Assembly (NCBI RefSeq): GCF_032191775.1
Contig: NZ_CP132507.1
Coordinates: 1,947,001-2,011,000, forward strand
Direction: 5' to 3'
DNA: 64,000 bases
Origin: Rhodoferax mekongensis
GTDB taxonomy: Bacteria; Pseudomonadota; Gammaproteobacteria; Burkholderiales; Burkholderiaceae_C
Below are positions 1 to 64,000 of the stretch, piece after piece. The notes under the pieces are model-generated. The model searched no databases, was not told the DNA's origin, and worked only from the letters and a program-made list of their open reading frames with translations. How positions within the stretch are numbered: position 1 is the stretch's first letter; every line of letters begins with the position of its first letter. Both the position numbers and the translations under genes were made by a program.

Positions 1-252
1 GCACGCGAGCCTCACAACAGTAAGCCGATAGGCTGGGCAAAGGTGGCGTAAGCCACCCTAGCTGTGGGGTAATTTAATTCGGCTGGGCCTGTCTTGGGTA
101 ACTTAGGATGGGTCGAGAAAATAGGTTGCTGGCGTCTTGTAAAGCGTGCCACTGCGCGTTACTAGAAGCGAGAATTAAATCAGACGGCTACGCATGTAGA
201 ACTATTTGGTGATGGCTTTCGGACGGGGGTTCGACTCCCCCCAGCTCCACCA
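1..252 (+). ncRNA. ssrA: tmRNA (ssrA), 3' part, cut by the left window edge
   Basis: This is the 3' portion of transfer-messenger RNA, which rescues stalled ribosomes by trans-translation. The end shows the tRNA-like T-arm (GGGGGTTCGACTCCCCC) followed by CAGCTCCACCA with an encoded CCA. Upstream are the conserved ATGTAGAACT block and hairpins typical of the pseudoknot domain, for example GGTGGC-GTAA-GCCACC near position 43 and a long stem from CCTCACA to TGTGGGG. The 5' half, the resume codon and the tag frame lie outside the window. A second, diverged copy is at 9317-9602. This copy looks lower in GC than that one, so it may be the version brought in by the adjacent island. Identification is firm; which copy is native is inference. 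Confidence 0.9.
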
Positions 253-254
253 TA
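236..254 (+). repeat. 19-bp direct repeat at the tmRNA 3' end, left copy
   Basis: TCCCCCCAGCTCCACCATA occurs here and, unchanged, at 9586-9604. It covers the 3' side of the T stem, the acceptor strand and CCA. A further 13 identical bases (CGGACGGGGGTTC) lie just upstream in both copies, separated by three differing bases. It is a candidate attachment core for tmRNA-targeting integrases. Confidence 0.8.
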
Positions 255-261
255 TACCTTT

Positions 262-291
262 GAAGCCCGCCTTGTGCGGGCTTCATTTTTT
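262..291 (+). terminator. Rho-independent terminator of ssrA
   Basis: A perfect 9-bp stem (GAAGCCCGC / GCGGGCTTC) with a 5-base loop is followed by a T tract. It begins ten bases after the encoded CCA of the tmRNA. Confidence 0.85.
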
Positions 292-572
292 GCAAATACG
301 TGCCAGTTGCTTCCTCTGGCTATCTCATAGTTGCAGCCTGCTACGCAAACTGCCATGCAGTAGACTGCATTTTGGCTCGCTCAGCTCAATAGCTAACGTG
401 CGTCTCGTTCGAAATGTTGTAGCGCACGGCCTGATGGACAAACCAGCCCTCCGGTGCACATATGGACAACTTTCCAAGTTGCCCACATGCACACCCAACG
501 GCGCTGGCTTGACCACAGGAGTTATACCTACGGCCTGACGCGCTTCGCTTGCCAAGAATTAAAAATAGAAAT
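292..572. other. No gene seen between the ssrA terminator and the first island gene
   Basis: About 280 bases separate the tmRNA terminator from the first minus-strand gene. Short open frames exist on both strands but lack a ribosome site and plausible composition. This would be the left inner end of the island and may hold recombinase sites; no clear repeat was recognised. Confidence 0.5.
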
Positions 573-773
573 TCAAGGTTTTGGGAGCTGAACTCGAAGC
601 AAACGCATAGTCAGGGTTACTGGCTTTGGCTCGGACGACTGCCCCCAATAATCGGTTTTCCAGTTACATCTGGCGCAAAAGTATCGATACATTAAGTGTG
701 CCCAGTAGTCGTCCCCTACAGCTTCTATTTGAGGCTGATGCAACCCAATTCGGCATCTAATATCTTTCCCCAT
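573..773 (-). CDS. Small cysteine-motif protein, unknown function
   Basis: A 66-residue protein, last gene of the minus-strand island operon. It starts MGKDIRCRIGLH and carries a C-RIGLH block and a later CARC pair, so one cysteine plus a CxxC could bind a metal in the manner of small prophage proteins that begin CRxxGxH. An upstream in-frame ATG at 788 is rejected because the purine-rich GGGAGGAG lies between the two ATGs and is well placed for the one at 773. I do not recognise a specific family. It follows the 168-residue membrane protein after about 80 bases, so co-transcription is plausible. Role unknown; mobile-element cargo is possible. Confidence 0.5.
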   Translation of the reverse strand: MGKDIRCRIGLHQPQIEAVGDDYWAHLMYRYFCARCNWKTDYWGQSSEPKPVTLTMRLLRVQLPKP

Positions 774-852
774 CTGGTCTCCTCCCATCGGAAGTCTAGA
801 CCGGAAAAAGAGATTCCTATGTGCTACCCATCATATTTAATGAACAGCTGAG

Positions 853-1359
853 TCAGCTAGTTGGCCAGACAGCTTTTAGGGGGACGGTGCGGGCAAATTT
901 TGCTCTGGATACACCGTATCCGAAAAGTAGTCCACCAACCCAAGCGTATGCCGTCCACCAGAGGGCTACACCCGCTATTAGGGCTACGGCAGCAGTGCAC
1001 AAGGAACGTTTGAAAAGCTTGCGTAGCCCCTCAGGAATACATTGAATTCGCTCACCATTTGGGAGCTCAATACCAAGCACAACCCAGTCGGGCCCTCCGG
1101 AAATGGACTGTGATATCTCGGTATTGAAGCCGTTCTTAGAGGGTAGAAGCTCCAAGTGGAGGCCCTTCACTTCACCGTTGAGAAACGCATCTTGTAAAGG
1201 CTTTGGAATATGCACGGACGCATACCGCTGGGGAGAGGTGTCGTCATAGTACTGGAGGTACAAAGCGAAGTTATCGACGCCGCGGACGTCAGAAGAGGAG
1301 CTTCGAATACGAGCGACTTGAATCTTGTGAGGTTGCCGGTACGGAACGTGGTGAGGCAT
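853..1359 (-). CDS. Hypothetical protein with a C-terminal membrane hairpin
   Basis: A 168-residue protein with a soluble N-terminal region of about 120 residues and a hydrophobic C-terminal part (roughly residues 120-150: LCTAAVALIAGVALWWTA then AWVGGLLFGYG) that could form one or two membrane passes. The start ATG has AGGA at a proper distance. It lies 78 bases after the GmtX-like gene on the same strand and is probably in the same operon. I do not recognise the family. A soluble domain tethered by a C-terminal membrane hairpin is seen in some toxins and abortive-infection effectors, but no catalytic motif is visible, so function is left open. Confidence 0.65.
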   Translation of the reverse strand: MPHHVPYRQPHKIQVARIRSSSSDVRGVDNFALYLQYYDDTSPQRYASVHIPKPLQDAFLNGEVKGLHLELLPSKNGFNTEISQSISGGPDWVVLGIELPNGERIQCIPEGLRKLFKRSLCTAAVALIAGVALWWTAYAWVGGLLFGYGVSRAKFARTVPLKAVWPTS

Positions 1360-1437
1360 AGCAAATCCTGGTGGTTTTGCCTCCGTATAGTCAGCAGCTG
1401 ATTCGTTCTTCCCCAGCTTTAAGTCGGCGGCCTAAGC

Positions 1438-2124
1438 CTACTTCAGAGAGAGAATGGTCTTCACAGCAGTGACGAATCCGGGCTTGAAGATTGTTCGAGT
1501 TCGACCTTCACCCAGTGACTTAACAACGCGACCATTTTTCTCTTCCTGCCAGCTCTCTGAGCTCCAAAGCTCAGAAGAGATGGAGTGCTCCAAAGCCTCG
1601 CGCTCCAGCGTAGACAACTTGGGCCCTGTAGACACTTCAAGCGTCATACCGTCATTGGAGGTGGATGATGTATTGTTCCTAACGGCAAGAGGTCGTTTAT
1701 TGATAACTACCTGTGACTGCGACTTGAGAATATTTACCTCTGCCAGCAAAGCGTTTCGCTCTCGTACAAGCTTTTCCACCACAATGCGCATGGCAGGGTC
1801 TGTAATGGAGCGCGTCAGATTGTCAGCGGCGCCGACTTTGGCTGTCTCACGCAGCTTGGGCCCACCTGCATACGCCTGCCATGCCTCAATAAGCTTTCGA
1901 TAGTCAGCAGACTGAACATTCCACAGAGCTTTAACTTTGAGGCCCCCTCGGGACTCTACGGTCTCGCCAACAGTTTTGAGCGAGAAATCTTTGCTTCCCT
2001 GTGATTTGAACTCAGTACAAATCGTATGTATCAGTTCCAGATTTTTCAGTTTGGTTGGATGGGAAGAACTGCTCCGAATTGCGTTCAAAACTGACTCAGG
2101 GTGTATTTCAGTGATAGCGTGCAT
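1438..2124 (-). CDS. gmtX: GmtX-like small partner of a recombinase trio
   Basis: A 228-residue soluble protein, rich in polar residues, with a helical central part (about 110-140: VVEKLVRERNALLAEVNILKSQ) likely to form a coiled coil. It starts nine bases after the stop of the large recombinase gene, so the two are almost certainly co-translated. Size, position and partners match the third member (GmtX) of the gamma-mobile-trio set, in which a GmtY recombinase, a GmtZ integrase and GmtX are encoded together at the edge of mobile islands. No enzymatic motif is visible. The trio assignment rests on architecture and recalled family sizes, not on an alignment. Confidence 0.6.
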   Translation of the reverse strand: MHAITEIHPESVLNAIRSSSSHPTKLKNLELIHTICTEFKSQGSKDFSLKTVGETVESRGGLKVKALWNVQSADYRKLIEAWQAYAGGPKLRETAKVGAADNLTRSITDPAMRIVVEKLVRERNALLAEVNILKSQSQVVINKRPLAVRNNTSSTSNDGMTLEVSTGPKLSTLEREALEHSISSELWSSESWQEEKNGRVVKSLGEGRTRTIFKPGFVTAVKTILSLK

Positions 2125-2133
2125 GACGGAGTA

Positions 2134-4956
2134 CTACTTCAAAGGTTTAAAGGGGATAGCACGGGCTTCAGAGCTATTCGTGACGGCGACCCTCAATGCT
2201 TCGTCAACGGACGCTCCTAGGCGGTTACGGAGGGATTGGCGCGCATCAATTAGCGAAATGACCTCGTACCGGCCAAGAGCAGGATTCTCGGGGTTCATTT
2301 GTGCTGCCAAGAGTCTAAGCAGGGAACTTCCCACAAGCTTTTGTTCCTCCTCGGTGAGTGTCATAAATACCGGTGGAAGGCTGTCTCGCATAAGCGCCGC
2401 GTCCAGAAGCTGTCCCTGGCGTAGCACTGCCTTACCGGGGTCGAGGTCTTGGTAGAGAACAGACCCTTCACAAACACCGGACAGTTGGAGTAACTCTGAG
2501 CTCACCTCTTCAATCGCATAACTCAGCTCCTGTTGACCACCGACGGATATCAACGAAACACCTTCACCGGATGAAAGAACTTTGCGGCAACGCTCCATCA
2601 AGCGGGTGATGGCTGCCAAGGTTTGTGTGAGTTCATCGAACTTGCGTATAGAAAATTCCAGCGTTCGCTGAGCCTCAAGATACTGTTTATGTTCTTGAAA
2701 AATCTGGTCAGTTGAGAGTGCCTCAGCACGTCTGTCCTCTAGAGCTCGAAAGCGTTGTTCAGCGAGTACCACCTGCTCTTTAGCGTCATAGCAGTGATAG
2801 CTGACGTTATTCCATCGCGCAGCCAGCTGCGGTAGAAAGTACGGCTTTGTGACAAACCAACGGCACATAGGGCAATTTCGGGCGCCGCCCGGAACAGGTA
2901 TGTGTCGCGGTGCAGTGTCGTTACCGATATTTGGACCACCGTTATGGCACCCAGGTGCTTCTGTCTCGCAATTGTTCCCACCTACCAGGCATAAGCCATC
3001 GACCATGGCCATCCATCCTGCAGGAGTACGAAGGTGCTTTTGTTCAGGTATCGCGGCAAGGAGGCTTGCCTCATTGTTGGCAATTGCATCCCTAACCAAC
3101 TGGTCATACTCTGCGTTGGCGAGCCAATCAATGATTGTGCTGTCGGAGGAGTCTTGAAGTCGTGTGACACCCGCCTGTATCGCTTCACGTGATTGCATGG
3201 CGCCTGGCTTCGTGTAATACAAAGTCATTACCAAGCGACTATGCCCTGCAATTTTTTGCAATATCGCCAATGGAACTTGGCCATCTAACGCAAGGGCTGT
3301 AATCAAGGATACGCGTAAGCTATGCAGAGAGAACAGTGTGGCAAGTGAGTTCTTTGCCCTATGTTCCTTGTCCGGTACTAACCGAATCGGTGCTCCATTC
3401 GGAAGCGTCTCACCGCGGGGGCCTAACCGCTTTTGGAGCTCTTCAAGGCATGAGAACCAGGGCCTCTCCAACAACTGAATAGCTGGTGGAAGGTCTGTTC
3501 GCTCGGAGTTTTCTGGTGTCCTGAATAGGAACGCCGTATCCGGATATGTCGCAAGTTGCGCCGCAGACTTCATTGGAATATGCCGTGCATCCAAATCTGA
3601 CCATCGGGTAAGTTGCTTTAACGGGTTGTACTTCTCTTGCCAACGACGTAATTTTTCGAACCAATAAAACGGGTCCTGATGTAGCGGGCCTCCAGTAATC
3701 CACGGCACGTTGTATCCCTTTGAAGGGCCGGCTTTCTCGCGGTCTGCAGTCTTATTGGTGTTTATATGAAGAACAACTTTCGCATCGCCATCAATCAATC
3801 GGTTGGGTCGAAGAAACACTCCGTTAGAGTACGGACGTTTTTCATTTCCAAGGGCTAATTTGTTGGCGTTGAGTACCCATTCTCCGTCTTGCCACTTCCA
3901 TGTATCGGCTTCACCCGAGTCCAGCATACGAACTTGCATTGTGCGAAGTGGCAACTGAAGTTTTACAAGCAATGCTACCCACCGAACGGGGCTCCACATT
4001 TCATAAATTGTCTCTTTGAGCCGCCCCTGTCCAACATTGCCAGGAACAGAAGGTACTAGTCGGGTTCTTTTGCGCCAGACGCAATCCGGGTCAGATTTGT
4101 CGATGAGTTGTTCAGAGACTTCAAACCAGATAGGCCCTCGCTTGGTACCGTCTTCATCACCGGTCTTTACAACGCCAAGGGCATCTTGGGCGAATTTCCA
4201 GTCTTTGAAATTCGGACCTTCCGCAATCATTTTGCGTAGTTCATCAATGTATCCATAGGGCAGTGTGGAGCGAACACTTTCCATATGTTTGGCCAGCCCA
4301 CTCCGACTCAAGTATGGGATGGGATTACGAAATGCCGGAGAGGTTTGTAGTCGTTCGTCGTCGTCCTCTTCGCAGAATTCAGGCCGTGTTAGTACCCATT
4401 CAATGAATGAATGAGTACTGTTGTTCACGAAGATTTTTCCATTGGTCCTTTCGGGACCCCATGTCGTTTCGTAAAAGTCTGGTACTTGGGTCTTGTGGAG
4501 AAGTAGCTCAGCAGGGTTTGTCGGCAATTGCGTCTCAACCATGAAGTCAAAGAACGCATTGATGCCCTGCATCGCCTGGCCGAGTGCTGCCTCTCGTCCT
4601 TTCAGCCACTCCACTGCCAGTACTCGCCAATTTTCAAGCTCTGGGTGGTGAGTAGCAACCCATTCGAGGTTGATGTCGGTGCGTTTCGTGTGTCCCTTCT
4701 TCTTTGACTTTCGCGCATTCCGCCTAACCTCAGCCTGAGAGACCTTAACTATTGGAGGAGTAGGGGCTCGCATAAGAGCCCCCACATTTCCCGGGGTCCA
4801 CTGTCGTCCGGTCTTGGTCGAAATTTCTTCAGCATTGAGTTTTATCGCAATTTGCCTAAGCGTAAGACCCTCTTGCACGTAGCTCTGGCATCGCTCCGCG
4901 AGAGCTCTCCTATTCTTATCGAACTCCACTGCAGTGGTTCTCGGATTGGATTGCAT
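2134..4956 (-). CDS. gmtZ: Large tyrosine recombinase, GmtZ-like, with cysteine-rich C-terminal region
   Basis: A 940-residue protein, far longer than a standard phage integrase. Residues about 15-65 form an HTH-like segment (LTLRQIAIKLNAEEI). The tyrosine recombinase catalytic set is readable: Arg338 in LPLRTMQVR, His545-x-x-Arg548 in LHSLRVS, Gly-His at 571-572, and Tyr580/581 in MTLYYTK. Beyond it lies a region with scattered cysteines (656-698, ending CPMC) that probably binds zinc, then a long helical tail (about 720-800). It starts 18 bases after the upstream recombinase stop, with AGAGAAG before the ATG. Likely role: DNA strand exchange for the island together with its neighbours. It resembles GmtZ / VPA1269-type proteins of Vibrio islands. 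Recombinase chemistry is clear; the family name is moderately sure. Confidence 0.75.
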   Translation of the reverse strand: MQSNPRTTAVEFDKNRRALAERCQSYVQEGLTLRQIAIKLNAEEISTKTGRQWTPGNVGALMRAPTPPIVKVSQAEVRRNARKSKKKGHTKRTDINLEWVATHHPELENWRVLAVEWLKGREAALGQAMQGINAFFDFMVETQLPTNPAELLLHKTQVPDFYETTWGPERTNGKIFVNNSTHSFIEWVLTRPEFCEEDDDERLQTSPAFRNPIPYLSRSGLAKHMESVRSTLPYGYIDELRKMIAEGPNFKDWKFAQDALGVVKTGDEDGTKRGPIWFEVSEQLIDKSDPDCVWRKRTRLVPSVPGNVGQGRLKETIYEMWSPVRWVALLVKLQLPLRTMQVRMLDSGEADTWKWQDGEWVLNANKLALGNEKRPYSNGVFLRPNRLIDGDAKVVLHINTNKTADREKAGPSKGYNVPWITGGPLHQDPFYWFEKLRRWQEKYNPLKQLTRWSDLDARHIPMKSAAQLATYPDTAFLFRTPENSERTDLPPAIQLLERPWFSCLEELQKRLGPRGETLPNGAPIRLVPDKEHRAKNSLATLFSLHSLRVSLITALALDGQVPLAILQKIAGHSRLVMTLYYTKPGAMQSREAIQAGVTRLQDSSDSTIIDWLANAEYDQLVRDAIANNEASLLAAIPEQKHLRTPAGWMAMVDGLCLVGGNNCETEAPGCHNGGPNIGNDTAPRHIPVPGGARNCPMCRWFVTKPYFLPQLAARWNNVSYHCYDAKEQVVLAEQRFRALEDRRAEALSTDQIFQEHKQYLEAQRTLEFSIRKFDELTQTLAAITRLMERCRKVLSSGEGVSLISVGGQQELSYAIEEVSSELLQLSGVCEGSVLYQDLDPGKAVLRQGQLLDAALMRDSLPPVFMTLTEEEQKLVGSSLLRLLAAQMNPENPALGRYEVISLIDARQSLRNRLGASVDEALRVAVTNSSEARAIPFKPLK

Positions 4957-4974
4957 GGATGAATACTTCTCTTT

Positions 4975-6450
4975 TTACGGGATTATGAGTTTGGGGACTG
5001 TTTGCATACTGAGGCCTTCAACATTAGCCTCGGTCACTTGGACAATCTCCCTGCGCATATCGCTGCTGAGTTCAGACAGGCGGTCGACCGCTAGTCGGAG
5101 ATGCTTCACGCACTCGTTTCTATCCGCCTCTGTGTAGACGTTTTGACTATCTAAATCAGTGTGATGCAGGAACCGACGAATCATCTCTTTTGGTACGCCG
5201 GCTTTGCGTAGCCGCTGTCCATATGCGTGACGATGCCCGTGAATTGTTGTGCCTAAGCCTTTAGAGGGCTCTAGGCCGATACGTCGGACGGCAGCGGCAT
5301 GGGAGGCTTCATACTTGCCCATTTTGTGAAGCCCTCCAATGGGTTCGCGCATCAAGTTCATAAAGGCATAAGGATGCGCTCGCAGAGATGCATCAACTGA
5401 AAGCACTTGCTCCGCATATAGGTTCCAGATTGTCCAAAACAACTTGCCGAATTCCGGAACGAACCAATACGCTTGTTTGTAATAGCCTCCGTACTTGGAC
5501 TCATGCATTCCACCTTTCCATCCTGCGGCGGAAGTCGATAGCTTCCAATATCTGGGAACGAGGCCATAACGCTCAGCGAGGTACTCAACGCGACGTCCCT
5601 GTCGCGGTCTTCCATTTATGTCCGTCCAGCTAGGGTCAGGTGGTGCGTCCCCCCATGCTGGGTGGTGGATAAGTACTAGAGCTTGGCCTTTGTGCAATGG
5701 GTCTTCTTGCACGTCCCAGAGGTACAGGTGAAAGGGTTCGGACTCTCTAAATCCTGCTCCGTTAAGCAGTAGCGTGATGAGCATGTCCCTGTAGTTATAA
5801 CGATTGCCGACTTTGAATCCTTTGAGAATCAAGTCCAGTATTCGGTCTTCGGGGAACGCCAACGCCGTCTCTTTTTCGACCCTCGGCGGTGCGTGTACCT
5901 TTCCTGATGCCCCTTTGTTTCCAGGGCTCCGGGCCGACTCTTCAAACGCAGACCAGGTGTGGCCTAGGAAGGCCTTATTCCTTCGGTATTTGTAAGCAGA
6001 CTCCGCTAGTCTCAAGTCGTGCTGACTGCCTGCCCAAGTGTTTGCCGGGTTGCCCTTCCCGGGGTTTCTTGCTGCCCACCAGTTAAAGAAATCTGTGAGG
6101 TGCCGGATGACGCGTGTGCTTTTGTGCGGGCCCTTGGCGCTCCACCAAAGCCCGCTTGGGTCCTCTCCCGATTCCGGTGCGATAGTTCCAGTTATCAACC
6201 TTTGTCGGAAAGTTTGAAAGATAGCTTGTTCATTCGGATACGAAGAGTGTGCATCAAGGTAGTCGAGAAATAGTCGTACCGATGATGTGACTTTGAGCAT
6301 CCATGAGGGACTTCTGGTGTCCCAGTGTTCCAGGAGGTAATCAAGTAAAACGTGAACGGGACCTTGAGGTGTAAGCAGTACTGGCATCTCATAGGAAATT
6401 CCAGTCTCATCGGTATAAACGCGAGCGACAACAACGGTTGATTCAAACAT
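4975..6450 (-). CDS. gmtY: Tyrosine recombinase, GmtY-like
   Basis: A 491-residue recombinase counted from the ATG at 6450; an in-frame TTG at 6483 would add 11 residues but has no better ribosome site. Catalytic residues (ATG numbering): Arg235 in NGAGFRESEP, His404-x-x-Arg407 in HGHRHAYG, His430 in FLHHTD, and the nucleophile Tyr439 in SQNVYTEAD. The N-terminal part would be the core-binding domain. The gene overlaps the end of the RecD-like helicase gene by eight bases, tying the helicase to the trio. Expected role: integration and excision of the island at ssrA, possibly together with the larger recombinase downstream. Confidence 0.8.
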   Translation of the reverse strand: MFESTVVVARVYTDETGISYEMPVLLTPQGPVHVLLDYLLEHWDTRSPSWMLKVTSSVRLFLDYLDAHSSYPNEQAIFQTFRQRLITGTIAPESGEDPSGLWWSAKGPHKSTRVIRHLTDFFNWWAARNPGKGNPANTWAGSQHDLRLAESAYKYRRNKAFLGHTWSAFEESARSPGNKGASGKVHAPPRVEKETALAFPEDRILDLILKGFKVGNRYNYRDMLITLLLNGAGFRESEPFHLYLWDVQEDPLHKGQALVLIHHPAWGDAPPDPSWTDINGRPRQGRRVEYLAERYGLVPRYWKLSTSAAGWKGGMHESKYGGYYKQAYWFVPEFGKLFWTIWNLYAEQVLSVDASLRAHPYAFMNLMREPIGGLHKMGKYEASHAAAVRRIGLEPSKGLGTTIHGHRHAYGQRLRKAGVPKEMIRRFLHHTDLDSQNVYTEADRNECVKHLRLAVDRLSELSSDMRREIVQVTEANVEGLSMQTVPKLIIP

Positions 6451-8659
6451 GGTGCGAAAGCTCTCTCTGTAGAAGTTCTCCAAGGGTCACGTTCCGTTTT
6501 GATGCGTGAGCTTCTGCCTCAACGGCCTTCCGTGCTGCGGAAAGGTCGCCTACCAAAATAACCTTCATTCGTGCGCGAGTTATCGCGGTATAAAGAATCG
6601 TTCGGTCAAGGTTGCGAGACCGGTATATCGGGACTATTGCAATAGGGACTTCACTTCCCTGACTTTTGTGAACGGTTATCGCGGATGCAAGCTCGAGAGC
6701 ATCCAGTACCGCTTCACTTATCGGGCGAAGTTCTCCGTCGTCCCAGCGAATCCAGCCATATGTGTCTTGCTCGCTTTCCTCAGGGGGCGACAACTCGACG
6801 ATGTGTCCGATACTGCCGTTCTGAAGGTCGAGGTCCCATAAATTCGTAGTACAAATTACTCGGTCACCTAAACGGAATCCTGTAGCTTCCCACCTGCTTC
6901 GCTCATCGCTGTACACGAGAAGTTGAGGGGCCGCAGAGTTGGTCGCAGCTTGACACAGCTTGTTGACCAGGTTGGTAGGTGCCGCCCCTGAATTCTTCGT
7001 GCTACAAAGGATTTGACTATTGAGTGGGTCTTTCAGAAAAAGCTCCACCACACGCTCAGCTAGCTCTTCGCTAGGACACTGAATGAAACAAATATCTGCT
7101 GAGAGGTCTTCAGTAAGTGTTGGCCAAATACCTCGCCTGATTTCACCGGCAGCCTGAGCTATCGCACCTGCAAAGCGCCGAGTTTCCGTCAACTCGACAT
7201 GGGGCATTGTGTCTACCCAAGCGAGTTCATGAAGCGTCAATCCGGGCCCCACTGGTGGAAGCTGCGCGGAGTCGCCAATCAAAATGAGTCGAACAGAATT
7301 CGGAACTGAGGACAACAGTTGGTACGCTTGTTGAATATCCAACATGCTGCACTCATCCACAACCAGGGTGGCCTCCTCCGGTATACCTTTGGGTGCAATG
7401 TTTCGAAGAAAGCCCGCTATGGTCATGGCCTGCCGGCGGGTTGCTTGGGCCATTCGCTTCGCAGCTTTTCCAGTTGGAGCTTGCAAGTAGACAGGAATGG
7501 TTTTTTCTTCCAGCAGAAAGTTGATTGCATTCAATGTGGTTGTCTTACCGACCCCAGCACCTCCAATGAGACAAAAGGCACTACAGCTTGCCGCTGTGTG
7601 AACGGCCTGCTTCTGGGCTGCATTGAGTTCGAACCGGGTGGTGCTTACCCCTGTGTTCTGAGACGCTTCGAAAGCGTCGATGAGCGTATCAACCTCACTA
7701 GCAGCAAACAACGGTGTAGACGCCTTAATACGCGTCGCCAGGGCAGAACAAACGGCTTTCTCCATCAATAGTGGGCCCGGGGCATAGACTCGATTTCCGT
7801 ATCGCAGCACTACTCCGTTTTGCTCCGCCATCAATAAGGCGGCTTCGCCGCCGAATGGAGAGATACGCGGGTGCACAGCTTTAATAAGTTCAGATGCTTC
7901 CAAAAAGGTATGACCGGCATCGAATGCACGGTAAAGCTCAGCCTCTATGGCTGCAGCTAGTCTGCGCGGGTCGTCCGCGGATACATTGAATTCCGTATCT
8001 GCAAGCTTGTCCGCTTCTTGCCAAGACATCCCCAACGCTAACAATCGGTAAGGGTCCTCTCTCAATTTTTCGAGCGCGTCGCCTCCATACACTCTCAACA
8101 ATTTTTTCCCGGTACGCACATCAATATTGGCATCCTGTAGCCAGCGTAGAAGTTCGGGACAGCTGTAATACTTCCATCCTGAAATTAGGGTTAGAGCATT
8201 GCTGCTTCCTACTACAGCCTCAAGGCAGGCGTAATCTGCTTTATCTAGAGCGTCGTAGAGAGACTCGCCCAGGGTGTCCCAGACTCGCTGGGCAGTTACT
8301 GGTCCAATACCTGGAAACTGCTCCCCCTTAAGAAGCGAAATGATGTGAGAGCCGCTTGTACGTTCAAGCACAGCAGTCGTTGCAATTAATTGAAGCTCTC
8401 TTACGACCCATCCTTCAGATGTCGTGAATTCAATGGGCTCCGGTGTGCCTGTTACAAGCCAACGTTGACCAGCGCATAGTGGTACGGGGGTCAATCTAGC
8501 GGGGATAGAGATAGCGTAATTGGGCGCTCGGGGAATCGGTCGCCCATCGATGTCCACAACAACTGCGCTGAGATAGGTGAATCGCGGAGTCGATGTACGA
8601 ATTCTGGTTATTCGAATACGAAATTCAAATTGGTTGCCACTATGCGTCGGGGTGCTCAT
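6443..8659 (-). CDS. RecD2/TraA-like superfamily 1B DNA helicase
   Basis: A 738-residue ATP-dependent 5'-3' helicase of the RecD/TraA type. A helix-hairpin-helix-like segment sits near residue 115 (FPGIGPVTAQRV). Walker A is GGAGVGKTT at 366-374, Walker B is VVDECSM near 433-439, and motif III is GDSAQLPP at 462-469. The C-terminal UvrD-C2 part has ITVHKSQGSE and LYTAITRARMKV. Both gene ends overlap neighbours: ATGA with the coiled-coil gene upstream, and eight bases with the recombinase downstream. It lacks RecB/RecC partners, so it is not part of RecBCD. In this place it could help process or replicate the excised island, or act as cargo. Enzyme class is sure; role in the island is inferred. 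Confidence 0.85.
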   Translation of the reverse strand: MSTPTHSGNQFEFRIRITRIRTSTPRFTYLSAVVVDIDGRPIPRAPNYAISIPARLTPVPLCAGQRWLVTGTPEPIEFTTSEGWVVRELQLIATTAVLERTSGSHIISLLKGEQFPGIGPVTAQRVWDTLGESLYDALDKADYACLEAVVGSSNALTLISGWKYYSCPELLRWLQDANIDVRTGKKLLRVYGGDALEKLREDPYRLLALGMSWQEADKLADTEFNVSADDPRRLAAAIEAELYRAFDAGHTFLEASELIKAVHPRISPFGGEAALLMAEQNGVVLRYGNRVYAPGPLLMEKAVCSALATRIKASTPLFAASEVDTLIDAFEASQNTGVSTTRFELNAAQKQAVHTAASCSAFCLIGGAGVGKTTTLNAINFLLEEKTIPVYLQAPTGKAAKRMAQATRRQAMTIAGFLRNIAPKGIPEEATLVVDECSMLDIQQAYQLLSSVPNSVRLILIGDSAQLPPVGPGLTLHELAWVDTMPHVELTETRRFAGAIAQAAGEIRRGIWPTLTEDLSADICFIQCPSEELAERVVELFLKDPLNSQILCSTKNSGAAPTNLVNKLCQAATNSAAPQLLVYSDERSRWEATGFRLGDRVICTTNLWDLDLQNGSIGHIVELSPPEESEQDTYGWIRWDDGELRPISEAVLDALELASAITVHKSQGSEVPIAIVPIYRSRNLDRTILYTAITRARMKVILVGDLSAARKAVEAEAHASKRNVTLGELLQRELSHHV

Positions 8660-9153
8660 CGTGGAAGCCGTCCCGACTCGCGTAAAACCGACTCCATGGC
8701 TTTGAATCGTTGGAGCTTTTCGTGAGCATTTCTAATTTGCTCTTTAAGGTCCTGAACTTCATAGCGTAGAGGTCTTAGTGCGACTAGTTCTGCATCTTTT
8801 GCTGCAACCTCTTTTTCCAGTCGCTTCAATCGCTCCGCATCAATGTTCTTGGCAATGGTTGACCTGGGCCTCTGGGGCAGCATTCCCTCATCAGGCGGGA
8901 GGGCCTCTGCAATCACTGGTTGCCCTATCAATACGCCCTCATCACGCAGGCGGTTCTCCAGGTCCAATAGAGCTTGTTTTATCCGAGCGTTTTGCCGCAA
9001 TGCAGGGCGGTCAATTCTGACCGCCTCCATGACGCTTGCGCGAACCAGCTGAGTCCGGTTGCTGTTTGCGATTTCGCGGAAATAGCTTAGCGATTGGCTA
9101 TTTGCCCAAGCATCGAAGCGGTCGGCGGCTTCATCTCCCTTGACCTTGCTCAT
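8656..9153 (-). CDS. KfrA-like or GmtX-associated coiled-coil protein, unknown function
   Basis: A 165-residue protein, first gene of the island operon. Residues about 1-70 are mixed alpha and could be a small DNA-binding domain (YFREIANSNRTQLVRASVMEAV). From about 105 to the end it is a strongly heptad-like coiled coil (ERLKRLEKEVAAKDAELVAL). Its TGA overlaps the helicase ATG (ATGA), implying translational coupling. This layout recalls plasmid KfrA-type proteins, where an N-terminal DNA-binding part precedes a coiled coil, but no alignment was made. It may bind the island ends or act as an accessory factor to the recombinases. No strong Shine-Dalgarno is visible before its ATG. Confidence 0.6.
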   Translation of the reverse strand: MSKVKGDEAADRFDAWANSQSLSYFREIANSNRTQLVRASVMEAVRIDRPALRQNARIKQALLDLENRLRDEGVLIGQPVIAEALPPDEGMLPQRPRSTIAKNIDAERLKRLEKEVAAKDAELVALRPLRYEVQDLKEQIRNAHEKLQRFKAMESVLRESGRLPR

Positions 9154-9316
9154 TGACGTTTTTCTGCAGTTGAACGTCTATTGATTATGGAGTATGATGG
9201 GGTAAATTGTAAACAGCCAGTGATGGCAAACTGTTGAAAACCTCAACTTACTGCTCAAAACAGATAAAACTGCCCGCTATATATTGAAAGTATGGAAGTT
9301 TTTTATGGGTGAGGAA

Positions 9317-9602
9317 CAAACGACGAACGTTTCGCACTCGCTGCTTAATAACCAGTGAGCCTTACAACGGCAGGCCGATGGGCCGGGCAAGGGTGGCGCA
9401 AGCTGTCCAGGCTGTAAGGTCATTTACATCGGCTGGCTTTTTACCGGGTACCTTGGTGAGAGGCGAGAAAGTAGGGTACTGGCGTCCGGCATAGCGTGCG
9501 ACTGCGCGATTCCGGTGGCGAGACTCAAATCAGACCGCTAAACATGTAGATCTGCTCGAGGAAGTTTTGCGGACGGGGGTTCAAATCCCCCCAGCTCCAC
9601 CA
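9317..9602 (+). pseudogene. ssrA: Second tmRNA 3' part with tag reading frame (displaced or carried ssrA fragment)
   Basis: Codons from 9319 read N-D-E-R-F-A-L-A-A followed by two TAA stops, the known betaproteobacterial tmRNA tag; the codon before is ACA (Thr) instead of Ala. From there to CCA at 9602 the sequence parallels the copy at 1-252 at roughly 70 percent identity by eye, with pairing kept in places (CCTTACA / TGTAAGG). Upstream of the tag the similarity stops, so the mRNA-like 5' part and the 5' half of the tRNA-like domain are missing and this copy cannot make a whole tmRNA. Its higher GC suits the host, so it may be the original 3' end displaced by island A. It also forms the left end of element B. 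Confidence 0.8.
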
Positions 9603-9613
9603 TACCCCCTGAT

Positions 9614-9650
9614 AAAGGCCGCTAGGAACATACACCTAGTGGCCTTTTTC
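9614..9650 (+). terminator. Terminator after the second ssrA fragment
   Basis: A 13-bp stem with one G-T wobble (AAAGGCCGCTAGG / CCTAGTGGCCTTT), an 8-base loop and a short T tract begin 12 bases after CCA. Confidence 0.75.
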
Positions 9651-9716
9651 TTTGGTAAATCAAGTACTTACGGTGCAGCATAGTACAAAGCGCTCTATTG
9701 ACTGCTACCGCAAAGC

Positions 9717-9807
9717 GGGGGTACAAACGGGGGGAGATTCCAGAAAAACGGGGGGATTTTGAGTCTGTACCCCCAAAATCTGTACCCCCATTAGGAGCCG
9801 TACCCCC
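9717..9807. promoter_or_regulatory. Cluster of GGGGGTACA / TGTACCCCC sites before the integrase
   Basis: One GGGGGTACA at 9717, two further GGGGGG tracts at 9729 and 9750, and inverted TGTACCCCC at 9766 and 9781, with GTACCCCC at 9800-9807 ending exactly at the integrase start codon. The last site overlaps the zone between the AGGAG ribosome site (9793) and the ATG. Similar copies recur at the other end of the element (15104, 15116). This pattern fits integrase arm-binding sites that also repress the integrase gene; binding is inferred. Confidence 0.6.
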
Positions 9808-11049
9808 ATGCTGACTGATGCTCAGTGCAAAAACGCCGTGTGCCCGGCAGACAAAAAGCAAGCAAGGTTTGCCGATTCTGGGGGCATGTACCTACAGGTA
9901 AGCCCCACTGGTTCAAAGCGCTGGTTTTTGAAGTACCGGATTGACGGCAAAGAAAAGCAGCTCGCACTAGGCAGCTACCCGGCGATAAGTCTTTCTGAGG
10001 CTCGCAAAGCCCGTGACGCTGCAAAGCTTAAGAAGTCTGAGGGCGTCGATCCTGTGCAGGCTCGCAAGCTGGAAAAGCTGAAAAACACCCGCTCCACTGG
10101 TGACACGTTCAAAGCTATCGCGCTGGAGTGGTACGCGAAGCAGGCACCGCAATGGAGCGAAAGTCACGCCGGGCGCATGTTGCGGCAGCTGGAGCGCGAT
10201 CTTTTCCCGTGGATAGGTGAGCGGCCTATCGCTGAAATTCACGCTATGGAGCTATTGGCAGCGCTGCAAAAGGTGGAGGAGCGGGGCGCATTGGAGACGG
10301 CAGACCGTGCCCTGATGCTTGCCCGGCAGGTTTGGGAGTATTGGCTACCCACCGCAGACGTGCAGCAACGCAATATCACCGAGGGACTAAAGGCACGGCT
10401 TACCCCATACCGTGGCAAGAGCTTTGCGGCCATCGTGGAGCCTTTGCGCATGGGTGAGCTACTGCGTGCCATCAAGAGCTACAAGGGTGGCCCTATCGTG
10501 CGCACAGCGCTGCAATTGGCCCCCATGCTGTACCAACGCCCCGGCAACTTGCGAGAGATGGAATGGACAGAGCTAGACCTAGAGGCGGGTCTGTGGACGA
10601 TTCCCAGCATGAAGATGAAGCGCACAAAGCTGGAGAAGGAAAACGGAGAGGCGCACGTCGTGCCATTGCCCACGCAAGCTGTGGCGCTCCTAAAGGCTAT
10701 CCAGCCCCTGACAGGGCACGGGCGCTATGTGTTCCCCGGTGAGCGCAGCCATGACCGGCCAATCTCTGACAACTCCGTGCGCAGTGGCTTGTACGCATTG
10801 GGGTTTGGGAAAGAGCAGACATGGCACGGCTTTAGAGCTAGCGCGCGCACGATGCTGGTGGACGAATTGAATCTTGACCCTTTGGCAATTGAGGCGAACC
10901 TAGCCCATGCAGTGAAAGACGCTAACGGGCGCAGCTACAACCGGACGCAGTACCTAAAGCAGCGGTTTGAACTGGTGCAGCAATGGGCTGATTACTTGGA
11001 CAAGCTAGCGCGGGGTGCTGATGTGATCCAGTTGCGCGCTGGAGTCTGA
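9808..11049 (+). CDS. int: P4-type tyrosine integrase of element B
   Basis: A 413-residue integrase with the N-terminal arm-binding domain of P4-like integrases (FADSGGMYLQVSPTGSKRW, LGSYPAISLSEAR), a core-binding domain at about 95-190, and a catalytic domain. Catalytic residues: Arg244 in QRPGNLREMEW, His340-x-x-Arg343 in WHGFRASART, His367 in LAHAV and Tyr377 in GRSYNRTQYL. It catalyses insertion and excision at the tmRNA 3' end, shown by its position directly behind the ssrA end and in the same direction. Length is normal for the family and the gene looks intact. AGGAG lies ten bases before the ATG, partly within the repeat cluster, suggesting self-repression. Confidence 0.93.
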   Translation: MLTDAQCKNAVCPADKKQARFADSGGMYLQVSPTGSKRWFLKYRIDGKEKQLALGSYPAISLSEARKARDAAKLKKSEGVDPVQARKLEKLKNTRSTGDTFKAIALEWYAKQAPQWSESHAGRMLRQLERDLFPWIGERPIAEIHAMELLAALQKVEERGALETADRALMLARQVWEYWLPTADVQQRNITEGLKARLTPYRGKSFAAIVEPLRMGELLRAIKSYKGGPIVRTALQLAPMLYQRPGNLREMEWTELDLEAGLWTIPSMKMKRTKLEKENGEAHVVPLPTQAVALLKAIQPLTGHGRYVFPGERSHDRPISDNSVRSGLYALGFGKEQTWHGFRASARTMLVDELNLDPLAIEANLAHAVKDANGRSYNRTQYLKQRFELVQQWADYLDKLARGADVIQLRAGV

Positions 11050-11192
11050 GTGAATATTTAAACGGCGTTCAATTTATTGAGGCATTGTTTCTGCGAAGCC
11101 CTGACGCAGTTCATTCAGGGCAAATAGGCGGGGCTGGTGAGTGTTGCGACCACTTGCCAGCCCCTGACCACTATCAAAACGGAGCTTTGAAA

Positions 11193-11462
11193 ATGGCTAG
11201 TGAAAATGTAGCGCAATCGAACAAAACAGTACTTTTGCATGTTGCGCATCTTGAAAGCGTAGTGAGTGCCGTTGTAGAGCGTGATGAACAGCTCTATGCA
11301 ATGGCATCATCTTTACTGATGCATCTATCTCCACAAGACGAGACAAATATACCTGACGGCTACCCGACAACTGCTTGGCGATTGGCGCAGCTTTTAGACG
11401 ACATGCTGTCAAGTACAAGTCACAGCAAATTTGTGCGCACATGCTTGCTAGGAGCTAATTGA
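11193..11462 (+). CDS. Small hypothetical protein of element B
   Basis: An 89-residue protein starting MASENVAQSN, chosen because GGAG lies ten bases before this ATG; an upstream in-frame extension to 11085 has no ribosome site. It appears all-helical, with an N-terminal stretch (HVAHLESVVSAVVERDEQL) followed by a segment YPTTAWRLAQLLDDML. I do not recognise the family. It sits between the integrase and the 224-residue gene and is more AT-rich than host genes. Function unknown. Confidence 0.6.
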   Translation: MASENVAQSNKTVLLHVAHLESVVSAVVERDEQLYAMASSLLMHLSPQDETNIPDGYPTTAWRLAQLLDDMLSSTSHSKFVRTCLLGAN

Positions 11463-11553
11463 CGTTGTTTCGCCAGCCCTAGGCTGATCCCCGAAAACCC
11501 GTTTTCCCTGACGGGCTGGGCTGGCAACTATTTGCAGGGGCGCTGGGGGGCGC

Positions 11554-12228
11554 ATGACAGACTTATCTCATTGGGATTTTGCCGAACATTTCTCTGGCTA
11601 TGACGCGGCCGCACTGATACTTGGACTTGAGCCGCGTGAATCGGAACTAGACCAATGGCGTGTCCATGTCGTAACTGATCGAATGGAGTTGCACTATAAA
11701 AAAGCCAAAGACCGGCATTTTCACGAGGTGTTTGGAGACCCGATTGAAACGCTGTACTCGGCAGAACCTGACCTATCAGAACTTCCCAGTGTTGCCCTCG
11801 AAAGATTGAGGTATCGAAACGATTGCTTTAACGAGGAAACTCCATTGGCCGACTGGTTTGCTGATAATCGTGCGCCGAAGTTTGAGAATCAAGAATTTTC
11901 GAGAAAGTCGATTTCAAGCTGGCTTGCAGCAATCGGGATGAAATCGGTTTACCAGTTTGAGCGAGCTGATTCAGATGATCTTAAGTCCTCTTTATCCGAT
12001 GAAAGAGAAATAGACCCTAGTGATCTGCCGCCTGAACTTGACGCAGCAAATTTAGCTTATCGAGCGATTGCGAATGGTTTTGGCGATCAATCTGCGACCC
12101 CACGAAATCGACTGATTCAGTTTCTGAGAACCAACTTTCCAGACTTCAAAACTGAGCAAATTGAACGAATTGCCACCGTTGCCAATCCAGATAAATCGAC
12201 TGGCCGCAAAAAAATAGACAAACTTTAG
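11554..12228 (+). CDS. Conserved hypothetical protein of integrative elements
   Basis: A 224-residue soluble protein beginning MTDLSHWDFAEHFSGYDAAALILG. Two regions look conserved: an N-terminal helix block in which an FSGYDAAALILG stretch marks the fold, and a C-terminal part with LDAANLAYRAIANG, RNRLIQFLRTNFP and IERIATVANPDK. The last part is familiar from proteins coded next to AlpA regulators in proteobacterial islands, with a basic tail (KSTGRKKIDKL). No enzymatic motif is visible. It probably belongs to the regulatory or maintenance module of the element, together with the AlpA-like gene 160 bases downstream. Confidence 0.65.
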   Translation: MTDLSHWDFAEHFSGYDAAALILGLEPRESELDQWRVHVVTDRMELHYKKAKDRHFHEVFGDPIETLYSAEPDLSELPSVALERLRYRNDCFNEETPLADWFADNRAPKFENQEFSRKSISSWLAAIGMKSVYQFERADSDDLKSSLSDEREIDPSDLPPELDAANLAYRAIANGFGDQSATPRNRLIQFLRTNFPDFKTEQIERIATVANPDKSTGRKKIDKL

Positions 12229-12387
12229 GCTGGGTATTTAAAGCCAATATCCATGCGGGTTTGCCGAATGGTCGGCCTATTCCGCACCGTACTTTGGCGG
12301 TTTAAAAAACCTATTTCAACCTGATCGAAATCACGACATTCGCTCCATCGCAACAACGGTTCTAAAGCCGTATGAAAGGAGCCAGAT

Positions 12388-12690
12388 ATGTCGATCTGGA
12401 GAATGCCCACAGTCAAAGCGGAAACAGGGCACCGCAGCCATGCCAGCATCTATAACGCAATCCACGCTGGGCTATTCACCAAGCCCGTGCCGATTGGACA
12501 GCGATCTGTAGGCTGGCCCTCTGATGAAGTTCAAGCCATCAATGCCGCGCGGATTGCGGGTAAGACTGAGGCTGAAATCAGAGAGCTGGTTCAACGCTTG
12601 CACGTCAAGCGCACCGAACTGGCAAACCTCTTTGAGGAGCAATTGCAGCAAAGAGCAACGGCTCACTCTGTCGGTTTTCAATCCAACTAA
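12388..12690 (+). CDS. AlpA-family regulator / excisionase-like protein
   Basis: A 100-residue protein with a MerR-like winged helix: LRMP-type start (IWRMPTVKAETGHRSHASIYNAIHAG), then FTKPVPIGQRSVGWPSDEVQ, the characteristic AlpA pattern in which a short helix-turn-helix is followed by G-x-R-x-x-x-W and a helix. AlpA of prophage CP4-57 activates its integrase; relatives act as excisionase or regulator. AAAGGAG lies before the ATG. The C-terminal 35 residues form an added helix rich in Arg and Glu. It is followed after 12 bases by another HTH gene. Likely controls excision or gene expression of element B. Confidence 0.8.
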   Translation: MSIWRMPTVKAETGHRSHASIYNAIHAGLFTKPVPIGQRSVGWPSDEVQAINAARIAGKTEAEIRELVQRLHVKRTELANLFEEQLQQRATAHSVGFQSN

Positions 12691-12702
12691 GGGGGACACG
12701 CC

Positions 12703-13014
12703 ATGCAAAAAAATAAGGCCACTTCCCCCGAAAAGAAAGCAGCCCTAGAAGCGATCCGGGCGCAGTTTAAAGGCACAGATGGAGATACGCAACGCGCGCG
12801 GCTCCTAGAGGCTTTGCAGACGCTCCCAGCGGTGTCAACCTACGAGGCACGCAGAGAGCTGGACATTTACTACCCACCGGCCAGGATCAAAGAGTTGCGC
12901 AATGAGGGTTACCGCATTGATACGCACCGGCAGCTAGTGACAACTGAGGCAGGGGTGGATCACTCCGTAGGTGTTTACGTTCTGATTCAAGGGGGCGCAC
13001 ATGCACAAGCCTGA
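12703..13014 (+). CDS. Helix-turn-helix domain protein
   Basis: A 103-residue protein with TQRARLLEALQTLPAVSTYEARRELDIYYPPARIKELRNEGYRI, the pattern of a short winged HTH found in phages and islands in which a shortened helix precedes an A-R-I-x-E-L-R-x-x-G-Y recognition part. GGGGG lies before the start (AAGGGGGACACGCCATG). Its 3' end overlaps the start of the next small gene by 14 bases. Probably DNA-binding; the target is unknown. Confidence 0.75.
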   Translation: MQKNKATSPEKKAALEAIRAQFKGTDGDTQRARLLEALQTLPAVSTYEARRELDIYYPPARIKELRNEGYRIDTHRQLVTTEAGVDHSVGVYVLIQGGAHAQA

Positions 13015-13153
13015 TGACTGGTTGAAAGAGCTGGAGCAATTGGTATGGCGCTTTTCACATTTGGGCTTTGGCCCTGATCTGTGCGGCATGAACATGATTG
13101 AGCTGGCAGGGCTTCACAGCTATCTATCGCGGCTGGCAGACGCTGCGAGATGA
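13001..13153 (+). CDS. Small 50-residue protein between HTH genes
   Basis: ATG at 13001 opens a 50-codon frame reading MHKPDDWLKELEQLVWRFSH, ending LSRLADAAR with TGA at 13151. GGGGGC lies just upstream. Its start overlaps the preceding gene, and its stop shares ATGA with the next gene, a classic coupled arrangement that argues it is translated. The protein would be helical and acidic at its N-terminus. No family recognised. Confidence 0.6.
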   Translation: MHKPDDWLKELEQLVWRFSHLGFGPDLCGMNMIELAGLHSYLSRLADAAR

Positions 13154-13638
13154 CCGGGAAGCCACACAAGGGCATGAAGCACACAGAGCCTTTTGTGGCC
13201 TTTCCAAGGAGCGTTTTTGAGGCTCCAGTCTTCACCAGACTGAGCGGCTATGCCTACAAGTTGCTAATGGACGTTGCCTCACAGTACAAGGGCGACAACA
13301 ACGGCAACCTGACGGCGGCATGGTCGATCATGAGTAAGCGGGGCTGGAGGTCAAAGACAACGCTTTGGCGCTGCAAGTCAGAGCTGATAGATGCAGGGTT
13401 TTTGTATGTGACCCGGATAGGGCGCTTACCGAACACCTGTGAACTGTTAGCCCTGACTTGGTTCCCGTTGGATGTTTCGTCCAAGTTTGATGCAGATGCG
13501 CTGCATGGGTTTCAACCCAAAGCCTACCGGCCCAAAGTTGTTTTGCCCATGCCGAACATCAAACAAAAAACAGATTGGACATTGCCCAACGGGGGACGGG
13601 GTGACGCTGAAAAAACGCGCCCGCTTGTCCATATTTGA
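13150..13638 (+). CDS. Winged-helix protein resembling replication or transcription factors of islands
   Basis: A 162-residue protein. Residues about 12-95 (EPFVAFPRSVFEAPVFTRLS, YKLLMDVASQYKGDNNGNL, SKRGWRSKTTLWRCKSELI, GFLYVTRIGR) match a common island/prophage HTH family in which the motif D-N-N-G-x-L precedes a helix that binds DNA. The tail (NTCELLALTWFPLD) is typical too. The gene begins inside the stop of the 50-residue gene. Right at its end lies a cluster of four repeats (13627-13767), which could be its binding sites. A role in replication initiation or in control of the element is plausible; neither is proven. Confidence 0.65.
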   Translation: MTGKPHKGMKHTEPFVAFPRSVFEAPVFTRLSGYAYKLLMDVASQYKGDNNGNLTAAWSIMSKRGWRSKTTLWRCKSELIDAGFLYVTRIGRLPNTCELLALTWFPLDVSSKFDADALHGFQPKAYRPKVVLPMPNIKQKTDWTLPNGGRGDAEKTRPLVHI

Positions 13639-13767
13639 AATCATGGGCAGGTCTATAAGTCCAGATATGAAACCATGCGACGCTGAAAGGCAGGGCTATG
13701 TTTTCAAAAGTGGACTTATAGGCCGGTTTTGTTCTGGTTTGATGTTTTCAAATCTGGACACCTTTAT
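13627..13767. repeat. Four-copy repeat cluster in inverted and direct arrangement
   Basis: A 15-16 base motif GTTTTCAAATCTGGAC appears four times: as its complement at 13627-13640 (GTCCATATTTGAAA) and 13659-13673 (GTCCAGATATGAAAC), then forward at 13700-13715 (GTTTTCAAAAGTGGAC) and 13744-13759 (exact). The inner two copies extend further as TATAAGTCCA / TGGACTTATA. This gives two left-facing and two right-facing sites about a centre near 13686. The stretch 13639-13939 has no credible gene, so a regulatory or replication-origin role is likely. Confidence 0.65.
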
Positions 13768-13939
13768 AGAGAAGCCATTCTCTGTTCTTTCTTTTCACGT
13801 CTGCCAGCTCTGCAAAACAAGTGCAAAGACTGCGGCGGCCCCTCTGAAAAGCAAAGCGACCCCCTGTGAACAGCACGCGCGCACGCGCGGGGAATCAACG
13901 AGTTAGCCAAGAGGCTTCGTTTTCTGTGGAGAAACAATC

Positions 13940-14530
13940 ATGGCAAAAGGTGGATCACGGCTAGGGGCTGGCAGACCGGCTTACAAGGTCAAGGGCGAGC
14001 AACTGCAACGGATTGACGTGCGAGTGTGGGCACGCAAAGGCCTGTTAACTGGAAACAGGTTCTTTAGCTGGAGCTGGAATCGAGGTGGCGAGCCTACGGG
14101 CAGCATAGGGGTGAAAGTAACGCCACAAAGCGCGGTAACGCTGGAGTACAGCCTGACCTATGACGGGGAGCGGCGCAGCATTAGCGAGCGGGTGGAGCTG
14201 ATCTACAAGCCGTGCAACTTTGGCGGCGCGCGGCCATGGTTTCAGTGCCCACGCTGTGCCCGGCAGGTGGCAGTGCTTTACATGCGTTCCGGGCGCTTTG
14301 GTTGTAGGCATTGCCAGCGGGTGGCGTACAGCTCTCAGTCTGAGGATGTGATGGCCCGGACGTGGCGAGAGCAGCGGCGCATAGAGGAAAAGATTGGAGA
14401 GGACTGGCAGCGGCCTAAAGGCATGAGGCAGCGCACCTATGAGCGGTTAATGGAAAGGCTGGCAGATTGTGAGCAGAGGAGGGAGGAGGCGTTCTGTGTG
14501 GCGGCTCAACGCCTTTTCTTTTCGTTATGA
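13940..14530 (+). CDS. Zinc-ribbon protein common in integrative elements
   Basis: A 196-residue protein that begins MAKGGSRLGAGRPAYKVKG. Two CxxC pairs (FQCPRCARQ near 125 and FGCRHCQRVAY near 142) form a zinc ribbon, and the segment around YKPCNFGGARPWFQCPRC is the hallmark of an unnamed protein family in Burkholderiales mobile elements. The C-terminal half is basic and helical (RPKGMRQRTYERLMERL), compatible with nucleic-acid binding. GGAG lies before the ATG. The function of the family is not known to me. Confidence 0.75.
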   Translation: MAKGGSRLGAGRPAYKVKGEQLQRIDVRVWARKGLLTGNRFFSWSWNRGGEPTGSIGVKVTPQSAVTLEYSLTYDGERRSISERVELIYKPCNFGGARPWFQCPRCARQVAVLYMRSGRFGCRHCQRVAYSSQSEDVMARTWREQRRIEEKIGEDWQRPKGMRQRTYERLMERLADCEQRREEAFCVAAQRLFFSL

Positions 14531-14639
14531 AATTCACCCGATTGGGGGAGGTTTTGGTCTGTGCGCTATGAGACACTCTTTATCCAATTTGTTGATCGCT
14601 CTGGATCAATAAAGCTAAAGCAAATCCTAGGGAGAAAAA

Positions 14640-15080
14640 ATGTTGAAACTTGTCGTGTTGGCCTCTGTTATTGCAATGACTGGCTGCGCCTCAATCACCG
14701 GTTCCAAACTTCAGCCGGTATCTGTCCAGACCGTTCACGACGGAAAAGAAGTTTCTGGGGTCGGTTGTACTTTGACTAACGATGCTGGAAAGTGGTTTGT
14801 CACTACACCCGGCAGCGTGACCATTCAAAAGAGCACGGCTGACTTAGCCGTTGACTGCAAAAAGGACAACGTTCTGAGCGGACAGGAAACTGTCGTCTCT
14901 AAAGCTAACGGCTCTGTATGGGGAAACATTTTGGCTGGTGGTGGTATCGGATATGTTGTCGATCGCAGCACTGGAGCAGGATTTGACTATCCGAACACAA
15001 TCACTGTGATGCTGAAGAAACTTGGTGAAGTTGTTGGCCTGACAGACACGGCAAAGCCTGAAGAGAAAAAGGCCCAATAA
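14640..15080 (+). CDS. Small lipoprotein, probable cargo of element B
   Basis: A 146-residue protein with an N-terminal signal and lipobox (VIAMTGC, cysteine at about 16), so likely a lipoprotein. The mature part resembles PEGA-like or beta-sandwich lipoproteins coded in prophages: GVGCTLTNDAGKWFVTTPGS, then a glycine-rich stretch GNILAGGGIGYVVDRSTGAG that could contact the membrane, and a charged tail. AGGGAG lies ahead of the ATG. It is the last gene before the right arm-type sites, the usual place for cargo that changes the host envelope. Function unknown. Confidence 0.75.
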   Translation: MLKLVVLASVIAMTGCASITGSKLQPVSVQTVHDGKEVSGVGCTLTNDAGKWFVTTPGSVTIQKSTADLAVDCKKDNVLSGQETVVSKANGSVWGNILAGGGIGYVVDRSTGAGFDYPNTITVMLKKLGEVVGLTDTAKPEEKKAQ

Positions 15081-15083
15081 ATA

Positions 15084-15200
15084 GGGGGTAGGGAATAGAA
15101 AGCGGGGGTACAGAAGGGGGTACAGATAGGATTGCAACGTGTGGAAAGCTAATATCCATGAGGGTTTCCAAGGTTCTTTCAATTGACCCCAGCTCAATGA
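15084..15200. promoter_or_regulatory. Right end of element B: arm-type sites and partial att repeat
   Basis: GGGGGTACA at 15104-15112 and 15116-15124, with a partial GGGGGTAG at 15084, repeat the motif found before the integrase. Some 60 bases on, CCCCAGCTC at 15187-15195 matches nine bases of the tmRNA 3' end, preceded by TTCAATTGA in place of TTCAAATCC. The nine-base match alone is weak; its position between the arm sites and the first core gene makes it the best attR candidate. Confidence 0.5.
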
Positions 15201-15238
15201 AAAAGCCGCTTGCTGGCAATCAGCAAGCGGCTTTTTTC
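15200..15238. terminator. Strong bidirectional terminator before arfB
   Basis: A perfect 13-bp stem (AAGCCGCTTGCTG / CAGCAAGCGGCTT) with loop GCAAT is flanked by A and T tracts on both sides. It can end arfB transcripts from the right and may once have ended ssrA from the left before elements A and B came in. Confidence 0.85.
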
Positions 15239-15271
15239 TTTTGTGGATTTTTTTGTATCAAGTGGGCTGCT

Positions 15272-15313
15272 GGCGCTCATGGAATATGCGCGAGCAGCTC
15301 CTTTTTTGATAGC
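15272..15313. repeat. Dispersed intergenic repeat, copy 1
   Basis: GGCGCTCATGGAATATGCGC followed by GAGCAGCTCC and TTGATAGC. Four relatives lie at 32675, 33588, 38347 and 58294. Copies share TATGCGCGAGCAGCT and mostly end TTGATAGC. Confidence 0.7.
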
Positions 15314-15339
15314 GTTCCCGACGGCCCTTCTGATGATGG

Positions 15340-15747
15340 CTACTCTTCTCCGCGATTGCCGCGGGCTCGCTTGATGCCACTGCGTTGGGCTTTGTCTTCC
15401 CGTCTGCGCACGCGGGATGCGTAGGTGGGTCGCGTCGCCTTACGCAGCGGAGGCTCAATGGCAGCGGCCTCCAGGATGGCGCGCAAGCGTTCGTAGGCAT
15501 CCTGGCGGTTCAGTTCGCGTGTGCGGTGCTGTTGGGCTTTGAGAATCAGGACCCCTTCCCGTGTGATGCGGCCGTCAGCGCTTTGCAGCAAGCGCTCTTT
15601 CATCGCGTCCGGCAGTGAAGAGCCCGGAATATCAAAGCGCAAATGGATGGCACTGGAAACTTTGTTGACGTTCTGGCCACCGGCGCCTTGAGCGCGGATG
15701 GAGATCAGCTGTGCTTCCGCGACAAAGCGGTCAAAAAGAAAAGCCAC
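15340..15747 (-). CDS. arfB: Alternative ribosome-rescue factor ArfB (YaeJ/ICT1 family)
   Basis: A 135-residue class-I release-factor-like protein that frees stalled ribosomes by hydrolysing peptidyl-tRNA in the P site without a stop codon. The GGQ catalytic motif is at 23-25 (GAGGQNVNKVSSA). The C-terminal tail from about 105 is rich in Arg and Lys (YASRVRRREDKAQ), as needed to enter the empty mRNA channel. It lacks the codon-recognition domain of RF1/RF2, and the length fits ArfB (about 140). It lies next to the ssrA-linked element, pointing toward it, so tmRNA and its backup would have been convergent neighbours before insertion. Confidence 0.93.
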   Translation of the reverse strand: MAFLFDRFVAEAQLISIRAQGAGGQNVNKVSSAIHLRFDIPGSSLPDAMKERLLQSADGRITREGVLILKAQQHRTRELNRQDAYERLRAILEAAAIEPPLRKATRPTYASRVRRREDKAQRSGIKRARGNRGEE

Positions 15748-15809
15748 AGTGGGGTGCTTAGGCGGTTAGACTGCCTCGCACCATACCACTCCCGAACAAG
15801 GACTCTCCC

Positions 15810-15959
15810 ATGGCCAAAGGTCAGCAAAAATCCAACAAAGAGTCCAAGAAGCCCAAGAAGGACAGTACTGCGCCCAAGCCCCTGTCCAGCGGCGAGCCGG
15901 TGCGCGCTACGGTGACGACAGCAGTGATGCCACGCGGCAAGCTCAAAAACAAGGCCTGA
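15810..15959 (+). CDS. Small Lys-rich protein, conserved in comamonads
   Basis: A 49-residue frame starting MAKGQQKSNKESKKPKKDST and ending KLKNKA. It is strongly basic at the N-terminus and has no hydrophobic core, so it is probably disordered or nucleic-acid binding. Similar MAKGQQK proteins are, to my recollection, common unnamed genes in this family of bacteria. GGACTCTCCC precedes the ATG (weak). The stop codon lies inside a terminator stem. Function unknown. Confidence 0.6.
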   Translation: MAKGQQKSNKESKKPKKDSTAPKPLSSGEPVRATVTTAVMPRGKLKNKA

Positions 15960-15974
15960 CGAATCAGGCCTTGT
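15949..15974. terminator. Hairpin overlapping a stop codon
   Basis: Perfect 11-bp stem ACAAGGCCTGA / TCAGGCCTTGT with loop CGAA. The TGA of the small basic protein is the last triplet of the left arm. It sits between convergent genes and probably works in both directions, although T tracts are short. Confidence 0.6.
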
Positions 15975-15978
15975 CGGG

Positions 15979-16896
15979 TTACAGAAGCGCTTGGGTTTCT
16001 GAGTAGGTGGGGGGCTGGCAGCCCGCCCTGGAACAGTTGATGGCCGCAGCCTGCATGGCTTCCACCAAGGTTTGCTTCACACGTCCTTTGCCATCGGCAT
16101 TGAGGACCCAGTCGCCCAGGCAATTGCCCCAGAATGTATCGCCTGCGCCGACCGTGTCGACCACGGTCGTGCGTGGTACGTCTGCATCTGCAAAAGCGCC
16201 GTCCACTTCCAGCCAGGCGCCTTGACCGCCAAAGGTCAAGGCGATGCGGCTGGCGCCTTGGTCGCGGAACAGGGCTGCAATCTGGGCACCTTGTGCCCGG
16301 CTTGGTGCATGCACGCCGAGCAACTCCAGGTCTTCGTCGCTGGCCTTGATCCAGTCGGCCAGCTTGGCCACTTGCTTCACTGCTTCCACGTAAGCAGCCA
16401 GATCAGCTGCGAGCTTGGGGCGCAGGTTCACATCCACACTGATGGTCCAACCCAAGTCCTTGGCGCCCTGGAGGATCGCAAGCACCTTGGTGTGCTCGGG
16501 CGGCACCAACAGCAGGGAGCCGGTGTGCAGCACGCCGGGTGGGTGGGCTTTGAGCATGGCTAGCACACCCGCGGCGGTGTAATCCCGGTCGGCGATGCCT
16601 TCGCGATAGAAGCCATAACTAGGCTGGCCGTCTGTAATCTGCACCACAGCGAGCGAGGTCGGCAAACGACTCTCACCGGCCAGCACTTGGACGCCATCCT
16701 TTTGCAGTTGCTGGCCCAGTTGTTGCCCGAAGCGGTCAGTGGACAGCGGGTTCACATAGCCCACCGGAGCACCGCGCAGTGCCGCTGCACGCGCCATGTT
16801 GTAGGGGCTGCCGCCCATAAATGGGCGCAGAGTCCCGTCAGGCTGCGAGAGGCAGTCCATCAATGCTTCACCGAGTACCCAGATAGATGCTGTCAT
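15979..16896 (-). CDS. PfkB-family carbohydrate kinase, probable fructokinase
   Basis: A 305-residue sugar kinase of the ribokinase fold. The N-terminal glycine motif GGSPYNMARAAALRG and the C-terminal ATP/anion-hole motif DTVGAGDTFWGN (catalytic Asp in GAGD) are intact. Similarity in the substrate half (TLRPFMGGSPYN, YGFYREGIADRDY) favours fructose as substrate, giving fructose 6-phosphate. Length is normal. It is transcribed away from the transaldolase-like gene at 17383 with a shared 486-base intergenic region, and the two enzymes could act on the same hexose phosphate pool. Substrate is inferred; kinase family is sure. Confidence 0.85.
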   Translation of the reverse strand: MTASIWVLGEALMDCLSQPDGTLRPFMGGSPYNMARAAALRGAPVGYVNPLSTDRFGQQLGQQLQKDGVQVLAGESRLPTSLAVVQITDGQPSYGFYREGIADRDYTAAGVLAMLKAHPPGVLHTGSLLLVPPEHTKVLAILQGAKDLGWTISVDVNLRPKLAADLAAYVEAVKQVAKLADWIKASDEDLELLGVHAPSRAQGAQIAALFRDQGASRIALTFGGQGAWLEVDGAFADADVPRTTVVDTVGAGDTFWGNCLGDWVLNADGKGRVKQTLVEAMQAAAINCSRAGCQPPTYSETQALL

Positions 16897-17382
16897 TTTT
16901 TTAAAGAATCGTTGGCGACGGATGACCTCAGTTCAAACAGCCTTATCCACCATACCGATGGCAGTGAAGCGTTTGAATGTTAAGTCTCCGTCTATTTCAT
17001 TCCATGGAGGATGGTTGGCCGGAACGCGCCATGGCTAGAGCTTAAACCGGCTTTCAGGTGCGTACTTAGCTTGTTTCTGCGAATGTTGATACCCGCTTGA
17101 CGCCCTTGAACGCCAGTTTCTTGCAGGCCTTTTCACCAAGACGCGGAAGGGCAAACCTTGCGGGATTACAACAGATTTTGAACTAAATAAATCTAGTAGT
17201 TTTACTTAGTTGCCTGGCAGATGCTTTCCTTCATAGTGCGCAGGTTTCAGCGGTAGGCGTAGACATGGTGCAATGCAATTTGAATGCAACCCGATGGTTC
17301 CAAGCTCGCAACGCTCTACATCGCAAAAGCGTTATTCTCTAAGGCCTTCACCGGTCAATGCCGGTCTTTATCAGAGAGTTGC
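16897..17382. promoter_or_regulatory. Divergent intergenic region with an operator-like palindrome
   Basis: This 486-base stretch between divergent kinase and aldolase-like genes has no credible gene. Near 17181-17211 an imperfect palindrome of 31 bases reads AACTAAATAAAT, a short spacer, then TTTTACTTAGTT; the arms match at 11 of 12 positions in reverse complement. Its AT-rich context fits a promoter/operator for the flanking genes. No terminator or RNA gene was recognised. Confidence 0.4.
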
Positions 17383-18060
17383 ATGGTCAAAATTTATCTG
17401 GATTCAGCGCGCGTTGATAGTTGGTCGCTGCCTGCGGGCTGTCCGCCGATGCGTGGTGTCACTACCAATCCCACGCTTGTTTTTCAAGCGGGTCTTCCTG
17501 TCAACCTGTCCACGTATTTGGGCTTGATTTCCGCGGCAGCGGATCACGGCATGGCCGAATTGATGTTGCAGTTGCCCCAGAGTAATCCTGCGCAGGCCCG
17601 AGAATGGCTCAAGACACTTCAACCTGCGGCCCACGCCCGGAATGTCGGGCTAACGATCAAGCTGCCTTGTGCGCCTGATTGGGAAGCCTGTATTGACGCG
17701 GTGAGGGCAGAGGAGCAAGGCATCCTGCTGACTGGCCTGTCCAACGCGGTTCAATTGCTCTGGGCCCAGAGCAAGGGCGTTCAATATGTAGCGCCCTACG
17801 TAGGCCGCCTGGCCAATGACGGACGTAACGTCTGGGCACTGATGGAGGCATGCGTTCGCGTGCAGGCCCACGGGCCCGCATTGCTGGCGGCCAGCATCAA
17901 GACGCCCGAAGTCCTGGCACAACTGGTGGCGGTGGGCGCCGCTGCTGTGACCTTGCCGCCCGCCAGTCTTGCAGCGTGGTGTACCGATGCACTGACCCAG
18001 ACTGCAGTGCAGCAGTTTGATCACGATATCCAGGCGAGCTTGAAGATTCCCCAACGCTAA
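17383..18060 (+). CDS. Transaldolase / fructose-6-phosphate aldolase family protein
   Basis: A 225-residue class-I aldolase-fold protein. It begins VKIYLDSARVDSW, followed by GVTTNPTLV (the conserved T-T-N-P motif) and a candidate Schiff-base lysine in LTIKLPC. Later blocks GILLTGLSNAVQLLWAQSKG, YVAPYVGRLANDGRN and LAASIKTPEVL match small transaldolases such as FSA/TalC. Start at 17383 is chosen by the family N-terminus; GAGAG lies upstream, and the longer frame from 17284 lacks support. Expected reaction: transfer or cleavage of dihydroxyacetone units from sugar phosphates in the cytoplasm. It differs from canonical TalC in several spots, so substrate is open. Confidence 0.8.
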   Translation: MVKIYLDSARVDSWSLPAGCPPMRGVTTNPTLVFQAGLPVNLSTYLGLISAAADHGMAELMLQLPQSNPAQAREWLKTLQPAAHARNVGLTIKLPCAPDWEACIDAVRAEEQGILLTGLSNAVQLLWAQSKGVQYVAPYVGRLANDGRNVWALMEACVRVQAHGPALLAASIKTPEVLAQLVAVGAAAVTLPPASLAAWCTDALTQTAVQQFDHDIQASLKIPQR

Positions 18061-18157
18061 ACGCGGCAGTCGGACTTGTGCGCATCGCGTGCAGGGTTAA
18101 CGCAGTTTCGCGATACTCGCCACCCAGCCATCTTGCTGGGATGCCGGTAGCGCATTG

Positions 18158-19702
18158 ATGTCTTACAGCGTTGTCTGGTTCAAACGCGACCTCCGAACAC
18201 ACGATCACGCGGCATTGCACCATGCCCTCCGGTCGGGGCCCGTGCTGTGCCTCTATTGCGTAGAACCCACGCTGTGGGCCCAAGCTGACGCGTCTACGCA
18301 GCACTACCACTTCACGCTGGAGTGTTTGCGGGATTTGTGGGTGCAGCTCAAACACAAAGGGCTGCGCCTGCATCTGGTCGTGGGTGACGCACCGGAGGTC
18401 TTGGCACGACTGCACGCAGAGGCGCCTTTTATGGCCATTTACTCCCATGAGGAAACCGGCAATGAGGCCAGCTATGCCCGGGATCGGGCGGTCTCCCGTT
18501 GGTGCAAAGCGCTGGGAGTGGTCTGGCATCAATACAAACAATTTGGCGTGGTGCGTGGAGTCGTCAACCGCGATGTGTGGCACCTGCAATGGACCGAGCA
18601 CATGTCCGGGGCGCAGATCGGCATAGATGATTCTTTGCATGCGGTCAGCATTGCGTTGCCCTGGGACGCGTCCACGCCCCCGGTGGCAGCCAGTCTCGGC
18701 TTGGAAGAACCTGACAAGCCTTACCGTCAAGCCGGTGGCAGGGCGCGTGCAGAGCAGGTTTTGCAGAGTTTCTTGACGGATCGCAGCGCGCGCTATCGGG
18801 GGGGTATTTCGTCGCCCCTTTCTGCCAGCGAGGCCTGCTCACGCCTGTCGCCCTACCTGGCCTTGGGTTGCCTGAGTGTCCGTGAGGTGGTGCAAGCCGT
18901 GCAACAAGCGCAAAAGGCCTCGGGAGAAGGGCTTAAGCGCCATCAGGCGGGTTTGCGATCCTTCACCAGCCGCTTGCACTGGCATTGCCACTTCATCCAA
19001 AAGCTGGAATCCGAGCCTGATATCGAATTCCGGAACATGCACCGGGGTTATGACGGCCTTCGGGAGTCCGAGCACGACCCTGAGCGCCTCGAGGTGCTGA
19101 TGGCAGGCCGTACAGGTTGGCCTTTGGTAGATGCGTGCATTGCCATGCTGCGTGAAACCGGCTGGGTCAACTTCCGCATGCGGGCCATGATTGTGTCCAT
19201 TGCCGCCTATCCTTTGTGGCTGCACTGGCGACCTGTTGGTGAATGGCTCGCCAGAGAGTTTTTGGACTATGAGCCCGGCATCCACTGGAGCCAGTTGCAG
19301 ATGCAGTCGGGCACGACGGGCATCAATATTCCGCGTATTTACAACCCCATCAAGCAAGCACGTGACCAGGACCCCGAGGGCCAATTCGTCAGGCGATGGT
19401 TGCCTGCCATGCGCAAAGTGCCGGACGCCTGGTTGTTCGAGCCCTGGCGCATGCCCTTGGACATGCAAAGCCGCCTAGGGCTGACAGTGGATGGTCCGGA
19501 GCCTGACATTCCGCAGCCTTTGGTGGATTTGGAGGCGGCGACCCGTGAGGCCAAAAAGCGCCTGTTTGAACTGCGTGCGCAGCCCAGTGTGAGGGCGGCA
19601 AAGGCGGGCATCGTGCACAAGCACGGATCGCGAACATTCCGATCCTCGCGCGGTGCTGACAAGAGGTCTCCGTCGGATCACTCCCAATTGGAACTGTTAT
19701 GA
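18158..19702 (+). CDS. Deoxyribodipyrimidine photolyase-family flavoprotein
   Basis: A 514-residue protein of the photolyase/cryptochrome family. It starts [19 protein letters not shown] (antenna-binding Rossmann domain, about 1-130). The FAD-binding helical domain holds [38 protein letters not shown] and [19 protein letters not shown]. The last segment has the [19 protein letters not shown] signature. Role: light-driven repair of pyrimidine dimers or light sensing. First gene of a four-gene operon; its TGA overlaps the next ATG. The start codon is ATG at 18158 although a TTG lies one codon earlier. Which lesion it repairs cannot be told from sequence here. Confidence 0.88.
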
Positions 19703-19848
19703 AAATGCGGAAGAAATCTGACTTGCCCCGCAAGACATGCGTGGCGTGTGGCTTGCCCTTTCAATGGCGCAAGAAGTGGGAAAAAGTCTGGGACGAGGTC
19801 AAATACTGCTCAGACCGTTGCCGGCAACAAGGAACCAAAAAATCATGA
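19699..19848 (+). CDS. DUF2256 small zinc-finger protein
   Basis: A 49-residue protein with [20 protein letters not shown] followed by the block [10 protein letters not shown]: two CxxC/CxxxC pairs that should bind one zinc ion, and the W-R-K-K-W core that marks DUF2256. Such proteins are known neighbours of cryptochrome/photolyase genes, and their function is unknown. Both ends overlap neighbours by four bases (ATGA), so it is co-translated between the photolyase and the DASH cryptochrome. Too short for many gene finders but firmly supported by motif and coupling. Confidence 0.88.
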
Positions 19849-21212
19849 GTCTTGTTAACGTTGGCGCACCGGTGATTTACTGGTTCCGGTCTGACATGCG
19901 CTTGCAAGACAACCCTGCCTGGACGCGTGCATGTGCCATGGGGCGTCCGGTAATAGCGGTTACTTTTGCTCCGGTCTTGTCTGCCCGGGAGGTTGCTTGG
20001 GGCATTCCGGGCCTCAGCCCTTCCCGCAAAGCATGGTGGGCTGCGACGGTGCAGGAGCTGCGGAGGGAGTTGGATGCGCTGGGCGTCTCGCTGCTCGTTC
20101 TCCGGGGTGGGGCCATGGAGGATTTGGTGCGTTTGTGTGAAACCAGTGGCGCCGTCGCGTTGGTGTGCGAAGAGATTGCGGCTCCCTATGAGGAAGCTCA
20201 ATTGTCCTCATTGCGGGCGTCCGGCATGGTGGTCCACAGCGTCTGGCAAAGCACTTTGTTTAAGGCGGAAGATCTTCCTTTTTCCGTGACCAATCTGCCG
20301 GGCGTATTCACCCGTTTTCGCAACGAAGTCGAGCGGGCCAAGGTTCCATTCCGCACCCCGTTGCCGGCTCCCGTGAATGTGTCGGGCTATGACCTCACCT
20401 CGGATACGGTGACATTCGTTGAAGACTTTGCGGATGGGGAAGATGCCAGTAAATTTGTGGCTGATTCCCGCAGTGCATTTCAGTGGCGTTCTGGCTCTTT
20501 TGATGCCAACGACGAAGTTTTGCATCTTGATGAGGTGCGCGCGGGCAGTGCCGGTGGCCATGCGTATCTGCGAAGTTACCTGGAGTCCAGCCGGGTGGCG
20601 CAGTACAAGGCCACACGCAATGGTTTGACGGGCATGGCCTACTCCAGCAAATGGTCGCCGTGGTTGGCACTGGGGGCAGTGTCAGCCCCGGAAATGATGG
20701 CTGCCCTCAAAGCGCACGAGAGAAATCATGGCGCTACGGACGGCAGCTATTGGTTATGGTTTGAACTGCTGTGGCGGGACTATTTCCGGTGGTTGCATCT
20801 GCAATATGGTGTAGGCCTCTATCGCCCAAAGGGCTTGCTGGAGGCTCCCATGTCTGAGCGGGTGCCTCACCACCGGCGCTCATTCACCTTGTGGACAGAA
20901 GGGCGCACTGGTTGCGACTTGGTGGATGCGGGCATGCGTGAATTAGCTTGCAGCGGGTACTTATCAAACCGGATGCGGCAGGTGGTAGCCAGCTTCCTGA
21001 TTTATGAACTGGGTTGCGATTGGCGCGCTGGCGCGGCGTGGTTCGAGTCGCAGTTGCTGGATTTTGATGTGTATTCCAACCAGGGGAACTGGCTGTACAT
21101 CGCCGGTTTGGGCACTGACCCGCGTGGGGGGCGTCGCTTCAACATAGCCAAGCAAACGGCTGACCATGACCCCGATGGCGCCTACCGCGCTTTGTGGAGC
21201 ACCGGGTCATGA
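19845..21212 (+). CDS. cry: Cryptochrome DASH
   Basis: A 455-residue flavoprotein starting [24 protein letters not shown]-type features: FRNDLRLxDN-like start ([13 protein letters not shown]), the TxFR block ([11 protein letters not shown]), and the C-terminal [22 protein letters not shown], diagnostic for the DASH clade. FAD-contacting residues are in [14 protein letters not shown] and [29 protein letters not shown] proteins repair cyclobutane dimers in single-stranded DNA and may signal light. Start at 19845 overlaps the DUF2256 stop; its own TGA overlaps the next ATG at 21209. Intact and of usual length. Confidence 0.92.
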
Positions 21213-22771
21213 ATGCAGCACAGACTTCTGCCCGTACCGTTCGCCTGATTCTGGGGGATCAGCTCAATCCGCAACACAGCTGGTTTGCAACGGTTGATCC
21301 CCAGGTGGTGTACTTGATGATGGAAGTCCGCCAGGAGACGAACTATGTGCTTCACCACGCCCAAAAAGTCATCTCCATTTTTGCTGCCATGCGGGCCATG
21401 GCCACCGAGCTCAGGGCCGATGGCCATCGCGTGCACTACATCTCTATAGGCCAGCCGGAAAGTGAAAACGCGATGGTGGAAAACATCGCGAAGATAGTCC
21501 ATTCATTGGCAGCAACGCATTTCGAATACCAGGAGCCAGACGAGTGGCGTTTGGACGCATTGCTACGTGAATACGCCGCCATGGCCGAAGCCTCCGGCAC
21601 CCATGCCAGCCGCATGGTATCGAGCGAGCATTTCTTTACCGGACGGCTGGAGACGAGGCAGATGTTCAAACACGGTAAACGCTGGCTCATGGAAACCATG
21701 TACCGCCAGATGCGTGTACGCCACCGGGTGTTGCTGGATTCTGATGGCGAGCCTGAGGGCGGCCAGTGGAACTTCGATGCGGAAAATCGAAAAGCTTGGA
21801 AAGGCGATCCCGTTGAGCCGATCGATTTCAGGCCTAGCCATGACCACGGGGTACTTTGGAAAGAGATTCAGGCGGCGGGGGTGAAGACCTTTGGTCTTCC
21901 GGCGGCGAACGCTATCCGCTGGCCCGTGGACCGGGTTGAGGCACTGCAGCAACTGGATGGGTTCATCGCCCATGCGCTGCCGCATTTCGGTGACTACCAG
22001 GATGCCATGAGCCGGGAAGCCAAGAGGCTGTTTCACTCGATGCTGTCTTTTGCGCTGAACATCAAAATGCTGTCTCCGCGTGAAGTGGTAGCGCGTGTGG
22101 AGTCAGCCTGGCGATCCGGTGGGGTGCCTCTCCCTGCGGCCGAGGGGTTTATCAGGCAGATACTCGGTTGGCGCGAGTACGTACGCGGCGTGTACTGGGC
22201 GCAGATGCCGGGGTACGAATCCAACAATTTTCTGGAACACACTGCCGATTTGCCCGAGTGGTTCTGGACGGGCAAGACGCACATGGCGTGCATGTCAGCC
22301 GCCATCACCCAGTCCTTGGAAATGGCCCATGCACACCACATACAGCGGCTCATGGTCATCGGCAACTTTGCTTTGCTGGCCGGCTTGAATCCGACGGCCT
22401 TGCACGCATGGTATTTGGGCATTTATATCGATGCCTTTGAGTGGGTAGAGTTGCCCAACACCGTGGGCATGAGCCAGTTCGCTGATGCCGGTGGACTTGC
22501 CACCAAGCCTTACGTGTCCAGCGCCGCCTATATCGACCGCATGGGGGACTATTGCTCCGGGTGCCGGTACAACAAGAAACTCAAGACGGGAGCGGATGCT
22601 TGCCCGTTCAATTCGCTTTACTGGGAGTTTTACGAGAGACACACGCCCAAGCTCGGGCACAACGCCCGTATCGGGATGGCCTACCAACAGTTGAAGAAAA
22701 TGGACCCGGTGACTAAAGAAGGCCTGATGGAAAAGGCCCGCGAACTCCGGGCAGACCTGAACCGCCTCTAG
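21209..22771 (+). CDS. Iron-sulfur bacterial cryptochrome/photolyase ((6-4) photolyase PhrB type)
   Basis: A 520-residue member of the FeS-BCP group, whose Agrobacterium member PhrB repairs (6-4) photoproducts. It starts VRLILGDQLNPQHSWF, the N-terminal signature. The four cluster cysteines are Cys361 (HMACMSA), Cys449, Cys452 (YCSGCRY) and Cys465 (DACPFN), matching the known [4Fe-4S] ligation. QILGWREYVRGVYW and WVELPNTVGMSQFADAGGLATKPY contact flavin in this group. Fourth gene of the operon, overlapping the DASH stop by four bases. It probably repairs (6-4) lesions, complementing the upstream enzymes. Confidence 0.93.
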   Translation: MNAAQTSARTVRLILGDQLNPQHSWFATVDPQVVYLMMEVRQETNYVLHHAQKVISIFAAMRAMATELRADGHRVHYISIGQPESENAMVENIAKIVHSLAATHFEYQEPDEWRLDALLREYAAMAEASGTHASRMVSSEHFFTGRLETRQMFKHGKRWLMETMYRQMRVRHRVLLDSDGEPEGGQWNFDAENRKAWKGDPVEPIDFRPSHDHGVLWKEIQAAGVKTFGLPAANAIRWPVDRVEALQQLDGFIAHALPHFGDYQDAMSREAKRLFHSMLSFALNIKMLSPREVVARVESAWRSGGVPLPAAEGFIRQILGWREYVRGVYWAQMPGYESNNFLEHTADLPEWFWTGKTHMACMSAAITQSLEMAHAHHIQRLMVIGNFALLAGLNPTALHAWYLGIYIDAFEWVELPNTVGMSQFADAGGLATKPYVSSAAYIDRMGDYCSGCRYNKKLKTGADACPFNSLYWEFYERHTPKLGHNARIGMAYQQLKKMDPVTKEGLMEKARELRADLNRL

Positions 22772-22781
22772 CCAGTCAGCG

Positions 22782-23477
22782 CTATTGGAGCTTGTCCATC
22801 CGGCTGTCCAGGGGGCTCACAAACGAGTTCAGCTCCCAGCCGGAAGCGAGCCGGCTTTCCTGAAATTCTCCGCTGGAGAGGGGAGTAAATCCGGAGCCAG
22901 CGCCCTCGGCGGATTTGCTCTGGCGCCTGCGGGTCACTGCGGCCTGCAAGTGTTCACGAACGTTCTGAAAACGGGTATCCAGTTGCTTGTCGTTGGCCAC
23001 CATCGCTGCATGTTCACCGAGAAACGCCGTGCGGATTTGTGTCAGATGGGGGAGGTTGTCCGGGTCTACCACCCAGTACCGCACATTACATTGTTCCAGC
23101 AGGGTGTGTTTCAGCGTCTGGTTCCCTAGCGACAGGCCGCCCGGTCCCGGCACATCGACGCATCCGATGACTTTTCCGTCCAGCCCGCACACGGTAAATG
23201 TGCAATACACCCCGTTGAGCAGCTTGTACCAATGGGTAGCCTCCGTTTGTTCAGAGGGAATGGTGAACCGCGTTACAGGTAACTTGACCAGAACCTGCTG
23301 GTCAAACATGACCTTGGTCAGCCATAACCACACCTTTCGCTCCCGGCTGTTGACCATGGGGCGCACTTTCAGTGGCCAGACAGACGGGATGCGGCGCCGT
23401 TGCCTTTGCAGGTAACGGTTGCGCCAATAGGCGGCCGCAATGCCGGCTATCAACCCGCCCAAAAAATAAAAGAACAT
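22782..23477 (-). CDS. Membrane-anchored DUF2726 protein
   Basis: A 231-residue protein that starts FFYFLGGLIAGIAAAYWRNR: one N-terminal membrane helix, then a basic stretch and a DUF2726 domain (about 45-170: VNSRERKVWLWLTKVMFDQ, GCVDVPGPGGLSLGNQTLKH, LLEQCNVRYWVVDPDNLP). DUF2726 is related to restriction-endonuclease-like folds and often sits in topoisomerase- or nuclease-like proteins, but catalysis here is not shown. The start at 23477 is set by the membrane helix and AGGGTGA upstream; the longer frame to 23954 overlaps another gene. It converges with the photolyase operon, leaving ten bases. Confidence 0.75.
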   Translation of the reverse strand: MFFYFLGGLIAGIAAAYWRNRYLQRQRRRIPSVWPLKVRPMVNSRERKVWLWLTKVMFDQQVLVKLPVTRFTIPSEQTEATHWYKLLNGVYCTFTVCGLDGKVIGCVDVPGPGGLSLGNQTLKHTLLEQCNVRYWVVDPDNLPHLTQIRTAFLGEHAAMVANDKQLDTRFQNVREHLQAAVTRRRQSKSAEGAGSGFTPLSSGEFQESRLASGWELNSFVSPLDSRMDKLQ

Positions 23478-23610
23478 GAGTTCACCCTGAATGTGAGGCT
23501 TTCTGTGAAGCCTTTGATATCCGCAAAAGTTTATCCGTCTTTTGCAATCCCCGCTATGGATCCAAGAGGGGGATGAGTGGGTGGGCCAGACTATTGACGA
23601 GCTGGTTTGA

Positions 23611-25140
23611 TTAGTTTTCGTAAATTCGCTCAACATCGGCCCGGTGCGACAGCAGCACGCTGACCAGCATGGGATCAAAATGGCTGCCGGCTCCCTGTCG
23701 CAAGTAGTCCAGGGCAGCACTGAGCTTCCAGGCGGGTTTGTAGCTGCTGGGGCTGACAAGGGAATCAAGTACGTCTGCGATCGCGGATATCCGCCCCACC
23801 AGGCTGATGGCTTCTCCTTTGAGCCCCGCGGGGTAGCCGCTGCCGTCCCAGCGCTCGTGGTGTTCACTGGCAATGAGGGCGCCAAGGGCATGCACCCGGG
23901 AGGCTGATCGCGAGAGCAGCAAGTGCCCTTGGCTGGAATGGGTGCGCATGACATCCCATTCTTCCGCCGTCAGCGGTCCGGGTTTGGTCAGTATCTGGTC
24001 GGGGATACAGGCTTTGCCCACGTCGTGCAAGGTGGCTGCTGTGCGGATCAATTCGGCCTCTGCTTCATTGCTGCCCGTGAGCTTTGCAAGCATTGCAGCA
24101 ATGGCTCCGACCCTTTCCAGGTGCCGGGAGGATGCGCTGTCGCGGCGCTCGATCGCATTGCCCAGCACCGTAATGGTGTCCCGCTGGGTGTTTTCTGTTT
24201 CGTCCCGCAGGAGCAGGCTGTCATAGGTGATGGCGACATTGCGGGAGAACAGTTCCAGCAACTCGCGGGCCTGCGCGTTGATGGGCTCTGGAAACTCCAT
24301 GTAAATCAGACTCTCGCTGCCGGCTTTGGTGCAGAAGTAACCAGCGTAAAAACGCTCGCCGTGGCGGCTGGCTTTGGCAGAGAGGGAGTCCAGGATGGCG
24401 GTTTGCACCGCTTCGGGCAGGTTGGCGACCTGGTCATCCACCATCAAACGGGAGTAGGCGTCGGTGACGGCCAGTACCTTGAGCTGTCCATGTGCCGCAT
24501 TGGCGGTGTATGCCGAAACTCTGCTGGCACACAGGCCCTCACCGTTGAGCCCCAAGAGGGAATTCACTTGGGCCAGCACTGCAGAGGCAAAGCTGCGCAG
24601 GTTGTTGGAGTCACATACCTCGCAAATGGCTTCGATCGAGCGGATCAGGCCCTGGCGCGCATTTTCAATCCGCATCAGATCCCGGTAGGCCCGCAGGCCG
24701 GCATAAAAGACGGTGATCAGTTTGCGGCGAGTAAGATCAGTTTTTTCCTTGTAATCGTTGATGTCGTAATCACGGATGACTTGCTCTTCGGGGGCCTGCC
24801 CGGGTTGACCGGTGCGAAGCACGATGCGCACATTCAGGTTGCCCAAGTCTTCCCGGATGTACTTGGCCAGCTCCAGCCCGGCATGTTCAGACTCCATGAC
24901 CACATCCAACAGGATGAGTGCGATGTCGTTGCGTTGGGCCAGCAAAGCCCGAGCTTCGGCAGCGCTGTAGCAGTGGGTGAATTGCAAACCGCGGCCGTCC
25001 ATCTCAAAGTCCGACATCACCAGCTTGGTGACTTCATGAACGGCCGGCTCATCGTCCACCACCAAAACCTGCCATGGAGCGGCTGCCTTGGTTTGAACGT
25101 CTGCCTCTAGCTCGTCACTGAACACCAAATCGTCGGTCAT
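23611..25140 (-). CDS. Response regulator with REC, DUF3369-like and HD-GYP domains
   Basis: A 509-residue two-component output protein. The REC domain (about 23-150) has VLVVDDEPAV, the phospho-acceptor Asp in LILLDVVMESEHAG and a Lys near DYKEKT. A DUF3369-like linker follows, then an HD-GYP domain with the HD pair in LHDVGKACIPDQIL and HHERWDGSGYPAGLKGE. HD-GYP enzymes hydrolyse cyclic di-GMP, so the protein probably lowers c-di-GMP on phosphorylation by an unlinked kinase. Start: MTDDLVF at 25140; an upstream extension is possible but the ribosome site is weak in either case. Divergent from rsuA with 64 bases between. Confidence 0.9.
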   Translation of the reverse strand: MTDDLVFSDELEADVQTKAAAPWQVLVVDDEPAVHEVTKLVMSDFEMDGRGLQFTHCYSAAEARALLAQRNDIALILLDVVMESEHAGLELAKYIREDLGNLNVRIVLRTGQPGQAPEEQVIRDYDINDYKEKTDLTRRKLITVFYAGLRAYRDLMRIENARQGLIRSIEAICEVCDSNNLRSFASAVLAQVNSLLGLNGEGLCASRVSAYTANAAHGQLKVLAVTDAYSRLMVDDQVANLPEAVQTAILDSLSAKASRHGERFYAGYFCTKAGSESLIYMEFPEPINAQARELLELFSRNVAITYDSLLLRDETENTQRDTITVLGNAIERRDSASSRHLERVGAIAAMLAKLTGSNEAEAELIRTAATLHDVGKACIPDQILTKPGPLTAEEWDVMRTHSSQGHLLLSRSASRVHALGALIASEHHERWDGSGYPAGLKGEAISLVGRISAIADVLDSLVSPSSYKPAWKLSAALDYLRQGAGSHFDPMLVSVLLSHRADVERIYEN

Positions 25141-25204
25141 GGCACAGATTCCGGTTGGAAGGGTAGGCTTCAAGTCTAGCGGAAGTCACTGCGATACTAC
25201 GGTC

Positions 25205-25954
25205 ATGCAGCTTCAGGAAATACTCTATACCCAAGGTTTCGGCACGCGCCGTGTGTGTGCCGGATTGATCCAGCAGGGCCTGGTTCAGGTTTATATGCCC
25301 AATGAGGGTCCAGCGCCCGTCACCATTGCGCAAGCAGCTACTGAATTTGTAGCGGAAGGCTTGCGTTTCAGGGTGCAGGGTGTGGACTGGCCCTACGCTG
25401 AGCGGGCCTACTTGATGCTCCATAAGCCTGCTGGCACTGAGTGTTCGCAAAAGCCTTCCACTTACCCCAGCATCTACACTCTTTTGCCCAGCCCTTTGCG
25501 CCTGCGGCCCCAGAAAGCGGCGGTGCAGGGCGTGCAAGCCGTGGGGCGGCTGGACCAGGACACCACTGGCATGCTGTTGCTCACCGATGACGGCAAATTT
25601 ATCCACCGCATGAGCTCACCCAAGCACCATGTGCCCAAGGTGTACGAGGTGACGGTGAAGCACCCTCTGGATGACAAGCAGGTCAATAAACTTCTGAGCG
25701 GCGTGGTGCTGGACGATGACCCCAAACCGGTCCGTGCAGCAGCTTGCGAAGCGGTGAGCGAATTCCATCTGCGCCTGACCCTGACCGAGGGCAAATACCA
25801 CCAGGTCAAGCGCATGCTGGCAGCCGTCAGCAACCGGGTAGAGGGCTTGCACCGCTCCCGCATTGGCGGCGTGTCGCTGCCTGCCGACCTGGCTCCAGGC
25901 CAATGGCGCTGGCTGAGTGCAGAGGAAATTGCCGCCGTGCAATCCAAGGAGTGA
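25205..25954 (+). CDS. rsuA: 16S rRNA pseudouridine synthase, RsuA family
   Basis: A 249-residue pseudouridine synthase with an N-terminal S4-like segment (LQEILYTQGFGTRRVCAGLI) and the catalytic Asp in AVGRLDQDTTGMLLLTDDG. KVYEVTVKHPLDD and EGKYHQVKRMLAAVSNRVEGLHRSRI are diagnostic of RsuA-type enzymes, which modify uridine 516 of 16S rRNA. Start ATG at 25205 follows family length; the frame extends upstream without support. It is followed after four bases by the EI24 gene, so the two and the CinA-like gene form an operon. Confidence 0.9.
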   Translation: MQLQEILYTQGFGTRRVCAGLIQQGLVQVYMPNEGPAPVTIAQAATEFVAEGLRFRVQGVDWPYAERAYLMLHKPAGTECSQKPSTYPSIYTLLPSPLRLRPQKAAVQGVQAVGRLDQDTTGMLLLTDDGKFIHRMSSPKHHVPKVYEVTVKHPLDDKQVNKLLSGVVLDDDPKPVRAAACEAVSEFHLRLTLTEGKYHQVKRMLAAVSNRVEGLHRSRIGGVSLPADLAPGQWRWLSAEEIAAVQSKE

Positions 25955-25958
25955 ACCC

Positions 25959-26819
25959 ATGAATGCCGTTCTGGATGCCTTCTGGCGATCGCTGGTGTAC
26001 TGCCTGCACCCCAAGGTCATGCTGTGGTCGCTGTTGCCCCTGGTGCTGATGGTGGGCGTGACTGCAGGCTTGGGCTATTTTTACCTGGACGGACTGCTCG
26101 CTTGGGTGACCCAGTTGCTCGAATCCATGGACTGGCTGCAAATGATGTGGAGCTGGCTGGAGTCGGTGGGGGCCGGAAAACTCAAAACCGTACTGGTTCC
26201 CCTGATCGTGATCCTTATGCTCACCCCGCTCGTGCTGGTGGGCTGTCTGTTCGTGGTGGCCACGCTGATGGCACCCATGATCGTGCAATTGGTCGCAAAG
26301 CGCCGCTTTCCCACCTTGGAAAAGGCGGCCGGGGCCTCCTATTTCGCCAGTGTGGGTTGGGCTGCCATGTCTACCATCGCTGCCTTGCTTGCGCTGGTGC
26401 TGTCCATGCCGCTCTGGCTTGTCCCACCCCTGGTGCTGATTTTGCCGCCGCTGATCTGGGGCTGGTTGACCTACCGCGTGATGGCGTTTGACGCCTTGGC
26501 AGACCATGCCAGCGCTGAGGAGCGCCGTGAGATTTTCAAGCGCCACCGCTGGTGGCTATTAGGTATGGGCGTGGTCACCGGGTATATGGGGGCTGCGCCC
26601 AGTCTGGTGTGGTCTCTGGGCTTCATGGCAGTGGCGCTGGCGCCGTTTCTGGTCCCTCTGTCCATCTGGTTGTACACCCTCATTTTTGCTTTCTCGTCAC
26701 TCTGGTTCTCCCACTATGGACTGAGTGCGTTGCAGAACCTGCGGGCCCAGCGCTCGCCTGACACCGCCACGACCCAAATGCCCTTGGTGGTGGACACCGT
26801 GGATATGGAGCTTTTATGA
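25959..26819 (+). CDS. EI24-domain integral membrane protein
   Basis: A 286-residue membrane protein with four or five hydrophobic segments (around 16-38, 80-106, 135-165, 195-230, 235-260). LKTVLVPLIVILMLTPLVLV and TYRVMAFDALADHASAEERREI match the EI24/CysZ family. CysZ carries sulfate in enterobacteria; this distant member's substrate is unknown. AAGGAG lies before the ATG at 25959, which decides the start. Its TGA overlaps the CinA-like ATG (ATGA). Confidence 0.85.
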   Translation: MNAVLDAFWRSLVYCLHPKVMLWSLLPLVLMVGVTAGLGYFYLDGLLAWVTQLLESMDWLQMMWSWLESVGAGKLKTVLVPLIVILMLTPLVLVGCLFVVATLMAPMIVQLVAKRRFPTLEKAAGASYFASVGWAAMSTIAALLALVLSMPLWLVPPLVLILPPLIWGWLTYRVMAFDALADHASAEERREIFKRHRWWLLGMGVVTGYMGAAPSLVWSLGFMAVALAPFLVPLSIWLYTLIFAFSSLWFSHYGLSALQNLRAQRSPDTATTQMPLVVDTVDMELL

Positions 26820-27622
26820 AATTCGGCGTCATCATCATCGGGGACGAGATCCTCTCCGGCAAGCGGGCCGACAAGCATTTGTCCAAAGCCATTGAACTGC
26901 TGGGCGCGCGTGGCTTGCCTCTGGCCTATGCGCACTACGTGGGGGATGACCCCGAGCGCATCACAGCGACATTGGCCGCGGCATTCGCCTCCGGCGACAC
27001 CGTGTTCTCTTTTGGTGGAATCGGCGCGACGCCGGATGACCACACCCGCCAATGTGCAGCCAAGGCACTCGGCAAAAGTCTGGCGCTCAGCGAAACAGCA
27101 CGAGCACTCATCGTGGAACGCATGCAGGACGTGGCCCGTGAGCAAGGCGCGGCTTTCGAACCTGACCAGCCGGACAATGTGCACCGCTTGCAGATGGGCA
27201 TGTTTCCTGCCGGGTCAGCCATCATTCCCAACCCGTACAACAAAATTCCCGGATTCAGCCATCCGGGCACGGGGCAGGGGGCTGTCCACTTTGTGCCGGG
27301 CTTTCCGGTCATGGCTTGGCCCATGGTCGAGTGGGTGCTCGATACCCATTGCAGTGCATGGTTTCAAACCGATGCCTGGCGCGAGCAGTCGGTCATCGTG
27401 TTCGGCGCCATGGAGTCTTTGCTGACCCCGCTCATGGAGCAGTTGGAGCAGCAGCACCCGGTGAAGGTGTTCAGCCTGCCCAGCGTGGACCATCCCCAAT
27501 ACGGCAAGCATATTGAGCTGGGAGTGAAAGGTCGCCCGCAGGATCTGCCCGCCGCCTATGCGCAGATGCTGGAGGGCCTGCGAAAACTGGAAATGCCATT
27601 GGGCCCCGAATTGGTGCGCTAA
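26816..27622 (+). CDS. CinA-like molybdopterin-binding domain protein
   Basis: A 268-residue protein of COG1058 type (MoCF fold). It begins KFGVIIIGDEILSGKRADKH and continues FSFGGIGATPDDHTRQ, the glycine-rich binding loop and the D-D-H-T signature. It lacks the C-terminal PncC nicotinamide amidase domain of full CinA, so is the short form often called competence/damage-inducible protein A. Possible activity: ADP-ribose pyrophosphatase as in other COG1058 proteins. Translationally coupled to the EI24 gene. It is unrelated to the glnA unit that begins after it. Confidence 0.85.
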   Translation: MKFGVIIIGDEILSGKRADKHLSKAIELLGARGLPLAYAHYVGDDPERITATLAAAFASGDTVFSFGGIGATPDDHTRQCAAKALGKSLALSETARALIVERMQDVAREQGAAFEPDQPDNVHRLQMGMFPAGSAIIPNPYNKIPGFSHPGTGQGAVHFVPGFPVMAWPMVEWVLDTHCSAWFQTDAWREQSVIVFGAMESLLTPLMEQLEQQHPVKVFSLPSVDHPQYGKHIELGVKGRPQDLPAAYAQMLEGLRKLEMPLGPELVR

Positions 27623-27628
27623 TCAATA

Positions 27629-27672
27629 TGCATTATTTTGGTGCGTATTTTGAGGTGCACGTTTTTGGTGCG
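27629..27672 (+). promoter_or_regulatory. Two NtrC-type enhancer sites before glnA
   Basis: TGCATTATTTTGGTGCG at 27629-27645 and TGCACGTTTTTGGTGCG at 27656-27672 both follow the NtrC pattern TGCACC-N5-GGTGCA. Their centres are 27 bases apart and about 125-155 bases upstream of the sigma-54 promoter, a normal enhancer distance. Confidence 0.8.
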
Positions 27673-27785
27673 TGAAAGTTGCCAATATGGGCTGCAGGCA
27701 GTTTCTTTGTTCTGGCAGGGGTGCAAAAGCAGGTTTTAAGGATGCAAAATAGAGCGGTTTGTCGAATTTGCTTTGGTGCGTGCTT

Positions 27786-27801
27786 TGGCACAAAAGCTGC
27801 A
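27786..27801 (+). promoter_or_regulatory. Sigma-54 promoter of glnA
   Basis: TGGCACAAAAGCTGCA has GG and GC separated by exactly ten bases, fitting the -24/-12 consensus TGGCAC-N5-TTGCA with one change. Transcription would begin near 27812, about 37 bases before the glnA ATG. Confidence 0.85.
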
Positions 27802-27848
27802 TTAACAGCAGGGCAAATCTTTTTACAACCGTGCAACAGGAGTATTTG

Positions 27849-29264
27849 ATGGCCAAGACCGTCGCAGATGTGATGAAGATGGTGAAAGAGAACGAAGTCA
27901 AATTTGTTGACTTCCGTTTCACCGATACCCGTGGTAAGCAGCAGCACACCACTGTGCCTGTTTCGCATTTTGACGAAGACAAGTTCACCTCCGGCCACGC
28001 ATTCGACGGCTCCTCCATCGCCGGCTGGAAGGGTATCGAAGCTTCCGACATGTTGTTGATGCCCGATCCAGGCACAGCCAACATCGATCCTTTCTTTGAA
28101 GAAACTACCCTGATCATGAACTGCGACGTGGTGGAACCTGCCGACGGCAAGTCCTACGACCGCGATCCACGTTCCATCGCCAAGCGCGCAGAAGCCTACT
28201 TGAAGGCTTCCGGCATGGGTGACACCGCTTACTTCGGTCCCGAGCCAGAATTCTTCTTGTTCGACGGCGTGCGTTGGTCTACCGATGCCAACAACACCTT
28301 CTACGAAATCGAAGAGTACGAAGCTCCCTGGAACACCGGTTCCAAGCTCGAAGGCGGCAACCGCGGTCACCGTCCCACCGTCAAGGGTGGCTACTTCCCC
28401 GTTCCTCCCGTTGACAGCACGCAAGACATGCGCGCTGAGATGTCCCTGATCCTCGAATCCCTGGGCATCCCGGTTGAAGTGTTCCACCACGAAGTGGCGG
28501 GCGCTGGCCAGAACGAAATCGGCACCAAGTTCTCCACTCTGGTTGAGCGCGCTGACTGGACCATGTTGCAAAAGTACGTGGTGCACAACGTGGCCAATGC
28601 TTACGGCAAGACAGCTACTTTCATGCCCAAGCCTTACCACGGTGACAACGGTTCCGGCATGCACGTGCACCAGTCCGTGTGGAAAGACGGCAAGAACCTG
28701 TTCGCCGGCGACGGCTATGCCGGTCTGTCTGACTTCGCGCTGTACTACATCGGCGGCATCATCAAGCACGCACGTGCCCTGAACGCCATCACCAACCCCG
28801 GTACCAACAGCTACAAGCGCCTGGTTCCTCACTTCGAAGCTCCGGTCAAGCTGGCTTACTCTGCCAAGAACCGTTCTGCTTCCATCCGTATTCCTTTCGT
28901 GGCGAACCCCAAGGGCCGTCGTGTGGAAGCACGTTTCCCCGATCCATTGATGAACCCTTACCTCGGCTTCGCAGCCTTGTTGATGGCGGGTCTGGACGGC
29001 GTGGAAAACAAGATCCATCCCGGCGAAGCAGCCACCAAGGACCTCTACCATCTGCCTCCCGAGGAAGATGCAAAGGTGCCTACCGTGTGCCACAGCCTGG
29101 ATCAGGCCTTGGAAGCTCTGGACAAGGACCGCGCGTTCCTGACCAAGGGTGGCGTGTTCACCGACTCCATGATCGATGCCTACATCGACCTGAAGATGCA
29201 AGAAGTGACCCGCTACCGCATGTCTGTGCACCCTGTCGAATACGACATGTACTTCAGCCTGTAA
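27849..29264 (+). CDS. glnA: Glutamine synthetase, type I
   Basis: A 471-residue GSI-beta enzyme that makes glutamine from glutamate, ammonia and ATP in the cytoplasm as a dodecamer. Motifs: [17 protein letters not shown] near the N-terminus, [13 protein letters not shown] (metal ligand Glu), [12 protein letters not shown] (ATP site), NRSASIRIP, and the adenylylation loop [13 protein letters not shown] near residue 399, whose Tyr is the target of GlnE. CAGGAG lies before the start at 27849. It is driven by the sigma-54/NtrC promoter upstream and followed by a terminator, with glnL and glnG further on. Confidence 0.97.
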
Positions 29265-29292
29265 TCCCGGCGCTGCAAAGCACTGAGACAAG

Positions 29293-29325
29293 CAAAAAAG
29301 GACGGCGCGAGCCGTCCTTTTTTCA
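29293..29325 (+). terminator. Terminator after glnA
   Basis: Stem AAAAAGGACGGC / GCCGTCCTTTTT with a GCGA loop, A-rich on the left and T-rich on the right, 30 bases after the glnA stop. It should limit read-through into the downstream regulator genes. Confidence 0.9.
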
Positions 29326-29450
29326 TGGAACACTTGCTCACAGATGGCCTCCCTCAAGTCGGGGATACTTGGGCGTTTTGTTCTTGGGCACTTTTTGGCG
29401 CATACTGAATCCCAGCGCTCATGAAAAAATAGCGCGCACACCGACACAGC

Positions 29451-29960
29451 ATGAAACCCACACTCCTGATTCTTTTGCTCACTGCAGGCGCCATCTCGGG
29501 CGTAGCAGCGCAGGAGCGCATCTACCGCTGCGGCAACGAATACACCAACACCGTCACCGAAGCCCAGGCCAAGACCTGCAAGCTCATCTCCGGTGGCAAT
29601 GTGACAGTCGTCCAGGGTCAAAGGCCTGCGGGTGGCGCCAGCGGCGGTTCCGGGGGAGTGAAAGTGGCGTCTGCCCCGAGCTCTGCGCCGCGGATTGACA
29701 GTGCCGATCAGCGGGCCAAAGACTCGGATGCACGCTTGATCCTCGAGGCTGAGCTCAAGAAATCCGAGGCCCGCCAGATCGAGCTGCAAAAGGAATACAA
29801 CAACGGTGAGCCCGAAAAGCTCGGCCCCGAGGCACGCAACCACCAGAAATATCTGGATCGTGTGGCAGAACTCAAAGCTGCCATCGCGCGCAATGAGAGT
29901 GACATCGCCGGTATCCGTCGTGAACTCGGCCGCTTGCCGGCGGCGACTGCCAAGCAGTAA
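29451..29960 (+). CDS. Exported coiled-coil protein between glnA and glnL
   Basis: A 169-residue protein with a signal peptide (MKPTLLILLLTAGAISGVAA, cleavage near AQ). The mature N-terminus has IYRCGNEYTNTVTEAQAKTC, resembling DUF4124 modules, and two cysteines that could form a disulfide. A Gly/Ser-rich linker follows, then a helical coiled coil (about 85-160: ILEAELKKSEARQIELQKEY). It is periplasmic by prediction. Genes of this type often lie between glnA and glnL in this family of bacteria; no role in nitrogen control is known to me. Confidence 0.75.
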   Translation: MKPTLLILLLTAGAISGVAAQERIYRCGNEYTNTVTEAQAKTCKLISGGNVTVVQGQRPAGGASGGSGGVKVASAPSSAPRIDSADQRAKDSDARLILEAELKKSEARQIELQKEYNNGEPEKLGPEARNHQKYLDRVAELKAAIARNESDIAGIRRELGRLPAATAKQ

Positions 29961-30031
29961 GTCCGTCTGCGCGAGACTCCGGGCCGTTATGCTGACGGCA
30001 AATCATTCATTTCATCCACCGGACAAGCCCC

Positions 30032-31081
30032 ATGGAGCGCTTCCATTCTTTTGACCTGCTGGCCACGCTGGTGGCAGTAGTCACGGCCGATGCTTCGGTG
30101 CAGTTCTCGAACGCAGCCCTGGAGGATGCCTTGGGCATCTCACGCCGGACCATCATCGGCTCAAACTTTGCCGAGGTGTTTACTGAACCGGCGCAGTTGC
30201 ACAGTGCCCTGGAGGGCGCGCTCGACAACGCGTTCGCGGCTTTGCGTTACGACGCTTTGCTCAAGCGCAACGGGCTCGATGCCATGCCCGTGCACGTGAT
30301 CGTGACGCGTACGGAACTCTCCAATGACATCATTGTGGAAATGGTGCCCCAGGAGCAGCAGACCCGCCAGGACCGCGAGGAGCGCCTCGCGGAACAGGCC
30401 CAGACCAACAAAGAGCTGATCCGCAACCTCGCCCATGAAATCAAAAACCCTTTGGGTGGCATTCGTGGCGCGGCGCAACTGCTCGAGATGGAGATGGAGT
30501 CTCCTGAGCTCACCGAGTACACGCAGGTCATCATCCATGAGGCGGATCGCCTGCAGAGCCTGGTAGACCGCCTGCTGGCGCCGCACCGCCGGCCTCACTT
30601 GGTAGGCGATGTGAATATCCACGAGGTGTGTGAGCGCGTGCGCTCCCTGATCCTTGCCGAGTTCCCCAAAGGCTTGCGCGTGGTGCGGGACTACGACACC
30701 TCCATCCCCGAGTTCCGGGGTGACCGCGAGCAGCTCATTCAAACCGTGCTGAACATTGCCCACAACGCCTGCCAGGCCCTGGCCGAGCGCATTGCTGCGG
30801 GTGACGGTTGTGTGACATTCAAGACCCGCGTGACGCGCCAGATTACCTTCGGCAAACAGCGTTACCGGTTGGCATTGGAATTGCATGTCATCGACAACGG
30901 ACCTGGCGTGCCAGATTCGATCAGAGACCGCATTTTTTACCCGCTGGTGTCGGGCAGGGATGGCGGATCCGGACTGGGGCTCACACTGGCGCAAACCTTT
31001 GTTCAGCAACACCACGGGCTGATCGAGGTGGACAGCGTGCCAGGCCGTACGGACTTCAAGATCTTGATTCCGTTACCGTAA
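30032..31081 (+). CDS. glnL: Nitrogen regulator histidine kinase NtrB/GlnL
   Basis: A 349-residue soluble sensor kinase. The N-terminal PAS-like domain (about 5-115) precedes the H-box NLAHEIKNPLGGIRGAAQLLE (phosphorylated His near residue 138). N, G1 and G2 boxes follow (NIAHNACQAL, VIDNGPGVPDSI, GGSGLGLTLAQTFVQQHHG). It controls phosphorylation of NtrC in response to PII protein and nitrogen status. The gene is followed by glnG after 32 bases. No membrane segment, as expected. Confidence 0.93.
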   Translation: MERFHSFDLLATLVAVVTADASVQFSNAALEDALGISRRTIIGSNFAEVFTEPAQLHSALEGALDNAFAALRYDALLKRNGLDAMPVHVIVTRTELSNDIIVEMVPQEQQTRQDREERLAEQAQTNKELIRNLAHEIKNPLGGIRGAAQLLEMEMESPELTEYTQVIIHEADRLQSLVDRLLAPHRRPHLVGDVNIHEVCERVRSLILAEFPKGLRVVRDYDTSIPEFRGDREQLIQTVLNIAHNACQALAERIAAGDGCVTFKTRVTRQITFGKQRYRLALELHVIDNGPGVPDSIRDRIFYPLVSGRDGGSGLGLTLAQTFVQQHHGLIEVDSVPGRTDFKILIPLP

Positions 31082-31113
31082 CAGACAGACAAAGAAACTA
31101 GGGTGCCGACAAC

Positions 31114-32658
31114 ATGAAGCCGATTTGGATCGTAGATGATGACCAGTCCATCCGCTTCGTGCTGGAGAAGGCACTGCTGCGTGAGCACCTGCCCACACGC
31201 AGTTTTTCCAATCCACGCGATGTACTGACTGCGCTGAGCACCGCAGCAGACGATGAGGGCCCGCAAATCCTGGTGAGCGACATCCGCATGCCCGGGGGCT
31301 CCGGTCTGGACTTGCTCGAAAAAGTCAAGGCCAAACACCCCGGCCTGCCCGTCATCATCATGACGGCCTTCTCGGACCTCGACAGCGCGGTCAGCGCCTT
31401 CCAGGGCGGCGCTTTTGAATACCTGCCCAAGCCCTTCGACCTGCCCAAAGCAGTGGAGCTCATCCGCCGTGCGGTGGAAGAGAGCCAGCGCGAGGAAGTA
31501 GCTGAAGAGCGCATGGCCGAGTCCCCTGAAATGCTGGGTCAGGCGCCCGCCATGCAGGACGTGTTCCGTGCCATCGGCCGCTTGAGCCAGAGCAACGTCA
31601 CGGTGATGATCACCGGTGAATCCGGCTCCGGCAAGGAGCTGGTGGCCCGTGCGCTGCACAAGCATTCCCCGCGCGCCGATGGCCCGTTTGTGGCTATCAA
31701 CACTGCAGCCATTCCCAAAGACCTGTTGGAGAGCGAACTCTTCGGCCATGAACGCGGTGCCTTCACCGGCGCGCAAACCATGCGCCGTGGCCGCTTTGAG
31801 CAGGCCGATGGCGGTACGCTGTTTCTGGACGAGATCGGCGACATGCCGTTCGAGCTGCAGACCCGTTTGCTGCGCGTCTTGAGCGACGGTCACTTCTACC
31901 GCGTGGGCGGGCACAGTGCCGTCAAATCGAACGTGCGTGTCATCGCTGCCACACACCAGAACCTGGAGCAGCGCGTCAAGGACGGCGTGTTCCGGGAAGA
32001 CTTGTTCCACCGCCTGAATGTGATCCGCCTGCGCCTGCCGGCCCTGCGCGAGCGCAAGGAAGACGTGGCCATGTTGACCCGCCACTTCTTGCAGCAAAGC
32101 GCCAAGCAACTGGGTGTGGAGCCCAAGCGCATTTCGGATTCGGCACTGACCTGGCTGGAGGGCTTCAGCTTCCCCGGCAACGTGCGCCAGCTGGAAAACA
32201 TCTGCCACTGGCTGACCGTGATGGCGCCAGCGCAGGTGATTGAGCGCAAGGACCTGCCGCCTGAGGTGAGCCTGGGCCGTGCGGAAACCGGCGAGCCTTT
32301 GGTGGCCAAGCCCGTGCTCACCGCAGCCCCGGAAGCGCAGCTCAAAGATGTGCCGCTGGATGCGCATGCCCATGCACCCGTGAGCCATGAGTCGGAAGAC
32401 CTGTCGCATGTGTTGGCACGCGCGGCAGCGGCCCATGGACCGCTGGAAGGCTGGGAGGCCGAGTTGGAGACCGAAGCGGTGGCCTTGCTCGGCTCCGGTC
32501 AGCCCGAGGTGTGGGACACCTTGACCCGCCGCTTTGAGTCGCGCCTGATTCTGGCGGCCTTGGCCAATACCAAGGGCCGCCGCATTGAAGCCGCGCAAAA
32601 GCTGGGTATCGGCCGCAACACCATCACCCGCAAGATCCAGGAGCTGGGCTTGGAGTGA
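31114..32658 (+). CDS. glnG: Nitrogen response regulator NtrC/GlnG
   Basis: A 514-residue sigma-54 activator. REC domain 1-125 with acceptor Asp56 in LVSDIRMPG. The AAA+ domain (about 145-380) has Walker A GESGSGKELVARAL, the sigma-54 contact loop GAFTGA and Walker B TLFLDEIGDM. A linker of about 70 residues with many His, Ala and Pro precedes the Fis-type HTH (AQKLGIGRNTITRKIQELGLE) at the very C-terminus. It should bind the two sites before glnA and activate it under nitrogen limitation. Length is slightly above E. coli NtrC because of the longer linker. Confidence 0.95.
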   Translation: MKPIWIVDDDQSIRFVLEKALLREHLPTRSFSNPRDVLTALSTAADDEGPQILVSDIRMPGGSGLDLLEKVKAKHPGLPVIIMTAFSDLDSAVSAFQGGAFEYLPKPFDLPKAVELIRRAVEESQREEVAEERMAESPEMLGQAPAMQDVFRAIGRLSQSNVTVMITGESGSGKELVARALHKHSPRADGPFVAINTAAIPKDLLESELFGHERGAFTGAQTMRRGRFEQADGGTLFLDEIGDMPFELQTRLLRVLSDGHFYRVGGHSAVKSNVRVIAATHQNLEQRVKDGVFREDLFHRLNVIRLRLPALRERKEDVAMLTRHFLQQSAKQLGVEPKRISDSALTWLEGFSFPGNVRQLENICHWLTVMAPAQVIERKDLPPEVSLGRAETGEPLVAKPVLTAAPEAQLKDVPLDAHAHAPVSHESEDLSHVLARAAAAHGPLEGWEAELETEAVALLGSGQPEVWDTLTRRFESRLILAALANTKGRRIEAAQKLGIGRNTITRKIQELGLE

Positions 32659-32674
32659 GTTTGAAGCAAAAAGA

Positions 32675-32722
32675 GCCGCTAGCGCCCAATGGATAAGCGC
32701 GAGTAGCTCCTGATTTGATAGC
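32675..32722. repeat. Dispersed intergenic repeat, copy 2
   Basis: GCCGCTAGCGCCCAATGGAT, then AAGCGCGAGTAGCTCC and TTGATAGC. It begins 16 bases after the glnG stop and runs straight into a terminator. Confidence 0.7.
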
Positions 32723-32752
32723 AAAAAGCCGGCGCATGCGCCGGCTTTTTTG
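32723..32752. terminator. Bidirectional terminator between glnG and xthA
   Basis: Self-complementary AAAAAGCCGGCGCATGCGCC plus its mirror, ending in six T. It lies between convergent genes, so it can serve both. Confidence 0.85.
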
Positions 32753-32766
32753 TGGGCGGAGCTTGC

Positions 32767-33567
32767 TCAGCTTGCCAGGTTGATGTCCACCACCACCGGG
32801 GCGTGGTCGCTGGGGCGCTCGTTCTTGCGCGGGGTCTTGTCGATGGTGCAGGCAGTCACTCGTGGCTTGAGCGCGTTGCTCACCAGAATGTGGTCAATGC
32901 GCAGCCCGCGGTTGCGGCGGAAGCCCGCATCGCGGTAGTCCCACCAGCTGTAGGACTTGGGCGGCTGCGGGAACAGGCGATGGCTGTCGGTCAGGCCCAG
33001 CGCAATCAGGGAACGCAGGTGGTAGCGCTCTTCCTCGGTGCAGTGGATGGTGCCTTCCAGGTTCACCGGGTCCCACACATCGTCCTCGTCAAAGGTGATG
33101 TTGTAGTCGCCCATCAGCACCAGGTTCGGGTGCGCGGCGAGCTCGTCCTTCACCCAGCGGCGCAGGGCGGTGAGCCATTCCATCTTGTATTCGAACTTGT
33201 CGCTGCCGGGCTCCTGCCCGTTGGGGAAGTAGGCACCAATCACGCGAACACCTGGCGTACCGGCAGGGGCGCCTTCCAAGGCCACGGTGCCGGTAATCAC
33301 GCGGGACATGTCGTCGTCAAAGCCGGGGATGTTCTTGATGACGTCGCGGGCGGGTGTACGGGAGAGCAGGGCTACGCCGTTGTAGGTCTTCTGGCCGAAC
33401 CACTGCGCGTGGTAGCCAATGGCCTCAAACGCGTCGGCGGGAAATTTGTCGTCCGTGAGCTTGAGCTCTTGCAGGGCCAGCACATCTACAGGATTAGCGG
33501 CCAGCCAGTCCAGCACTTGGGGTAGGCGTACGCCTAAAGAGTTGACGTTCCAGGTAGCGAGTTTCAT
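32767..33567 (-). CDS. xthA: Exodeoxyribonuclease III
   Basis: A 266-residue AP endonuclease/3'-5' exonuclease acting in base-excision repair. It starts KLATWNVNSLGVRLPQVLDW. The catalytic metal Glu is in LALQELKL, GVALLSR and GDYNITFDEDDVWDP are present, and the active-site end reads RPSDHAPVVVDI. Start at 33567 is set by the family N-terminus; an open extension to 33813 overlaps the next gene and the repeat. Length matches E. coli XthA (268). Confidence 0.94.
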   Translation of the reverse strand: MKLATWNVNSLGVRLPQVLDWLAANPVDVLALQELKLTDDKFPADAFEAIGYHAQWFGQKTYNGVALLSRTPARDVIKNIPGFDDDMSRVITGTVALEGAPAGTPGVRVIGAYFPNGQEPGSDKFEYKMEWLTALRRWVKDELAAHPNLVLMGDYNITFDEDDVWDPVNLEGTIHCTEEERYHLRSLIALGLTDSHRLFPQPPKSYSWWDYRDAGFRRNRGLRIDHILVSNALKPRVTACTIDKTPRKNERPSDHAPVVVDINLAS

Positions 33568-33587
33568 GCTTGTTTCCAAATAAAAAC

Positions 33588-33637
33588 GGGCGCTAGCGCC
33601 CGTCCGATCTGCGCGAGCAGCTCCTAAATATGTAGCG
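33588..33637. repeat. Dispersed intergenic repeat, copy 3
   Basis: GGGCGCTAGCGCCC is a perfect palindrome, followed by a spacer and GCGCGAGCAGCTCC. The right end overlaps the last codons and TAG stop of the DUF4337 gene, so part of the repeat is translated. Confidence 0.7.
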
Positions 33638-34238
33638 CAGCCAGTGCGCCCACGGCAACACCCACGGCGCCCACCCCGAACATGGCCCACTCCAGCCACT
33701 TCTTCTTGGTCAGCAGCGCAATGGCGGCCAGTGCAATGGCGACCTGCAGCACGGTGGTGGCTTGCGCCCAGCGGTGGTGCTGGTGCATTTGCTCGTCGCT
33801 CCGGTGGTCCCACTCGGTGGCCTCGGCTTCCAGTGCTTCGGCTTTGGTTTTGATCTCGGCCTTTTCGCTTTCGTAGCGGTCAATCTTGGCCTGGTACTTG
33901 GTTTTGTCTTCCGGCTTGGCGGTCAGGTCGCGGGCCAGTTCGGCCAGGGACTGTTTGGTGCTCTTGGCCTGAAAAAAATTCCACTGGTTGGAGGCTTCGG
34001 TCTTTTTCAAGGCCGCGTTGTTTTTGTAGAGGCCGGCATTGGCCTGGGTGGCGCCGCCCATGTAGGCAAAGATGGCGCCCACGGTGGCGATGATGGCCGT
34101 GAACATGGCGATCTGGTTGATCATGCCGCCGCTGTGGCCTCCGTGCTCACCGCCGTGGCCGCCCCCATGTCCTCCTTGGGTGGCGTGCTCCAGCTCGTGG
34201 TCGTGGGGTCCGTGGACGTGAAAGCCTCCGCCTGACAT
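33624..34238 (-). CDS. DUF4337 membrane protein with His/Gly-rich N-terminus
   Basis: A 204-residue protein. Residues 1-38 are unusually rich in His and Gly (HVHGPHDHELEHATQGGHGG), a likely metal-binding tail. A membrane helix follows (INQIAMFTAIIATVGAIFAY), then a long helical charged region (about 70-145) and two C-terminal hydrophobic segments. The layout matches DUF4337, whose function is unknown. Its stop codon lies inside dispersed repeat copy 3. It lies 12 bases after folA on the same strand, so may be transcribed with thyA-folA. Confidence 0.8.
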   Translation of the reverse strand: MSGGGFHVHGPHDHELEHATQGGHGGGHGGEHGGHSGGMINQIAMFTAIIATVGAIFAYMGGATQANAGLYKNNAALKKTEASNQWNFFQAKSTKQSLAELARDLTAKPEDKTKYQAKIDRYESEKAEIKTKAEALEAEATEWDHRSDEQMHQHHRWAQATTVLQVAIALAAIALLTKKKWLEWAMFGVGAVGVAVGALAALHI

Positions 34239-34250
34239 GTGCGTATCTCC

Positions 34251-34769
34251 TTAACTGCGTGTGTAAGTTACAAAACTGAAAGGCAGCCCGCTGGCTGCCA
34301 CATGGCGCTCGCGGGCAGTCTCCTGCCACGCTTCGCCCAAGGTGGGGGCGAAGGCGTCACCTTCAAAGTCTTTCTCTATCTCGGTAACCACCGCCGTGTG
34401 CGCCACAGGCTCCGCCAGGGCGTAGAGCTGCGCACCACCAATAACCCAGACATCGGTTGCCTGCTCACAAAGTTGTAGCGCCTCGCGAAGTTCGGATGCG
34501 CGCTGGGCACCGGTTTCACTCCAATCCGCTTGCCGTGTCACCACGATGTTGGCGCGGCCTGGCAAAGGGCGGAACTTTGGCGGTAGCGAGTCCCAGGTCT
34601 TGCGGCCCATGATGACCGGGCAGCCCAGCGTAGTCCGCTTGAAGTGGGCCAGGTCTTCGGGCAAATGCCAGGGCAGGGTGCCGTTGATGCCGATCACGCC
34701 GTTGGCGGCGCGGGCGTAAATAAGGTGAAGACGGGGCAGGGGGGCGGATGTGTGCATCGTGCCTGCCAT
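34251..34769 (-). CDS. folA: Dihydrofolate reductase
   Basis: A 172-residue enzyme reducing dihydrofolate to tetrahydrofolate with NADPH. Motifs: LHLIYARAANGVIGINGTLPWHLPEDLAHFK, whose Asp/Glu proton relay is in LPEDL, then GCPVIMGRKTWDSLP and VWVIGGAQLYALA. The ATG at 34769 overlaps the thyA stop (ATGA), which decides the start over the upstream in-frame codon at 34805. Coupling with thyA makes sense because ThyA consumes folate that FolA regenerates. Confidence 0.94.
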   Translation of the reverse strand: MAGTMHTSAPLPRLHLIYARAANGVIGINGTLPWHLPEDLAHFKRTTLGCPVIMGRKTWDSLPPKFRPLPGRANIVVTRQADWSETGAQRASELREALQLCEQATDVWVIGGAQLYALAEPVAHTAVVTEIEKDFEGDAFAPTLGEAWQETARERHVAASGLPFSFVTYTRS

Positions 34770-35617
34770 CACACCGCGACCGGTGCCTTGATGGCGGGAT
34801 GGCACTCGTAGCCCACCACTTCAAAGTCTTCAAACTCATAGTCGAAGATGCTCTCCGGCTTGCGTTTGATGTGGAGCGTGGGGTAGGACATGGGCGCGCG
34901 GCTCAGCTGCAGCTCCACCTGCTCGGTGTGGTTGCTGTAGATGTGGCAGTCGCCACCCGTCCAGATGAAGTCGCCCACATCCAGGTCGCACTGCTGGGCC
35001 ACCATGTGGGTAAGCAGGGCGTAGCTGGCAATGTTGAAGGGCACGCCCAGAAAGATGTCTGCACTGCGCTGGTAAAGCTGGCAGCTCAAGCGGCCCTTGC
35101 CGCCCGGCACGGTGGCCGGCGCCACATAGAACTGGAAGAACGCGTGGCAGGGCATCAGGGCCATCTTGCTCAGCTCAGCCACGTTCCAGGCGCTCACAAT
35201 GATGCGGCGGCTGTCGGGGTTGCTTTTGAGGGTTTTGATGACATCCGCAATCTGGTCGATATGGCCGCCGTCCGGCGTGGGCCAGCTGCGCCACTGCACG
35301 CCATAGACAGGGCCCAGGTCACCGGTCTCAGGATTCGCCCATTCGTCCCAGATGGTGACGCCGCGCTCTTTGAGCCAGTTGTTGTTGCTCGACCCGGTCA
35401 GGAACCACAGCAGCTCCTGAATGATGGAGCGCAGGTGCACTTTCTTGGTCGTGACCAGCGGGAAGCCCTCATTCAGGTCGAAGCGCATCTGGTAGCCGAA
35501 CACGCTTTTCGTGCCGGTGCCGGTGCGGTCGGATTTGAAAACGCCTGTGGTGTGCACGTGGCGCATGAAGTCTTCGTACTGGCTGCGCACAGGGCGGGGG
35601 GTGGTGGGGCTGGTCAT
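34769..35617 (-). CDS. thyA: Thymidylate synthase
   Basis: A 282-residue enzyme making dTMP from dUMP with methylene-tetrahydrofolate. The nucleophile Cys is in [13 protein letters not shown]. Other conserved blocks are [60 protein letters not shown] and [13 protein letters not shown]. The start at 35617 gives a normal length with a short extra N-terminus; a longer frame reaches 35782 but overlaps the promoter side of the divergent malic enzyme gene. First gene of the thyA-folA unit. Confidence 0.95.
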
Positions 35618-35784
35618 GGCTGAAATTGTAGGTCCGTCAGGGGTATGTCGTGCGCGCATGTGGTGAACACATTTCCGCATGGAATTCGGGCAATTTTCGC
35701 TGGCTGTGCGGCTGCAACGCGCGCAGAATCTGGCGCTCCGCCGGACCCGGCCTATCGCAATCCCTGCAGAAACGCATTCCACGC

Positions 35785-37125
<1,341 letters not shown>

Positions 37126-37140
37126 TCGACGCTGATCGGG

Positions 37141-38298
37141 TCAGGTCATCCGGTCCAGCGCGACGGCCAGTGCCAGCAGCGCCAGCAGGATGACCACCAC
37201 CACCGGCATCACCGCGCCCAGCCCGGCCCAGGTCGCCAGTAGCCCGAAGCCTGCGGGAATGACCGAGCCACCGGCATAGGCAAAGGTCATTTGCCGGCCA
37301 ATGACGGTGCGGGCCACGTCTTCCGGAAAGCGGCGCGCGGTTTCGTGCATCAGCGACGGAAACACCGGCGCACAGCCCAAGCCCATAAGCACCAGCCCGA
37401 AGCTGGCGGCGCTGCCGAATACACCGGGCAGGGCAAACACTAGAGCGCCCAGCGCAGCCACTGCAATGCCCAGCCGCACCAATGTGCGGTTACCCAAGCG
37501 GTTGGCGATCAGACCCACCGCAAAGCGCCCTGCGGTGATGGAGCCGAAATACACCGACACCCAGATGCCCGCTTGCGCCTGCGTGAGGCCCCGGTCAGTC
37601 ACCAGAATACTGGCCGCCCATAGGCCGGTGCCCATCTCGGCCGCCACGTAAAACAGGAACAAGGTTGGGGCCAACCAGGTGGCCAGCGGGCGCACGGGTT
37701 GGAAGACCACCTCGCCATGGGCGTCCTCACCGGTGGGTGGTTTGGAGTGCTCTTTGGCCCAGAGTGACAAGGTCGCCCAGAGCACGACAGCCAGAGTCAG
37801 TTGCATCAGGCCGATGCTGCGTACACCCAACGCCCAGCCTCCGGTGCTGGCCAGTGCCAGGCCCATGATCAGTGGACCGGTGGTGGCGCCCACGCCCCAG
37901 AAACCGTGCAGCCAGTTCATGTGGCGGGAGGAGTAGTGCGCCGCCACAAAGTGGTTCAAGCTGGCGTCCACAGCGCCCGCACCCAGGCCCAGTGGCACCG
38001 CCAGTGAAATTAGCCAACCGAAAGAAGGGGCCACCGAGAAGCCCAGCAGCGCCAGCGCTGTCATCAGGCAGCTGGTGGCCACCACGGCACCGGTGCCCAT
38101 GCGTTTGGCAATCGGCCCCGCAAAGAAGCTTGCCGTGGCCGAGCAAATCGTCATGGTGATGGTGATGGCGCCCACTGCTGCCAACGGCTGGCCCATGTCC
38201 GCACGGATGGCCGGCCAGGCCACGCCCAGAATGCCATCCGGCAGACCCAGGCTGATGAAGGACAGATAGACGATGGCCAGAAGAATGAGGTGTGCCAC
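37141..38298 (-). CDS. MFS transporter
   Basis: A 385-residue carrier with about 12 hydrophobic segments. It starts with GTG (AGGA is eight bases ahead) and reads MAHLILLAIVYLSFISLGLPDGILG. Features of a major facilitator: GIWVSVYFGSITAGRFAVG and GLVLMGLGCAPVFPSLMHETARR, and a cytoplasmic loop near residue 190. The pattern SFISLGLPDGILGVAWP resembles sugar or fucose-permease-like members. Substrate unknown. It converges with the malic enzyme gene, leaving 15 bases. Confidence 0.85.
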   Translation of the reverse strand: MAHLILLAIVYLSFISLGLPDGILGVAWPAIRADMGQPLAAVGAITITMTICSATASFFAGPIAKRMGTGAVVATSCLMTALALLGFSVAPSFGWLISLAVPLGLGAGAVDASLNHFVAAHYSSRHMNWLHGFWGVGATTGPLIMGLALASTGGWALGVRSIGLMQLTLAVVLWATLSLWAKEHSKPPTGEDAHGEVVFQPVRPLATWLAPTLFLFYVAAEMGTGLWAASILVTDRGLTQAQAGIWVSVYFGSITAGRFAVGLIANRLGNRTLVRLGIAVAALGALVFALPGVFGSAASFGLVLMGLGCAPVFPSLMHETARRFPEDVARTVIGRQMTFAYAGGSVIPAGFGLLATWAGLGAVMPVVVVILLALLALAVALDRMT

Positions 38299-38346
38299 GA
38301 CGGGATCCTGAAAAATGAAGGGGAGTCGGCCGGAGTCTATATAAAA

Positions 38347-38399
38347 CAGGCCCCTATCGCCTGTGGAATATGCGCAAGCAGCTACTCAATTGATAGCAC
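38347..38399. repeat. Dispersed intergenic repeat, copy 4
   Basis: CAGGCCCCTATCGCCTGTGG, then AATATGCGCAAGCAGCTACT and TTGATAGC. The right third is coding: it supplies the last codons and stop of the FAD-oxidoreductase gene (LSIE-stop). Confidence 0.7.
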
Positions 38400-39806
38400 T
38401 CTGCCTGGATTCATGAGATTTTTCGGATCCAGCGCGCCCTTGATAGCCCGCATGGCGTTCAAAGCCACGGGTGATTTGTGGTGCGCCAGCTTCTCGCGCT
38501 TCAGGCTGCCGATACCGTGCTCGGCGGATATGGAGCCATTGAAACGGTCCACCACCTCGTACACGAGTGTGTTGATGGGGCCTTCCTGGTCGCGCAAGAA
38601 GGCTTCTGCATCTGCGCCGTCCGGGGCTTGCACGTTGTAGTGCAAGTTGCCGTCGCCCAAGTGGCCGTAGTTCACCAGGCGCACGCCGGGGAAGTGCTGC
38701 TCCAGCAACGCATCCACTTCGGTCACAAAGGCCGGAATGCGCGACACGGCAATCGATATGTCGTGCTTGATGTTGAGTCCTTCCTGGGCTTGCGCCAGCG
38801 GAATGCTCTCGCGGATGTGCCACAGCGCGCGGGCCTGGGCAATGTTTTCTGCCACCACCGCGTCGAGCACGCAGCCTTGCTCCAGGGCAGCTTCCAGCAG
38901 GCGCTCAAATTGTTCGCGGGCATGGCTCTCGGACTCGTGGTCGGAATTTTCCAAAACAACGCAGTACGGTGACATGCCGCCGAACGGCACGTTCTGCTGC
39001 GGAAAGTGTTTGCGCACCAGGCCGAGCGCAAAATCGCCCATCACCTCAAAGCCGGTCAGGCCGGCGTTCAGGTGCTGGTGCGCCAGCCCCAGCAGTTGCA
39101 CGGCCGCGTCCAGTGACGGTACAGCGGCAAAGGCAGTGAGTTGGGCCGCGGGCAGAGGGTACATGCGCAAGGTGGCTGCGGTGATCACGCCCAGCGTGCC
39201 CTCGGAGCCGATGAACAGGTGGCGCAGGTCGTAGCCGGTGTTGTCTTTGCGCAGGCCTGTCAGGCCGCTCCAGACCTCACCCTGCGCCGTCACTACCTCC
39301 AGGCCCAGGCACAGCTCGCGCGTGTTGCCATAGCGCACGACCTGCGTGCCGCCCGCGTTGGTGGCCAGGTTGCCTCCAATGGTGCAACTGCCTTCAGCGG
39401 CCAGGCTCAGGGGGAACAAGAAGCCATCTTTTTCGCAGGCCTCTTGCAGCGTCTGCAGCACACAGCCGGCCTCTACCGTTACGGTCAGGTTGGCAGCATC
39501 GATGGCGCGGATACGGTTCAGGCGCTGCAGGCTCAGCAGTACCTGGGTGCCCGACGCATCGGGGATGGAGCCCACCACCATGCCGGTGTTGCCACCCTGA
39601 GGCACCAGGCTCACGCCGGCCGCCCCACAGGCTTTGACCACTGCGGCTACTTCTTCGGTCGTGCCGGGGCGCACCACGGCCAGGGCGCGGCCGCGCTCGC
39701 GTTTGCGCCAATCTTGTTCGTAAGCAGTGAGGTCGCCGTCGGTGAGTACATGGGCTTCACCGACAAGGGTGCGCAGCGTGGCGCGCAGGGCTTCGATGTC
39801 CATCAT
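38382..39806 (-). CDS. FAD-binding oxidoreductase, GlcD / D-2-hydroxyacid dehydrogenase type
   Basis: A 474-residue flavoprotein. The FAD-binding PCMH domain (about 35-215) holds VSLVPQGGNTGMVVGS and GCTIGGNLATNAGG-type GNLATNAGGTQVVRYGN. The C-terminal FAD-oxidase domain has VNYGHLGDGNLHYNV, whose His residues coordinate the metal, and ISAEHGIGSLKREKL. These fit D-lactate, D-2-hydroxyglutarate or glycolate dehydrogenases; substrate is not decided by sequence. Start at 39806 (MMDIEAL) overlaps the DUF2069 stop, so the two are coupled. Its 3' end is made by dispersed repeat copy 4. Confidence 0.88.
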   Translation of the reverse strand: MMDIEALRATLRTLVGEAHVLTDGDLTAYEQDWRKRERGRALAVVRPGTTEEVAAVVKACGAAGVSLVPQGGNTGMVVGSIPDASGTQVLLSLQRLNRIRAIDAANLTVTVEAGCVLQTLQEACEKDGFLFPLSLAAEGSCTIGGNLATNAGGTQVVRYGNTRELCLGLEVVTAQGEVWSGLTGLRKDNTGYDLRHLFIGSEGTLGVITAATLRMYPLPAAQLTAFAAVPSLDAAVQLLGLAHQHLNAGLTGFEVMGDFALGLVRKHFPQQNVPFGGMSPYCVVLENSDHESESHAREQFERLLEAALEQGCVLDAVVAENIAQARALWHIRESIPLAQAQEGLNIKHDISIAVSRIPAFVTEVDALLEQHFPGVRLVNYGHLGDGNLHYNVQAPDGADAEAFLRDQEGPINTLVYEVVDRFNGSISAEHGIGSLKREKLAHHKSPVALNAMRAIKGALDPKNLMNPGRVLSIE

Positions 39807-40210
39807 GGGGCAGGGCGGGTGGTGGGTTCTTCGGGATTGGCAGGGAGCGCCTTGGCGTGCTTCAGGCGCAGGCGGATATGGAAGGTGCAAGCCACAAACA
39901 GCACGATACACAGCAGCACTTCCAGCAGCGCCAGCCAGTTGCCTGGCGGCTTGTCACTCCAGGCGCGGACCACGCCTTCGGTGAAGTACAGCCACACCAT
40001 CAGGCTGAGCCAGCGGTAGGTGTACATGCGGCTCTTGAGCAGGCCGGCCAGCGGTATGCACAGGGGCAATACCTTCAGGGCCAGCGTCCCGCGACCGGTG
40101 GGGGCCAACCACAGCTCCCACACCAGGCCCAGAAGAATCAGCGCAATCAGGCTGATGACGGCTGCCCAGCGGGCGATGACAACAGAAGAGGCGGGGGTAG
40201 CAGCTTGCAC
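39803..40210 (-). CDS. DUF2069 membrane protein
   Basis: A 135-residue protein with four hydrophobic helices. It starts with GTG and carries LPLCIPLAGLLKSRMYTYRW and SLMVWLYFTEGVVRAWSD, the DUF2069 signature. The charged C-terminal tail (LKHAKALPANPEEP) is cytoplasmic or periplasmic. Function of the family is unknown. It overlaps the FAD-oxidoreductase start by four bases. Confidence 0.85.
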   Translation of the reverse strand: MQAATPASSVVIARWAAVISLIALILLGLVWELWLAPTGRGTLALKVLPLCIPLAGLLKSRMYTYRWLSLMVWLYFTEGVVRAWSDKPPGNWLALLEVLLCIVLFVACTFHIRLRLKHAKALPANPEEPTTRPAP

Positions 40211-40371
40211 GGGGTGGGCGCCGGTTGATGGACAGCCGCGTAGCTTAAGCCAAACGGCTCAATGGATCTGAATAGGGGGCTTGATCTAAGCTTTCCCGCG
40301 GATTGCCCTCTTGCCAAGGCCGTCCTGCGCGATTACTGTGCGATCTGTCCCCAGTGGGACAAAAGGATTAC

Positions 40372-41163
40372 ATGATCTGGCGAAAAGTCGCACAAGGCTT
40401 GCTGGCGGTCTGGTTGGTGACGTGCAGTTTCTTGGCACAGTCCCAGTGCACCCGCATGGTGGTGACCTCAGACCCCGCTTATCCGCCTCTGCATTGGTAT
40501 GACGGCGAAACGCTGCAAGGCGCCAGCATCGAGATCGCCAAGCGCGTGCTTGGCGATCTGAAGATCGACTTTGAAATCCGTAACGTAGGTCCCTTCCCGA
40601 GGGTAATGGCGCTAGCCGAGCGGGGCGAGGTGGACATGGTGGTCACCTTGAAAAAAACGCCTGAGCGCGAAGCCTTTTTGCTCTACCCCAAAACCGTCGC
40701 GCTCCAGAATCCAGTCGCCGCCTTTACGGTGCGCGATCTGCCCCTGTTGTACCGCGACAAGTCCGACCTGATCGGCCTGCGGGGTTCGATAGCGCGTGGC
40801 AATGTATTCGGCAATGGTCTGGATGAATACATCAAAGAGAAGCTCAACGTGCAAGAGGTGAACCGGCCCGATGCGAGCTTCAGCCTCATGCTCATGGGGC
40901 GGACGGACTATTTCATTACCGGGTATTACACCGGCATGGCCCTGATCCTCAAGCGCGGGGATGAGGCCAGCTTCGTGGCCAAGGAGCCGTTCCTGGTGGA
41001 CACCCCCAATTACCTCGCCCTGACCCGTAACGGCAAATGCGCCGACAAGCTGGAGCAGATCGACGCGCGCTTGGCCATTCTCAAGAAAACGGGTGTACTC
41101 GACGAGATTATTCGGGCCAGCTTCCAGCGTTGGAAAAACCATCCGGTGATGGTGGAGCGCTGA
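40372..41163 (+). CDS. Periplasmic solute-binding protein, family 3 type
   Basis: A 263-residue protein with a signal peptide (LLAVWLVTCSFLAQSQ). The mature part has MVVTSDPAYPPLHWYDGETLQGASIEIAKRVL, the N-terminal lobe pattern of amino-acid-type binding proteins, and RGEVDMVVTLKKTPER. There is no transporter permease next to it, so it may be an orphan receptor or a sensor for a signalling protein elsewhere. AAGGATT before the ATG at 40372 sets the start. Ligand unknown. Confidence 0.85.
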   Translation: MIWRKVAQGLLAVWLVTCSFLAQSQCTRMVVTSDPAYPPLHWYDGETLQGASIEIAKRVLGDLKIDFEIRNVGPFPRVMALAERGEVDMVVTLKKTPEREAFLLYPKTVALQNPVAAFTVRDLPLLYRDKSDLIGLRGSIARGNVFGNGLDEYIKEKLNVQEVNRPDASFSLMLMGRTDYFITGYYTGMALILKRGDEASFVAKEPFLVDTPNYLALTRNGKCADKLEQIDARLAILKKTGVLDEIIRASFQRWKNHPVMVER

Positions 41164-41203
41164 GGCTTACAGCCCGTCACACCGGCTGCATGGCAGCGGT
41201 GGC

Positions 41204-42442
41204 ATGATGCGGGCCATGCAAGCCAAACCCCTTTTGACTTCCTGGTTGCGGGACATTGCCAGCATTCCCTGGCGCGACGCTGCGATCACCCTGCGCGAGC
41301 GCTTTCGCGAAGACCGCCTGGGCCTGACTGCCAGCAGCCTGACCTTTACCACCACGATTGCACTGGTGCCCCTGATTACCGTGGCGCTGGCGGTGTTTAC
41401 CGCCTTCCCGATGTTTGCCAAGTTTCAGGATGTGCTGCAGAAGTGGCTCATTGAGAGCCTGGTGCCCGACAACATCGCCCGCCAAGTGCTGGGCTATCTG
41501 AACCAGTTCGCCGGCAAAGCCAGCCGTTTGGGCGTAGCGGGCCTCACTATTTTGCTGGGCACTGCGTTGGCGCTGGTCTTCACCATAGACCGCACGCTCA
41601 ACAGCATCTGGCGTGTCAAGAAGCGCAGGCCCTTCGGGCAGCGGGTGCTCATCTATTGGGCCGCAGTGACCCTGGGGCCCTTGTTGCTGGGAGCCAGCTT
41701 GTCGATTACCTCGTATGCCATTACCGCCTCCAAAGGCGTGGTGGGCGGCTTGCCCGGGGGGCTGGCGGTGTTGCTGGACAGTGTGCAGTTTGTCTTGGTA
41801 GCTGCAGGTACAGCGGCCACTTTTCACTACGTGCCCAACACGCATGTGCGTTGGGGCCATGCGTGGATGGGCGGCTTGTTTGTCTCCACCGGGATGGAGC
41901 TGGCGCGCAAGGGGCTGGCCATTTACCTGAGCAAAGTACCCACTTATTCAGTGGTGTATGGCGCATTCGCCACGGTGCCGATTTTGCTGATCTGGATTTA
42001 CATCGCTTGGGTCATCGTGCTGTTGGGCGCAGCACTTACGGCCTACCTGCCGAGCCTGATTGCCGGTGTGCCGCGCCGTAAACTGGGCCATGGCTGGCAG
42101 TTCCAACTGGCGTTGGAAGTGCTGCATATGCTGGACCTTGCCAAGACTACGGATGACCGAGGACAAACCTTGTCGACCCTGCGACTGGCCTTGCAAGTGG
42201 ATTCGCAACGCCTGGAGCCAGTGTTGCAAACTCTGCAGGAGCTGGATTGGGTCGGCCAGCTGCAAGAGAGCAATGGCCGCGATGGACAGGCCCGCTACGT
42301 GCTGCTGGCCGATCTGGGCCAAACGGTGCTAGAGCCCTTGATGCAGCGCCTGTTGCTGACACCCGAGCCCTTCACTGCTAATTTATGGAAATTAGGCCGC
42401 TGGCGCACGACTACTGTGCGCGAGGCGCTACAGAAAGAGTAG
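41204..42442 (+). CDS. YihY/BrkB-family inner-membrane protein
   Basis: A 412-residue protein. About six hydrophobic segments lie in residues 40-290. Family blocks: RFREDRLGLTASSLTFTTTIALVPLITV, FTIDRTLNSIWRVKKRRP, YSVVYGAFATVPILLIWIYIAWVIVLLGA. The C-terminal 120 residues are soluble and look like a winged helix (TLRLALQVDSQRLEPVLQTLQELDW), an extension found in beta-proteobacterial members. Once thought to be RNase BN, the family has no settled function. Two ATGs lie in tandem at the start. Confidence 0.87.
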   Translation: MMRAMQAKPLLTSWLRDIASIPWRDAAITLRERFREDRLGLTASSLTFTTTIALVPLITVALAVFTAFPMFAKFQDVLQKWLIESLVPDNIARQVLGYLNQFAGKASRLGVAGLTILLGTALALVFTIDRTLNSIWRVKKRRPFGQRVLIYWAAVTLGPLLLGASLSITSYAITASKGVVGGLPGGLAVLLDSVQFVLVAAGTAATFHYVPNTHVRWGHAWMGGLFVSTGMELARKGLAIYLSKVPTYSVVYGAFATVPILLIWIYIAWVIVLLGAALTAYLPSLIAGVPRRKLGHGWQFQLALEVLHMLDLAKTTDDRGQTLSTLRLALQVDSQRLEPVLQTLQELDWVGQLQESNGRDGQARYVLLADLGQTVLEPLMQRLLLTPEPFTANLWKLGRWRTTTVREALQKE

Positions 42443-42485
42443 CAATTGTGGTGCTGTGACCTCGAAGTGAGGTCGCGTCAAGTCC

Positions 42486-42701
42486 TTATTTGCGGACCTG
42501 GTGACCGATATAGCCCCCCACAGCTGCTCCACCAACGGTTCCTACGCTGCTGCCTCCCGTGAGGATTGCCCCCGCGACTGCACCCACTCCGGCACCCGTG
42601 ATGGTGTTGCGGTCGCGCGCAGACAAACTGGCGCAGCCGCTGGTGAATAGGATGGTCACCATAGTGGCAACGGTGATGAGAGTTTTGGGCAATAAAGTCA
42701 T
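42486..42701 (-). CDS. Small glycine-zipper lipoprotein
   Basis: A 71-residue protein with a signal and lipobox (LFTSGC) followed by SLSARDRNTITGAGVGAVAGAILTGG and GGAAVGGYIGHQV, a repeated glycine-zipper that would lie in the outer membrane. It resembles OsmB/17-kDa-antigen-like envelope proteins. The start at 42701 fits the signal; a longer frame to 42791 has no site. A short hairpin (GACCTC / GAGGTC at 42458-42474) separates it from the convergent YihY gene. Confidence 0.8.
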   Translation of the reverse strand: MTLLPKTLITVATMVTILFTSGCASLSARDRNTITGAGVGAVAGAILTGGSSVGTVGGAAVGGYIGHQVRK

Positions 42702-42828
42702 GGCGTCATCATCGCCCCATGGCTCTTTCGTCGGAACTTGAATTTGTATCGGCAAGTTTCTGTCAAGGCGCTGTGAAAACCTTGGATACAACTATTGTTG
42801 GCGCAAAAGTCGTATGTTCAGAGCCAGG

Positions 42829-43155
42829 TCAGAACTTGATCTTCCCCGTCCAGATATCTGCGTACATGCGCCAATCTCCCATCAGGCTGTAGAGCGGGCG
42901 CTTGAAGCTGGCGGGTTTGTTTTTCTCAAATCCGAAGTGGCCCAGCCACGCAAACCCGTAGCCGCACAGCAGCGCATATGCAAAGTACTGAGGCTTGCCC
43001 GTGGCAATCAACATGCCCAAGCACACCAGGCTGAGGGTGGAGCCCACAAAGTGCAGGCGGCGGCAAGTGGTGTTGCTGTGCTCGCCCAGGTAAAAAGGAT
43101 AGAACTCGGCAAAGCTCTGGAAACTGCGAGGGTCCACGGATGTGTCGGTAGGCAT
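42829..43155 (-). CDS. Mpo1-like (DUF962) membrane protein
   Basis: A 108-residue protein with FYPFYLGEHSNTTCRRLHFVGSTLSLVCLG and GFAWLGHFGFEKNKPASFKRPLYSLMGDWRM, the DUF962/Mpo1 family. The His residues in RLHF and LGHF match the metal site of yeast Mpo1, a dioxygenase in fatty-acid alpha-oxidation. Two to four hydrophobic segments. Bacterial role is unknown. Confidence 0.85.
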   Translation of the reverse strand: MPTDTSVDPRSFQSFAEFYPFYLGEHSNTTCRRLHFVGSTLSLVCLGMLIATGKPQYFAYALLCGYGFAWLGHFGFEKNKPASFKRPLYSLMGDWRMYADIWTGKIKF

Positions 43156-43222
43156 GGGGGCTCCGTTGTCAATGCAGCCCCCATGCTCTATCGCGCCGGC
43201 CGGACCGGCAAGAGGGCGCGCC

Positions 43223-44044
43223 CTAGGGTTTGCCCAAAAACTGTCGCAAGGCCGACAGGGTTTCCTCTGGCGCCTCGGTCATCTGGTGGTGGCCTACCGC
43301 GATCCGCACGGTCTCTGTGCGCACGCCTGCGGTCCTGGCTGCCTGCACCAGCGTTTGCGCGGCTTTGGGCGATGTCATCTGGTCTTGATCGCCCAGTACA
43401 AACAGCACGGGGCATTGCACCTGTGCCATGGCCCCTTCGCCACCCGCATAGCTGTCGCACGCCTTGAAGCCGCGGTGGAACACGTTCACTGCCGTGTTAC
43501 TGGCCAGCACCCGCCGGCCCAGTGCCATGCTGGCGCCATAGACCCAGGTGCCCGGGCCCAGCGCTGAGGGCGGCGGCGCCAGTGTGCTGCGCGAAAACAC
43601 GTTGATCATGGTGAGCGCCTTCATGGGCTCTTGGAGCGAAGTTGCCAGCAGGGCAGGGGATACCTTCATCGGGTAGGCAGTGCCCACCAGCACCAGGTGG
43701 GTGGCGCGGGTGCCCAGTCGGCTGGCGGCCTCCAGCGCAATCAACGAGCCCCAGCTGTGGCCTACCAAAGCGGCATTCTCGATACCTGCTGCATCCAGCA
43801 GGGCCAAGATGAAAGTGGCGGCTTGCTCCACAGTTTCCGGTGCCTCGCCGCCACTGCGGCAGTGGCCGGGCAGGTCCACGGCCAGCACGTTGTAGCCGTG
43901 ATGGGCGAGGTAGCGGCTTTGCAAAATCCAGACGCTGTGGTCATTGAGCACACCGTGGATAAAGACTACCGTGGGCTTGGCCGCATCGAAGGTTTTGCCG
44001 CCGGTGTAGCAGTAGACATTGGCTCCGTTGACGACTAGTTGCAT
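43223..44044 (-). CDS. Alpha/beta hydrolase
   Basis: A 273-residue hydrolase. Oxyanion region VFIHGVLNDHSVW, nucleophile elbow LVGHSWGSLIAL (Ser in GHSWG), acid Asp in LFVLGDQDQMTSP, and His in AVGHHQMTEAP: the triad is complete. AGGAGG lies before the ATG at 44044, which excludes the longer frame. Substrate unknown; small ester or lactone likely. It follows metY on the same strand after 88 bases. Confidence 0.88.
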   Translation of the reverse strand: MQLVVNGANVYCYTGGKTFDAAKPTVVFIHGVLNDHSVWILQSRYLAHHGYNVLAVDLPGHCRSGGEAPETVEQAATFILALLDAAGIENAALVGHSWGSLIALEAASRLGTRATHLVLVGTAYPMKVSPALLATSLQEPMKALTMINVFSRSTLAPPPSALGPGTWVYGASMALGRRVLASNTAVNVFHRGFKACDSYAGGEGAMAQVQCPVLFVLGDQDQMTSPKAAQTLVQAARTAGVRTETVRIAVGHHQMTEAPEETLSALRQFLGKP

Positions 44045-44131
44045 GTGGCCTCCTGCCGGGCCGCCCCCAAGGAGGCCAGCGCCCCCATGGGGGGCAGCGA
44101 ACACACGAAGTGATGAGCGTGGGGGCACATA

Positions 44132-45445
44132 TCAAGCACCTGCCTTTTCTGCGGCTTTGAGCGCGCGTTTGAGGTCGTCAATCAAGTCGTCCGCGTCTTC
44201 CAGCCCGATGGACAGGCGGATGGTGCCCTGCGTGATGCCGCCCGCAGCCAGCGCCTCATCGCCCATGCGGAAGTGGGTGGTGCTGGCCGGGTGGATGACC
44301 AGGCTGCGGCAGTCGCCCACATTGGCGAGGTGGCTGAAGACCTTGAGGGTTTCAATGAACTTTTTGCCCTGCTCGCGGTTGCCCTTGAGGTCGAAGCTGA
44401 ACACCGAACCCGCGCCTTTGGGCAGCAGCTTTTGCGCCAGTTGGTGGCTGGGGTGGCTTTCCAGCAGAGGGTGGCCCACGCGGCTCACAAAGGGTTGGCT
44501 GGCCAGGAACTGCACCACCTTTTCGGTGTTGCTGATGTGGCGGGCCATGCGCAGGCTCAGGGTCTCAATCCCTTGCAGAACGAGCCAGGCGCTGTGCGGG
44601 CTCATGCAAGCGCCGAAGTCGCGCAGGCCTTCGCGCCGCGCGCGCAGCAAGAAGGCACCCACGGTACTTTCCTCGCTGAAATTCATGTGGTGAAAGCCCT
44701 CGTAGGGCGCGGCCAGCTCTGCGAATTTGCCGCTCGCTTCAAACGCGCGGGCCCAGTCAAAGCTGCCACCGTCCACCACCACGCCGCCAATCACGGTGCC
44801 ATGCCCGCTCAAGAATTTGGTGGCCGAGTGGTAGACCAGATCGGCCCCCTGGGTAAAGGGCTGCACCAGCCAGGGTGAGGTGAGGGTGGAGTCCACCAGC
44901 AGCGGAACACCTGCCTCGTGGGCAATTTGCGAAATAGTGGGCGTGTCCAGCACATCCAGGCCGGGGTTGCCCACGGTTTCCCCGAAAAACAGGCGGGTGT
45001 TGGGCCGCACCGCAGCGCGCCAGGCATCCACATCGCCGGGCTTCACAAAGGTGGTTTCAATGCCGAAGCGGGACAAGGTGTAGTGCAGCAGGTTGTGCGA
45101 GCCACCATACAGGGCGCTGGACGACACAATGTGCCCGCCCGCGCCCATCAGGGTGGCGATAGCCAGATGCAGCGCGGCTTGGCCGCTGGCGGTGGTGATG
45201 GCACCTATACCGCCCTCCAGCGCGGCGACCCGCTGTTCCAGCACCGCGTTGGTGGGGTTGCTGATGCGGCTGTACACATGGCCTGCGCGCTCCAGGTTGA
45301 AGAGGGACTGCGCATGCTCGCTGGACTCGAACACAAACGAGGTGCTCAGGTGGATGGGCACGGCGCGTGCGCCTGTGGTGGGGTCCGGTGCGGCACCAGC
45401 GTGAAGCGCGAGAGTGTCGAAGCCGGGGTCAGCGTAACCAGCCAT
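44132..45445 (-). CDS. metY: O-acetylhomoserine aminocarboxypropyltransferase (sulfhydrylase)
   Basis: A 437-residue PLP enzyme that joins O-acetylhomoserine with sulfide to give homocysteine. PLP Lys is in YHSATKFLSGHGTVIGG. Other blocks: YSRISNPTNAVLEQRVAALEGG, ALYGGSHNLLHYTLSRFGIE, and the C-terminal SLVIHPASTTHFRM. The long insert around YEGFHHMNFSEESTVGAF favours MetY over cystathionine enzymes. Length fits the family (about 430). Four copies of an 11-bp tandem repeat lie just upstream. Confidence 0.93.
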   Translation of the reverse strand: MAGYADPGFDTLALHAGAAPDPTTGARAVPIHLSTSFVFESSEHAQSLFNLERAGHVYSRISNPTNAVLEQRVAALEGGIGAITTASGQAALHLAIATLMGAGGHIVSSSALYGGSHNLLHYTLSRFGIETTFVKPGDVDAWRAAVRPNTRLFFGETVGNPGLDVLDTPTISQIAHEAGVPLLVDSTLTSPWLVQPFTQGADLVYHSATKFLSGHGTVIGGVVVDGGSFDWARAFEASGKFAELAAPYEGFHHMNFSEESTVGAFLLRARREGLRDFGACMSPHSAWLVLQGIETLSLRMARHISNTEKVVQFLASQPFVSRVGHPLLESHPSHQLAQKLLPKGAGSVFSFDLKGNREQGKKFIETLKVFSHLANVGDCRSLVIHPASTTHFRMGDEALAAGGITQGTIRLSIGLEDADDLIDDLKRALKAAEKAGA

Positions 45446-45458
45446 TGGTGTCTCCAGT

Positions 45459-45502
45459 GATGAAACCTTGATGAAACCGCGATGAAACCGCGATGAAACC
45501 CG
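45459..45502. repeat. Four tandem 11-bp units upstream of metY
   Basis: GATGAAACCTT, GATGAAACCGC twice, then GATGAAACCCG stand head to tail between divergent metY and the CBS gene. It is a small minisatellite, possibly variable in copy number. Confidence 0.8.
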
Positions 45503-45560
45503 CGCATTGTGGGCTATATTTGCTACTCGAATTCAACCCCAGTGTCACGAGGAAGTCCCC

Positions 45561-46028
45561 ATGAAAGTCAGCGATATCCTGCGCGTAAAAGGCGGAACGC
45601 TTTACACGACCACGCCGGAGGACTCTCTGTCCGATGCGGCCCAGCTGATGGCGGAGAAAGACATCGGTTCGTTGGTCGTGATGTCACATGGCCTGGTAGT
45701 GGGCATGTTGACTTTTCGCGAAGTGATCCAAGCCGCTGTCAAAAATGGTGGCACTTTCGGCACCACCAGCGTGTACCGCGCCATGGACCCCGGCCCGCTG
45801 ACCTGCACCTTGGAAACCGAGATGGATGAAGTGCGCCGCATGATGCTGGAGCGCCACGCCCGCTACATGCCGGTGATCGACAACCGCATGTTGCAAGGCG
45901 TTATCAGTTTCTACGACGTGGCCCGCGCCGTGGTGGACAGCCAGAACTTCGAGAACAAAATGCTCAAGGCCTACATCCGCGACTGGCCTGAGGGCGAGTC
46001 GGAAAAGCCGGAAGCTGAGAACACGTAA
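45561..46028 (+). CDS. Tandem CBS-domain protein
   Basis: A 155-residue protein with two CBS modules (about 5-60 and 75-130): SDAAQLMAEKDIGSLVVM and VRRMMLERHARYMPVIDN. Such stand-alone CBS pairs bind adenine nucleotides and tune partners. GAGGAAG before the ATG at 45561 decides the start. It is divergent from metY and close to it, with no partner enzyme visible on its strand. Confidence 0.87.
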   Translation: MKVSDILRVKGGTLYTTTPEDSLSDAAQLMAEKDIGSLVVMSHGLVVGMLTFREVIQAAVKNGGTFGTTSVYRAMDPGPLTCTLETEMDEVRRMMLERHARYMPVIDNRMLQGVISFYDVARAVVDSQNFENKMLKAYIRDWPEGESEKPEAENT

Positions 46029-46073
46029 GAGCTCGCCACCGGGCCGCCGCAAGGCGAGCCTGGGGATAGAGAT

Positions 46074-47291
46074 TTAGCCTTCGCTCGCGTGAATCATCTC
46101 CCGCACCCGCGGGTAGATTTGCTGGTTCCACTTGCGACCACTGAATACTCCATAGTGCCCCACACCAGTCTGCACATGGTGTGTTTTTTTATAGGGGCGG
46201 ATGTTGCTGCACAGGTCTTGTGCCGCCACGGTTTGCCCTACTGAGCAGATGTCGTCCCGTTCGCCTTCTACCGTCATCAAGGCGGTGCGGCGAATGGCAG
46301 CCGGGTTGACCAGCCTGCCGCGGTAGGTGAGCTTGCCCCGTGGCAAGTCGTAGGTCTGGAAGACTTTTTCCACGGTCTCCAGATAGAACTCTGCGGGCAA
46401 GTCATTCACGGCCAGGTATTCGTCGTAAAACACGCGGATCACATTGGCTTTTTCCACATCGCCGTTCACCAGGTGCTGGTACAGGTCTTTGAACGACTGT
46501 TTGTGCCGCTCCGGGTTCATGCTCATGAAGGCGCTGAGCTGCACAAAGCCCGGGTACACGCGGCGCATATAGCCCTTGTGGGGCAGGGGCACGTGGCTGA
46601 TGAGGTTCTTCTCAAACCAGTCAATCGGCTTGCTCACCGCCAGCTTGTTGACTTCGGTGGGGTTCACCCGGCAATCCACCGGGCCTGCCATCAGCGTGAG
46701 GCTGCGGGGCTGGGCCGGGTCGTCGTCCTCGGCCATCAGGGCGGTGGCAGCCAGCGCAGCCACACAAGGCTGGCATACGGCCACAAGATGCGCGCCAGGG
46801 CCAATCGTCTGGGTGAAACGGATCATGTGGTCGATGTAATCGTCCAGCCCGAAAGGGCCGTGGCGCAAAGCTACATCCCGGGCGTTGTGCCAGTCGGTAA
46901 TGTAGACGTCGTGATGCTGCAGCAGCGTGCGGGCGGTTTCGCGCAGCAGGGTGGCAAAGTGGCCCGACAGGGGGGCTACCAACAGCACCTTGGGCTGGGG
47001 TTCCGCCAGAGCCGTGGTTTTGCGGAAGTGCAGCAGGCTGCCGAAAGGCAGACTCAACACCGTTTCTTCTTCAATCGGGTAGACCTCATCGTCCACCGTC
47101 ACAGAGTCAATGCCGTAGTCGGGCCGCGAATGGGTCAGCCGCATGCGCGAGAACACCTCCATGCCGGCGGACACCTTGCGCATCCAGCTGCCTTCGGTGT
47201 TGTTCATCCACAGCATGGCACTCATGCTCTGGGCCATGAGGCGCAGGGGCGAGCTCAAATCAGCTTGGTTCTGGTAGGCCTGGTACAGCAT
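46074..47291 (-). CDS. phaZ: Intracellular polyhydroxyalkanoate depolymerase
   Basis: A 405-residue enzyme that mobilises PHB granules. The nucleophile elbow is HLVAVCQPCVAAL: Cys173 sits in the place of the usual lipase serine, as in the intracellular depolymerase of Ralstonia. Conserved regions: WHNARDVALRHGPFGLDDYIDHM, VYPGFVQLSAFMSMNPERH, and the C-terminal GVGHYGVFSGRKWN (catalytic His). Start MLYQAYQ at 47291 with AGGA upstream. No signal peptide, consistent with a cytoplasmic enzyme. Confidence 0.92.
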   Translation of the reverse strand: MLYQAYQNQADLSSPLRLMAQSMSAMLWMNNTEGSWMRKVSAGMEVFSRMRLTHSRPDYGIDSVTVDDEVYPIEEETVLSLPFGSLLHFRKTTALAEPQPKVLLVAPLSGHFATLLRETARTLLQHHDVYITDWHNARDVALRHGPFGLDDYIDHMIRFTQTIGPGAHLVAVCQPCVAALAATALMAEDDDPAQPRSLTLMAGPVDCRVNPTEVNKLAVSKPIDWFEKNLISHVPLPHKGYMRRVYPGFVQLSAFMSMNPERHKQSFKDLYQHLVNGDVEKANVIRVFYDEYLAVNDLPAEFYLETVEKVFQTYDLPRGKLTYRGRLVNPAAIRRTALMTVEGERDDICSVGQTVAAQDLCSNIRPYKKTHHVQTGVGHYGVFSGRKWNQQIYPRVREMIHASEG

Positions 47292-47435
47292 GGGAGTCCT
47301 GTCTTGGTGCGGCAAAAGCCTTGTGTTCTTCCCTAGGCAATTTGCGCGCCAAGACTGCGGGTCAGACTATGGCTGCTGTGCTTGGCACAACCCTTGCACG
47401 GCTTGGGGCACACCGACAACCCCGAAAGCAGCATC

Positions 47436-48092
47436 ATGGCCAAAGCGATTCTTACCATCAGCAGCAAAAACTACGGTGCATGGGCCCTGCGCGGGTGGCT
47501 GATGGCCAAGCTGGCGGGGTTGGACTTTTCGGAAAAAGTGATTTCCCCCGACGATCCGGCCATGCGCGCCGAAATGCTTCTGCTCTCCAGCAGCATGCTG
47601 GTGCCCACCTTGCAGCACAACGGCGTGACCGTGTGGGACACCCTGGCCATCGGCGAATACCTGAACGAAATCAAGCCCAAAGCCGGCCTGTTGCCGGCCG
47701 ACATCAAAGCGCGTGCCCATTGCCGCGCGGTCAGTGGTGAAATGCATTCCGGCTTCGCGTCCATGCGTGGTGCATTGCCCATGAACATCAAAGCGCATTT
47801 CCCTGACTTCAAGGTCTGGTCCCGCGCGCAGGCCGATATTGACCGGGTTCTGGCTATCTGGAAAGAATGCCTGGAAAACTACGGTGGGCCCTACCTTTTC
47901 GGCAAACAACCCTGCATTGCAGACGCCATGTATGCGCCGGTGGTTACCCGCTTCATGACCTATGACGTCAAACTGGACAAACAGGCCGCCGCGTACTGCA
48001 AGCTCATGATGGCCTTGCCGGCCATGCAAGAGTGGGTGGAAGCCGCCCGGTCAGAGCCGGACGAGATTGACGAGTTGGACGCCGAGTTCTAA
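47436..48092 (+). CDS. Glutathione S-transferase family protein
   Basis: A 218-residue protein with the thioredoxin-like N-terminal domain (about 1-80: AILTISSKNYGAWALRGWLM, SSSMLVPTLQHNGVTVWDTLAIGEYLNE; the E/D-S/T glutathione contact is replaced by WDTLAI) and an all-helical C-terminal domain (GPYLFGKQPCIADAMYAPV). It is a typical bacterial GST; a Ser in SSKNY may activate thiol. Start MAKAILT at 47436. Confidence 0.87.
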   Translation: MAKAILTISSKNYGAWALRGWLMAKLAGLDFSEKVISPDDPAMRAEMLLLSSSMLVPTLQHNGVTVWDTLAIGEYLNEIKPKAGLLPADIKARAHCRAVSGEMHSGFASMRGALPMNIKAHFPDFKVWSRAQADIDRVLAIWKECLENYGGPYLFGKQPCIADAMYAPVVTRFMTYDVKLDKQAAAYCKLMMALPAMQEWVEAARSEPDEIDELDAEF

Positions 48093-48113
48093 ACCCCCAC
48101 GCTCCACTGCCGC

Positions 48114-48536
48114 TTACTTCCACGGGGTGGGCGCAGGTACCTCGCAGACCGGCTCGACATCAATCGACTTGAAGTCCGCCGGTGAGACGATTTCCAGGTA
48201 TTCCATGTCGGGGGAGTAGTCGAACAGGTAGTGGCGTATGCCAGGGCGCTGGTGAATCACGTCGCCTGCCTGTACCAGAGTTTCCTTGTCCTCGTACATG
48301 AAGCGCGCCCAGCCTTTGGTCATGATGACGATTTGAAAGTCCGCCTCATGCCGGTGCCAGCCGGTGCCTGTTTCTGGTGCCATATTGGCTTTGACCAAAT
48401 GCGCTATCACCTTTCCGTGCGTGGCTTCGGCGATGCCCAGATCCCGGTACAGGAAAAAATCACGCAGCCCCCCGGAAACAAATTGCGTGTCCTCAGGTTT
48501 GACATGGGAGAACTTGGTTGCAGTGCGGTCTAGCAT
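48114..48536 (-). CDS. Cupin-domain protein
   Basis: A 140-residue single cupin. Metal-binding motif 1 is [21 protein letters not shown] (two His and a Glu-like residue), motif 2 is [18 protein letters not shown] precedes the ATG. These proteins bind a divalent metal and may be dioxygenases, isomerases or small sensors; no substrate can be read. It converges with the GST gene. Confidence 0.83.
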
Positions 48537-48656
48537 GGCTCACTCCTGGTTCAAAAAAGCGGTGAAACACTGAAATGGTGCGCTGCAGCACGATGCATAA
48601 ACTGTTCCAACCCGGTTAGCGGCTCATACAGTCGCGTCAGGGATAATCGGGGAACT

Positions 48657-49751
48657 ATGAGCGGCAATACCTTCGGACACACATTCACGGTCACCAACTT
48701 TGGTGAATCCCACGGCCCGGCCATCGGCTGCATCATTGACGGCTGCCCCCCCGGCATGGAGCTCTCAGAAGCTGACATCCAGATCGACCTGGACCGCCGC
48801 CGCCCAGGCACCAGCCGCCACGTCACCCAGCGCAATGAGCCGGATGCGGTGCAAATCCTCAGCGGTGTGTACCAGGGCAAAACCACGGGCACCCCGATTG
48901 CGCTGCTCATTCAGAACACCGACCAGCGCAGCAAGGACTACGGCAACATCCTCGACACCTTCCGCCCCGGTCATGCGGACTACGCTTACTTCCAGAAATA
49001 CGGCATCCGAGACCCGCGTGGCGGTGGCCGCTCCAGCGCCCGCCTGACCGCGCCCATGGTGGCGGCAGGTGCGGTGGCCAAGAAATGGCTCAAAGAAAAA
49101 TATGGCACCGAGTTCCGCGGCTGCATGACCCAAGTGGGGGAGTTGCCTATCGCGTTCGAGTCCTGGGACTACGTGCCCAACAACCCTTTCTTCGCGCCAG
49201 TAGCTGATGTGCAGGCCCTGGAGGACTACATGGATGCCTTGCGGAAAGCCGGCGACTCCTGCGGCGCCCGTATCCGCGTGACCGCGAGCAATGTGCCGGT
49301 GGGTTTGGGTGAGCCTTTGTTCGACAAGATGGATGCCGACATCGGCTACGCCATGATGGGCATCAATGCGGTCAAGGGCGTGGAAATTGGCGCCGGCTTT
49401 GCCAGTGTGGCCCAGCGCGGCACGACCCACGGCGATTCATTGACGCCTGAAGGCTTTGCGACCAACAACGCTGGTGGCGTGTTGGGCGGCATTACCACCG
49501 GGCAGGACCTGGAGGTGAGCATTGCCATCAAGCCCACCAGCTCCATCATCACGCCCCGCGCCTCGATTGACTCTCAAGGCAACCCCACTGAGGTGGTGAC
49601 CAAAGGCCGCCACGACCCTTGCGTCGGCATTCGCGCTACGCCGATTGCCGAGGCCATGTTGGCTTTGGTGGTGATGGACCACGCCCTGCGCCACCGCGCC
49701 CAATGCGGCGACGTGGTGCCTACGCTGACGCCTATTCCGGGCAGCATTTGA
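48657..49751 (+). CDS. aroC: Chorismate synthase
   Basis: A 364-residue FMN enzyme of the shikimate pathway converting EPSP to chorismate. N-terminus [53 protein letters not shown], and the C-terminal [24 protein letters not shown] are diagnostic. Length is normal. The next gene, an MFS carrier, overlaps its stop (TTGA), suggesting coupling. Confidence 0.97.
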
Positions 49752-50956
49752 GCGACACGCCTCAGCAGGCCGCCGCACCGGGCATGCGGCAGGTCTTGCC
49801 TTTTGCCGCGCTCTCCGCTGTGTACTGTGCGCACGGCGCGCTGATGAACCCGTTTTTGCCGCTGTGGCTCAAGAGCTTGGGCCTGAGTCTGGTGAGCATC
49901 AGTGTGCTCACTTCCATCCAAGCCGCGACCCGCATGTTTGCCCCTTATGCCTGGGGTGCGCTGAGTGACCGCACTGGCGAGCGCGCCCGCTTGATGCGTT
50001 GGGGCGCAGGTTTGGCTTTGTTGGCGTCTGCCGGGCTCTGGTGGAATGGCGGCTTCTGGTGGTTGGGGCTGGTGTTGCTGGTGGTCTATCTGCAAACCAG
50101 CGGCATGATGCCCATGACGGAGGCGGCAGTGGCCCATGTGGTGAGCCGGGGTGGGGTGTTTGACACCAAGCTTTACGGCCGGGTGCGCTTGTGGGGTTCG
50201 CTGGGCTTCATGTTGGCTGTGATGGCTGCCGGTGCCTGGTATGAGCATGTGGGCATGGCCAGCTTTCCCTTGGTTGTGTCGTTGAGCCTGGCCGCCTTGT
50301 TGGTGTTTGCATTCCGCATGCCGGACGTTAAGGAGCAGCACGCTGCGTCTTCCTTGACGGCATCCCCCATCCTCCCGGTGCTGCTTCAGCCAGCAGTGCG
50401 CTGGTTCTTTGCCTCTGCGTTTTTCCACATTCTTTCGCACATGGGGATTTACAGCTTCTTCTCGCTGTACCTGGATTCGCTGGGCTATTCCAAGACCATG
50501 ATCGGGGTGCTGTGGGCGGTGTCGGTGACGGTCGAAATCGGCTGGTTTTTCACCCAGAGCCGTTGGATACCGCGCCTGAGCCTGAGTGGATGGCTGATTT
50601 TATGTGCTGCAGTCATGGCCCTGCGCATGGGAGTGACGGCGTCCATGGCCTCGGTACTCTGGCTGCTGGCAGTCATGCAAGCCCTGCACGCACTCACATT
50701 TGCGGCGCACCACAGCGCGTGCATTGCGATGGTGTCACATCATTTTCCTGGCAGCTTGCGCGGGCGTGGACAGGCCCTCTATACCGTGATTGGCTATGGC
50801 GTGCCCGGCGTCATCGGTGGGCTGGCGGGTGGACAGCTCAGTGCCCGCTGGGGGCTGCAAAGTGTGTTCTGGGCCACTGCAATGATGGCCGTATGTGCCA
50901 TGCTTTGCGCCCTGCGCGTATGGCGCCTCAATCACCCAACTGCTTCAAATGCGTGA
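49748..50956 (+). CDS. MFS transporter, HcaT/nucleoside-symporter-like
   Basis: A 402-residue carrier counted from a TTG that overlaps the aroC stop; an ATG at 49784 (MRQVLPF) is the other possible start, and neither has a strong ribosome site. About 12 hydrophobic segments. [44 protein letters not shown] and [22 protein letters not shown] fit the HcaT-like group (3-phenylpropionate type). Substrate unknown. Its 3' end overlaps the convergent GGDEF/EAL gene by 29 bases. Confidence 0.85.
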
Positions 50957-53384
50957 GGGTGGCGGCCTGTTGTAGCGGTTTCAGAAAGTCTGCCAAGGAG
51001 GCTTCAAATCGCTCCACGGGTACCGGCTTGCTGAACAGATACCCTTGGTAGGCATGGCACCCGTGCCGAGCCAGATGCTGCATTTGCTCCACGGTCTCTA
51101 CGCCTTCGGCAATCACGCTCAGGCCCATGCTATTTGCCAGGGCCACGATCATGTTGGCAATCGCCGCGTCATTGCTGTCGACCAGCACATCCCGCACGAA
51201 ACTCTGGTCGATTTTGAGCACATCCAAAGGCAGGCGTTTGAGGTAAGTGAGGGATGAATATCCGGTACCGAAGTCATCCATGGCAAAGCCCACGCCGTGG
51301 TGCTGGAGCTCCTCCATGCGGACGATCACATCATCCACGTTTGCAATCAACATGCTTTCGGTAATCTCGATTTTCAGACCGCTGGCATGTGCGCCATGCC
51401 GGGAGAGAGCATCCAGTACCTGCTCCACAAAGTCATGCTGGTGGAACTGCTTGGCACTCACATTCACTGCGATTGTCATGTGGGCAAAGGCCGGTTGGGA
51501 GGCCCACAAAGCCAATTGCTTGCAAGCCGTGTTCAGCACCCAGTTACCGATTGGAACAATCATTCCGCAGTCTTCAGCCACTGCGATGAACTCGCCTGGC
51601 ATCACGAGACCCCGTGTGGGGTGCTGCCAGCGGATCAAGGCTTCGGCACCGGTCACGCGCACGTCTTCGGAGATTTGGGGCTGCAGGTAGAGCACAAACT
51701 GTTCTTCTTCCAGGGCAGTGCGCAGAGCAGCTTCCAGGTCCGCACGCAGGGTCACGGCGGCTTGTGTTTTGGGGTCAAACAAACGCGAGGTGTTGCGTCC
51801 TGCCGCCTTGGCCTGGTACATAGCGAGATCCGCCCGCTTGAGGGGCTCATCCAGCGATTCCTGCTGGTTGCCGAACACCGTGATGCCTATGCTGGGTGTG
51901 CTGCTGCGGGTCAACATGCCCAGGTCATAAGGCTGATTCAACGCCTGCATAACCTTGCCCGCCACAGCCTCCGCTTGGGTCGAAGCCTCAGCCACGTCTT
52001 TGCTCAAGCCCTCAAGCATCACCACAAATTCATCGCCTCCCAAGCGGGCTACAGTGTCAGCCTCCCGTACACAGGACTGCAGGCGGTTGGCCACTTGCTG
52101 GAGCAGGATGTCGCCCTGGTGGTGCCCCAGCGTGTCGTTAAGCGTCTTGAAGTCGTCCAGGTCCACAAACAGCAGTGCGCCCAAGTGGCCAGTGCTCAAG
52201 GCAACCTGCATAGCGGTTTCCAGACGTCCCATCAACATGCGACGGTTGGGCAGCATGGTCAGCGAGTCAAAGTACACCAGGGTTTTGATTTCGTTCTCAG
52301 CGGCTTTGCGCGCACTGAAGTCGGACAGATTGGCCACATAGTGGGTGACCTCTCCGCTTTCGGAGCGCACTGCCGTGATGGTGGTCCATGCAGGGTAGGT
52401 TTCTCCGTTCTTGCGCCGGTCCCAGACCTCACCTTGCCAGCTTCCATGGGTATGGATGCTTTCGTTCATGAGCTCGTAGAACTCCTGGGTCTGGATCCCG
52501 GAGCCCATGAGGTCTCTTGGTGCTTTGCCGATGGCTTCTTCCGGGAGGTAACCGGTTACCCGATGGAACGCCGAGTTCACCTGCAGAATCCGCCAATCGG
52601 CGTCGCAGACAAACATGACATCGTTGGATTCAAAAGCAGTAGCGGCGATCCGGAGGGCGTCTCGTGATTGCACCAGTTCCTGCTCGCGTTGCTGCAAGGT
52701 GTCCAGCATGGCGTTGAATTCTTGCGCGAGCCGGGCCGCCTCGTCGCTGCCCTTGATGTCGACACGCTGCCTGGTATCGCCGGCTTGCACCGCATCTGCT
52801 ACCTTGCTGATGGCATTCAGGCGGCGGGTGAAATACAGCCCCGTGACCGATGCGAAAAGCCCGATCAGCACAATACTGCTGGCGAGATACCAAAGTCCGC
52901 TTTGGAGCATGCGCTCAACCTGCGTGTTGAACTGGGTACGTCCTATGCCGATGCGCACCCAACCCAGGTGTCTGGCGTCCAACATGACCGGGCTGGCCAA
53001 GTCCAGCAAAGAATTGGTGTCTTGCAGAGTGAGGGTCTTGGGGTCTTCCGGCAGATCATTCAAGCGGAATCCGAATGGGGCCAGAATTTGCCCACGCCTG
53101 TCCAGAACGATGACATAGCGGATATCCGGAAAGGCGGCTGCGCTGCCCACAATCTCTTGCAAGCCGGACAGATCGCGGGACGCCACCCACACGCTGGATG
53201 ACAAGGCAATGCTCTCAGCCAGGGTGATGGCCTGCTCGGTTTGCCGGATTTTGACTTCACTGTGCTGGCGCAGGGCCAAGTCCCACATCAGCAAGAGCAT
53301 CGTCAACAAGACCACCAGCGCCATGCCCAGCATGAGCTGGCGACGCAGGCTTCCCAGGAGCAGTTGGCGTAGAGCGAGTCGCAT
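50928..53384 (-). CDS. Membrane GGDEF/EAL protein with HAMP and PAS domains
   Basis: An 818-residue cyclic di-GMP protein. Two membrane helices (about 18-36 and 165-185) enclose a periplasmic sensor. A HAMP domain, a PAS domain (about 245-365: FVCDADWRILQVNSAFHRVTGY), GGDEF (LGGDEFVVML, intact) and EAL (GAEALIRWQHP, DDFGTGYSSLTYLKRLPLD, intact) follow, so both synthesis and breakdown of c-di-GMP are possible. Its ATG overlaps the stop of the PhnD-like binding protein gene (ATGA), strongly suggesting the binding protein is its extracytoplasmic input. Confidence 0.93.
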   Translation of the reverse strand: MRLALRQLLLGSLRRQLMLGMALVVLLTMLLLMWDLALRQHSEVKIRQTEQAITLAESIALSSSVWVASRDLSGLQEIVGSAAAFPDIRYVIVLDRRGQILAPFGFRLNDLPEDPKTLTLQDTNSLLDLASPVMLDARHLGWVRIGIGRTQFNTQVERMLQSGLWYLASSIVLIGLFASVTGLYFTRRLNAISKVADAVQAGDTRQRVDIKGSDEAARLAQEFNAMLDTLQQREQELVQSRDALRIAATAFESNDVMFVCDADWRILQVNSAFHRVTGYLPEEAIGKAPRDLMGSGIQTQEFYELMNESIHTHGSWQGEVWDRRKNGETYPAWTTITAVRSESGEVTHYVANLSDFSARKAAENEIKTLVYFDSLTMLPNRRMLMGRLETAMQVALSTGHLGALLFVDLDDFKTLNDTLGHHQGDILLQQVANRLQSCVREADTVARLGGDEFVVMLEGLSKDVAEASTQAEAVAGKVMQALNQPYDLGMLTRSSTPSIGITVFGNQQESLDEPLKRADLAMYQAKAAGRNTSRLFDPKTQAAVTLRADLEAALRTALEEEQFVLYLQPQISEDVRVTGAEALIRWQHPTRGLVMPGEFIAVAEDCGMIVPIGNWVLNTACKQLALWASQPAFAHMTIAVNVSAKQFHQHDFVEQVLDALSRHGAHASGLKIEITESMLIANVDDVIVRMEELQHHGVGFAMDDFGTGYSSLTYLKRLPLDVLKIDQSFVRDVLVDSNDAAIANMIVALANSMGLSVIAEGVETVEQMQHLARHGCHAYQGYLFSKPVPVERFEASLADFLKPLQQAATLTHLKQLGD

Positions 53385-54304
53385 CAGTTGAGTTGGAGTT
53401 GTACCGGCCGTACGGTCTGCTCAAAAGTTTGCAGATACTGTTGCACCACATCGTAGCTTTGATTGTCTGCAGGGTAGAAAGCAGCGGTCTCCAAGTGCTC
53501 AAGTATGGCAACGCCTTCGGGCACCTTTTTCAACCCGAGCAGGAGCGCCTTGACTTGCTGGCGTACAGGCAGCGGCACCGATGCATGGGCCATCACCGAG
53601 TTGTTGATCAGCGGGGGCGTTTCCCAAATCTGCATCATCTGGGCGGCCTCGGCGGGGTTGTCTTTCTGGAACATGCGCCAGGGTGGAGGCCACGTCGCCG
53701 CGGCGGCAGAAGTCCCCAGGTAAGCATTCAGGATAGAGGATTCTTGTGAACCCACATAGGCATTCTTAACATCGCGTTGTACATCTATCCCCTGCTGATG
53801 CAAGTAGTACTGCGGCATGATGGCTGCTGCCAGCGCAGTGGGGGAAGGGTAGCTGACCGTCTTGCCCTTGAGGTCTTGCGGCTGGCGAATGCCGCTGTCT
53901 TTGCGTACGATGAAAATGCCCTTGAAATCGCTGGCATCGCCGGCCATGGCCATGACCTCGTAGCCTTTTTGTCGCGCCAGCAGGGTCTGCACCGGGTTGG
54001 GCAACAAAAAAGCTGGCTCGGATGCGCTGACCTTGGCCTCAAAGGCTCCGTAGTCTTTGGAGGCTTCCACCTCCAGATGGGCGTTGATGAGATGGGCGTT
54101 GAGGTAGTCGATCAAGGGCTGGTAGGTTTGCAGCAGCTTGTGCGGGCTATGCAGGGGATGGACGGCAAACCGGTACACAGGCACCGTGCCCTCGCGTGCC
54201 TGTTGGCTGTAAGTCAGGGCACGCTCTGGCTCACCAGGCGAGCAGCCAGGCAGCAGCGTCAACACCGCAGCGGCAATGGTCAAGGCCCTGAAAAAGTTTG
54301 GCAT
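53384..54304 (-). CDS. PhnD-like periplasmic binding protein
   Basis: A 306-residue protein with a lipobox (LTLLPGC, Cys about 21), so likely lipid-anchored. The mature protein is a phosphate/phosphonate-type binding fold: YRFAVHPLHSPHKLLQTYQPLIDYLNAHL, FIVRKDSGIRQPQDLKGKTVSYPSPTA, and a later NAYVGSQESSILNAYLG. AGAGGA before the ATG sets the start at 54304. There is no permease or ATPase next to it; instead it overlaps the GGDEF/EAL gene by four bases, which points to signalling rather than uptake. Ligand unknown. Confidence 0.85.
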   Translation of the reverse strand: MPNFFRALTIAAAVLTLLPGCSPGEPERALTYSQQAREGTVPVYRFAVHPLHSPHKLLQTYQPLIDYLNAHLINAHLEVEASKDYGAFEAKVSASEPAFLLPNPVQTLLARQKGYEVMAMAGDASDFKGIFIVRKDSGIRQPQDLKGKTVSYPSPTALAAAIMPQYYLHQQGIDVQRDVKNAYVGSQESSILNAYLGTSAAAATWPPPWRMFQKDNPAEAAQMMQIWETPPLINNSVMAHASVPLPVRQQVKALLLGLKKVPEGVAILEHLETAAFYPADNQSYDVVQQYLQTFEQTVRPVQLQLN

Positions 54305-54377
54305 GTTGCGTCCTCTGGGGGGCAATGTAGCCGGCTGCGGGCGGGTCGAATTGATATCGGTCAAGCCTTGGGCAGAT

Positions 54378-55457
54378 TCATGGCACGATGGTGGTAAACA
54401 GGTAGGTGGCTAACAGCACCAGATGTACCGTGCCTTGCAACACCGTGGTGCGCCCCGTGCTCAATGACAAGCTGGTCACAAACAAAGACAGGAGCAGGAG
54501 CACCACCGACTTCACGTCCAGTCCCAAAGTGAGTGTCCAGCCGGTGGCCAATGACACGATAGCGACTGCCGGAATAGTCAGACCGATACTGGCCAATGCT
54601 GAACCCAATGCCAGGTTCAGGCTGGTTTGCAGGCGGTTGGCTTGGGCTGCCCGGAAAGCGGCAAGCCCTTCGGGCAACAGCACCACCATGGCTATGATGA
54701 TGCCCACCACTGCCTTGGGTGCTCCTGCCTGTTCTACCGCCAATTCAATGGTGGGTGCCAAGGCCTTGGCCAGCAGAACCACGGCAACCAGGCCCATGAG
54801 CAGCAGGCCTCCGCTTGCCATGGCCACTTTGACGCCCGGGGGCTCCGCGTGGGCATCTTCAGCATCCTGAGGCAAAAAGTAGTCGCGGTGTCGTACGGTT
54901 TGCACCAGCACAAAAGTGCCATACAGCACCAGAGACACCACGGCCACAAACGCCAGCTGGCTGGGGCTGTACATGGGGCCTGGAATGCTGGTGGTGTAGT
55001 TGGGCAGAACCAGCGTCAATACGGCAATGGCGGCCAGCGTGGTGAGCGACGCACTTACGCCCAGTTGGCCGAAGGTCTGCTCCCGGTGCTTGCTGCCACC
55101 CGCCAGCAGGCACAGGCCCACAATACCGTTCAGGATCAGCATCACGGCGGCGAACACGGTGTCGCGCGCCAGCGCTGTCGTTTGCGGACCGCCGGCCAGC
55201 ATCATGGAGACGATCAGGGCCACCTCAATGACCGTGATGGCCAGCGCCAGCACCAGGGTGCCATACGGTTCACCCACTTGATGGGCCACTACTTCGGCAT
55301 GGTGCACTGCGGATAGCACGGCGCCGATCAACCCGGCAGCGAGCAGTGCGACCCACCAGCCGCCCGCCAGCCCGGCCATATTGCCAGCCAGCAGGCACCA
55401 GGCAATCACAGGCCAGGCAACGGACCATTGGGGCAGGGGGGCATGGGGCGCTTGCAT
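54378..55457 (-). CDS. chaA: Cation/proton antiporter, ChaA type
   Basis: A 359-residue membrane protein with about 11 hydrophobic segments. HHAEVVAHQVGEPYGTLVLALAITVIEVALIVSMML and LLPEGLAAFRAAQANRLQTSLNLALGSALASIGLT are the two alpha repeats of CaCA-family exchangers, with the ion-binding Glu residues (TVIEVAL, PEG). A cytoplasmic acidic loop (AEDAHAEPPG) separates the halves. ChaA exchanges Ca2+, Na+ or K+ for protons. Start MQAPHAP at 55457. Confidence 0.87.
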   Translation of the reverse strand: MQAPHAPLPQWSVAWPVIAWCLLAGNMAGLAGGWWVALLAAGLIGAVLSAVHHAEVVAHQVGEPYGTLVLALAITVIEVALIVSMMLAGGPQTTALARDTVFAAVMLILNGIVGLCLLAGGSKHREQTFGQLGVSASLTTLAAIAVLTLVLPNYTTSIPGPMYSPSQLAFVAVVSLVLYGTFVLVQTVRHRDYFLPQDAEDAHAEPPGVKVAMASGGLLLMGLVAVVLLAKALAPTIELAVEQAGAPKAVVGIIIAMVVLLPEGLAAFRAAQANRLQTSLNLALGSALASIGLTIPAVAIVSLATGWTLTLGLDVKSVVLLLLSLFVTSLSLSTGRTTVLQGTVHLVLLATYLFTTIVP

Positions 55458-55650
55458 AGGGAGTTTTCTCGTGCGACTAAAAAAACACCATTGTCGGCAA
55501 AGAGAAGGGTCTTGGATCAACATGACCTGTTTTTTAGGTTAGGGCCGTGCTGCGGGTAAACCCCGCTTTTTTCGGGGTTAAGGCTTGCAGGCATGTGCCT
55601 ACACTGGAGTGATCGCATTCCTGCAATCCATATTCACCCTCCGAACGCCT

Positions 55651-56784
55651 ATGCCCGTTTTTGATTCCATGACCTTGAGCCGGCGCATGGCGCTGACTTA
55701 TGCGCTGGTGCTCGCGCTTACACTGGCGGTTCTGTACAGCGGTTACTCCGCCCTCAATGCCGTTGTGGCGCAAGCCCCGCAATTTAAAACACTGGCGGGC
55801 GAAGCGCAAAGCAGCATGGTGCTGTTTGCGGTGCTGGCGGTGTTGTTAGGCGTGTTCTCCGCGTTCCGGCAGGTGCAAAGTATTTCCAGCCCCTTGGCCG
55901 ATGCCATTCACATTGCCGAGACGGTGGCTGCCGGTGATTTGAGCCACGACTTTGAGAACACCCGCGGCGGCGAGTTCGGCCGCCTGCTGGACGCCATGGG
56001 CACCATGGAAGACACGCTCACCGACCTGGTAACCCGCATCAAGGACAGCACGCAACCCCTGACGGCATCGAGCGGTGACATTGCGCACGCCAGCGCCCAG
56101 CTTTTGCAACACACTGAGATGCAAACCCACGCGCTGGACTCAACGGCAGCCAGCATGGAAGAGCTGACCTCGACCGTCCGCGAAAACGCACAGCGCGCCC
56201 AAAGCGCAAGCACTCTCGCGGTGAGCGCATCCGGCATTGCCCAGCGTGGCGGTGAGGTAGTGGGGGAAGTGGTAAGCACTATGCAGGCCATTACCGACAG
56301 TTCGCGCAAGGTGGTCGACATCATTGCGGTGATTGAGGGCATCTCTTTCCAGACCAACATCCTCGCGCTCAATGCAGCCGTAGAGGCGGCCCGGGCCGGA
56401 GAGCAAGGCCGTGGCTTTGCCGTGGTGGCCAGCGAGGTGCGCTCCTTGGCCGGGCGCAGCTCAGAGGCTGCCAAAGAAATCCGCCAACTGATCAGCCATT
56501 CGGCAGAGCAGGTGGAAAGCGGCTCCCAGCTGGTGGGCCGCGCCGGCAACACCATGCAAGACATTGTGAACGCTGTGCGCCAGGTCACCGAAATCCTGGG
56601 CGAAATTTCGGCGGCCAGTCAGCAGCAAAGTCACAGCGTGCAAGAGGTCAGCAGCGCGGTGGTTCAGATGCGTGCAGACACACGCAGCAACCACCAGCAG
56701 GTCAACCACACTGCTGGGGCGGCTGAGGCCATGCGCCAGCGGGTGCAGGACCTTCAGCGCGCCGTGGACCAGTTCAAGGTCTGA
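55651..56784 (+). CDS. Methyl-accepting chemotaxis protein without a ligand-binding domain
   Basis: A 377-residue chemoreceptor. Two membrane helices (about 12-35 and 50-70) are separated by only about 15-20 residues, so there is no periplasmic sensor domain. A HAMP-like segment leads to the signalling domain with the conserved hairpin tip [37 protein letters not shown]. Methylation-helix residues flank it. The input could be the membrane state itself or an unlinked partner. Start MPVFDSM at 55651. Confidence 0.9.
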
Positions 56785-56790
56785 CGGACC

Positions 56791-57384
56791 TTAGAACTTG
56801 TAGCCGATACCGATGCTGTAAACGTTCTCTTGCAGCGCAGCCGTAGTGCCGTTGCTGTAGGTGATGTCGTTGAATTTGTTCAGGTCGTAGCCGGCTTGCA
56901 CATAGAGGTTTTTATCCAGCATCTTGCGCACACCGATGCCGTAGCCCACGCCCTGCACATTGCTGGTGGCCACGCCATCGGTGCTGGCGGCCGTGCCGTA
57001 GATGGATGACAACTTGCCGTAGAGCTGGTAGTTGTTGGACAGGGCCACCGTGGGCACGATGTCCAGCGAGTAGCGGTTGTTCACCGTGGCGGCGGTACCG
57101 TTGGCGTAGCTGCCGAACGCATGGTTACCGGTGCTGTAGCTTGCGCCCAAGCCCACTGCGAAAGTAGGGGTCAGCGACCAGTCGTAGCGGGCATTAATGC
57201 CGGCGCTGGTGGTGGCGCCTCCGTCTGAGCTGCCGTCGTTGGCGCTCACCGTGCCGCGGGAGAATTCGGCATTGGTGCCGATGCTGAAGCCGGACAGATC
57301 CGTGCCGCCGGCAGGGCCAGCTGCAAACGCTGAGCCTGCAGCCAAAGAGCCAAGAACAAAAGACGTGATCAACAGTTTTTTCAT
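56791..57384 (-). CDS. Outer-membrane beta-barrel protein
   Basis: A 197-residue protein with a signal peptide (KKLLITSFVLGSLAAGSAFA) and a mature part of alternating polar/hydrophobic strands (YDWSLTPTFAVGLGASYST, LYVQAGYDLNKF). It ends in YKF, the C-terminal Phe needed for BAM insertion. Size suggests eight strands, like OmpA/OmpX/OmpW-type small porins. The frame extends to 57414 but the signal fixes 57384. Converges with the chemoreceptor gene, leaving six bases. Confidence 0.85.
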   Translation of the reverse strand: MKKLLITSFVLGSLAAGSAFAAGPAGGTDLSGFSIGTNAEFSRGTVSANDGSSDGGATTSAGINARYDWSLTPTFAVGLGASYSTGNHAFGSYANGTAATVNNRYSLDIVPTVALSNNYQLYGKLSSIYGTAASTDGVATSNVQGVGYGIGVRKMLDKNLYVQAGYDLNKFNDITYSNGTTAALQENVYSIGIGYKF

Positions 57385-57541
57385 GGAGAGGTTCCTAAGT
57401 GAAGGGACCTTCATGGTGCGCGCCAGCTGTGAAGCAGGTTTGCAGCTCCGGCAAACGTGGGTAAAGCTGTGTAATGCGCTTGCAAGCAGATGTTGGCTGT
57501 CGCGCTACAGTCGTACTTTGGTAAAGCTTGTACCCGCACGT

Positions 57542-58225
57542 ATGCAACGCAAACACATTCTGGCTCTCTTGGCCGTCATCCTCGTCGCGCTCGTCATAGT
57601 GCTATTGCTGCCGCATGGTGAGCTGGTGCAAACGCTGGCGGCTGTGCCCATCTTCGGCGCGCTGTCTGCGGTGGTGGTGGACATCCTGCGTGAGCAGGCC
57701 AAGCGCCAGCAGGATAACCAGCTCTCCGAATCCCAGCAGCGGTTTTCACTCGCGGCAGGCTCGCACATGGCGTCTACCGCCTTTGACAAGCACGTGGCCT
57801 TTTGCGAGGAATATGTGGCTGAAGTCTTGTCCGCATTGCGGACCCTGTTCCGCGAAGGGCCCACACAGGAAGCCCTGGACCACTCCGACCGCCTGCTGCA
57901 AATCAAACAGAAATACGTGCTCTGGATCACCCGCGATGTAGAGGCCCGGCTGGAACCCTTTGAGCGGGCCCTGCGCCGCATAGGCGCCAACGACCGCGCC
58001 GAGCGTTTGTTTCCAGGTGGCGAAGGTCACATGGCGCGAATGAAAGAAACCTACCGCCAGTTCGCCGAAGTGCTGGGCACCGAGCACATGGGCACCGAGT
58101 GGGAAGGCGAACCCATCACCGATGTAGCCGCCGTCAGCCGCGTCGTGGCGCAGCTGCGCGACATATTGGGTGTAGAAGAGCTGACCCGCCTGCGCGCGGC
58201 CATCGTGCGCAACGCGCTGGCTTAG
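57542..58225 (+). CDS. Hypothetical membrane-anchored helical protein
   Basis: A 227-residue protein. Residues 5-48 form one or two hydrophobic helices (ILALLAVILVALVIVLLL, TLAAVPIFGALSAVVVDI). The rest is soluble and helical, rich in Arg and Glu (REQAKRQQDNQLSESQQRF), probably a coiled coil on the cytoplasmic side. The start at 57542 is chosen because the upstream open frame crosses the barrel gene. No known family recognised; similar anchored helical proteins are often scaffold-like. Confidence 0.7.
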   Translation: MQRKHILALLAVILVALVIVLLLPHGELVQTLAAVPIFGALSAVVVDILREQAKRQQDNQLSESQQRFSLAAGSHMASTAFDKHVAFCEEYVAEVLSALRTLFREGPTQEALDHSDRLLQIKQKYVLWITRDVEARLEPFERALRRIGANDRAERLFPGGEGHMARMKETYRQFAEVLGTEHMGTEWEGEPITDVAAVSRVVAQLRDILGVEELTRLRAAIVRNALA

Positions 58226-58293
58226 CGTGTGAAAGTGCCTGGTGCGATTGATCATGCCAAGGGATTATCGAGGCGAAGTTTTAAATGATTTCG

Positions 58294-58343
58294 GCCTCTG
58301 GCGCTCATGGAATATGCGCGGGCAGCTATTGATTTAGGAGCTA
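58294..58343. repeat. Dispersed intergenic repeat, copy 5
   Basis: CTGGCGCTCATGGAATATGC followed by GCGGGCAGCT and ATTGATTTAGGAGCTAT. It is nearly identical to copy 1 over 22 bases. Confidence 0.7.
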
Positions 58344-58419
58344 TGTATCCTTGTTAGTGCTGAGAAAGTACTTAAACTGGATACTGTTTAAGCAAGTGAT
58401 AGATGTCGAAAATTCGCGG

Positions 58420-58845
58420 TCAATCTCTCCGTGCAAATTCTTGATTGCGCCAGATTGCTGCTAACCAGATTACCCCCATTACTGCCGTTGTTGTTGCTGC
58501 CGGTCCCCAAACCCCGTTCAATTGCGCAAGCCGATAACTCCAGTCCAATCGAGACCCCCATAGAGTCCGCCAGACGTACGGCAACACAGAAACCGAGCCG
58601 ACGATTGCACCTGAAAGCAGAAAGTGCCATGCCGCTGTAAGGCGTAAGCGTAAAAGAAGCCATAGGGCCCCGGCAAGTAGCAGAGGCATGGGCATGAAAA
58701 GAACAATCACAAAGCCGGGCATCACCATGCCGGCGGCAATCCATTCGCTAGCGGTGCATCCTGCAGGGCCAATACACGCAACGAGCGAAAACGCAAACAT
58801 CGCCATTAAGGGCAGAGAGATAAGCGAGATCGATAAACGTTTCAC
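58420..58845 (-). CDS. Hypothetical four-helix membrane protein
   Basis: A 141-residue protein with four hydrophobic segments (about 5-25, 36-66, 72-92, 112-130) and short loops. The first segment ends in LVACIGPAGC, which could also be read as a signal with cysteines. The gene is more AT-rich than its neighbours, a possible sign of transfer. No family recognised. It stands alone downstream of dispersed repeat copy 5. Confidence 0.6.
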   Translation of the reverse strand: MKRLSISLISLPLMAMFAFSLVACIGPAGCTASEWIAAGMVMPGFVIVLFMPMPLLLAGALWLLLRLRLTAAWHFLLSGAIVGSVSVLPYVWRTLWGSRLDWSYRLAQLNGVWGPAATTTAVMGVIWLAAIWRNQEFARRD

Positions 58846-58910
58846 TTTGGTCCTAACGGGCTTTGGATACCAAACTGGTCTTTAGCAAAAAAACTCGAAA
58901 CGCGCTGGCT

Positions 58911-59463
58911 TCAAGGCCAGTCGCTGACTGCGCTGCACGCGCCCACATGCACGATGCCGGCGCGGCTGTCGTTGGGCACAAACACTTGGGTCTGGGCTGT
59001 CTTGGGGTAGATGCTGCCATCGGCACACTGCGCACTTTGGGTAGTGCCAATCACCAGCTGGCTGCCGGGCCGCACCTGGCAGGACACCACTTTGTTCAAA
59101 GGGCTCCACTCGGGGCAGATGGCATTGTCCGCACGGTACTGCTCTTTGGTGCCCGAAGGTGGCTGAAGGGACCACCAGCCGCCCCATTGGGTGTAGGGCT
59201 TGTCGGCATCAAACACCCGGTACAGCACCACCGGTGCGGTGACCGCGAGCACCTTGGCTTCGCACACGCCTCCTTTGTCGCTGGGCAGTCGGACCATGGC
59301 CATCAAGGCCGGGTTGTCGGAGGCTTGCACGCCTTGTTCAGGAGCCTGCGGGGTGCCGACGCACGCCACGCCGTCCACCCCCACCGGGTGCGCTCGTTGG
59401 CAGGCTCGCACAGCCCGTCAAAACAACGGCTGTCGTTAACGCAAACAACGCACTTTTGAGCAT
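58911..59463 (-). pseudogene. Lipoprotein gene with a one-base frameshift
   Basis: From ATG at 59463 the frame reads MLKSALFALTTAVVLTGC, a clear lipoprotein signal, with GGGAG upstream. After about 30 codons it meets a stop in that frame, while the second frame holds a 140-residue conserved-looking body (GVACVGTPQAPEQGVQASDN to the end at 58911). The two join if one base is removed from a run of five C on the plus strand (59378-59382). The body has several Cys and Trp and might be secreted. Either a true mutation, a sequencing slip in the homopolymer, or phase variation; not decided here. Confidence 0.65.
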
Positions 59464-59525
59464 GACCCGACTCCCTTGAAGTAAACAGGAATTGTGCCTT
59501 CGCGAGGGCGCTCAGGCCATGCCGA

Positions 59526-60914
59526 TCAGCACTCCACGATGTTTACCGCCAGCCCGCCGCGGGCTGTCTCTTTGTATTTGGTCTTCATGTCCGCGCCGGT
59601 TTCGCGCATGGTCTTGATGACCTTGTCCAGGCTCACGAAGTGGCTGCCGTCGCCTCGCAGCGCCATGCGGGCGGCGTTGATGGCTTTGACCGAAGCAATC
59701 GCGTTACGCTCGATGCACGGAATCTGCACCAGCCCTCCCACCGGGTCGCAGGTCAGGCCCAGGTGGTGTTCCATGCCGATTTCGGCGGCGTTCTCCACCT
59801 GCTCGGGTGTGCCGCCCATCACCGCACAAAGGGCGGCGGCGGCCATGCTGCAGGCCACGCCCACTTCGCCTTGGCAGCCCACCTCAGCGCCGCTGATGGA
59901 GGCGTTCTCTTTGTACAGGATGCCGATGGCCGCAGCGGTCAGCAAAAAGTCGATCACACCGGCATCACTCGCGCCCGGCACAAAACGGCTGTAGTAGTGC
60001 AGCACGGCGGGGATGATGCCTGCTGCCCCGTTGGTGGGTGCGGTGACGACGCGGCTGCCTGCGGCGTTTTCCTCGTTCACGGCCAGGGCATAGAGGTTGA
60101 CCCAGTCCAGCACCTGCAGCGGATCACGCAAGGCCTCCTCAGGTTTGGACACCAGCGCATCACGCAGGGCCTTGGCACGGCGCTTGACCTTGAAGCCGCC
60201 CGGCAGCACGCCCTCGGTCGCACAGCCGCGCTTCACGCAGTCTTGCATCACATTCCAGATGCGCAGAAGGCCGGTGTCGATGTCGGCATCGCTGCGCCAG
60301 TGCTGCTCGTTGCGGCGCATCACCTGGGCAATGCTTAAGTCTTCGCGGCGCGCAACCTCCAGCAGCATTTCGCCGCTGGTGAAGGGCAGGGGCAGCACGG
60401 TGGCGTCCGGAGCGATCACCTTTTGGCGGCTGCCGTCGGCGGCCACTTCGTCGCTCACGATAAAGCCGCCGCCGACCGAGTAGTACACCCGGTTGGCCAG
60501 CTCTTCGCCAGCCGCATCCAGCGCCACCAAACGCATGCCGTTGGCATGGAAGGGCAGGGGCGCGCGCATGAAGAGCAGGTCGTCTTTTTCGTTGAAGGCA
60601 ATCGCGTGCTGCCCCGCCAGCTGGATGCTTTTGTTGCCGCGTATGTCGGCCAGCGTGGGGGCAATCTGCTCTACCTCCACCGTGTCCGGCTCCAGGCCGG
60701 AGAGGCCCAGCAGCACCGCTACATCGCTGGCGTGGCCCTTGCCGGTGGCGCCTAGTGAGCCATGCAGCCAGCAGCGCACGGTGGTGGTGCGCGCCAGCAG
60801 CCCCTCGTGCTGCAAGCGGCCTACAAACAGGCGGGCCGCCCGCATGGGCCCCACCGTGTGCGAGCTGCTGGGACCGATGCCGATTTTGAACAGGTCGAAT
60901 ACGGAGACTGCCAT
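59526..60914 (-). CDS. sdaA: L-serine ammonia-lyase (iron-sulfur type)
   Basis: A 462-residue enzyme that deaminates serine to pyruvate using a [4Fe-4S] cluster. N-terminal beta domain: [23 protein letters not shown]. The catalytic alpha domain has cluster cysteines in [22 protein letters not shown] and [18 protein letters not shown]. Length matches SdaA (about 455). It follows dadA after 33 bases and ends the glycine-controlled unit: serine made from glycine by the cleavage system and GlyA can be drained to pyruvate. Confidence 0.95.
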
Positions 60915-60947
60915 GGTGATGTCCTAAGGGCGATGAGAAATGGTAGA

Positions 60948-62171
60948 TCAGGCCGGCAGCTGCTGGTGCACATGCCCGGCCAACTGGTGGGCGGTGATGG
61001 CCGAGAGCGTCCAGCCCAAGTGGCCGTGGCCGGTGTTGTAGAACACGTTGTTGCGCTTGCCGCGGCCCACGCGGGGCATCATGTTGGGCATCATGGGGCG
61101 CAGACCGGCCCAGGGTTCGCAGCGGCGGGTGTTCACACCGGGGAAGAGCTGGTTCACCCAGGCAATCAGCGGGCGGATGCGGTCAGCGCGGATGTCGTAG
61201 TCAATGCCGTTGTACTCGGCGGTGCCTGCCACGCGGAAGCGGTCTGCCCCGAGACGGCTGGTGACGAGCTTGGTCTCGTCGTCCAGAAGGCTGACCCAGG
61301 GCGCGGCTTGTTGGCTGGCTTCGTCGTTCAGTTGCACAGTGATGGAATAGCCCTTGACCGGGTAGATGTTCAGCCGGTCGCCCAGCTGCGCCGCAATGCC
61401 GCGGCCATGCACACCGGCGCACACCACCACGCCGTCAAACCGATGGGTCTCGGTGCCGCCCTCGTGTTGCAGCTCCAAGGTGGCCACCGTGCCGTCGGTG
61501 CTAGCGCTGGCGACCTGGTGGCCGTAGAGCGTGGTCACGCCCAGGCGTGCACAGGCTTGCGACAGGCCGTGGGTGAACTTGTGGATGTCGCCGGTGGAGT
61601 CGCTCTCGGTGTAGTAACCGCCGTAGTAAGTGCCTTGCAGGGTGGGCTCGATATAGCGCATTTCTTCCGGTGTGACGGTGCGGCGCGAGAGGCCGCCCGC
61701 GGCCAGCATGGTGGAGACCTTGCCCGCGTGCTCAAAACCTGCCTTGTTGCGGTAGATGTGCAGGATGCCTTTGCGCTGGTGGTCGAAGTCAATGCCCTCC
61801 GCCTGCGCCCAGGCAAACAGGTGTTCGCGTGCTGCAATGGCCAGGCGGGTGGTGGCTTCGGTGTTCTCGCGGTATTTTGGGATGGAGGCCACAAACTCGG
61901 TCATCCAGCTCAGCTTGTGCCAGGTGGGCGCGGGGTTCATGAGCAAGGGGGCGTCTTTGGTGAACATCCATTTCAGCCCCTTCACGAGGGTGCTGGGGTG
62001 GGTCCAGACCTCGGCGTTGGAGGCCGAAAGTTGGCCGCCGTTGGCATAGGACGTTTCCATGCCCGCGTAGCGGTTCTTCTCGATCAGGGTGACCTTGTAG
62101 CCGGCCTTGGCCAAGGTGTAGGCGCTGGTAACGCCGGTGATGCCGCCGCCGATGATGGCAATGTGTTTCAT
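60948..62171 (-). CDS. dadA: D-amino acid dehydrogenase small subunit
   Basis: A 407-residue FAD-dependent dehydrogenase. N-terminal dinucleotide fold HIAIIGGGITGVTSAYTLAKAG, then the DadA-specific YANGGQLSASNAEVWTHPST and the C-terminal NVFYNTGHGHLGWTLS. It oxidises D-amino acids, and in this family glycine can be a weak substrate. Upstream, a tandem glycine riboswitch occupies the leader, so expression should respond to glycine. sdaA follows after 33 bases on the same strand. Confidence 0.94.
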   Translation of the reverse strand: MKHIAIIGGGITGVTSAYTLAKAGYKVTLIEKNRYAGMETSYANGGQLSASNAEVWTHPSTLVKGLKWMFTKDAPLLMNPAPTWHKLSWMTEFVASIPKYRENTEATTRLAIAAREHLFAWAQAEGIDFDHQRKGILHIYRNKAGFEHAGKVSTMLAAGGLSRRTVTPEEMRYIEPTLQGTYYGGYYTESDSTGDIHKFTHGLSQACARLGVTTLYGHQVASASTDGTVATLELQHEGGTETHRFDGVVVCAGVHGRGIAAQLGDRLNIYPVKGYSITVQLNDEASQQAAPWVSLLDDETKLVTSRLGADRFRVAGTAEYNGIDYDIRADRIRPLIAWVNQLFPGVNTRRCEPWAGLRPMMPNMMPRVGRGKRNNVFYNTGHGHLGWTLSAITAHQLAGHVHQQLPA

Positions 62172-62255
62172 AAAGAGCTCTCTCGCAAATCAGTCGCAAA
62201 CATTGAAGTCGCCCACCCGCACACCATGTGCAGGTGACGACCCCCTCTGTTTGAG

Positions 62256-62455
62256 ACCTGAGAGATTCACCCGCTGTCTTGTGGACGGCGGGCTTGCTCC
62301 TGCGGTGTGCCGGCGGACAAGTGCGCGGCAGCTCTTCAGAGTGCAAAGGGACTTTCGTCCCAGATCGCAGCGGTCCTGGGTGCCTGAGAGTTTCCGGGGT
62401 GGTTGCTCCTTCGGCGCTGCTGCCCGGGTGGGCGGCAGGCTCTCCCGCTGCGATG
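62256..62455 (-). ncRNA. Tandem glycine riboswitch in the dadA leader
   Basis: Read on the minus strand, aptamer 1 (about 62455-62360) has GGAGAGCC, then CGCCGAAGGAGCAA and AAACTCTCAGGC, closed by P1 ATCGCAGCGG / CCGCTGCGAT. Aptamer 2 (about 62345-62250) has GAAGAGCTG, ACACCGCAGGAGCAA, AATCTCTCAGGT, closed by CTCTG / CAGAG. These are the core blocks of the glycine class, in the usual tandem order. The next gene downstream is dadA at 62171; gcvP ends upstream at 62536. About 80 bases remain for an expression platform; no clear terminator was seen, so control of translation is possible. Confidence 0.88.
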
Positions 62456-62535
62456 CCGGGGCCAGCCCGGCAAGGGCGGCGGCATGCAATGCACAGCCGC
62501 CCTGAAAACCATGGTGAATGGTCGATGCAGCTCCC

Positions 62536-64000
62536 TTAGGACGCGGCGTATTCACCCACCGGAACGCAACTGCAGAACAGATTGCGATCGCCATACACGT
62601 TGTCCACCCGACCTACGGTAGGCCAGTATTTGGCCGCCTTCAGGGTCGCTACCGGGAAGGCGCCGACCTCACGGCTGTAGGGGCGGTCCCACGCGGCGCC
62701 GATCACACTGGCAGCGGTGTGGGGAGCATGCTTCAAAGGGTTGTTGTCCTGGGGCCAGACGCCGGCCTCGACTTGCGCAATTTCGCCACGGATGGCGATC
62801 ATGGCGTCGATGAAGCGGTCCAGCTCGGCCAGTGTCTCGCTCTCGGTGGGTTCCACCATCAAGGTGTTGGGCACGGGGAAGGACAGCGTGGGCGCGTGGA
62901 AGCCATAGTCCATCAGGCGCTTGGCCACGTCCTCGGCCATCACGCCGCAGGTTTCCTTGAAGTGGCGCAAATCCAGGATGCACTCGTGCGCCACGTGCCC
63001 ATTGGCCGATGCGTAAAGCGTGGGGTAGTGGTCGGCCAGGCGGGCGCTGATGTAGTTGGCGCTCAGGATGGCCACTTCGGTCGCTTGCTGCAGGCCGTCC
63101 GGGCCCATCATGCGGCAGTACATCCAGCTGATGGGCAGCACGGCTGCGTTGCCCAAAGGTGCGGCGCTCACCGCGCCTGTGCCGGGCACACCGCCGGTAG
63201 CGTGGCCGGGCAGGTACGGCACCAGGTCTTCCACCACGCACACAGGGCCCACGCCGGGGCCGCCACCGCCGTGGGGGATGCAGAAGGTCTTGTGCAGGTT
63301 CAGGTGGCTCACATCGCCGCCGAACTCGCCGGGAGCCGCAGTGCCCACCAATGCGTTCATGTTGGCGCCGTCCACATACACGCGGCCGCCGTGCTGGTGC
63401 ACCAGGGCGCACAGCTCTTTGACCGAAGTTTCAAACACACCGTGGGTGCTGGGGTAGGTGATCATCACCGCCGCCAGGTTGGCGCTGTGCTGCTCGCACT
63501 TGGCCTGCAGGTCGGCCATGTCCACGTTGCCGTTGTCGTCGCACTTGGTGACCACCACCGTCATGCCGACCATCATGGCGCTGGCAGGGTTGGTGCCGTG
63601 TGCGCTGCTGGGGATCAGGCAGATGTTGCGGTGGCCCTGGCCACGGGCCTCGTGGTAGGCCTTGATGACCAACAAGCCAGCGTATTCGCCCTGGCTGCCC
63701 GCGTTGGGCTGCAGGCTGATGCCTGCGTAGCCGGTGGCGGCGCACAGCCAGGCGCGCAACTGCGCGTCCAGCTCGGCATAGCCTTCGCGCTGGTCAGCGG
63801 GTGCGAAGGGGTGGATGTTGGCGAACTCGGGCCAGGTGATGGGGATCATCTCGCTGGTGGCGTTGAGCTTCATGGTGCAGGAGCCCAGCGGGATCATGCT
63901 GCGGTCCAGCGCCAAATCTTTGTCACTCAGCATGCGGATGTAGCGCAGCATGCCGGTCTCGGAGTGGTGGGTGTTGAACACCGGGTGGGTCAAAAACTTG
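62536..64000 (-). CDS. gcvP: Glycine dehydrogenase (P-protein), C-terminal half, cut by the right edge
   Basis: At least 485 residues are visible; the N-terminal half lies beyond the window. GcvP decarboxylates glycine with PLP and hands the aminomethyl group to the H-protein lipoyl arm. The PLP lysine is in [19 protein letters not shown]. Also typical: [51 protein letters not shown] and [13 protein letters not shown]. The gene runs toward the riboswitch and probably closes a gcvTHP operon. No frameshift is visible. Confidence 0.96.

Follow-up and report, generated by a model that had tools for sequence, protein, structure and literature searches.

A probable Gamma-Mobile-Trio element in the tag codons of ssrA that carries a complete replacement ssrA gene

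Mobile DNA at tmRNA genes

Elements that integrate at tRNA or tmRNA genes normally restore the gene by means of a short fragment. Gamma-Mobile-Trio (GMT) islands were reportedly described by Mahata et al. in Nature Microbiology in 2024. According to the parts of the literature on which our comparisons draw, the cargo of GMT islands consists of defence systems, T6SS effectors or resistance genes (PMC12039261, PMC12715929). The tDNA islands of the Islander type (PMC4383910) and the ssrA islands of Dehalococcoides (PMC3146451), as presented in those parts, offer the closest parallel for the target, with ssrA as the site and element sequence that mends it; in Dehalococcoides the break lies in the T-loop and the repeat is 20 bp long. 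Selfish DNA also interrupts tmRNA genes in the form of group I introns, all reported ones of which, in the text consulted, sit in the T-loop and are spliced from the RNA (PMC11915505). Finally, excision of the CP4-57 prophage from Escherichia coli ssrA changes the tmRNA allele, deleting one base and inactivating the tmRNA, in the portion of the report used here (PMC10107115).

We analyzed a stretch of 64,000 nucleotides of Rhodoferax mekongensis (contig NZ_CP132507.1, positions 1,947,001 to 2,011,000; hereafter the window) and the sequence to its left. The locus very probably contains a GMT element inserted in the tag codons of the native ssrA gene and bringing a whole foreign ssrA as a replacement. 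Compared with the GMT islands of the sources above, it likewise has a single module of GmtX, GmtZ and GmtY, each above its curated cut-off, and variable cargo, but it lies inside the ssrA tag codons and carries a complete ssrA. Whereas the tDNA and Dehalococcoides islands restore their target with an attP-borne fragment, here a whole gene is supplied, 5′ half included, and the break falls within the tag instead of the T-loop. The complete gene is foreign in both its halves, and the two native halves are stranded, which sets the locus apart from an Islander-type tDNA island. Unlike the introns, the element replaces the gene, and in contrast to CP4-57, its precise removal should bring back a native allele that encodes a different tag. 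Among the literature matches listed, as far as the available text of those sources goes, neither a GMT element in ssrA nor a tag insertion with a whole spare ssrA is described.

Two ssrA genes at one site

The preliminary description had read two diverged ssrA 3′ parts, each with its own CCA and terminator, around a recombinase island, and both are present in the sequence. Extension to the left, which it had proposed, showed that the tmRNA at the window edge is a complete gene (C1:1946871-1947252; tag ANDSSYALAA, ARAGORN) whose start lies 130 bases beyond the window's left edge, and uncovered a further, native 5′ half upstream. The features in window coordinates are as follows.

1..252, + strand: element-borne ssrA, 3′ two thirds (RF00023, 95 bits; truncated where the window begins)
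261..285 (L004:1891-1915), + strand: terminator-like hairpin of 10 pairs with a T-run, after the element-borne ssrA
853..1359, − strand: 168-aa ORF between ssrA and gmtX, matching 0 families
1438..2124, − strand: gmtX (NF040692, 181.9 bits, cut-off 40)
2134..4956, − strand: gmtZ (NF047926, 914.4 bits, cut-off 600)
4975..6483, − strand: gmtY recombinase (NF040693, 430.9 bits, cut-off 340)
6443..8659, − strand: RecD2-like helicase (TIGR01448, 370.6 bits, under the cut-off of 500; PF13604, PF14490)
8656..9153, − strand: VPA1267-like protein (NF040697, 86.4 bits, just under the cut-off of 90)
9288..9316, no strand: right element end with motifs AAGTATGG and TTTATGGG
9317..9322, + strand: right CAAACG, the 6-bp repeat (left copy at C1:1946733-1946738)
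9317..9602, + strand: stranded native ssrA 3′ half, tag NDERFALAA (286/286 identical to the ssrA of sister genome G033)

The element is 9,584 bp long and flanked by the 6-bp repeat, and its insertion point corresponds to the first tag codons of native ssrA (CTAACTG-CAAACG-ACGAACG). Inverted counterparts of the right-end motifs, CCCATAAA and TCCATAGTT, are found at the left end, just inside which lies the complete divergent ssrA, in the same orientation as the native gene. The native 5′ half runs from L004:1273 to the left CAAACG, 132 bp upstream of the complete tmRNA gene. As read from the sequence, native ssrA is thus split, with the 5′ half keeping the upstream region and the 3′ half deprived of it. 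The two native halves do not form a permuted two-piece tmRNA gene, as the 5′ half is on the left and the 3′ half on the right, approximately 9.6 kb apart.

The trio that defines GMT islands is complete, and the element is discrete: its ends could be mapped, and the site is empty in the sister. GmtZ contains an Integrase_2 domain (PF13009, 344.8 bits) and a weak Phage_integrase match under its cut-off (PF00589, 20.7 bits); GmtY also scores for PF00589 (24.8 bits), under the cut-off of 27.1. The cargo amounts to the single 168-aa ORF without a family.

The element-borne gene has the complete structure of a tmRNA, with a tag reading frame and CCA, and scores 190.3 bits over model positions 1-374 (RF00023, gathering threshold 47). 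Only this gene exceeded the cut-off among 17 tmRNA-model matches genome-wide. The copy at 9317, which Rfam did not report on its own at the gathering threshold, opens with CAAACGACGAACG and reads (A)NDERFALAA followed by TAATAA, in agreement with the tag frame and two stops noted earlier; its CCA at 9602 precedes its own hairpin and T-run. The estimate of roughly 30 percent difference between the 3′ parts was fair, since they are approximately 73% identical (75% over 248 aligned bases in a separate alignment). A 31-base 3′-end pattern matched both copies but nothing in 100 shuffles, which together with the 286/286 identity to the sister argues that the second 3′ part is not a chance resemblance.

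Comparison with the uninterrupted ssrA of the sister G033 identified the native parts. When the native halves were joined and one CAAACG removed, 375 of 376 bases matched, compared with 282 of 385 for the inner gene. The copy at 9317 is thus the native 3′ half and that at 1-252 the island-supplied one, as had been proposed; the opposite outcome, with the copy at 1-252 closer to the relative, was not observed. CAAACG is present once at the sister site (L026) and at both junctions here: the native 5′ half ends with it and the 9317 copy starts with it, placing the break at the tag and not the T-arm, also as had been suggested. The sister's flanks align up to the ssrA halves on the left (90.6% over 3,752 columns, native 5′ half included) and on the right (92.6% over 1,424). 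The occupied and the empty site belong to different species, so insertion is what we infer from their comparison.

The element-borne ssrA is a mosaic. In an alignment of 45 sequences (L118 was left out, as its start was not found), its 5′ part groups with the ssrA of a Ramlibacter element described below and with three ssrA genes of the family, and its 3′ part mostly with ssrA genes of the host genus. A search with the island ssrA hit 13 of 379 genomes of the order at E ≤ 1e-20, its own included; a donor was not found, the best sampled sequences reaching 75% (G110) and 82% (genus member L025).

A second element in Ramlibacter and the search for others

The same architecture at the same ssrA site was found in G063, taken as Ramlibacter sp. 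H39-3-26. A native 5′ half, a 66,298-bp GMT element and a native 3′ half follow each other, with CAAACG at both ends, and GmtX, GmtY and GmtZ are all over their cut-offs. The spare ssrA inside the left end is complete (195.5 bits, tag ANDNSYALAA). This element has metal-efflux genes; 7 of the 8 cargo proteins tested belong to transport- or metal-type Pfam families, and none of 10 tested matched PADLOC at 1e-10. From these two examples, the best reading of the sequences is that a GMT lineage disrupts the tag of ssrA and makes up for the damage with an entire tmRNA gene, where ordinary tDNA islands would bring a short 3′ stub.

Further members were sought in several collections. The cut-ssrA pattern occurred in 4 of 394 family genomes: the window genome, G063 and two places without a tmRNA around, which were taken as chance matches, the reversed-pattern control giving 3. 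The left-junction pattern occurred in 1 of 369 class genomes, the window genome itself. A GmtZ search of genome contigs returned one locus, in the record of G063, and viral contigs yielded neither GmtZ nor the junction pattern. Apart from the window genome, a model built from the two ssrA-inserted GmtZ proteins, which themselves score about 2,070-2,080 bits, picked up 3 genomes at E ≤ 1e-80 among 399 of the order, the best with 940 bits, and, at 1e-60, one among 103 of the genus, with 945 bits. GmtZ relatives are present in 125 plasmid records at E ≤ 1e-100, all below 60% identity, and short matches to the ssrA 3′ end in 5 plasmid and 4 phage records. Around 9 other GMT loci, no ssrA match was found in stretches of 14-17 kb that extend only slightly beyond GmtX towards the cargo. 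One GMT locus, in G564, lies near an intact tRNA-Asn gene, a second copy of which was not found in the stretches compared.

Both cases might belong to a distinct GMT lineage for which the ssrA tag codons are a dedicated attachment site and the replacement tmRNA a structural part of the left end, with the host tag rewritten from ANDERFALAA to ANDSSYALAA or ANDNSYALAA and the allele switched back on excision; we put this forward tentatively, as a real possibility. A rather unlikely alternative, which concerns only the purpose of the gene and is compatible with the structure of the inserted element, is that ssrA is ordinary cargo: GMT elements would insert at many sites, and only carriers of ssrA would persist at ssrA, with no dedicated targeting or spare. 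Such survivorship would fit the small number of cases, two, and the 8 other GmtZ-bearing genomes searched whole, each with one over-cut-off tmRNA that lies over 100 kb away from GmtZ or on a different contig, suggesting that most GMT elements have no ssrA site or spare. The two spare genes are also only about 70% alike (271/389) and one is a mosaic, as independent captures predict. Against it, the two elements share the 6-bp site and the orientation, their spare genes start at similar positions (138 and 174 bp from where the left CAAACG begins), and each element has a TCCATA motif close to either end. In addition, their recombinase sets are mutually closest among those compared, with GmtY and GmtZ 67% identical between the two elements and at most 52% identical to each of the 9 other GMT loci.

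The element-borne tmRNA and its possible consequences for the host

We propose that the GMT element inserts at the first tag codons of native ssrA in a reaction probably catalyzed by GmtY and GmtZ, leaving CAAACG on either side. SmpB, encoded once in the genome, on the chromosome, would serve the element's tmRNA, and the products of stalled ribosomes would now be tagged ANDSSYALAA instead of ANDERFALAA. The replacement ssrA could thereby let the element occupy a conserved site in an important gene while trans-translation is kept, and exact excision would restore native ssrA.

That the element's tmRNA is non-functional and the cell relies on ArfB is improbable. ArfB is encoded at window positions 15340-15747 (159 bits, cut-off 100), so the cell may survive without a working tmRNA, and a simple scan found no promoter-like site in L004:1150-2000, upstream of the element ssrA, a region that includes the presumed native promoter. 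However, the gene fits the tmRNA structure model as well as the sister's native ssrA does (180.9 bits) despite approximately 27% divergence. The acceptor stem still has its G-U pair, and CCA and the ALAA end of the tag are intact, as read from the sequence; SmpB is likewise retained.

The model favored in the preliminary description, in which the island swapped the tag-to-CCA part alone and the working tmRNA combines a 5′ half from the host with a 3′ half from the island, retains next to no credence. Its assignment of the foreign and native 3′ copies was right, and P2 pairing between native 5′ and island 3′ parts is acceptable (−18.3 kcal/mol). However, the 5′ half of the complete gene is foreign (identity of 0.72 to the sister's 5′ half), and the native one (0.98) has been left upstream, truncated at CAAACG; the leftward extension thus rules out this chimera. 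The term chimeric applies only in the weaker sense that the island ssrA is itself a mosaic. The proposed folding comparison was carried out and discriminates poorly: at −19.1 kcal/mol, the island pair is barely favored over native 5′/island 3′, followed by island 5′/native 3′ (−15.7) and the native pair (−14.7). Two isolated 75-nt 3′ ends gave no signal when folded (z −0.06 and −0.07).

An ordinary tDNA island, with crossover by a P4-type integrase in the T-arm or 3′ end and 9317-9602 as an old displaced fragment, is equally close to being dismissed: an integrase with P4-type domains (9808-11049) and an int-alpA RNA do come directly after 9602, but the sister has that integrase too (98% over 406 aa), behind its uninterrupted ssrA, so it belongs to a second, older island. 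The 286-base fragment is native ssrA with a matching native 5′ half, neither of which a T-arm crossover predicts, and no native 5′ half joined directly to the complete gene, as this model would require, was found.

The inserted GMT element, with its recombinase trio, would disrupt the coding part of a core RNA gene and bring a whole substitute, which may explain how an element can afford such a conserved position in an important gene. The two tags and the two RNAs could serve as markers for following GMT insertion and excision, and the locus warns that an annotated ssrA may be cargo of a mobile element and the native copy disrupted. Both the quality-control RNA of the host and the tag which that RNA writes would belong to a mobile element. 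If the tag codons are indeed a dedicated site, a GMT lineage would take over the ribosome-rescue RNA and rewrite the degradation tag of the whole cell.

A native ssrA split in its tag codons

The window (C1:1947001-2011000, on contig NZ_CP132507.1) comes from a one-contig genome of 3.89 Mb, at whose scale the tmRNA at the left edge is complete (C1:1946871-1947252; RF00023, 190.3 bits, whole model covered) and encodes, according to ARAGORN, the tag ANDSSYALAA. This genome has one tmRNA above the cut-off and one SmpB. A further tmRNA 5′ half starts at L004:1273, in a stretch spanning the window's left edge; it ends CTAACTGCAAACG, gives way to unrelated DNA and stops 132 bp short of the complete gene. 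An element of 9,584 bp, from the left copy of the 6-bp repeat CAAACG (C1:1946733) to the base preceding the right copy (window 9317), separates this half from a second 3′ part. The features are as follows.

138 bp downstream of the initial base of the left CAAACG: start of the complete ssrA
Window 1-252: tmRNA 3′ part
After ssrA: 168-aa ORF, no family
After the ORF, minus strand: GmtX, GmtZ and GmtY (Gamma-Mobile-Trio, GMT), all three above curated cut-offs
After GmtY, minus strand: RecD2-like helicase, below its curated cut-off
After the helicase, minus strand: VPA1267-like protein, below its curated cut-off
Window 9317-9602: second, diverged tmRNA 3′ part
Window 9808-11049: integrase with P4-type domains, 3′ of the native ssrA 3′ half (region 9603-12690)
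Window 11472-11539: int-alpA RNA
Window 12388-12690: AlpA

tmRNA was detected at E <= 1e-30 in 23 of the 41 genus genomes searched, and 22 were compared, the window's own being left out. The sister genome G033 carries a single uninterrupted ssrA, which reads CTAACTGCAAACGACGAACG. When the outer 5′ half and the copy at 9317 were joined, minus one CAAACG, 375 of 376 bases equaled the sister gene, and the sister flanks could be aligned as far as the ssrA halves on both sides (90.6% and 92.6%). The inner complete ssrA shared 282 of 385 alignment columns with it. Since the joined outer halves and their flanks match the sister, sequence comparison indicates that the native ssrA is broken within its tag codons, and that the inner ssrA is foreign in its 5′ and 3′ halves alike. 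The preliminary description had proposed that the working tmRNA joins a host 5′ half to an island-supplied 3′ half. Its assignment of the 3′ half at 9317 as native is borne out by the comparison with a relative's ssrA on which it had staked the model (286/286 bases identical to the sister); the host 5′ half in the complete tmRNA has to be abandoned, as the native one lies upstream.

In the sister, too, this integrase (98% over 406 aa) follows the uninterrupted ssrA, and the integrase region thus represents an older, second island. There was no further ssrA 3′-end repeat in the window, the sole other match, at 49532, differing at 3 of 17 bases. Elsewhere in the window are three consecutive photolyase/cryptochrome-type genes with photolyase domains (18155-22771; the second a DASH cryptochrome, the third of the DPRP family) and a tandem pair of glycine riboswitch aptamers (RF00504; 62237-62457, minus strand).

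A GMT element with a spare ssrA, and a second case

Two sequences recur at both element ends as inverted copies that differ slightly in spacing: CCCATAAA and a TCCATA(G/C)TT motif. The latter motif also forms part of a 16-pair palindrome situated between the left end and ssrA. A GmtZ search matched 21 of 299 family genomes, eight passing the cut-off, the window's own among them. tmRNA was then sought in 11 genomes, nine with GmtZ matches and two sisters. In Ramlibacter sp. H39-3-26 (G063), two tmRNAs above the cut-off share a contig with the GMT trio; the other GmtZ-bearing genomes (8/8) have one, either over 100 kb away from GmtZ or on a different contig. In Ramlibacter the native 5′ half is followed by CAAACG and the left end of the element, whose complete ssrA (195.5 bits, tag ANDNSYALAA) precedes the cargo and GmtX/Z/Y; the right end, a second CAAACG and the native 3′ half complete the arrangement, with 66,298 bp between the CAAACG copies. 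Its GmtZ and GmtY are 67% identical to those of the window, against at most 52% for nine other GMT loci. Neither a RecD2-like nor a VPA1267-like gene was matched in this element, and PADLOC at 1e-10 matched none of the 10 element proteins tested. Transport/metal-type Pfam families were found in seven of eight cargo proteins tested (RND pump and partners, ArsB, P-type ATPases, FTR1); metal-efflux and transport genes ride aboard this 66-kb element (L104, L105, L083).

No ssrA match was present at the nine other GMT loci within the 14-17 kb examined per locus, stretches that extend little beyond GmtX, so that a left-end ssrA past long cargo could escape notice in G491, G502 and G564, where the tmRNA search covered these stretches rather than whole genomes. 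In G564, an intact tRNA-Asn (L098:10079-10154) lies about 560 bp away from the GmtY start.

A pattern representing ssrA interrupted at precisely this position matched 4 of 394 family genomes (the window genome, the Ramlibacter genome and two sites without surrounding tmRNA; the reversed-pattern control gave 3 matches), and a narrower left-junction pattern matched 1 of 369 class genomes, the window's own; sampling was even, one genome per species, and these counts are therefore not natural frequencies.

Mosaic origin of the spare ssrA

Over positions 20-85, the closest relative of the island ssrA is its Ramlibacter counterpart (83%, rank 1 of 44), with a small lead over positions 1-102 (75.5% versus 73.8%). 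Over positions 126-382 the closest is that of a host-genus member (L025, 84%), and the Ramlibacter island copy ranks 42 of 44. In midpoint-rooted trees of short pieces from 45 sequences, the 5′ part grouped with the Ramlibacter island ssrA and three family ssrAs (L065, L066, L067; support 0.95). The 3′ part fell within a group of 17 (support 0.61) that included 15 same-genus ssrAs and one other (L070); the Ramlibacter island ssrA and L065-L067 lay outside the group of the other 41 (support 0.95). Judged from these alignments and trees, the element-borne ssrA is a mosaic whose nearest relatives switch around the tag. A simple account would be that a displaced native 3′ half gene-converted the island 3′ part in an earlier host of the same genus.

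Relation to known insertions and ribosome rescue

Islands in tRNA and tmRNA genes are described as restoring the target gene with an attP fragment (PMC4383910), whereas the window element carries a whole spare ssrA. Its break in the tag with a 6-bp CAAACG differs from the T-loop break and 20-bp repeat reported for Dehalococcoides ssrA islands (PMC3146451). The T-loop is the only site reported for group I introns in tmRNA, others having possibly been missed according to the authors (PMC11915505); the window element instead interrupts the tag codons. A tmRNA survey ascribes some duplicate calls to fragments produced by islands (PMC4131195). The cited passages on tDNA islands, tmRNA introns and tmRNA surveys mention no tag insertion that brings a whole spare gene. 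We regard the window element as a new form of GMT element rather than as a tDNA island.

The sequence establishes a split native ssrA, CAAACG on both sides and a complete spare ssrA. Insertion would be catalyzed by GmtY/GmtZ; the spare ssrA would be expressed, its tmRNA may work with the host SmpB and so change the proteolysis tag, and excision would bring the native ssrA back. The alternative ribosome-rescue factor ArfB is encoded about 5.7 kb from the stranded native 3′ half (window 15340-15747, minus strand; 159 bits, cut-off 100). With ArfB in the host, loss of trans-translation might be tolerated, and this nearby gene could provide a back-up.
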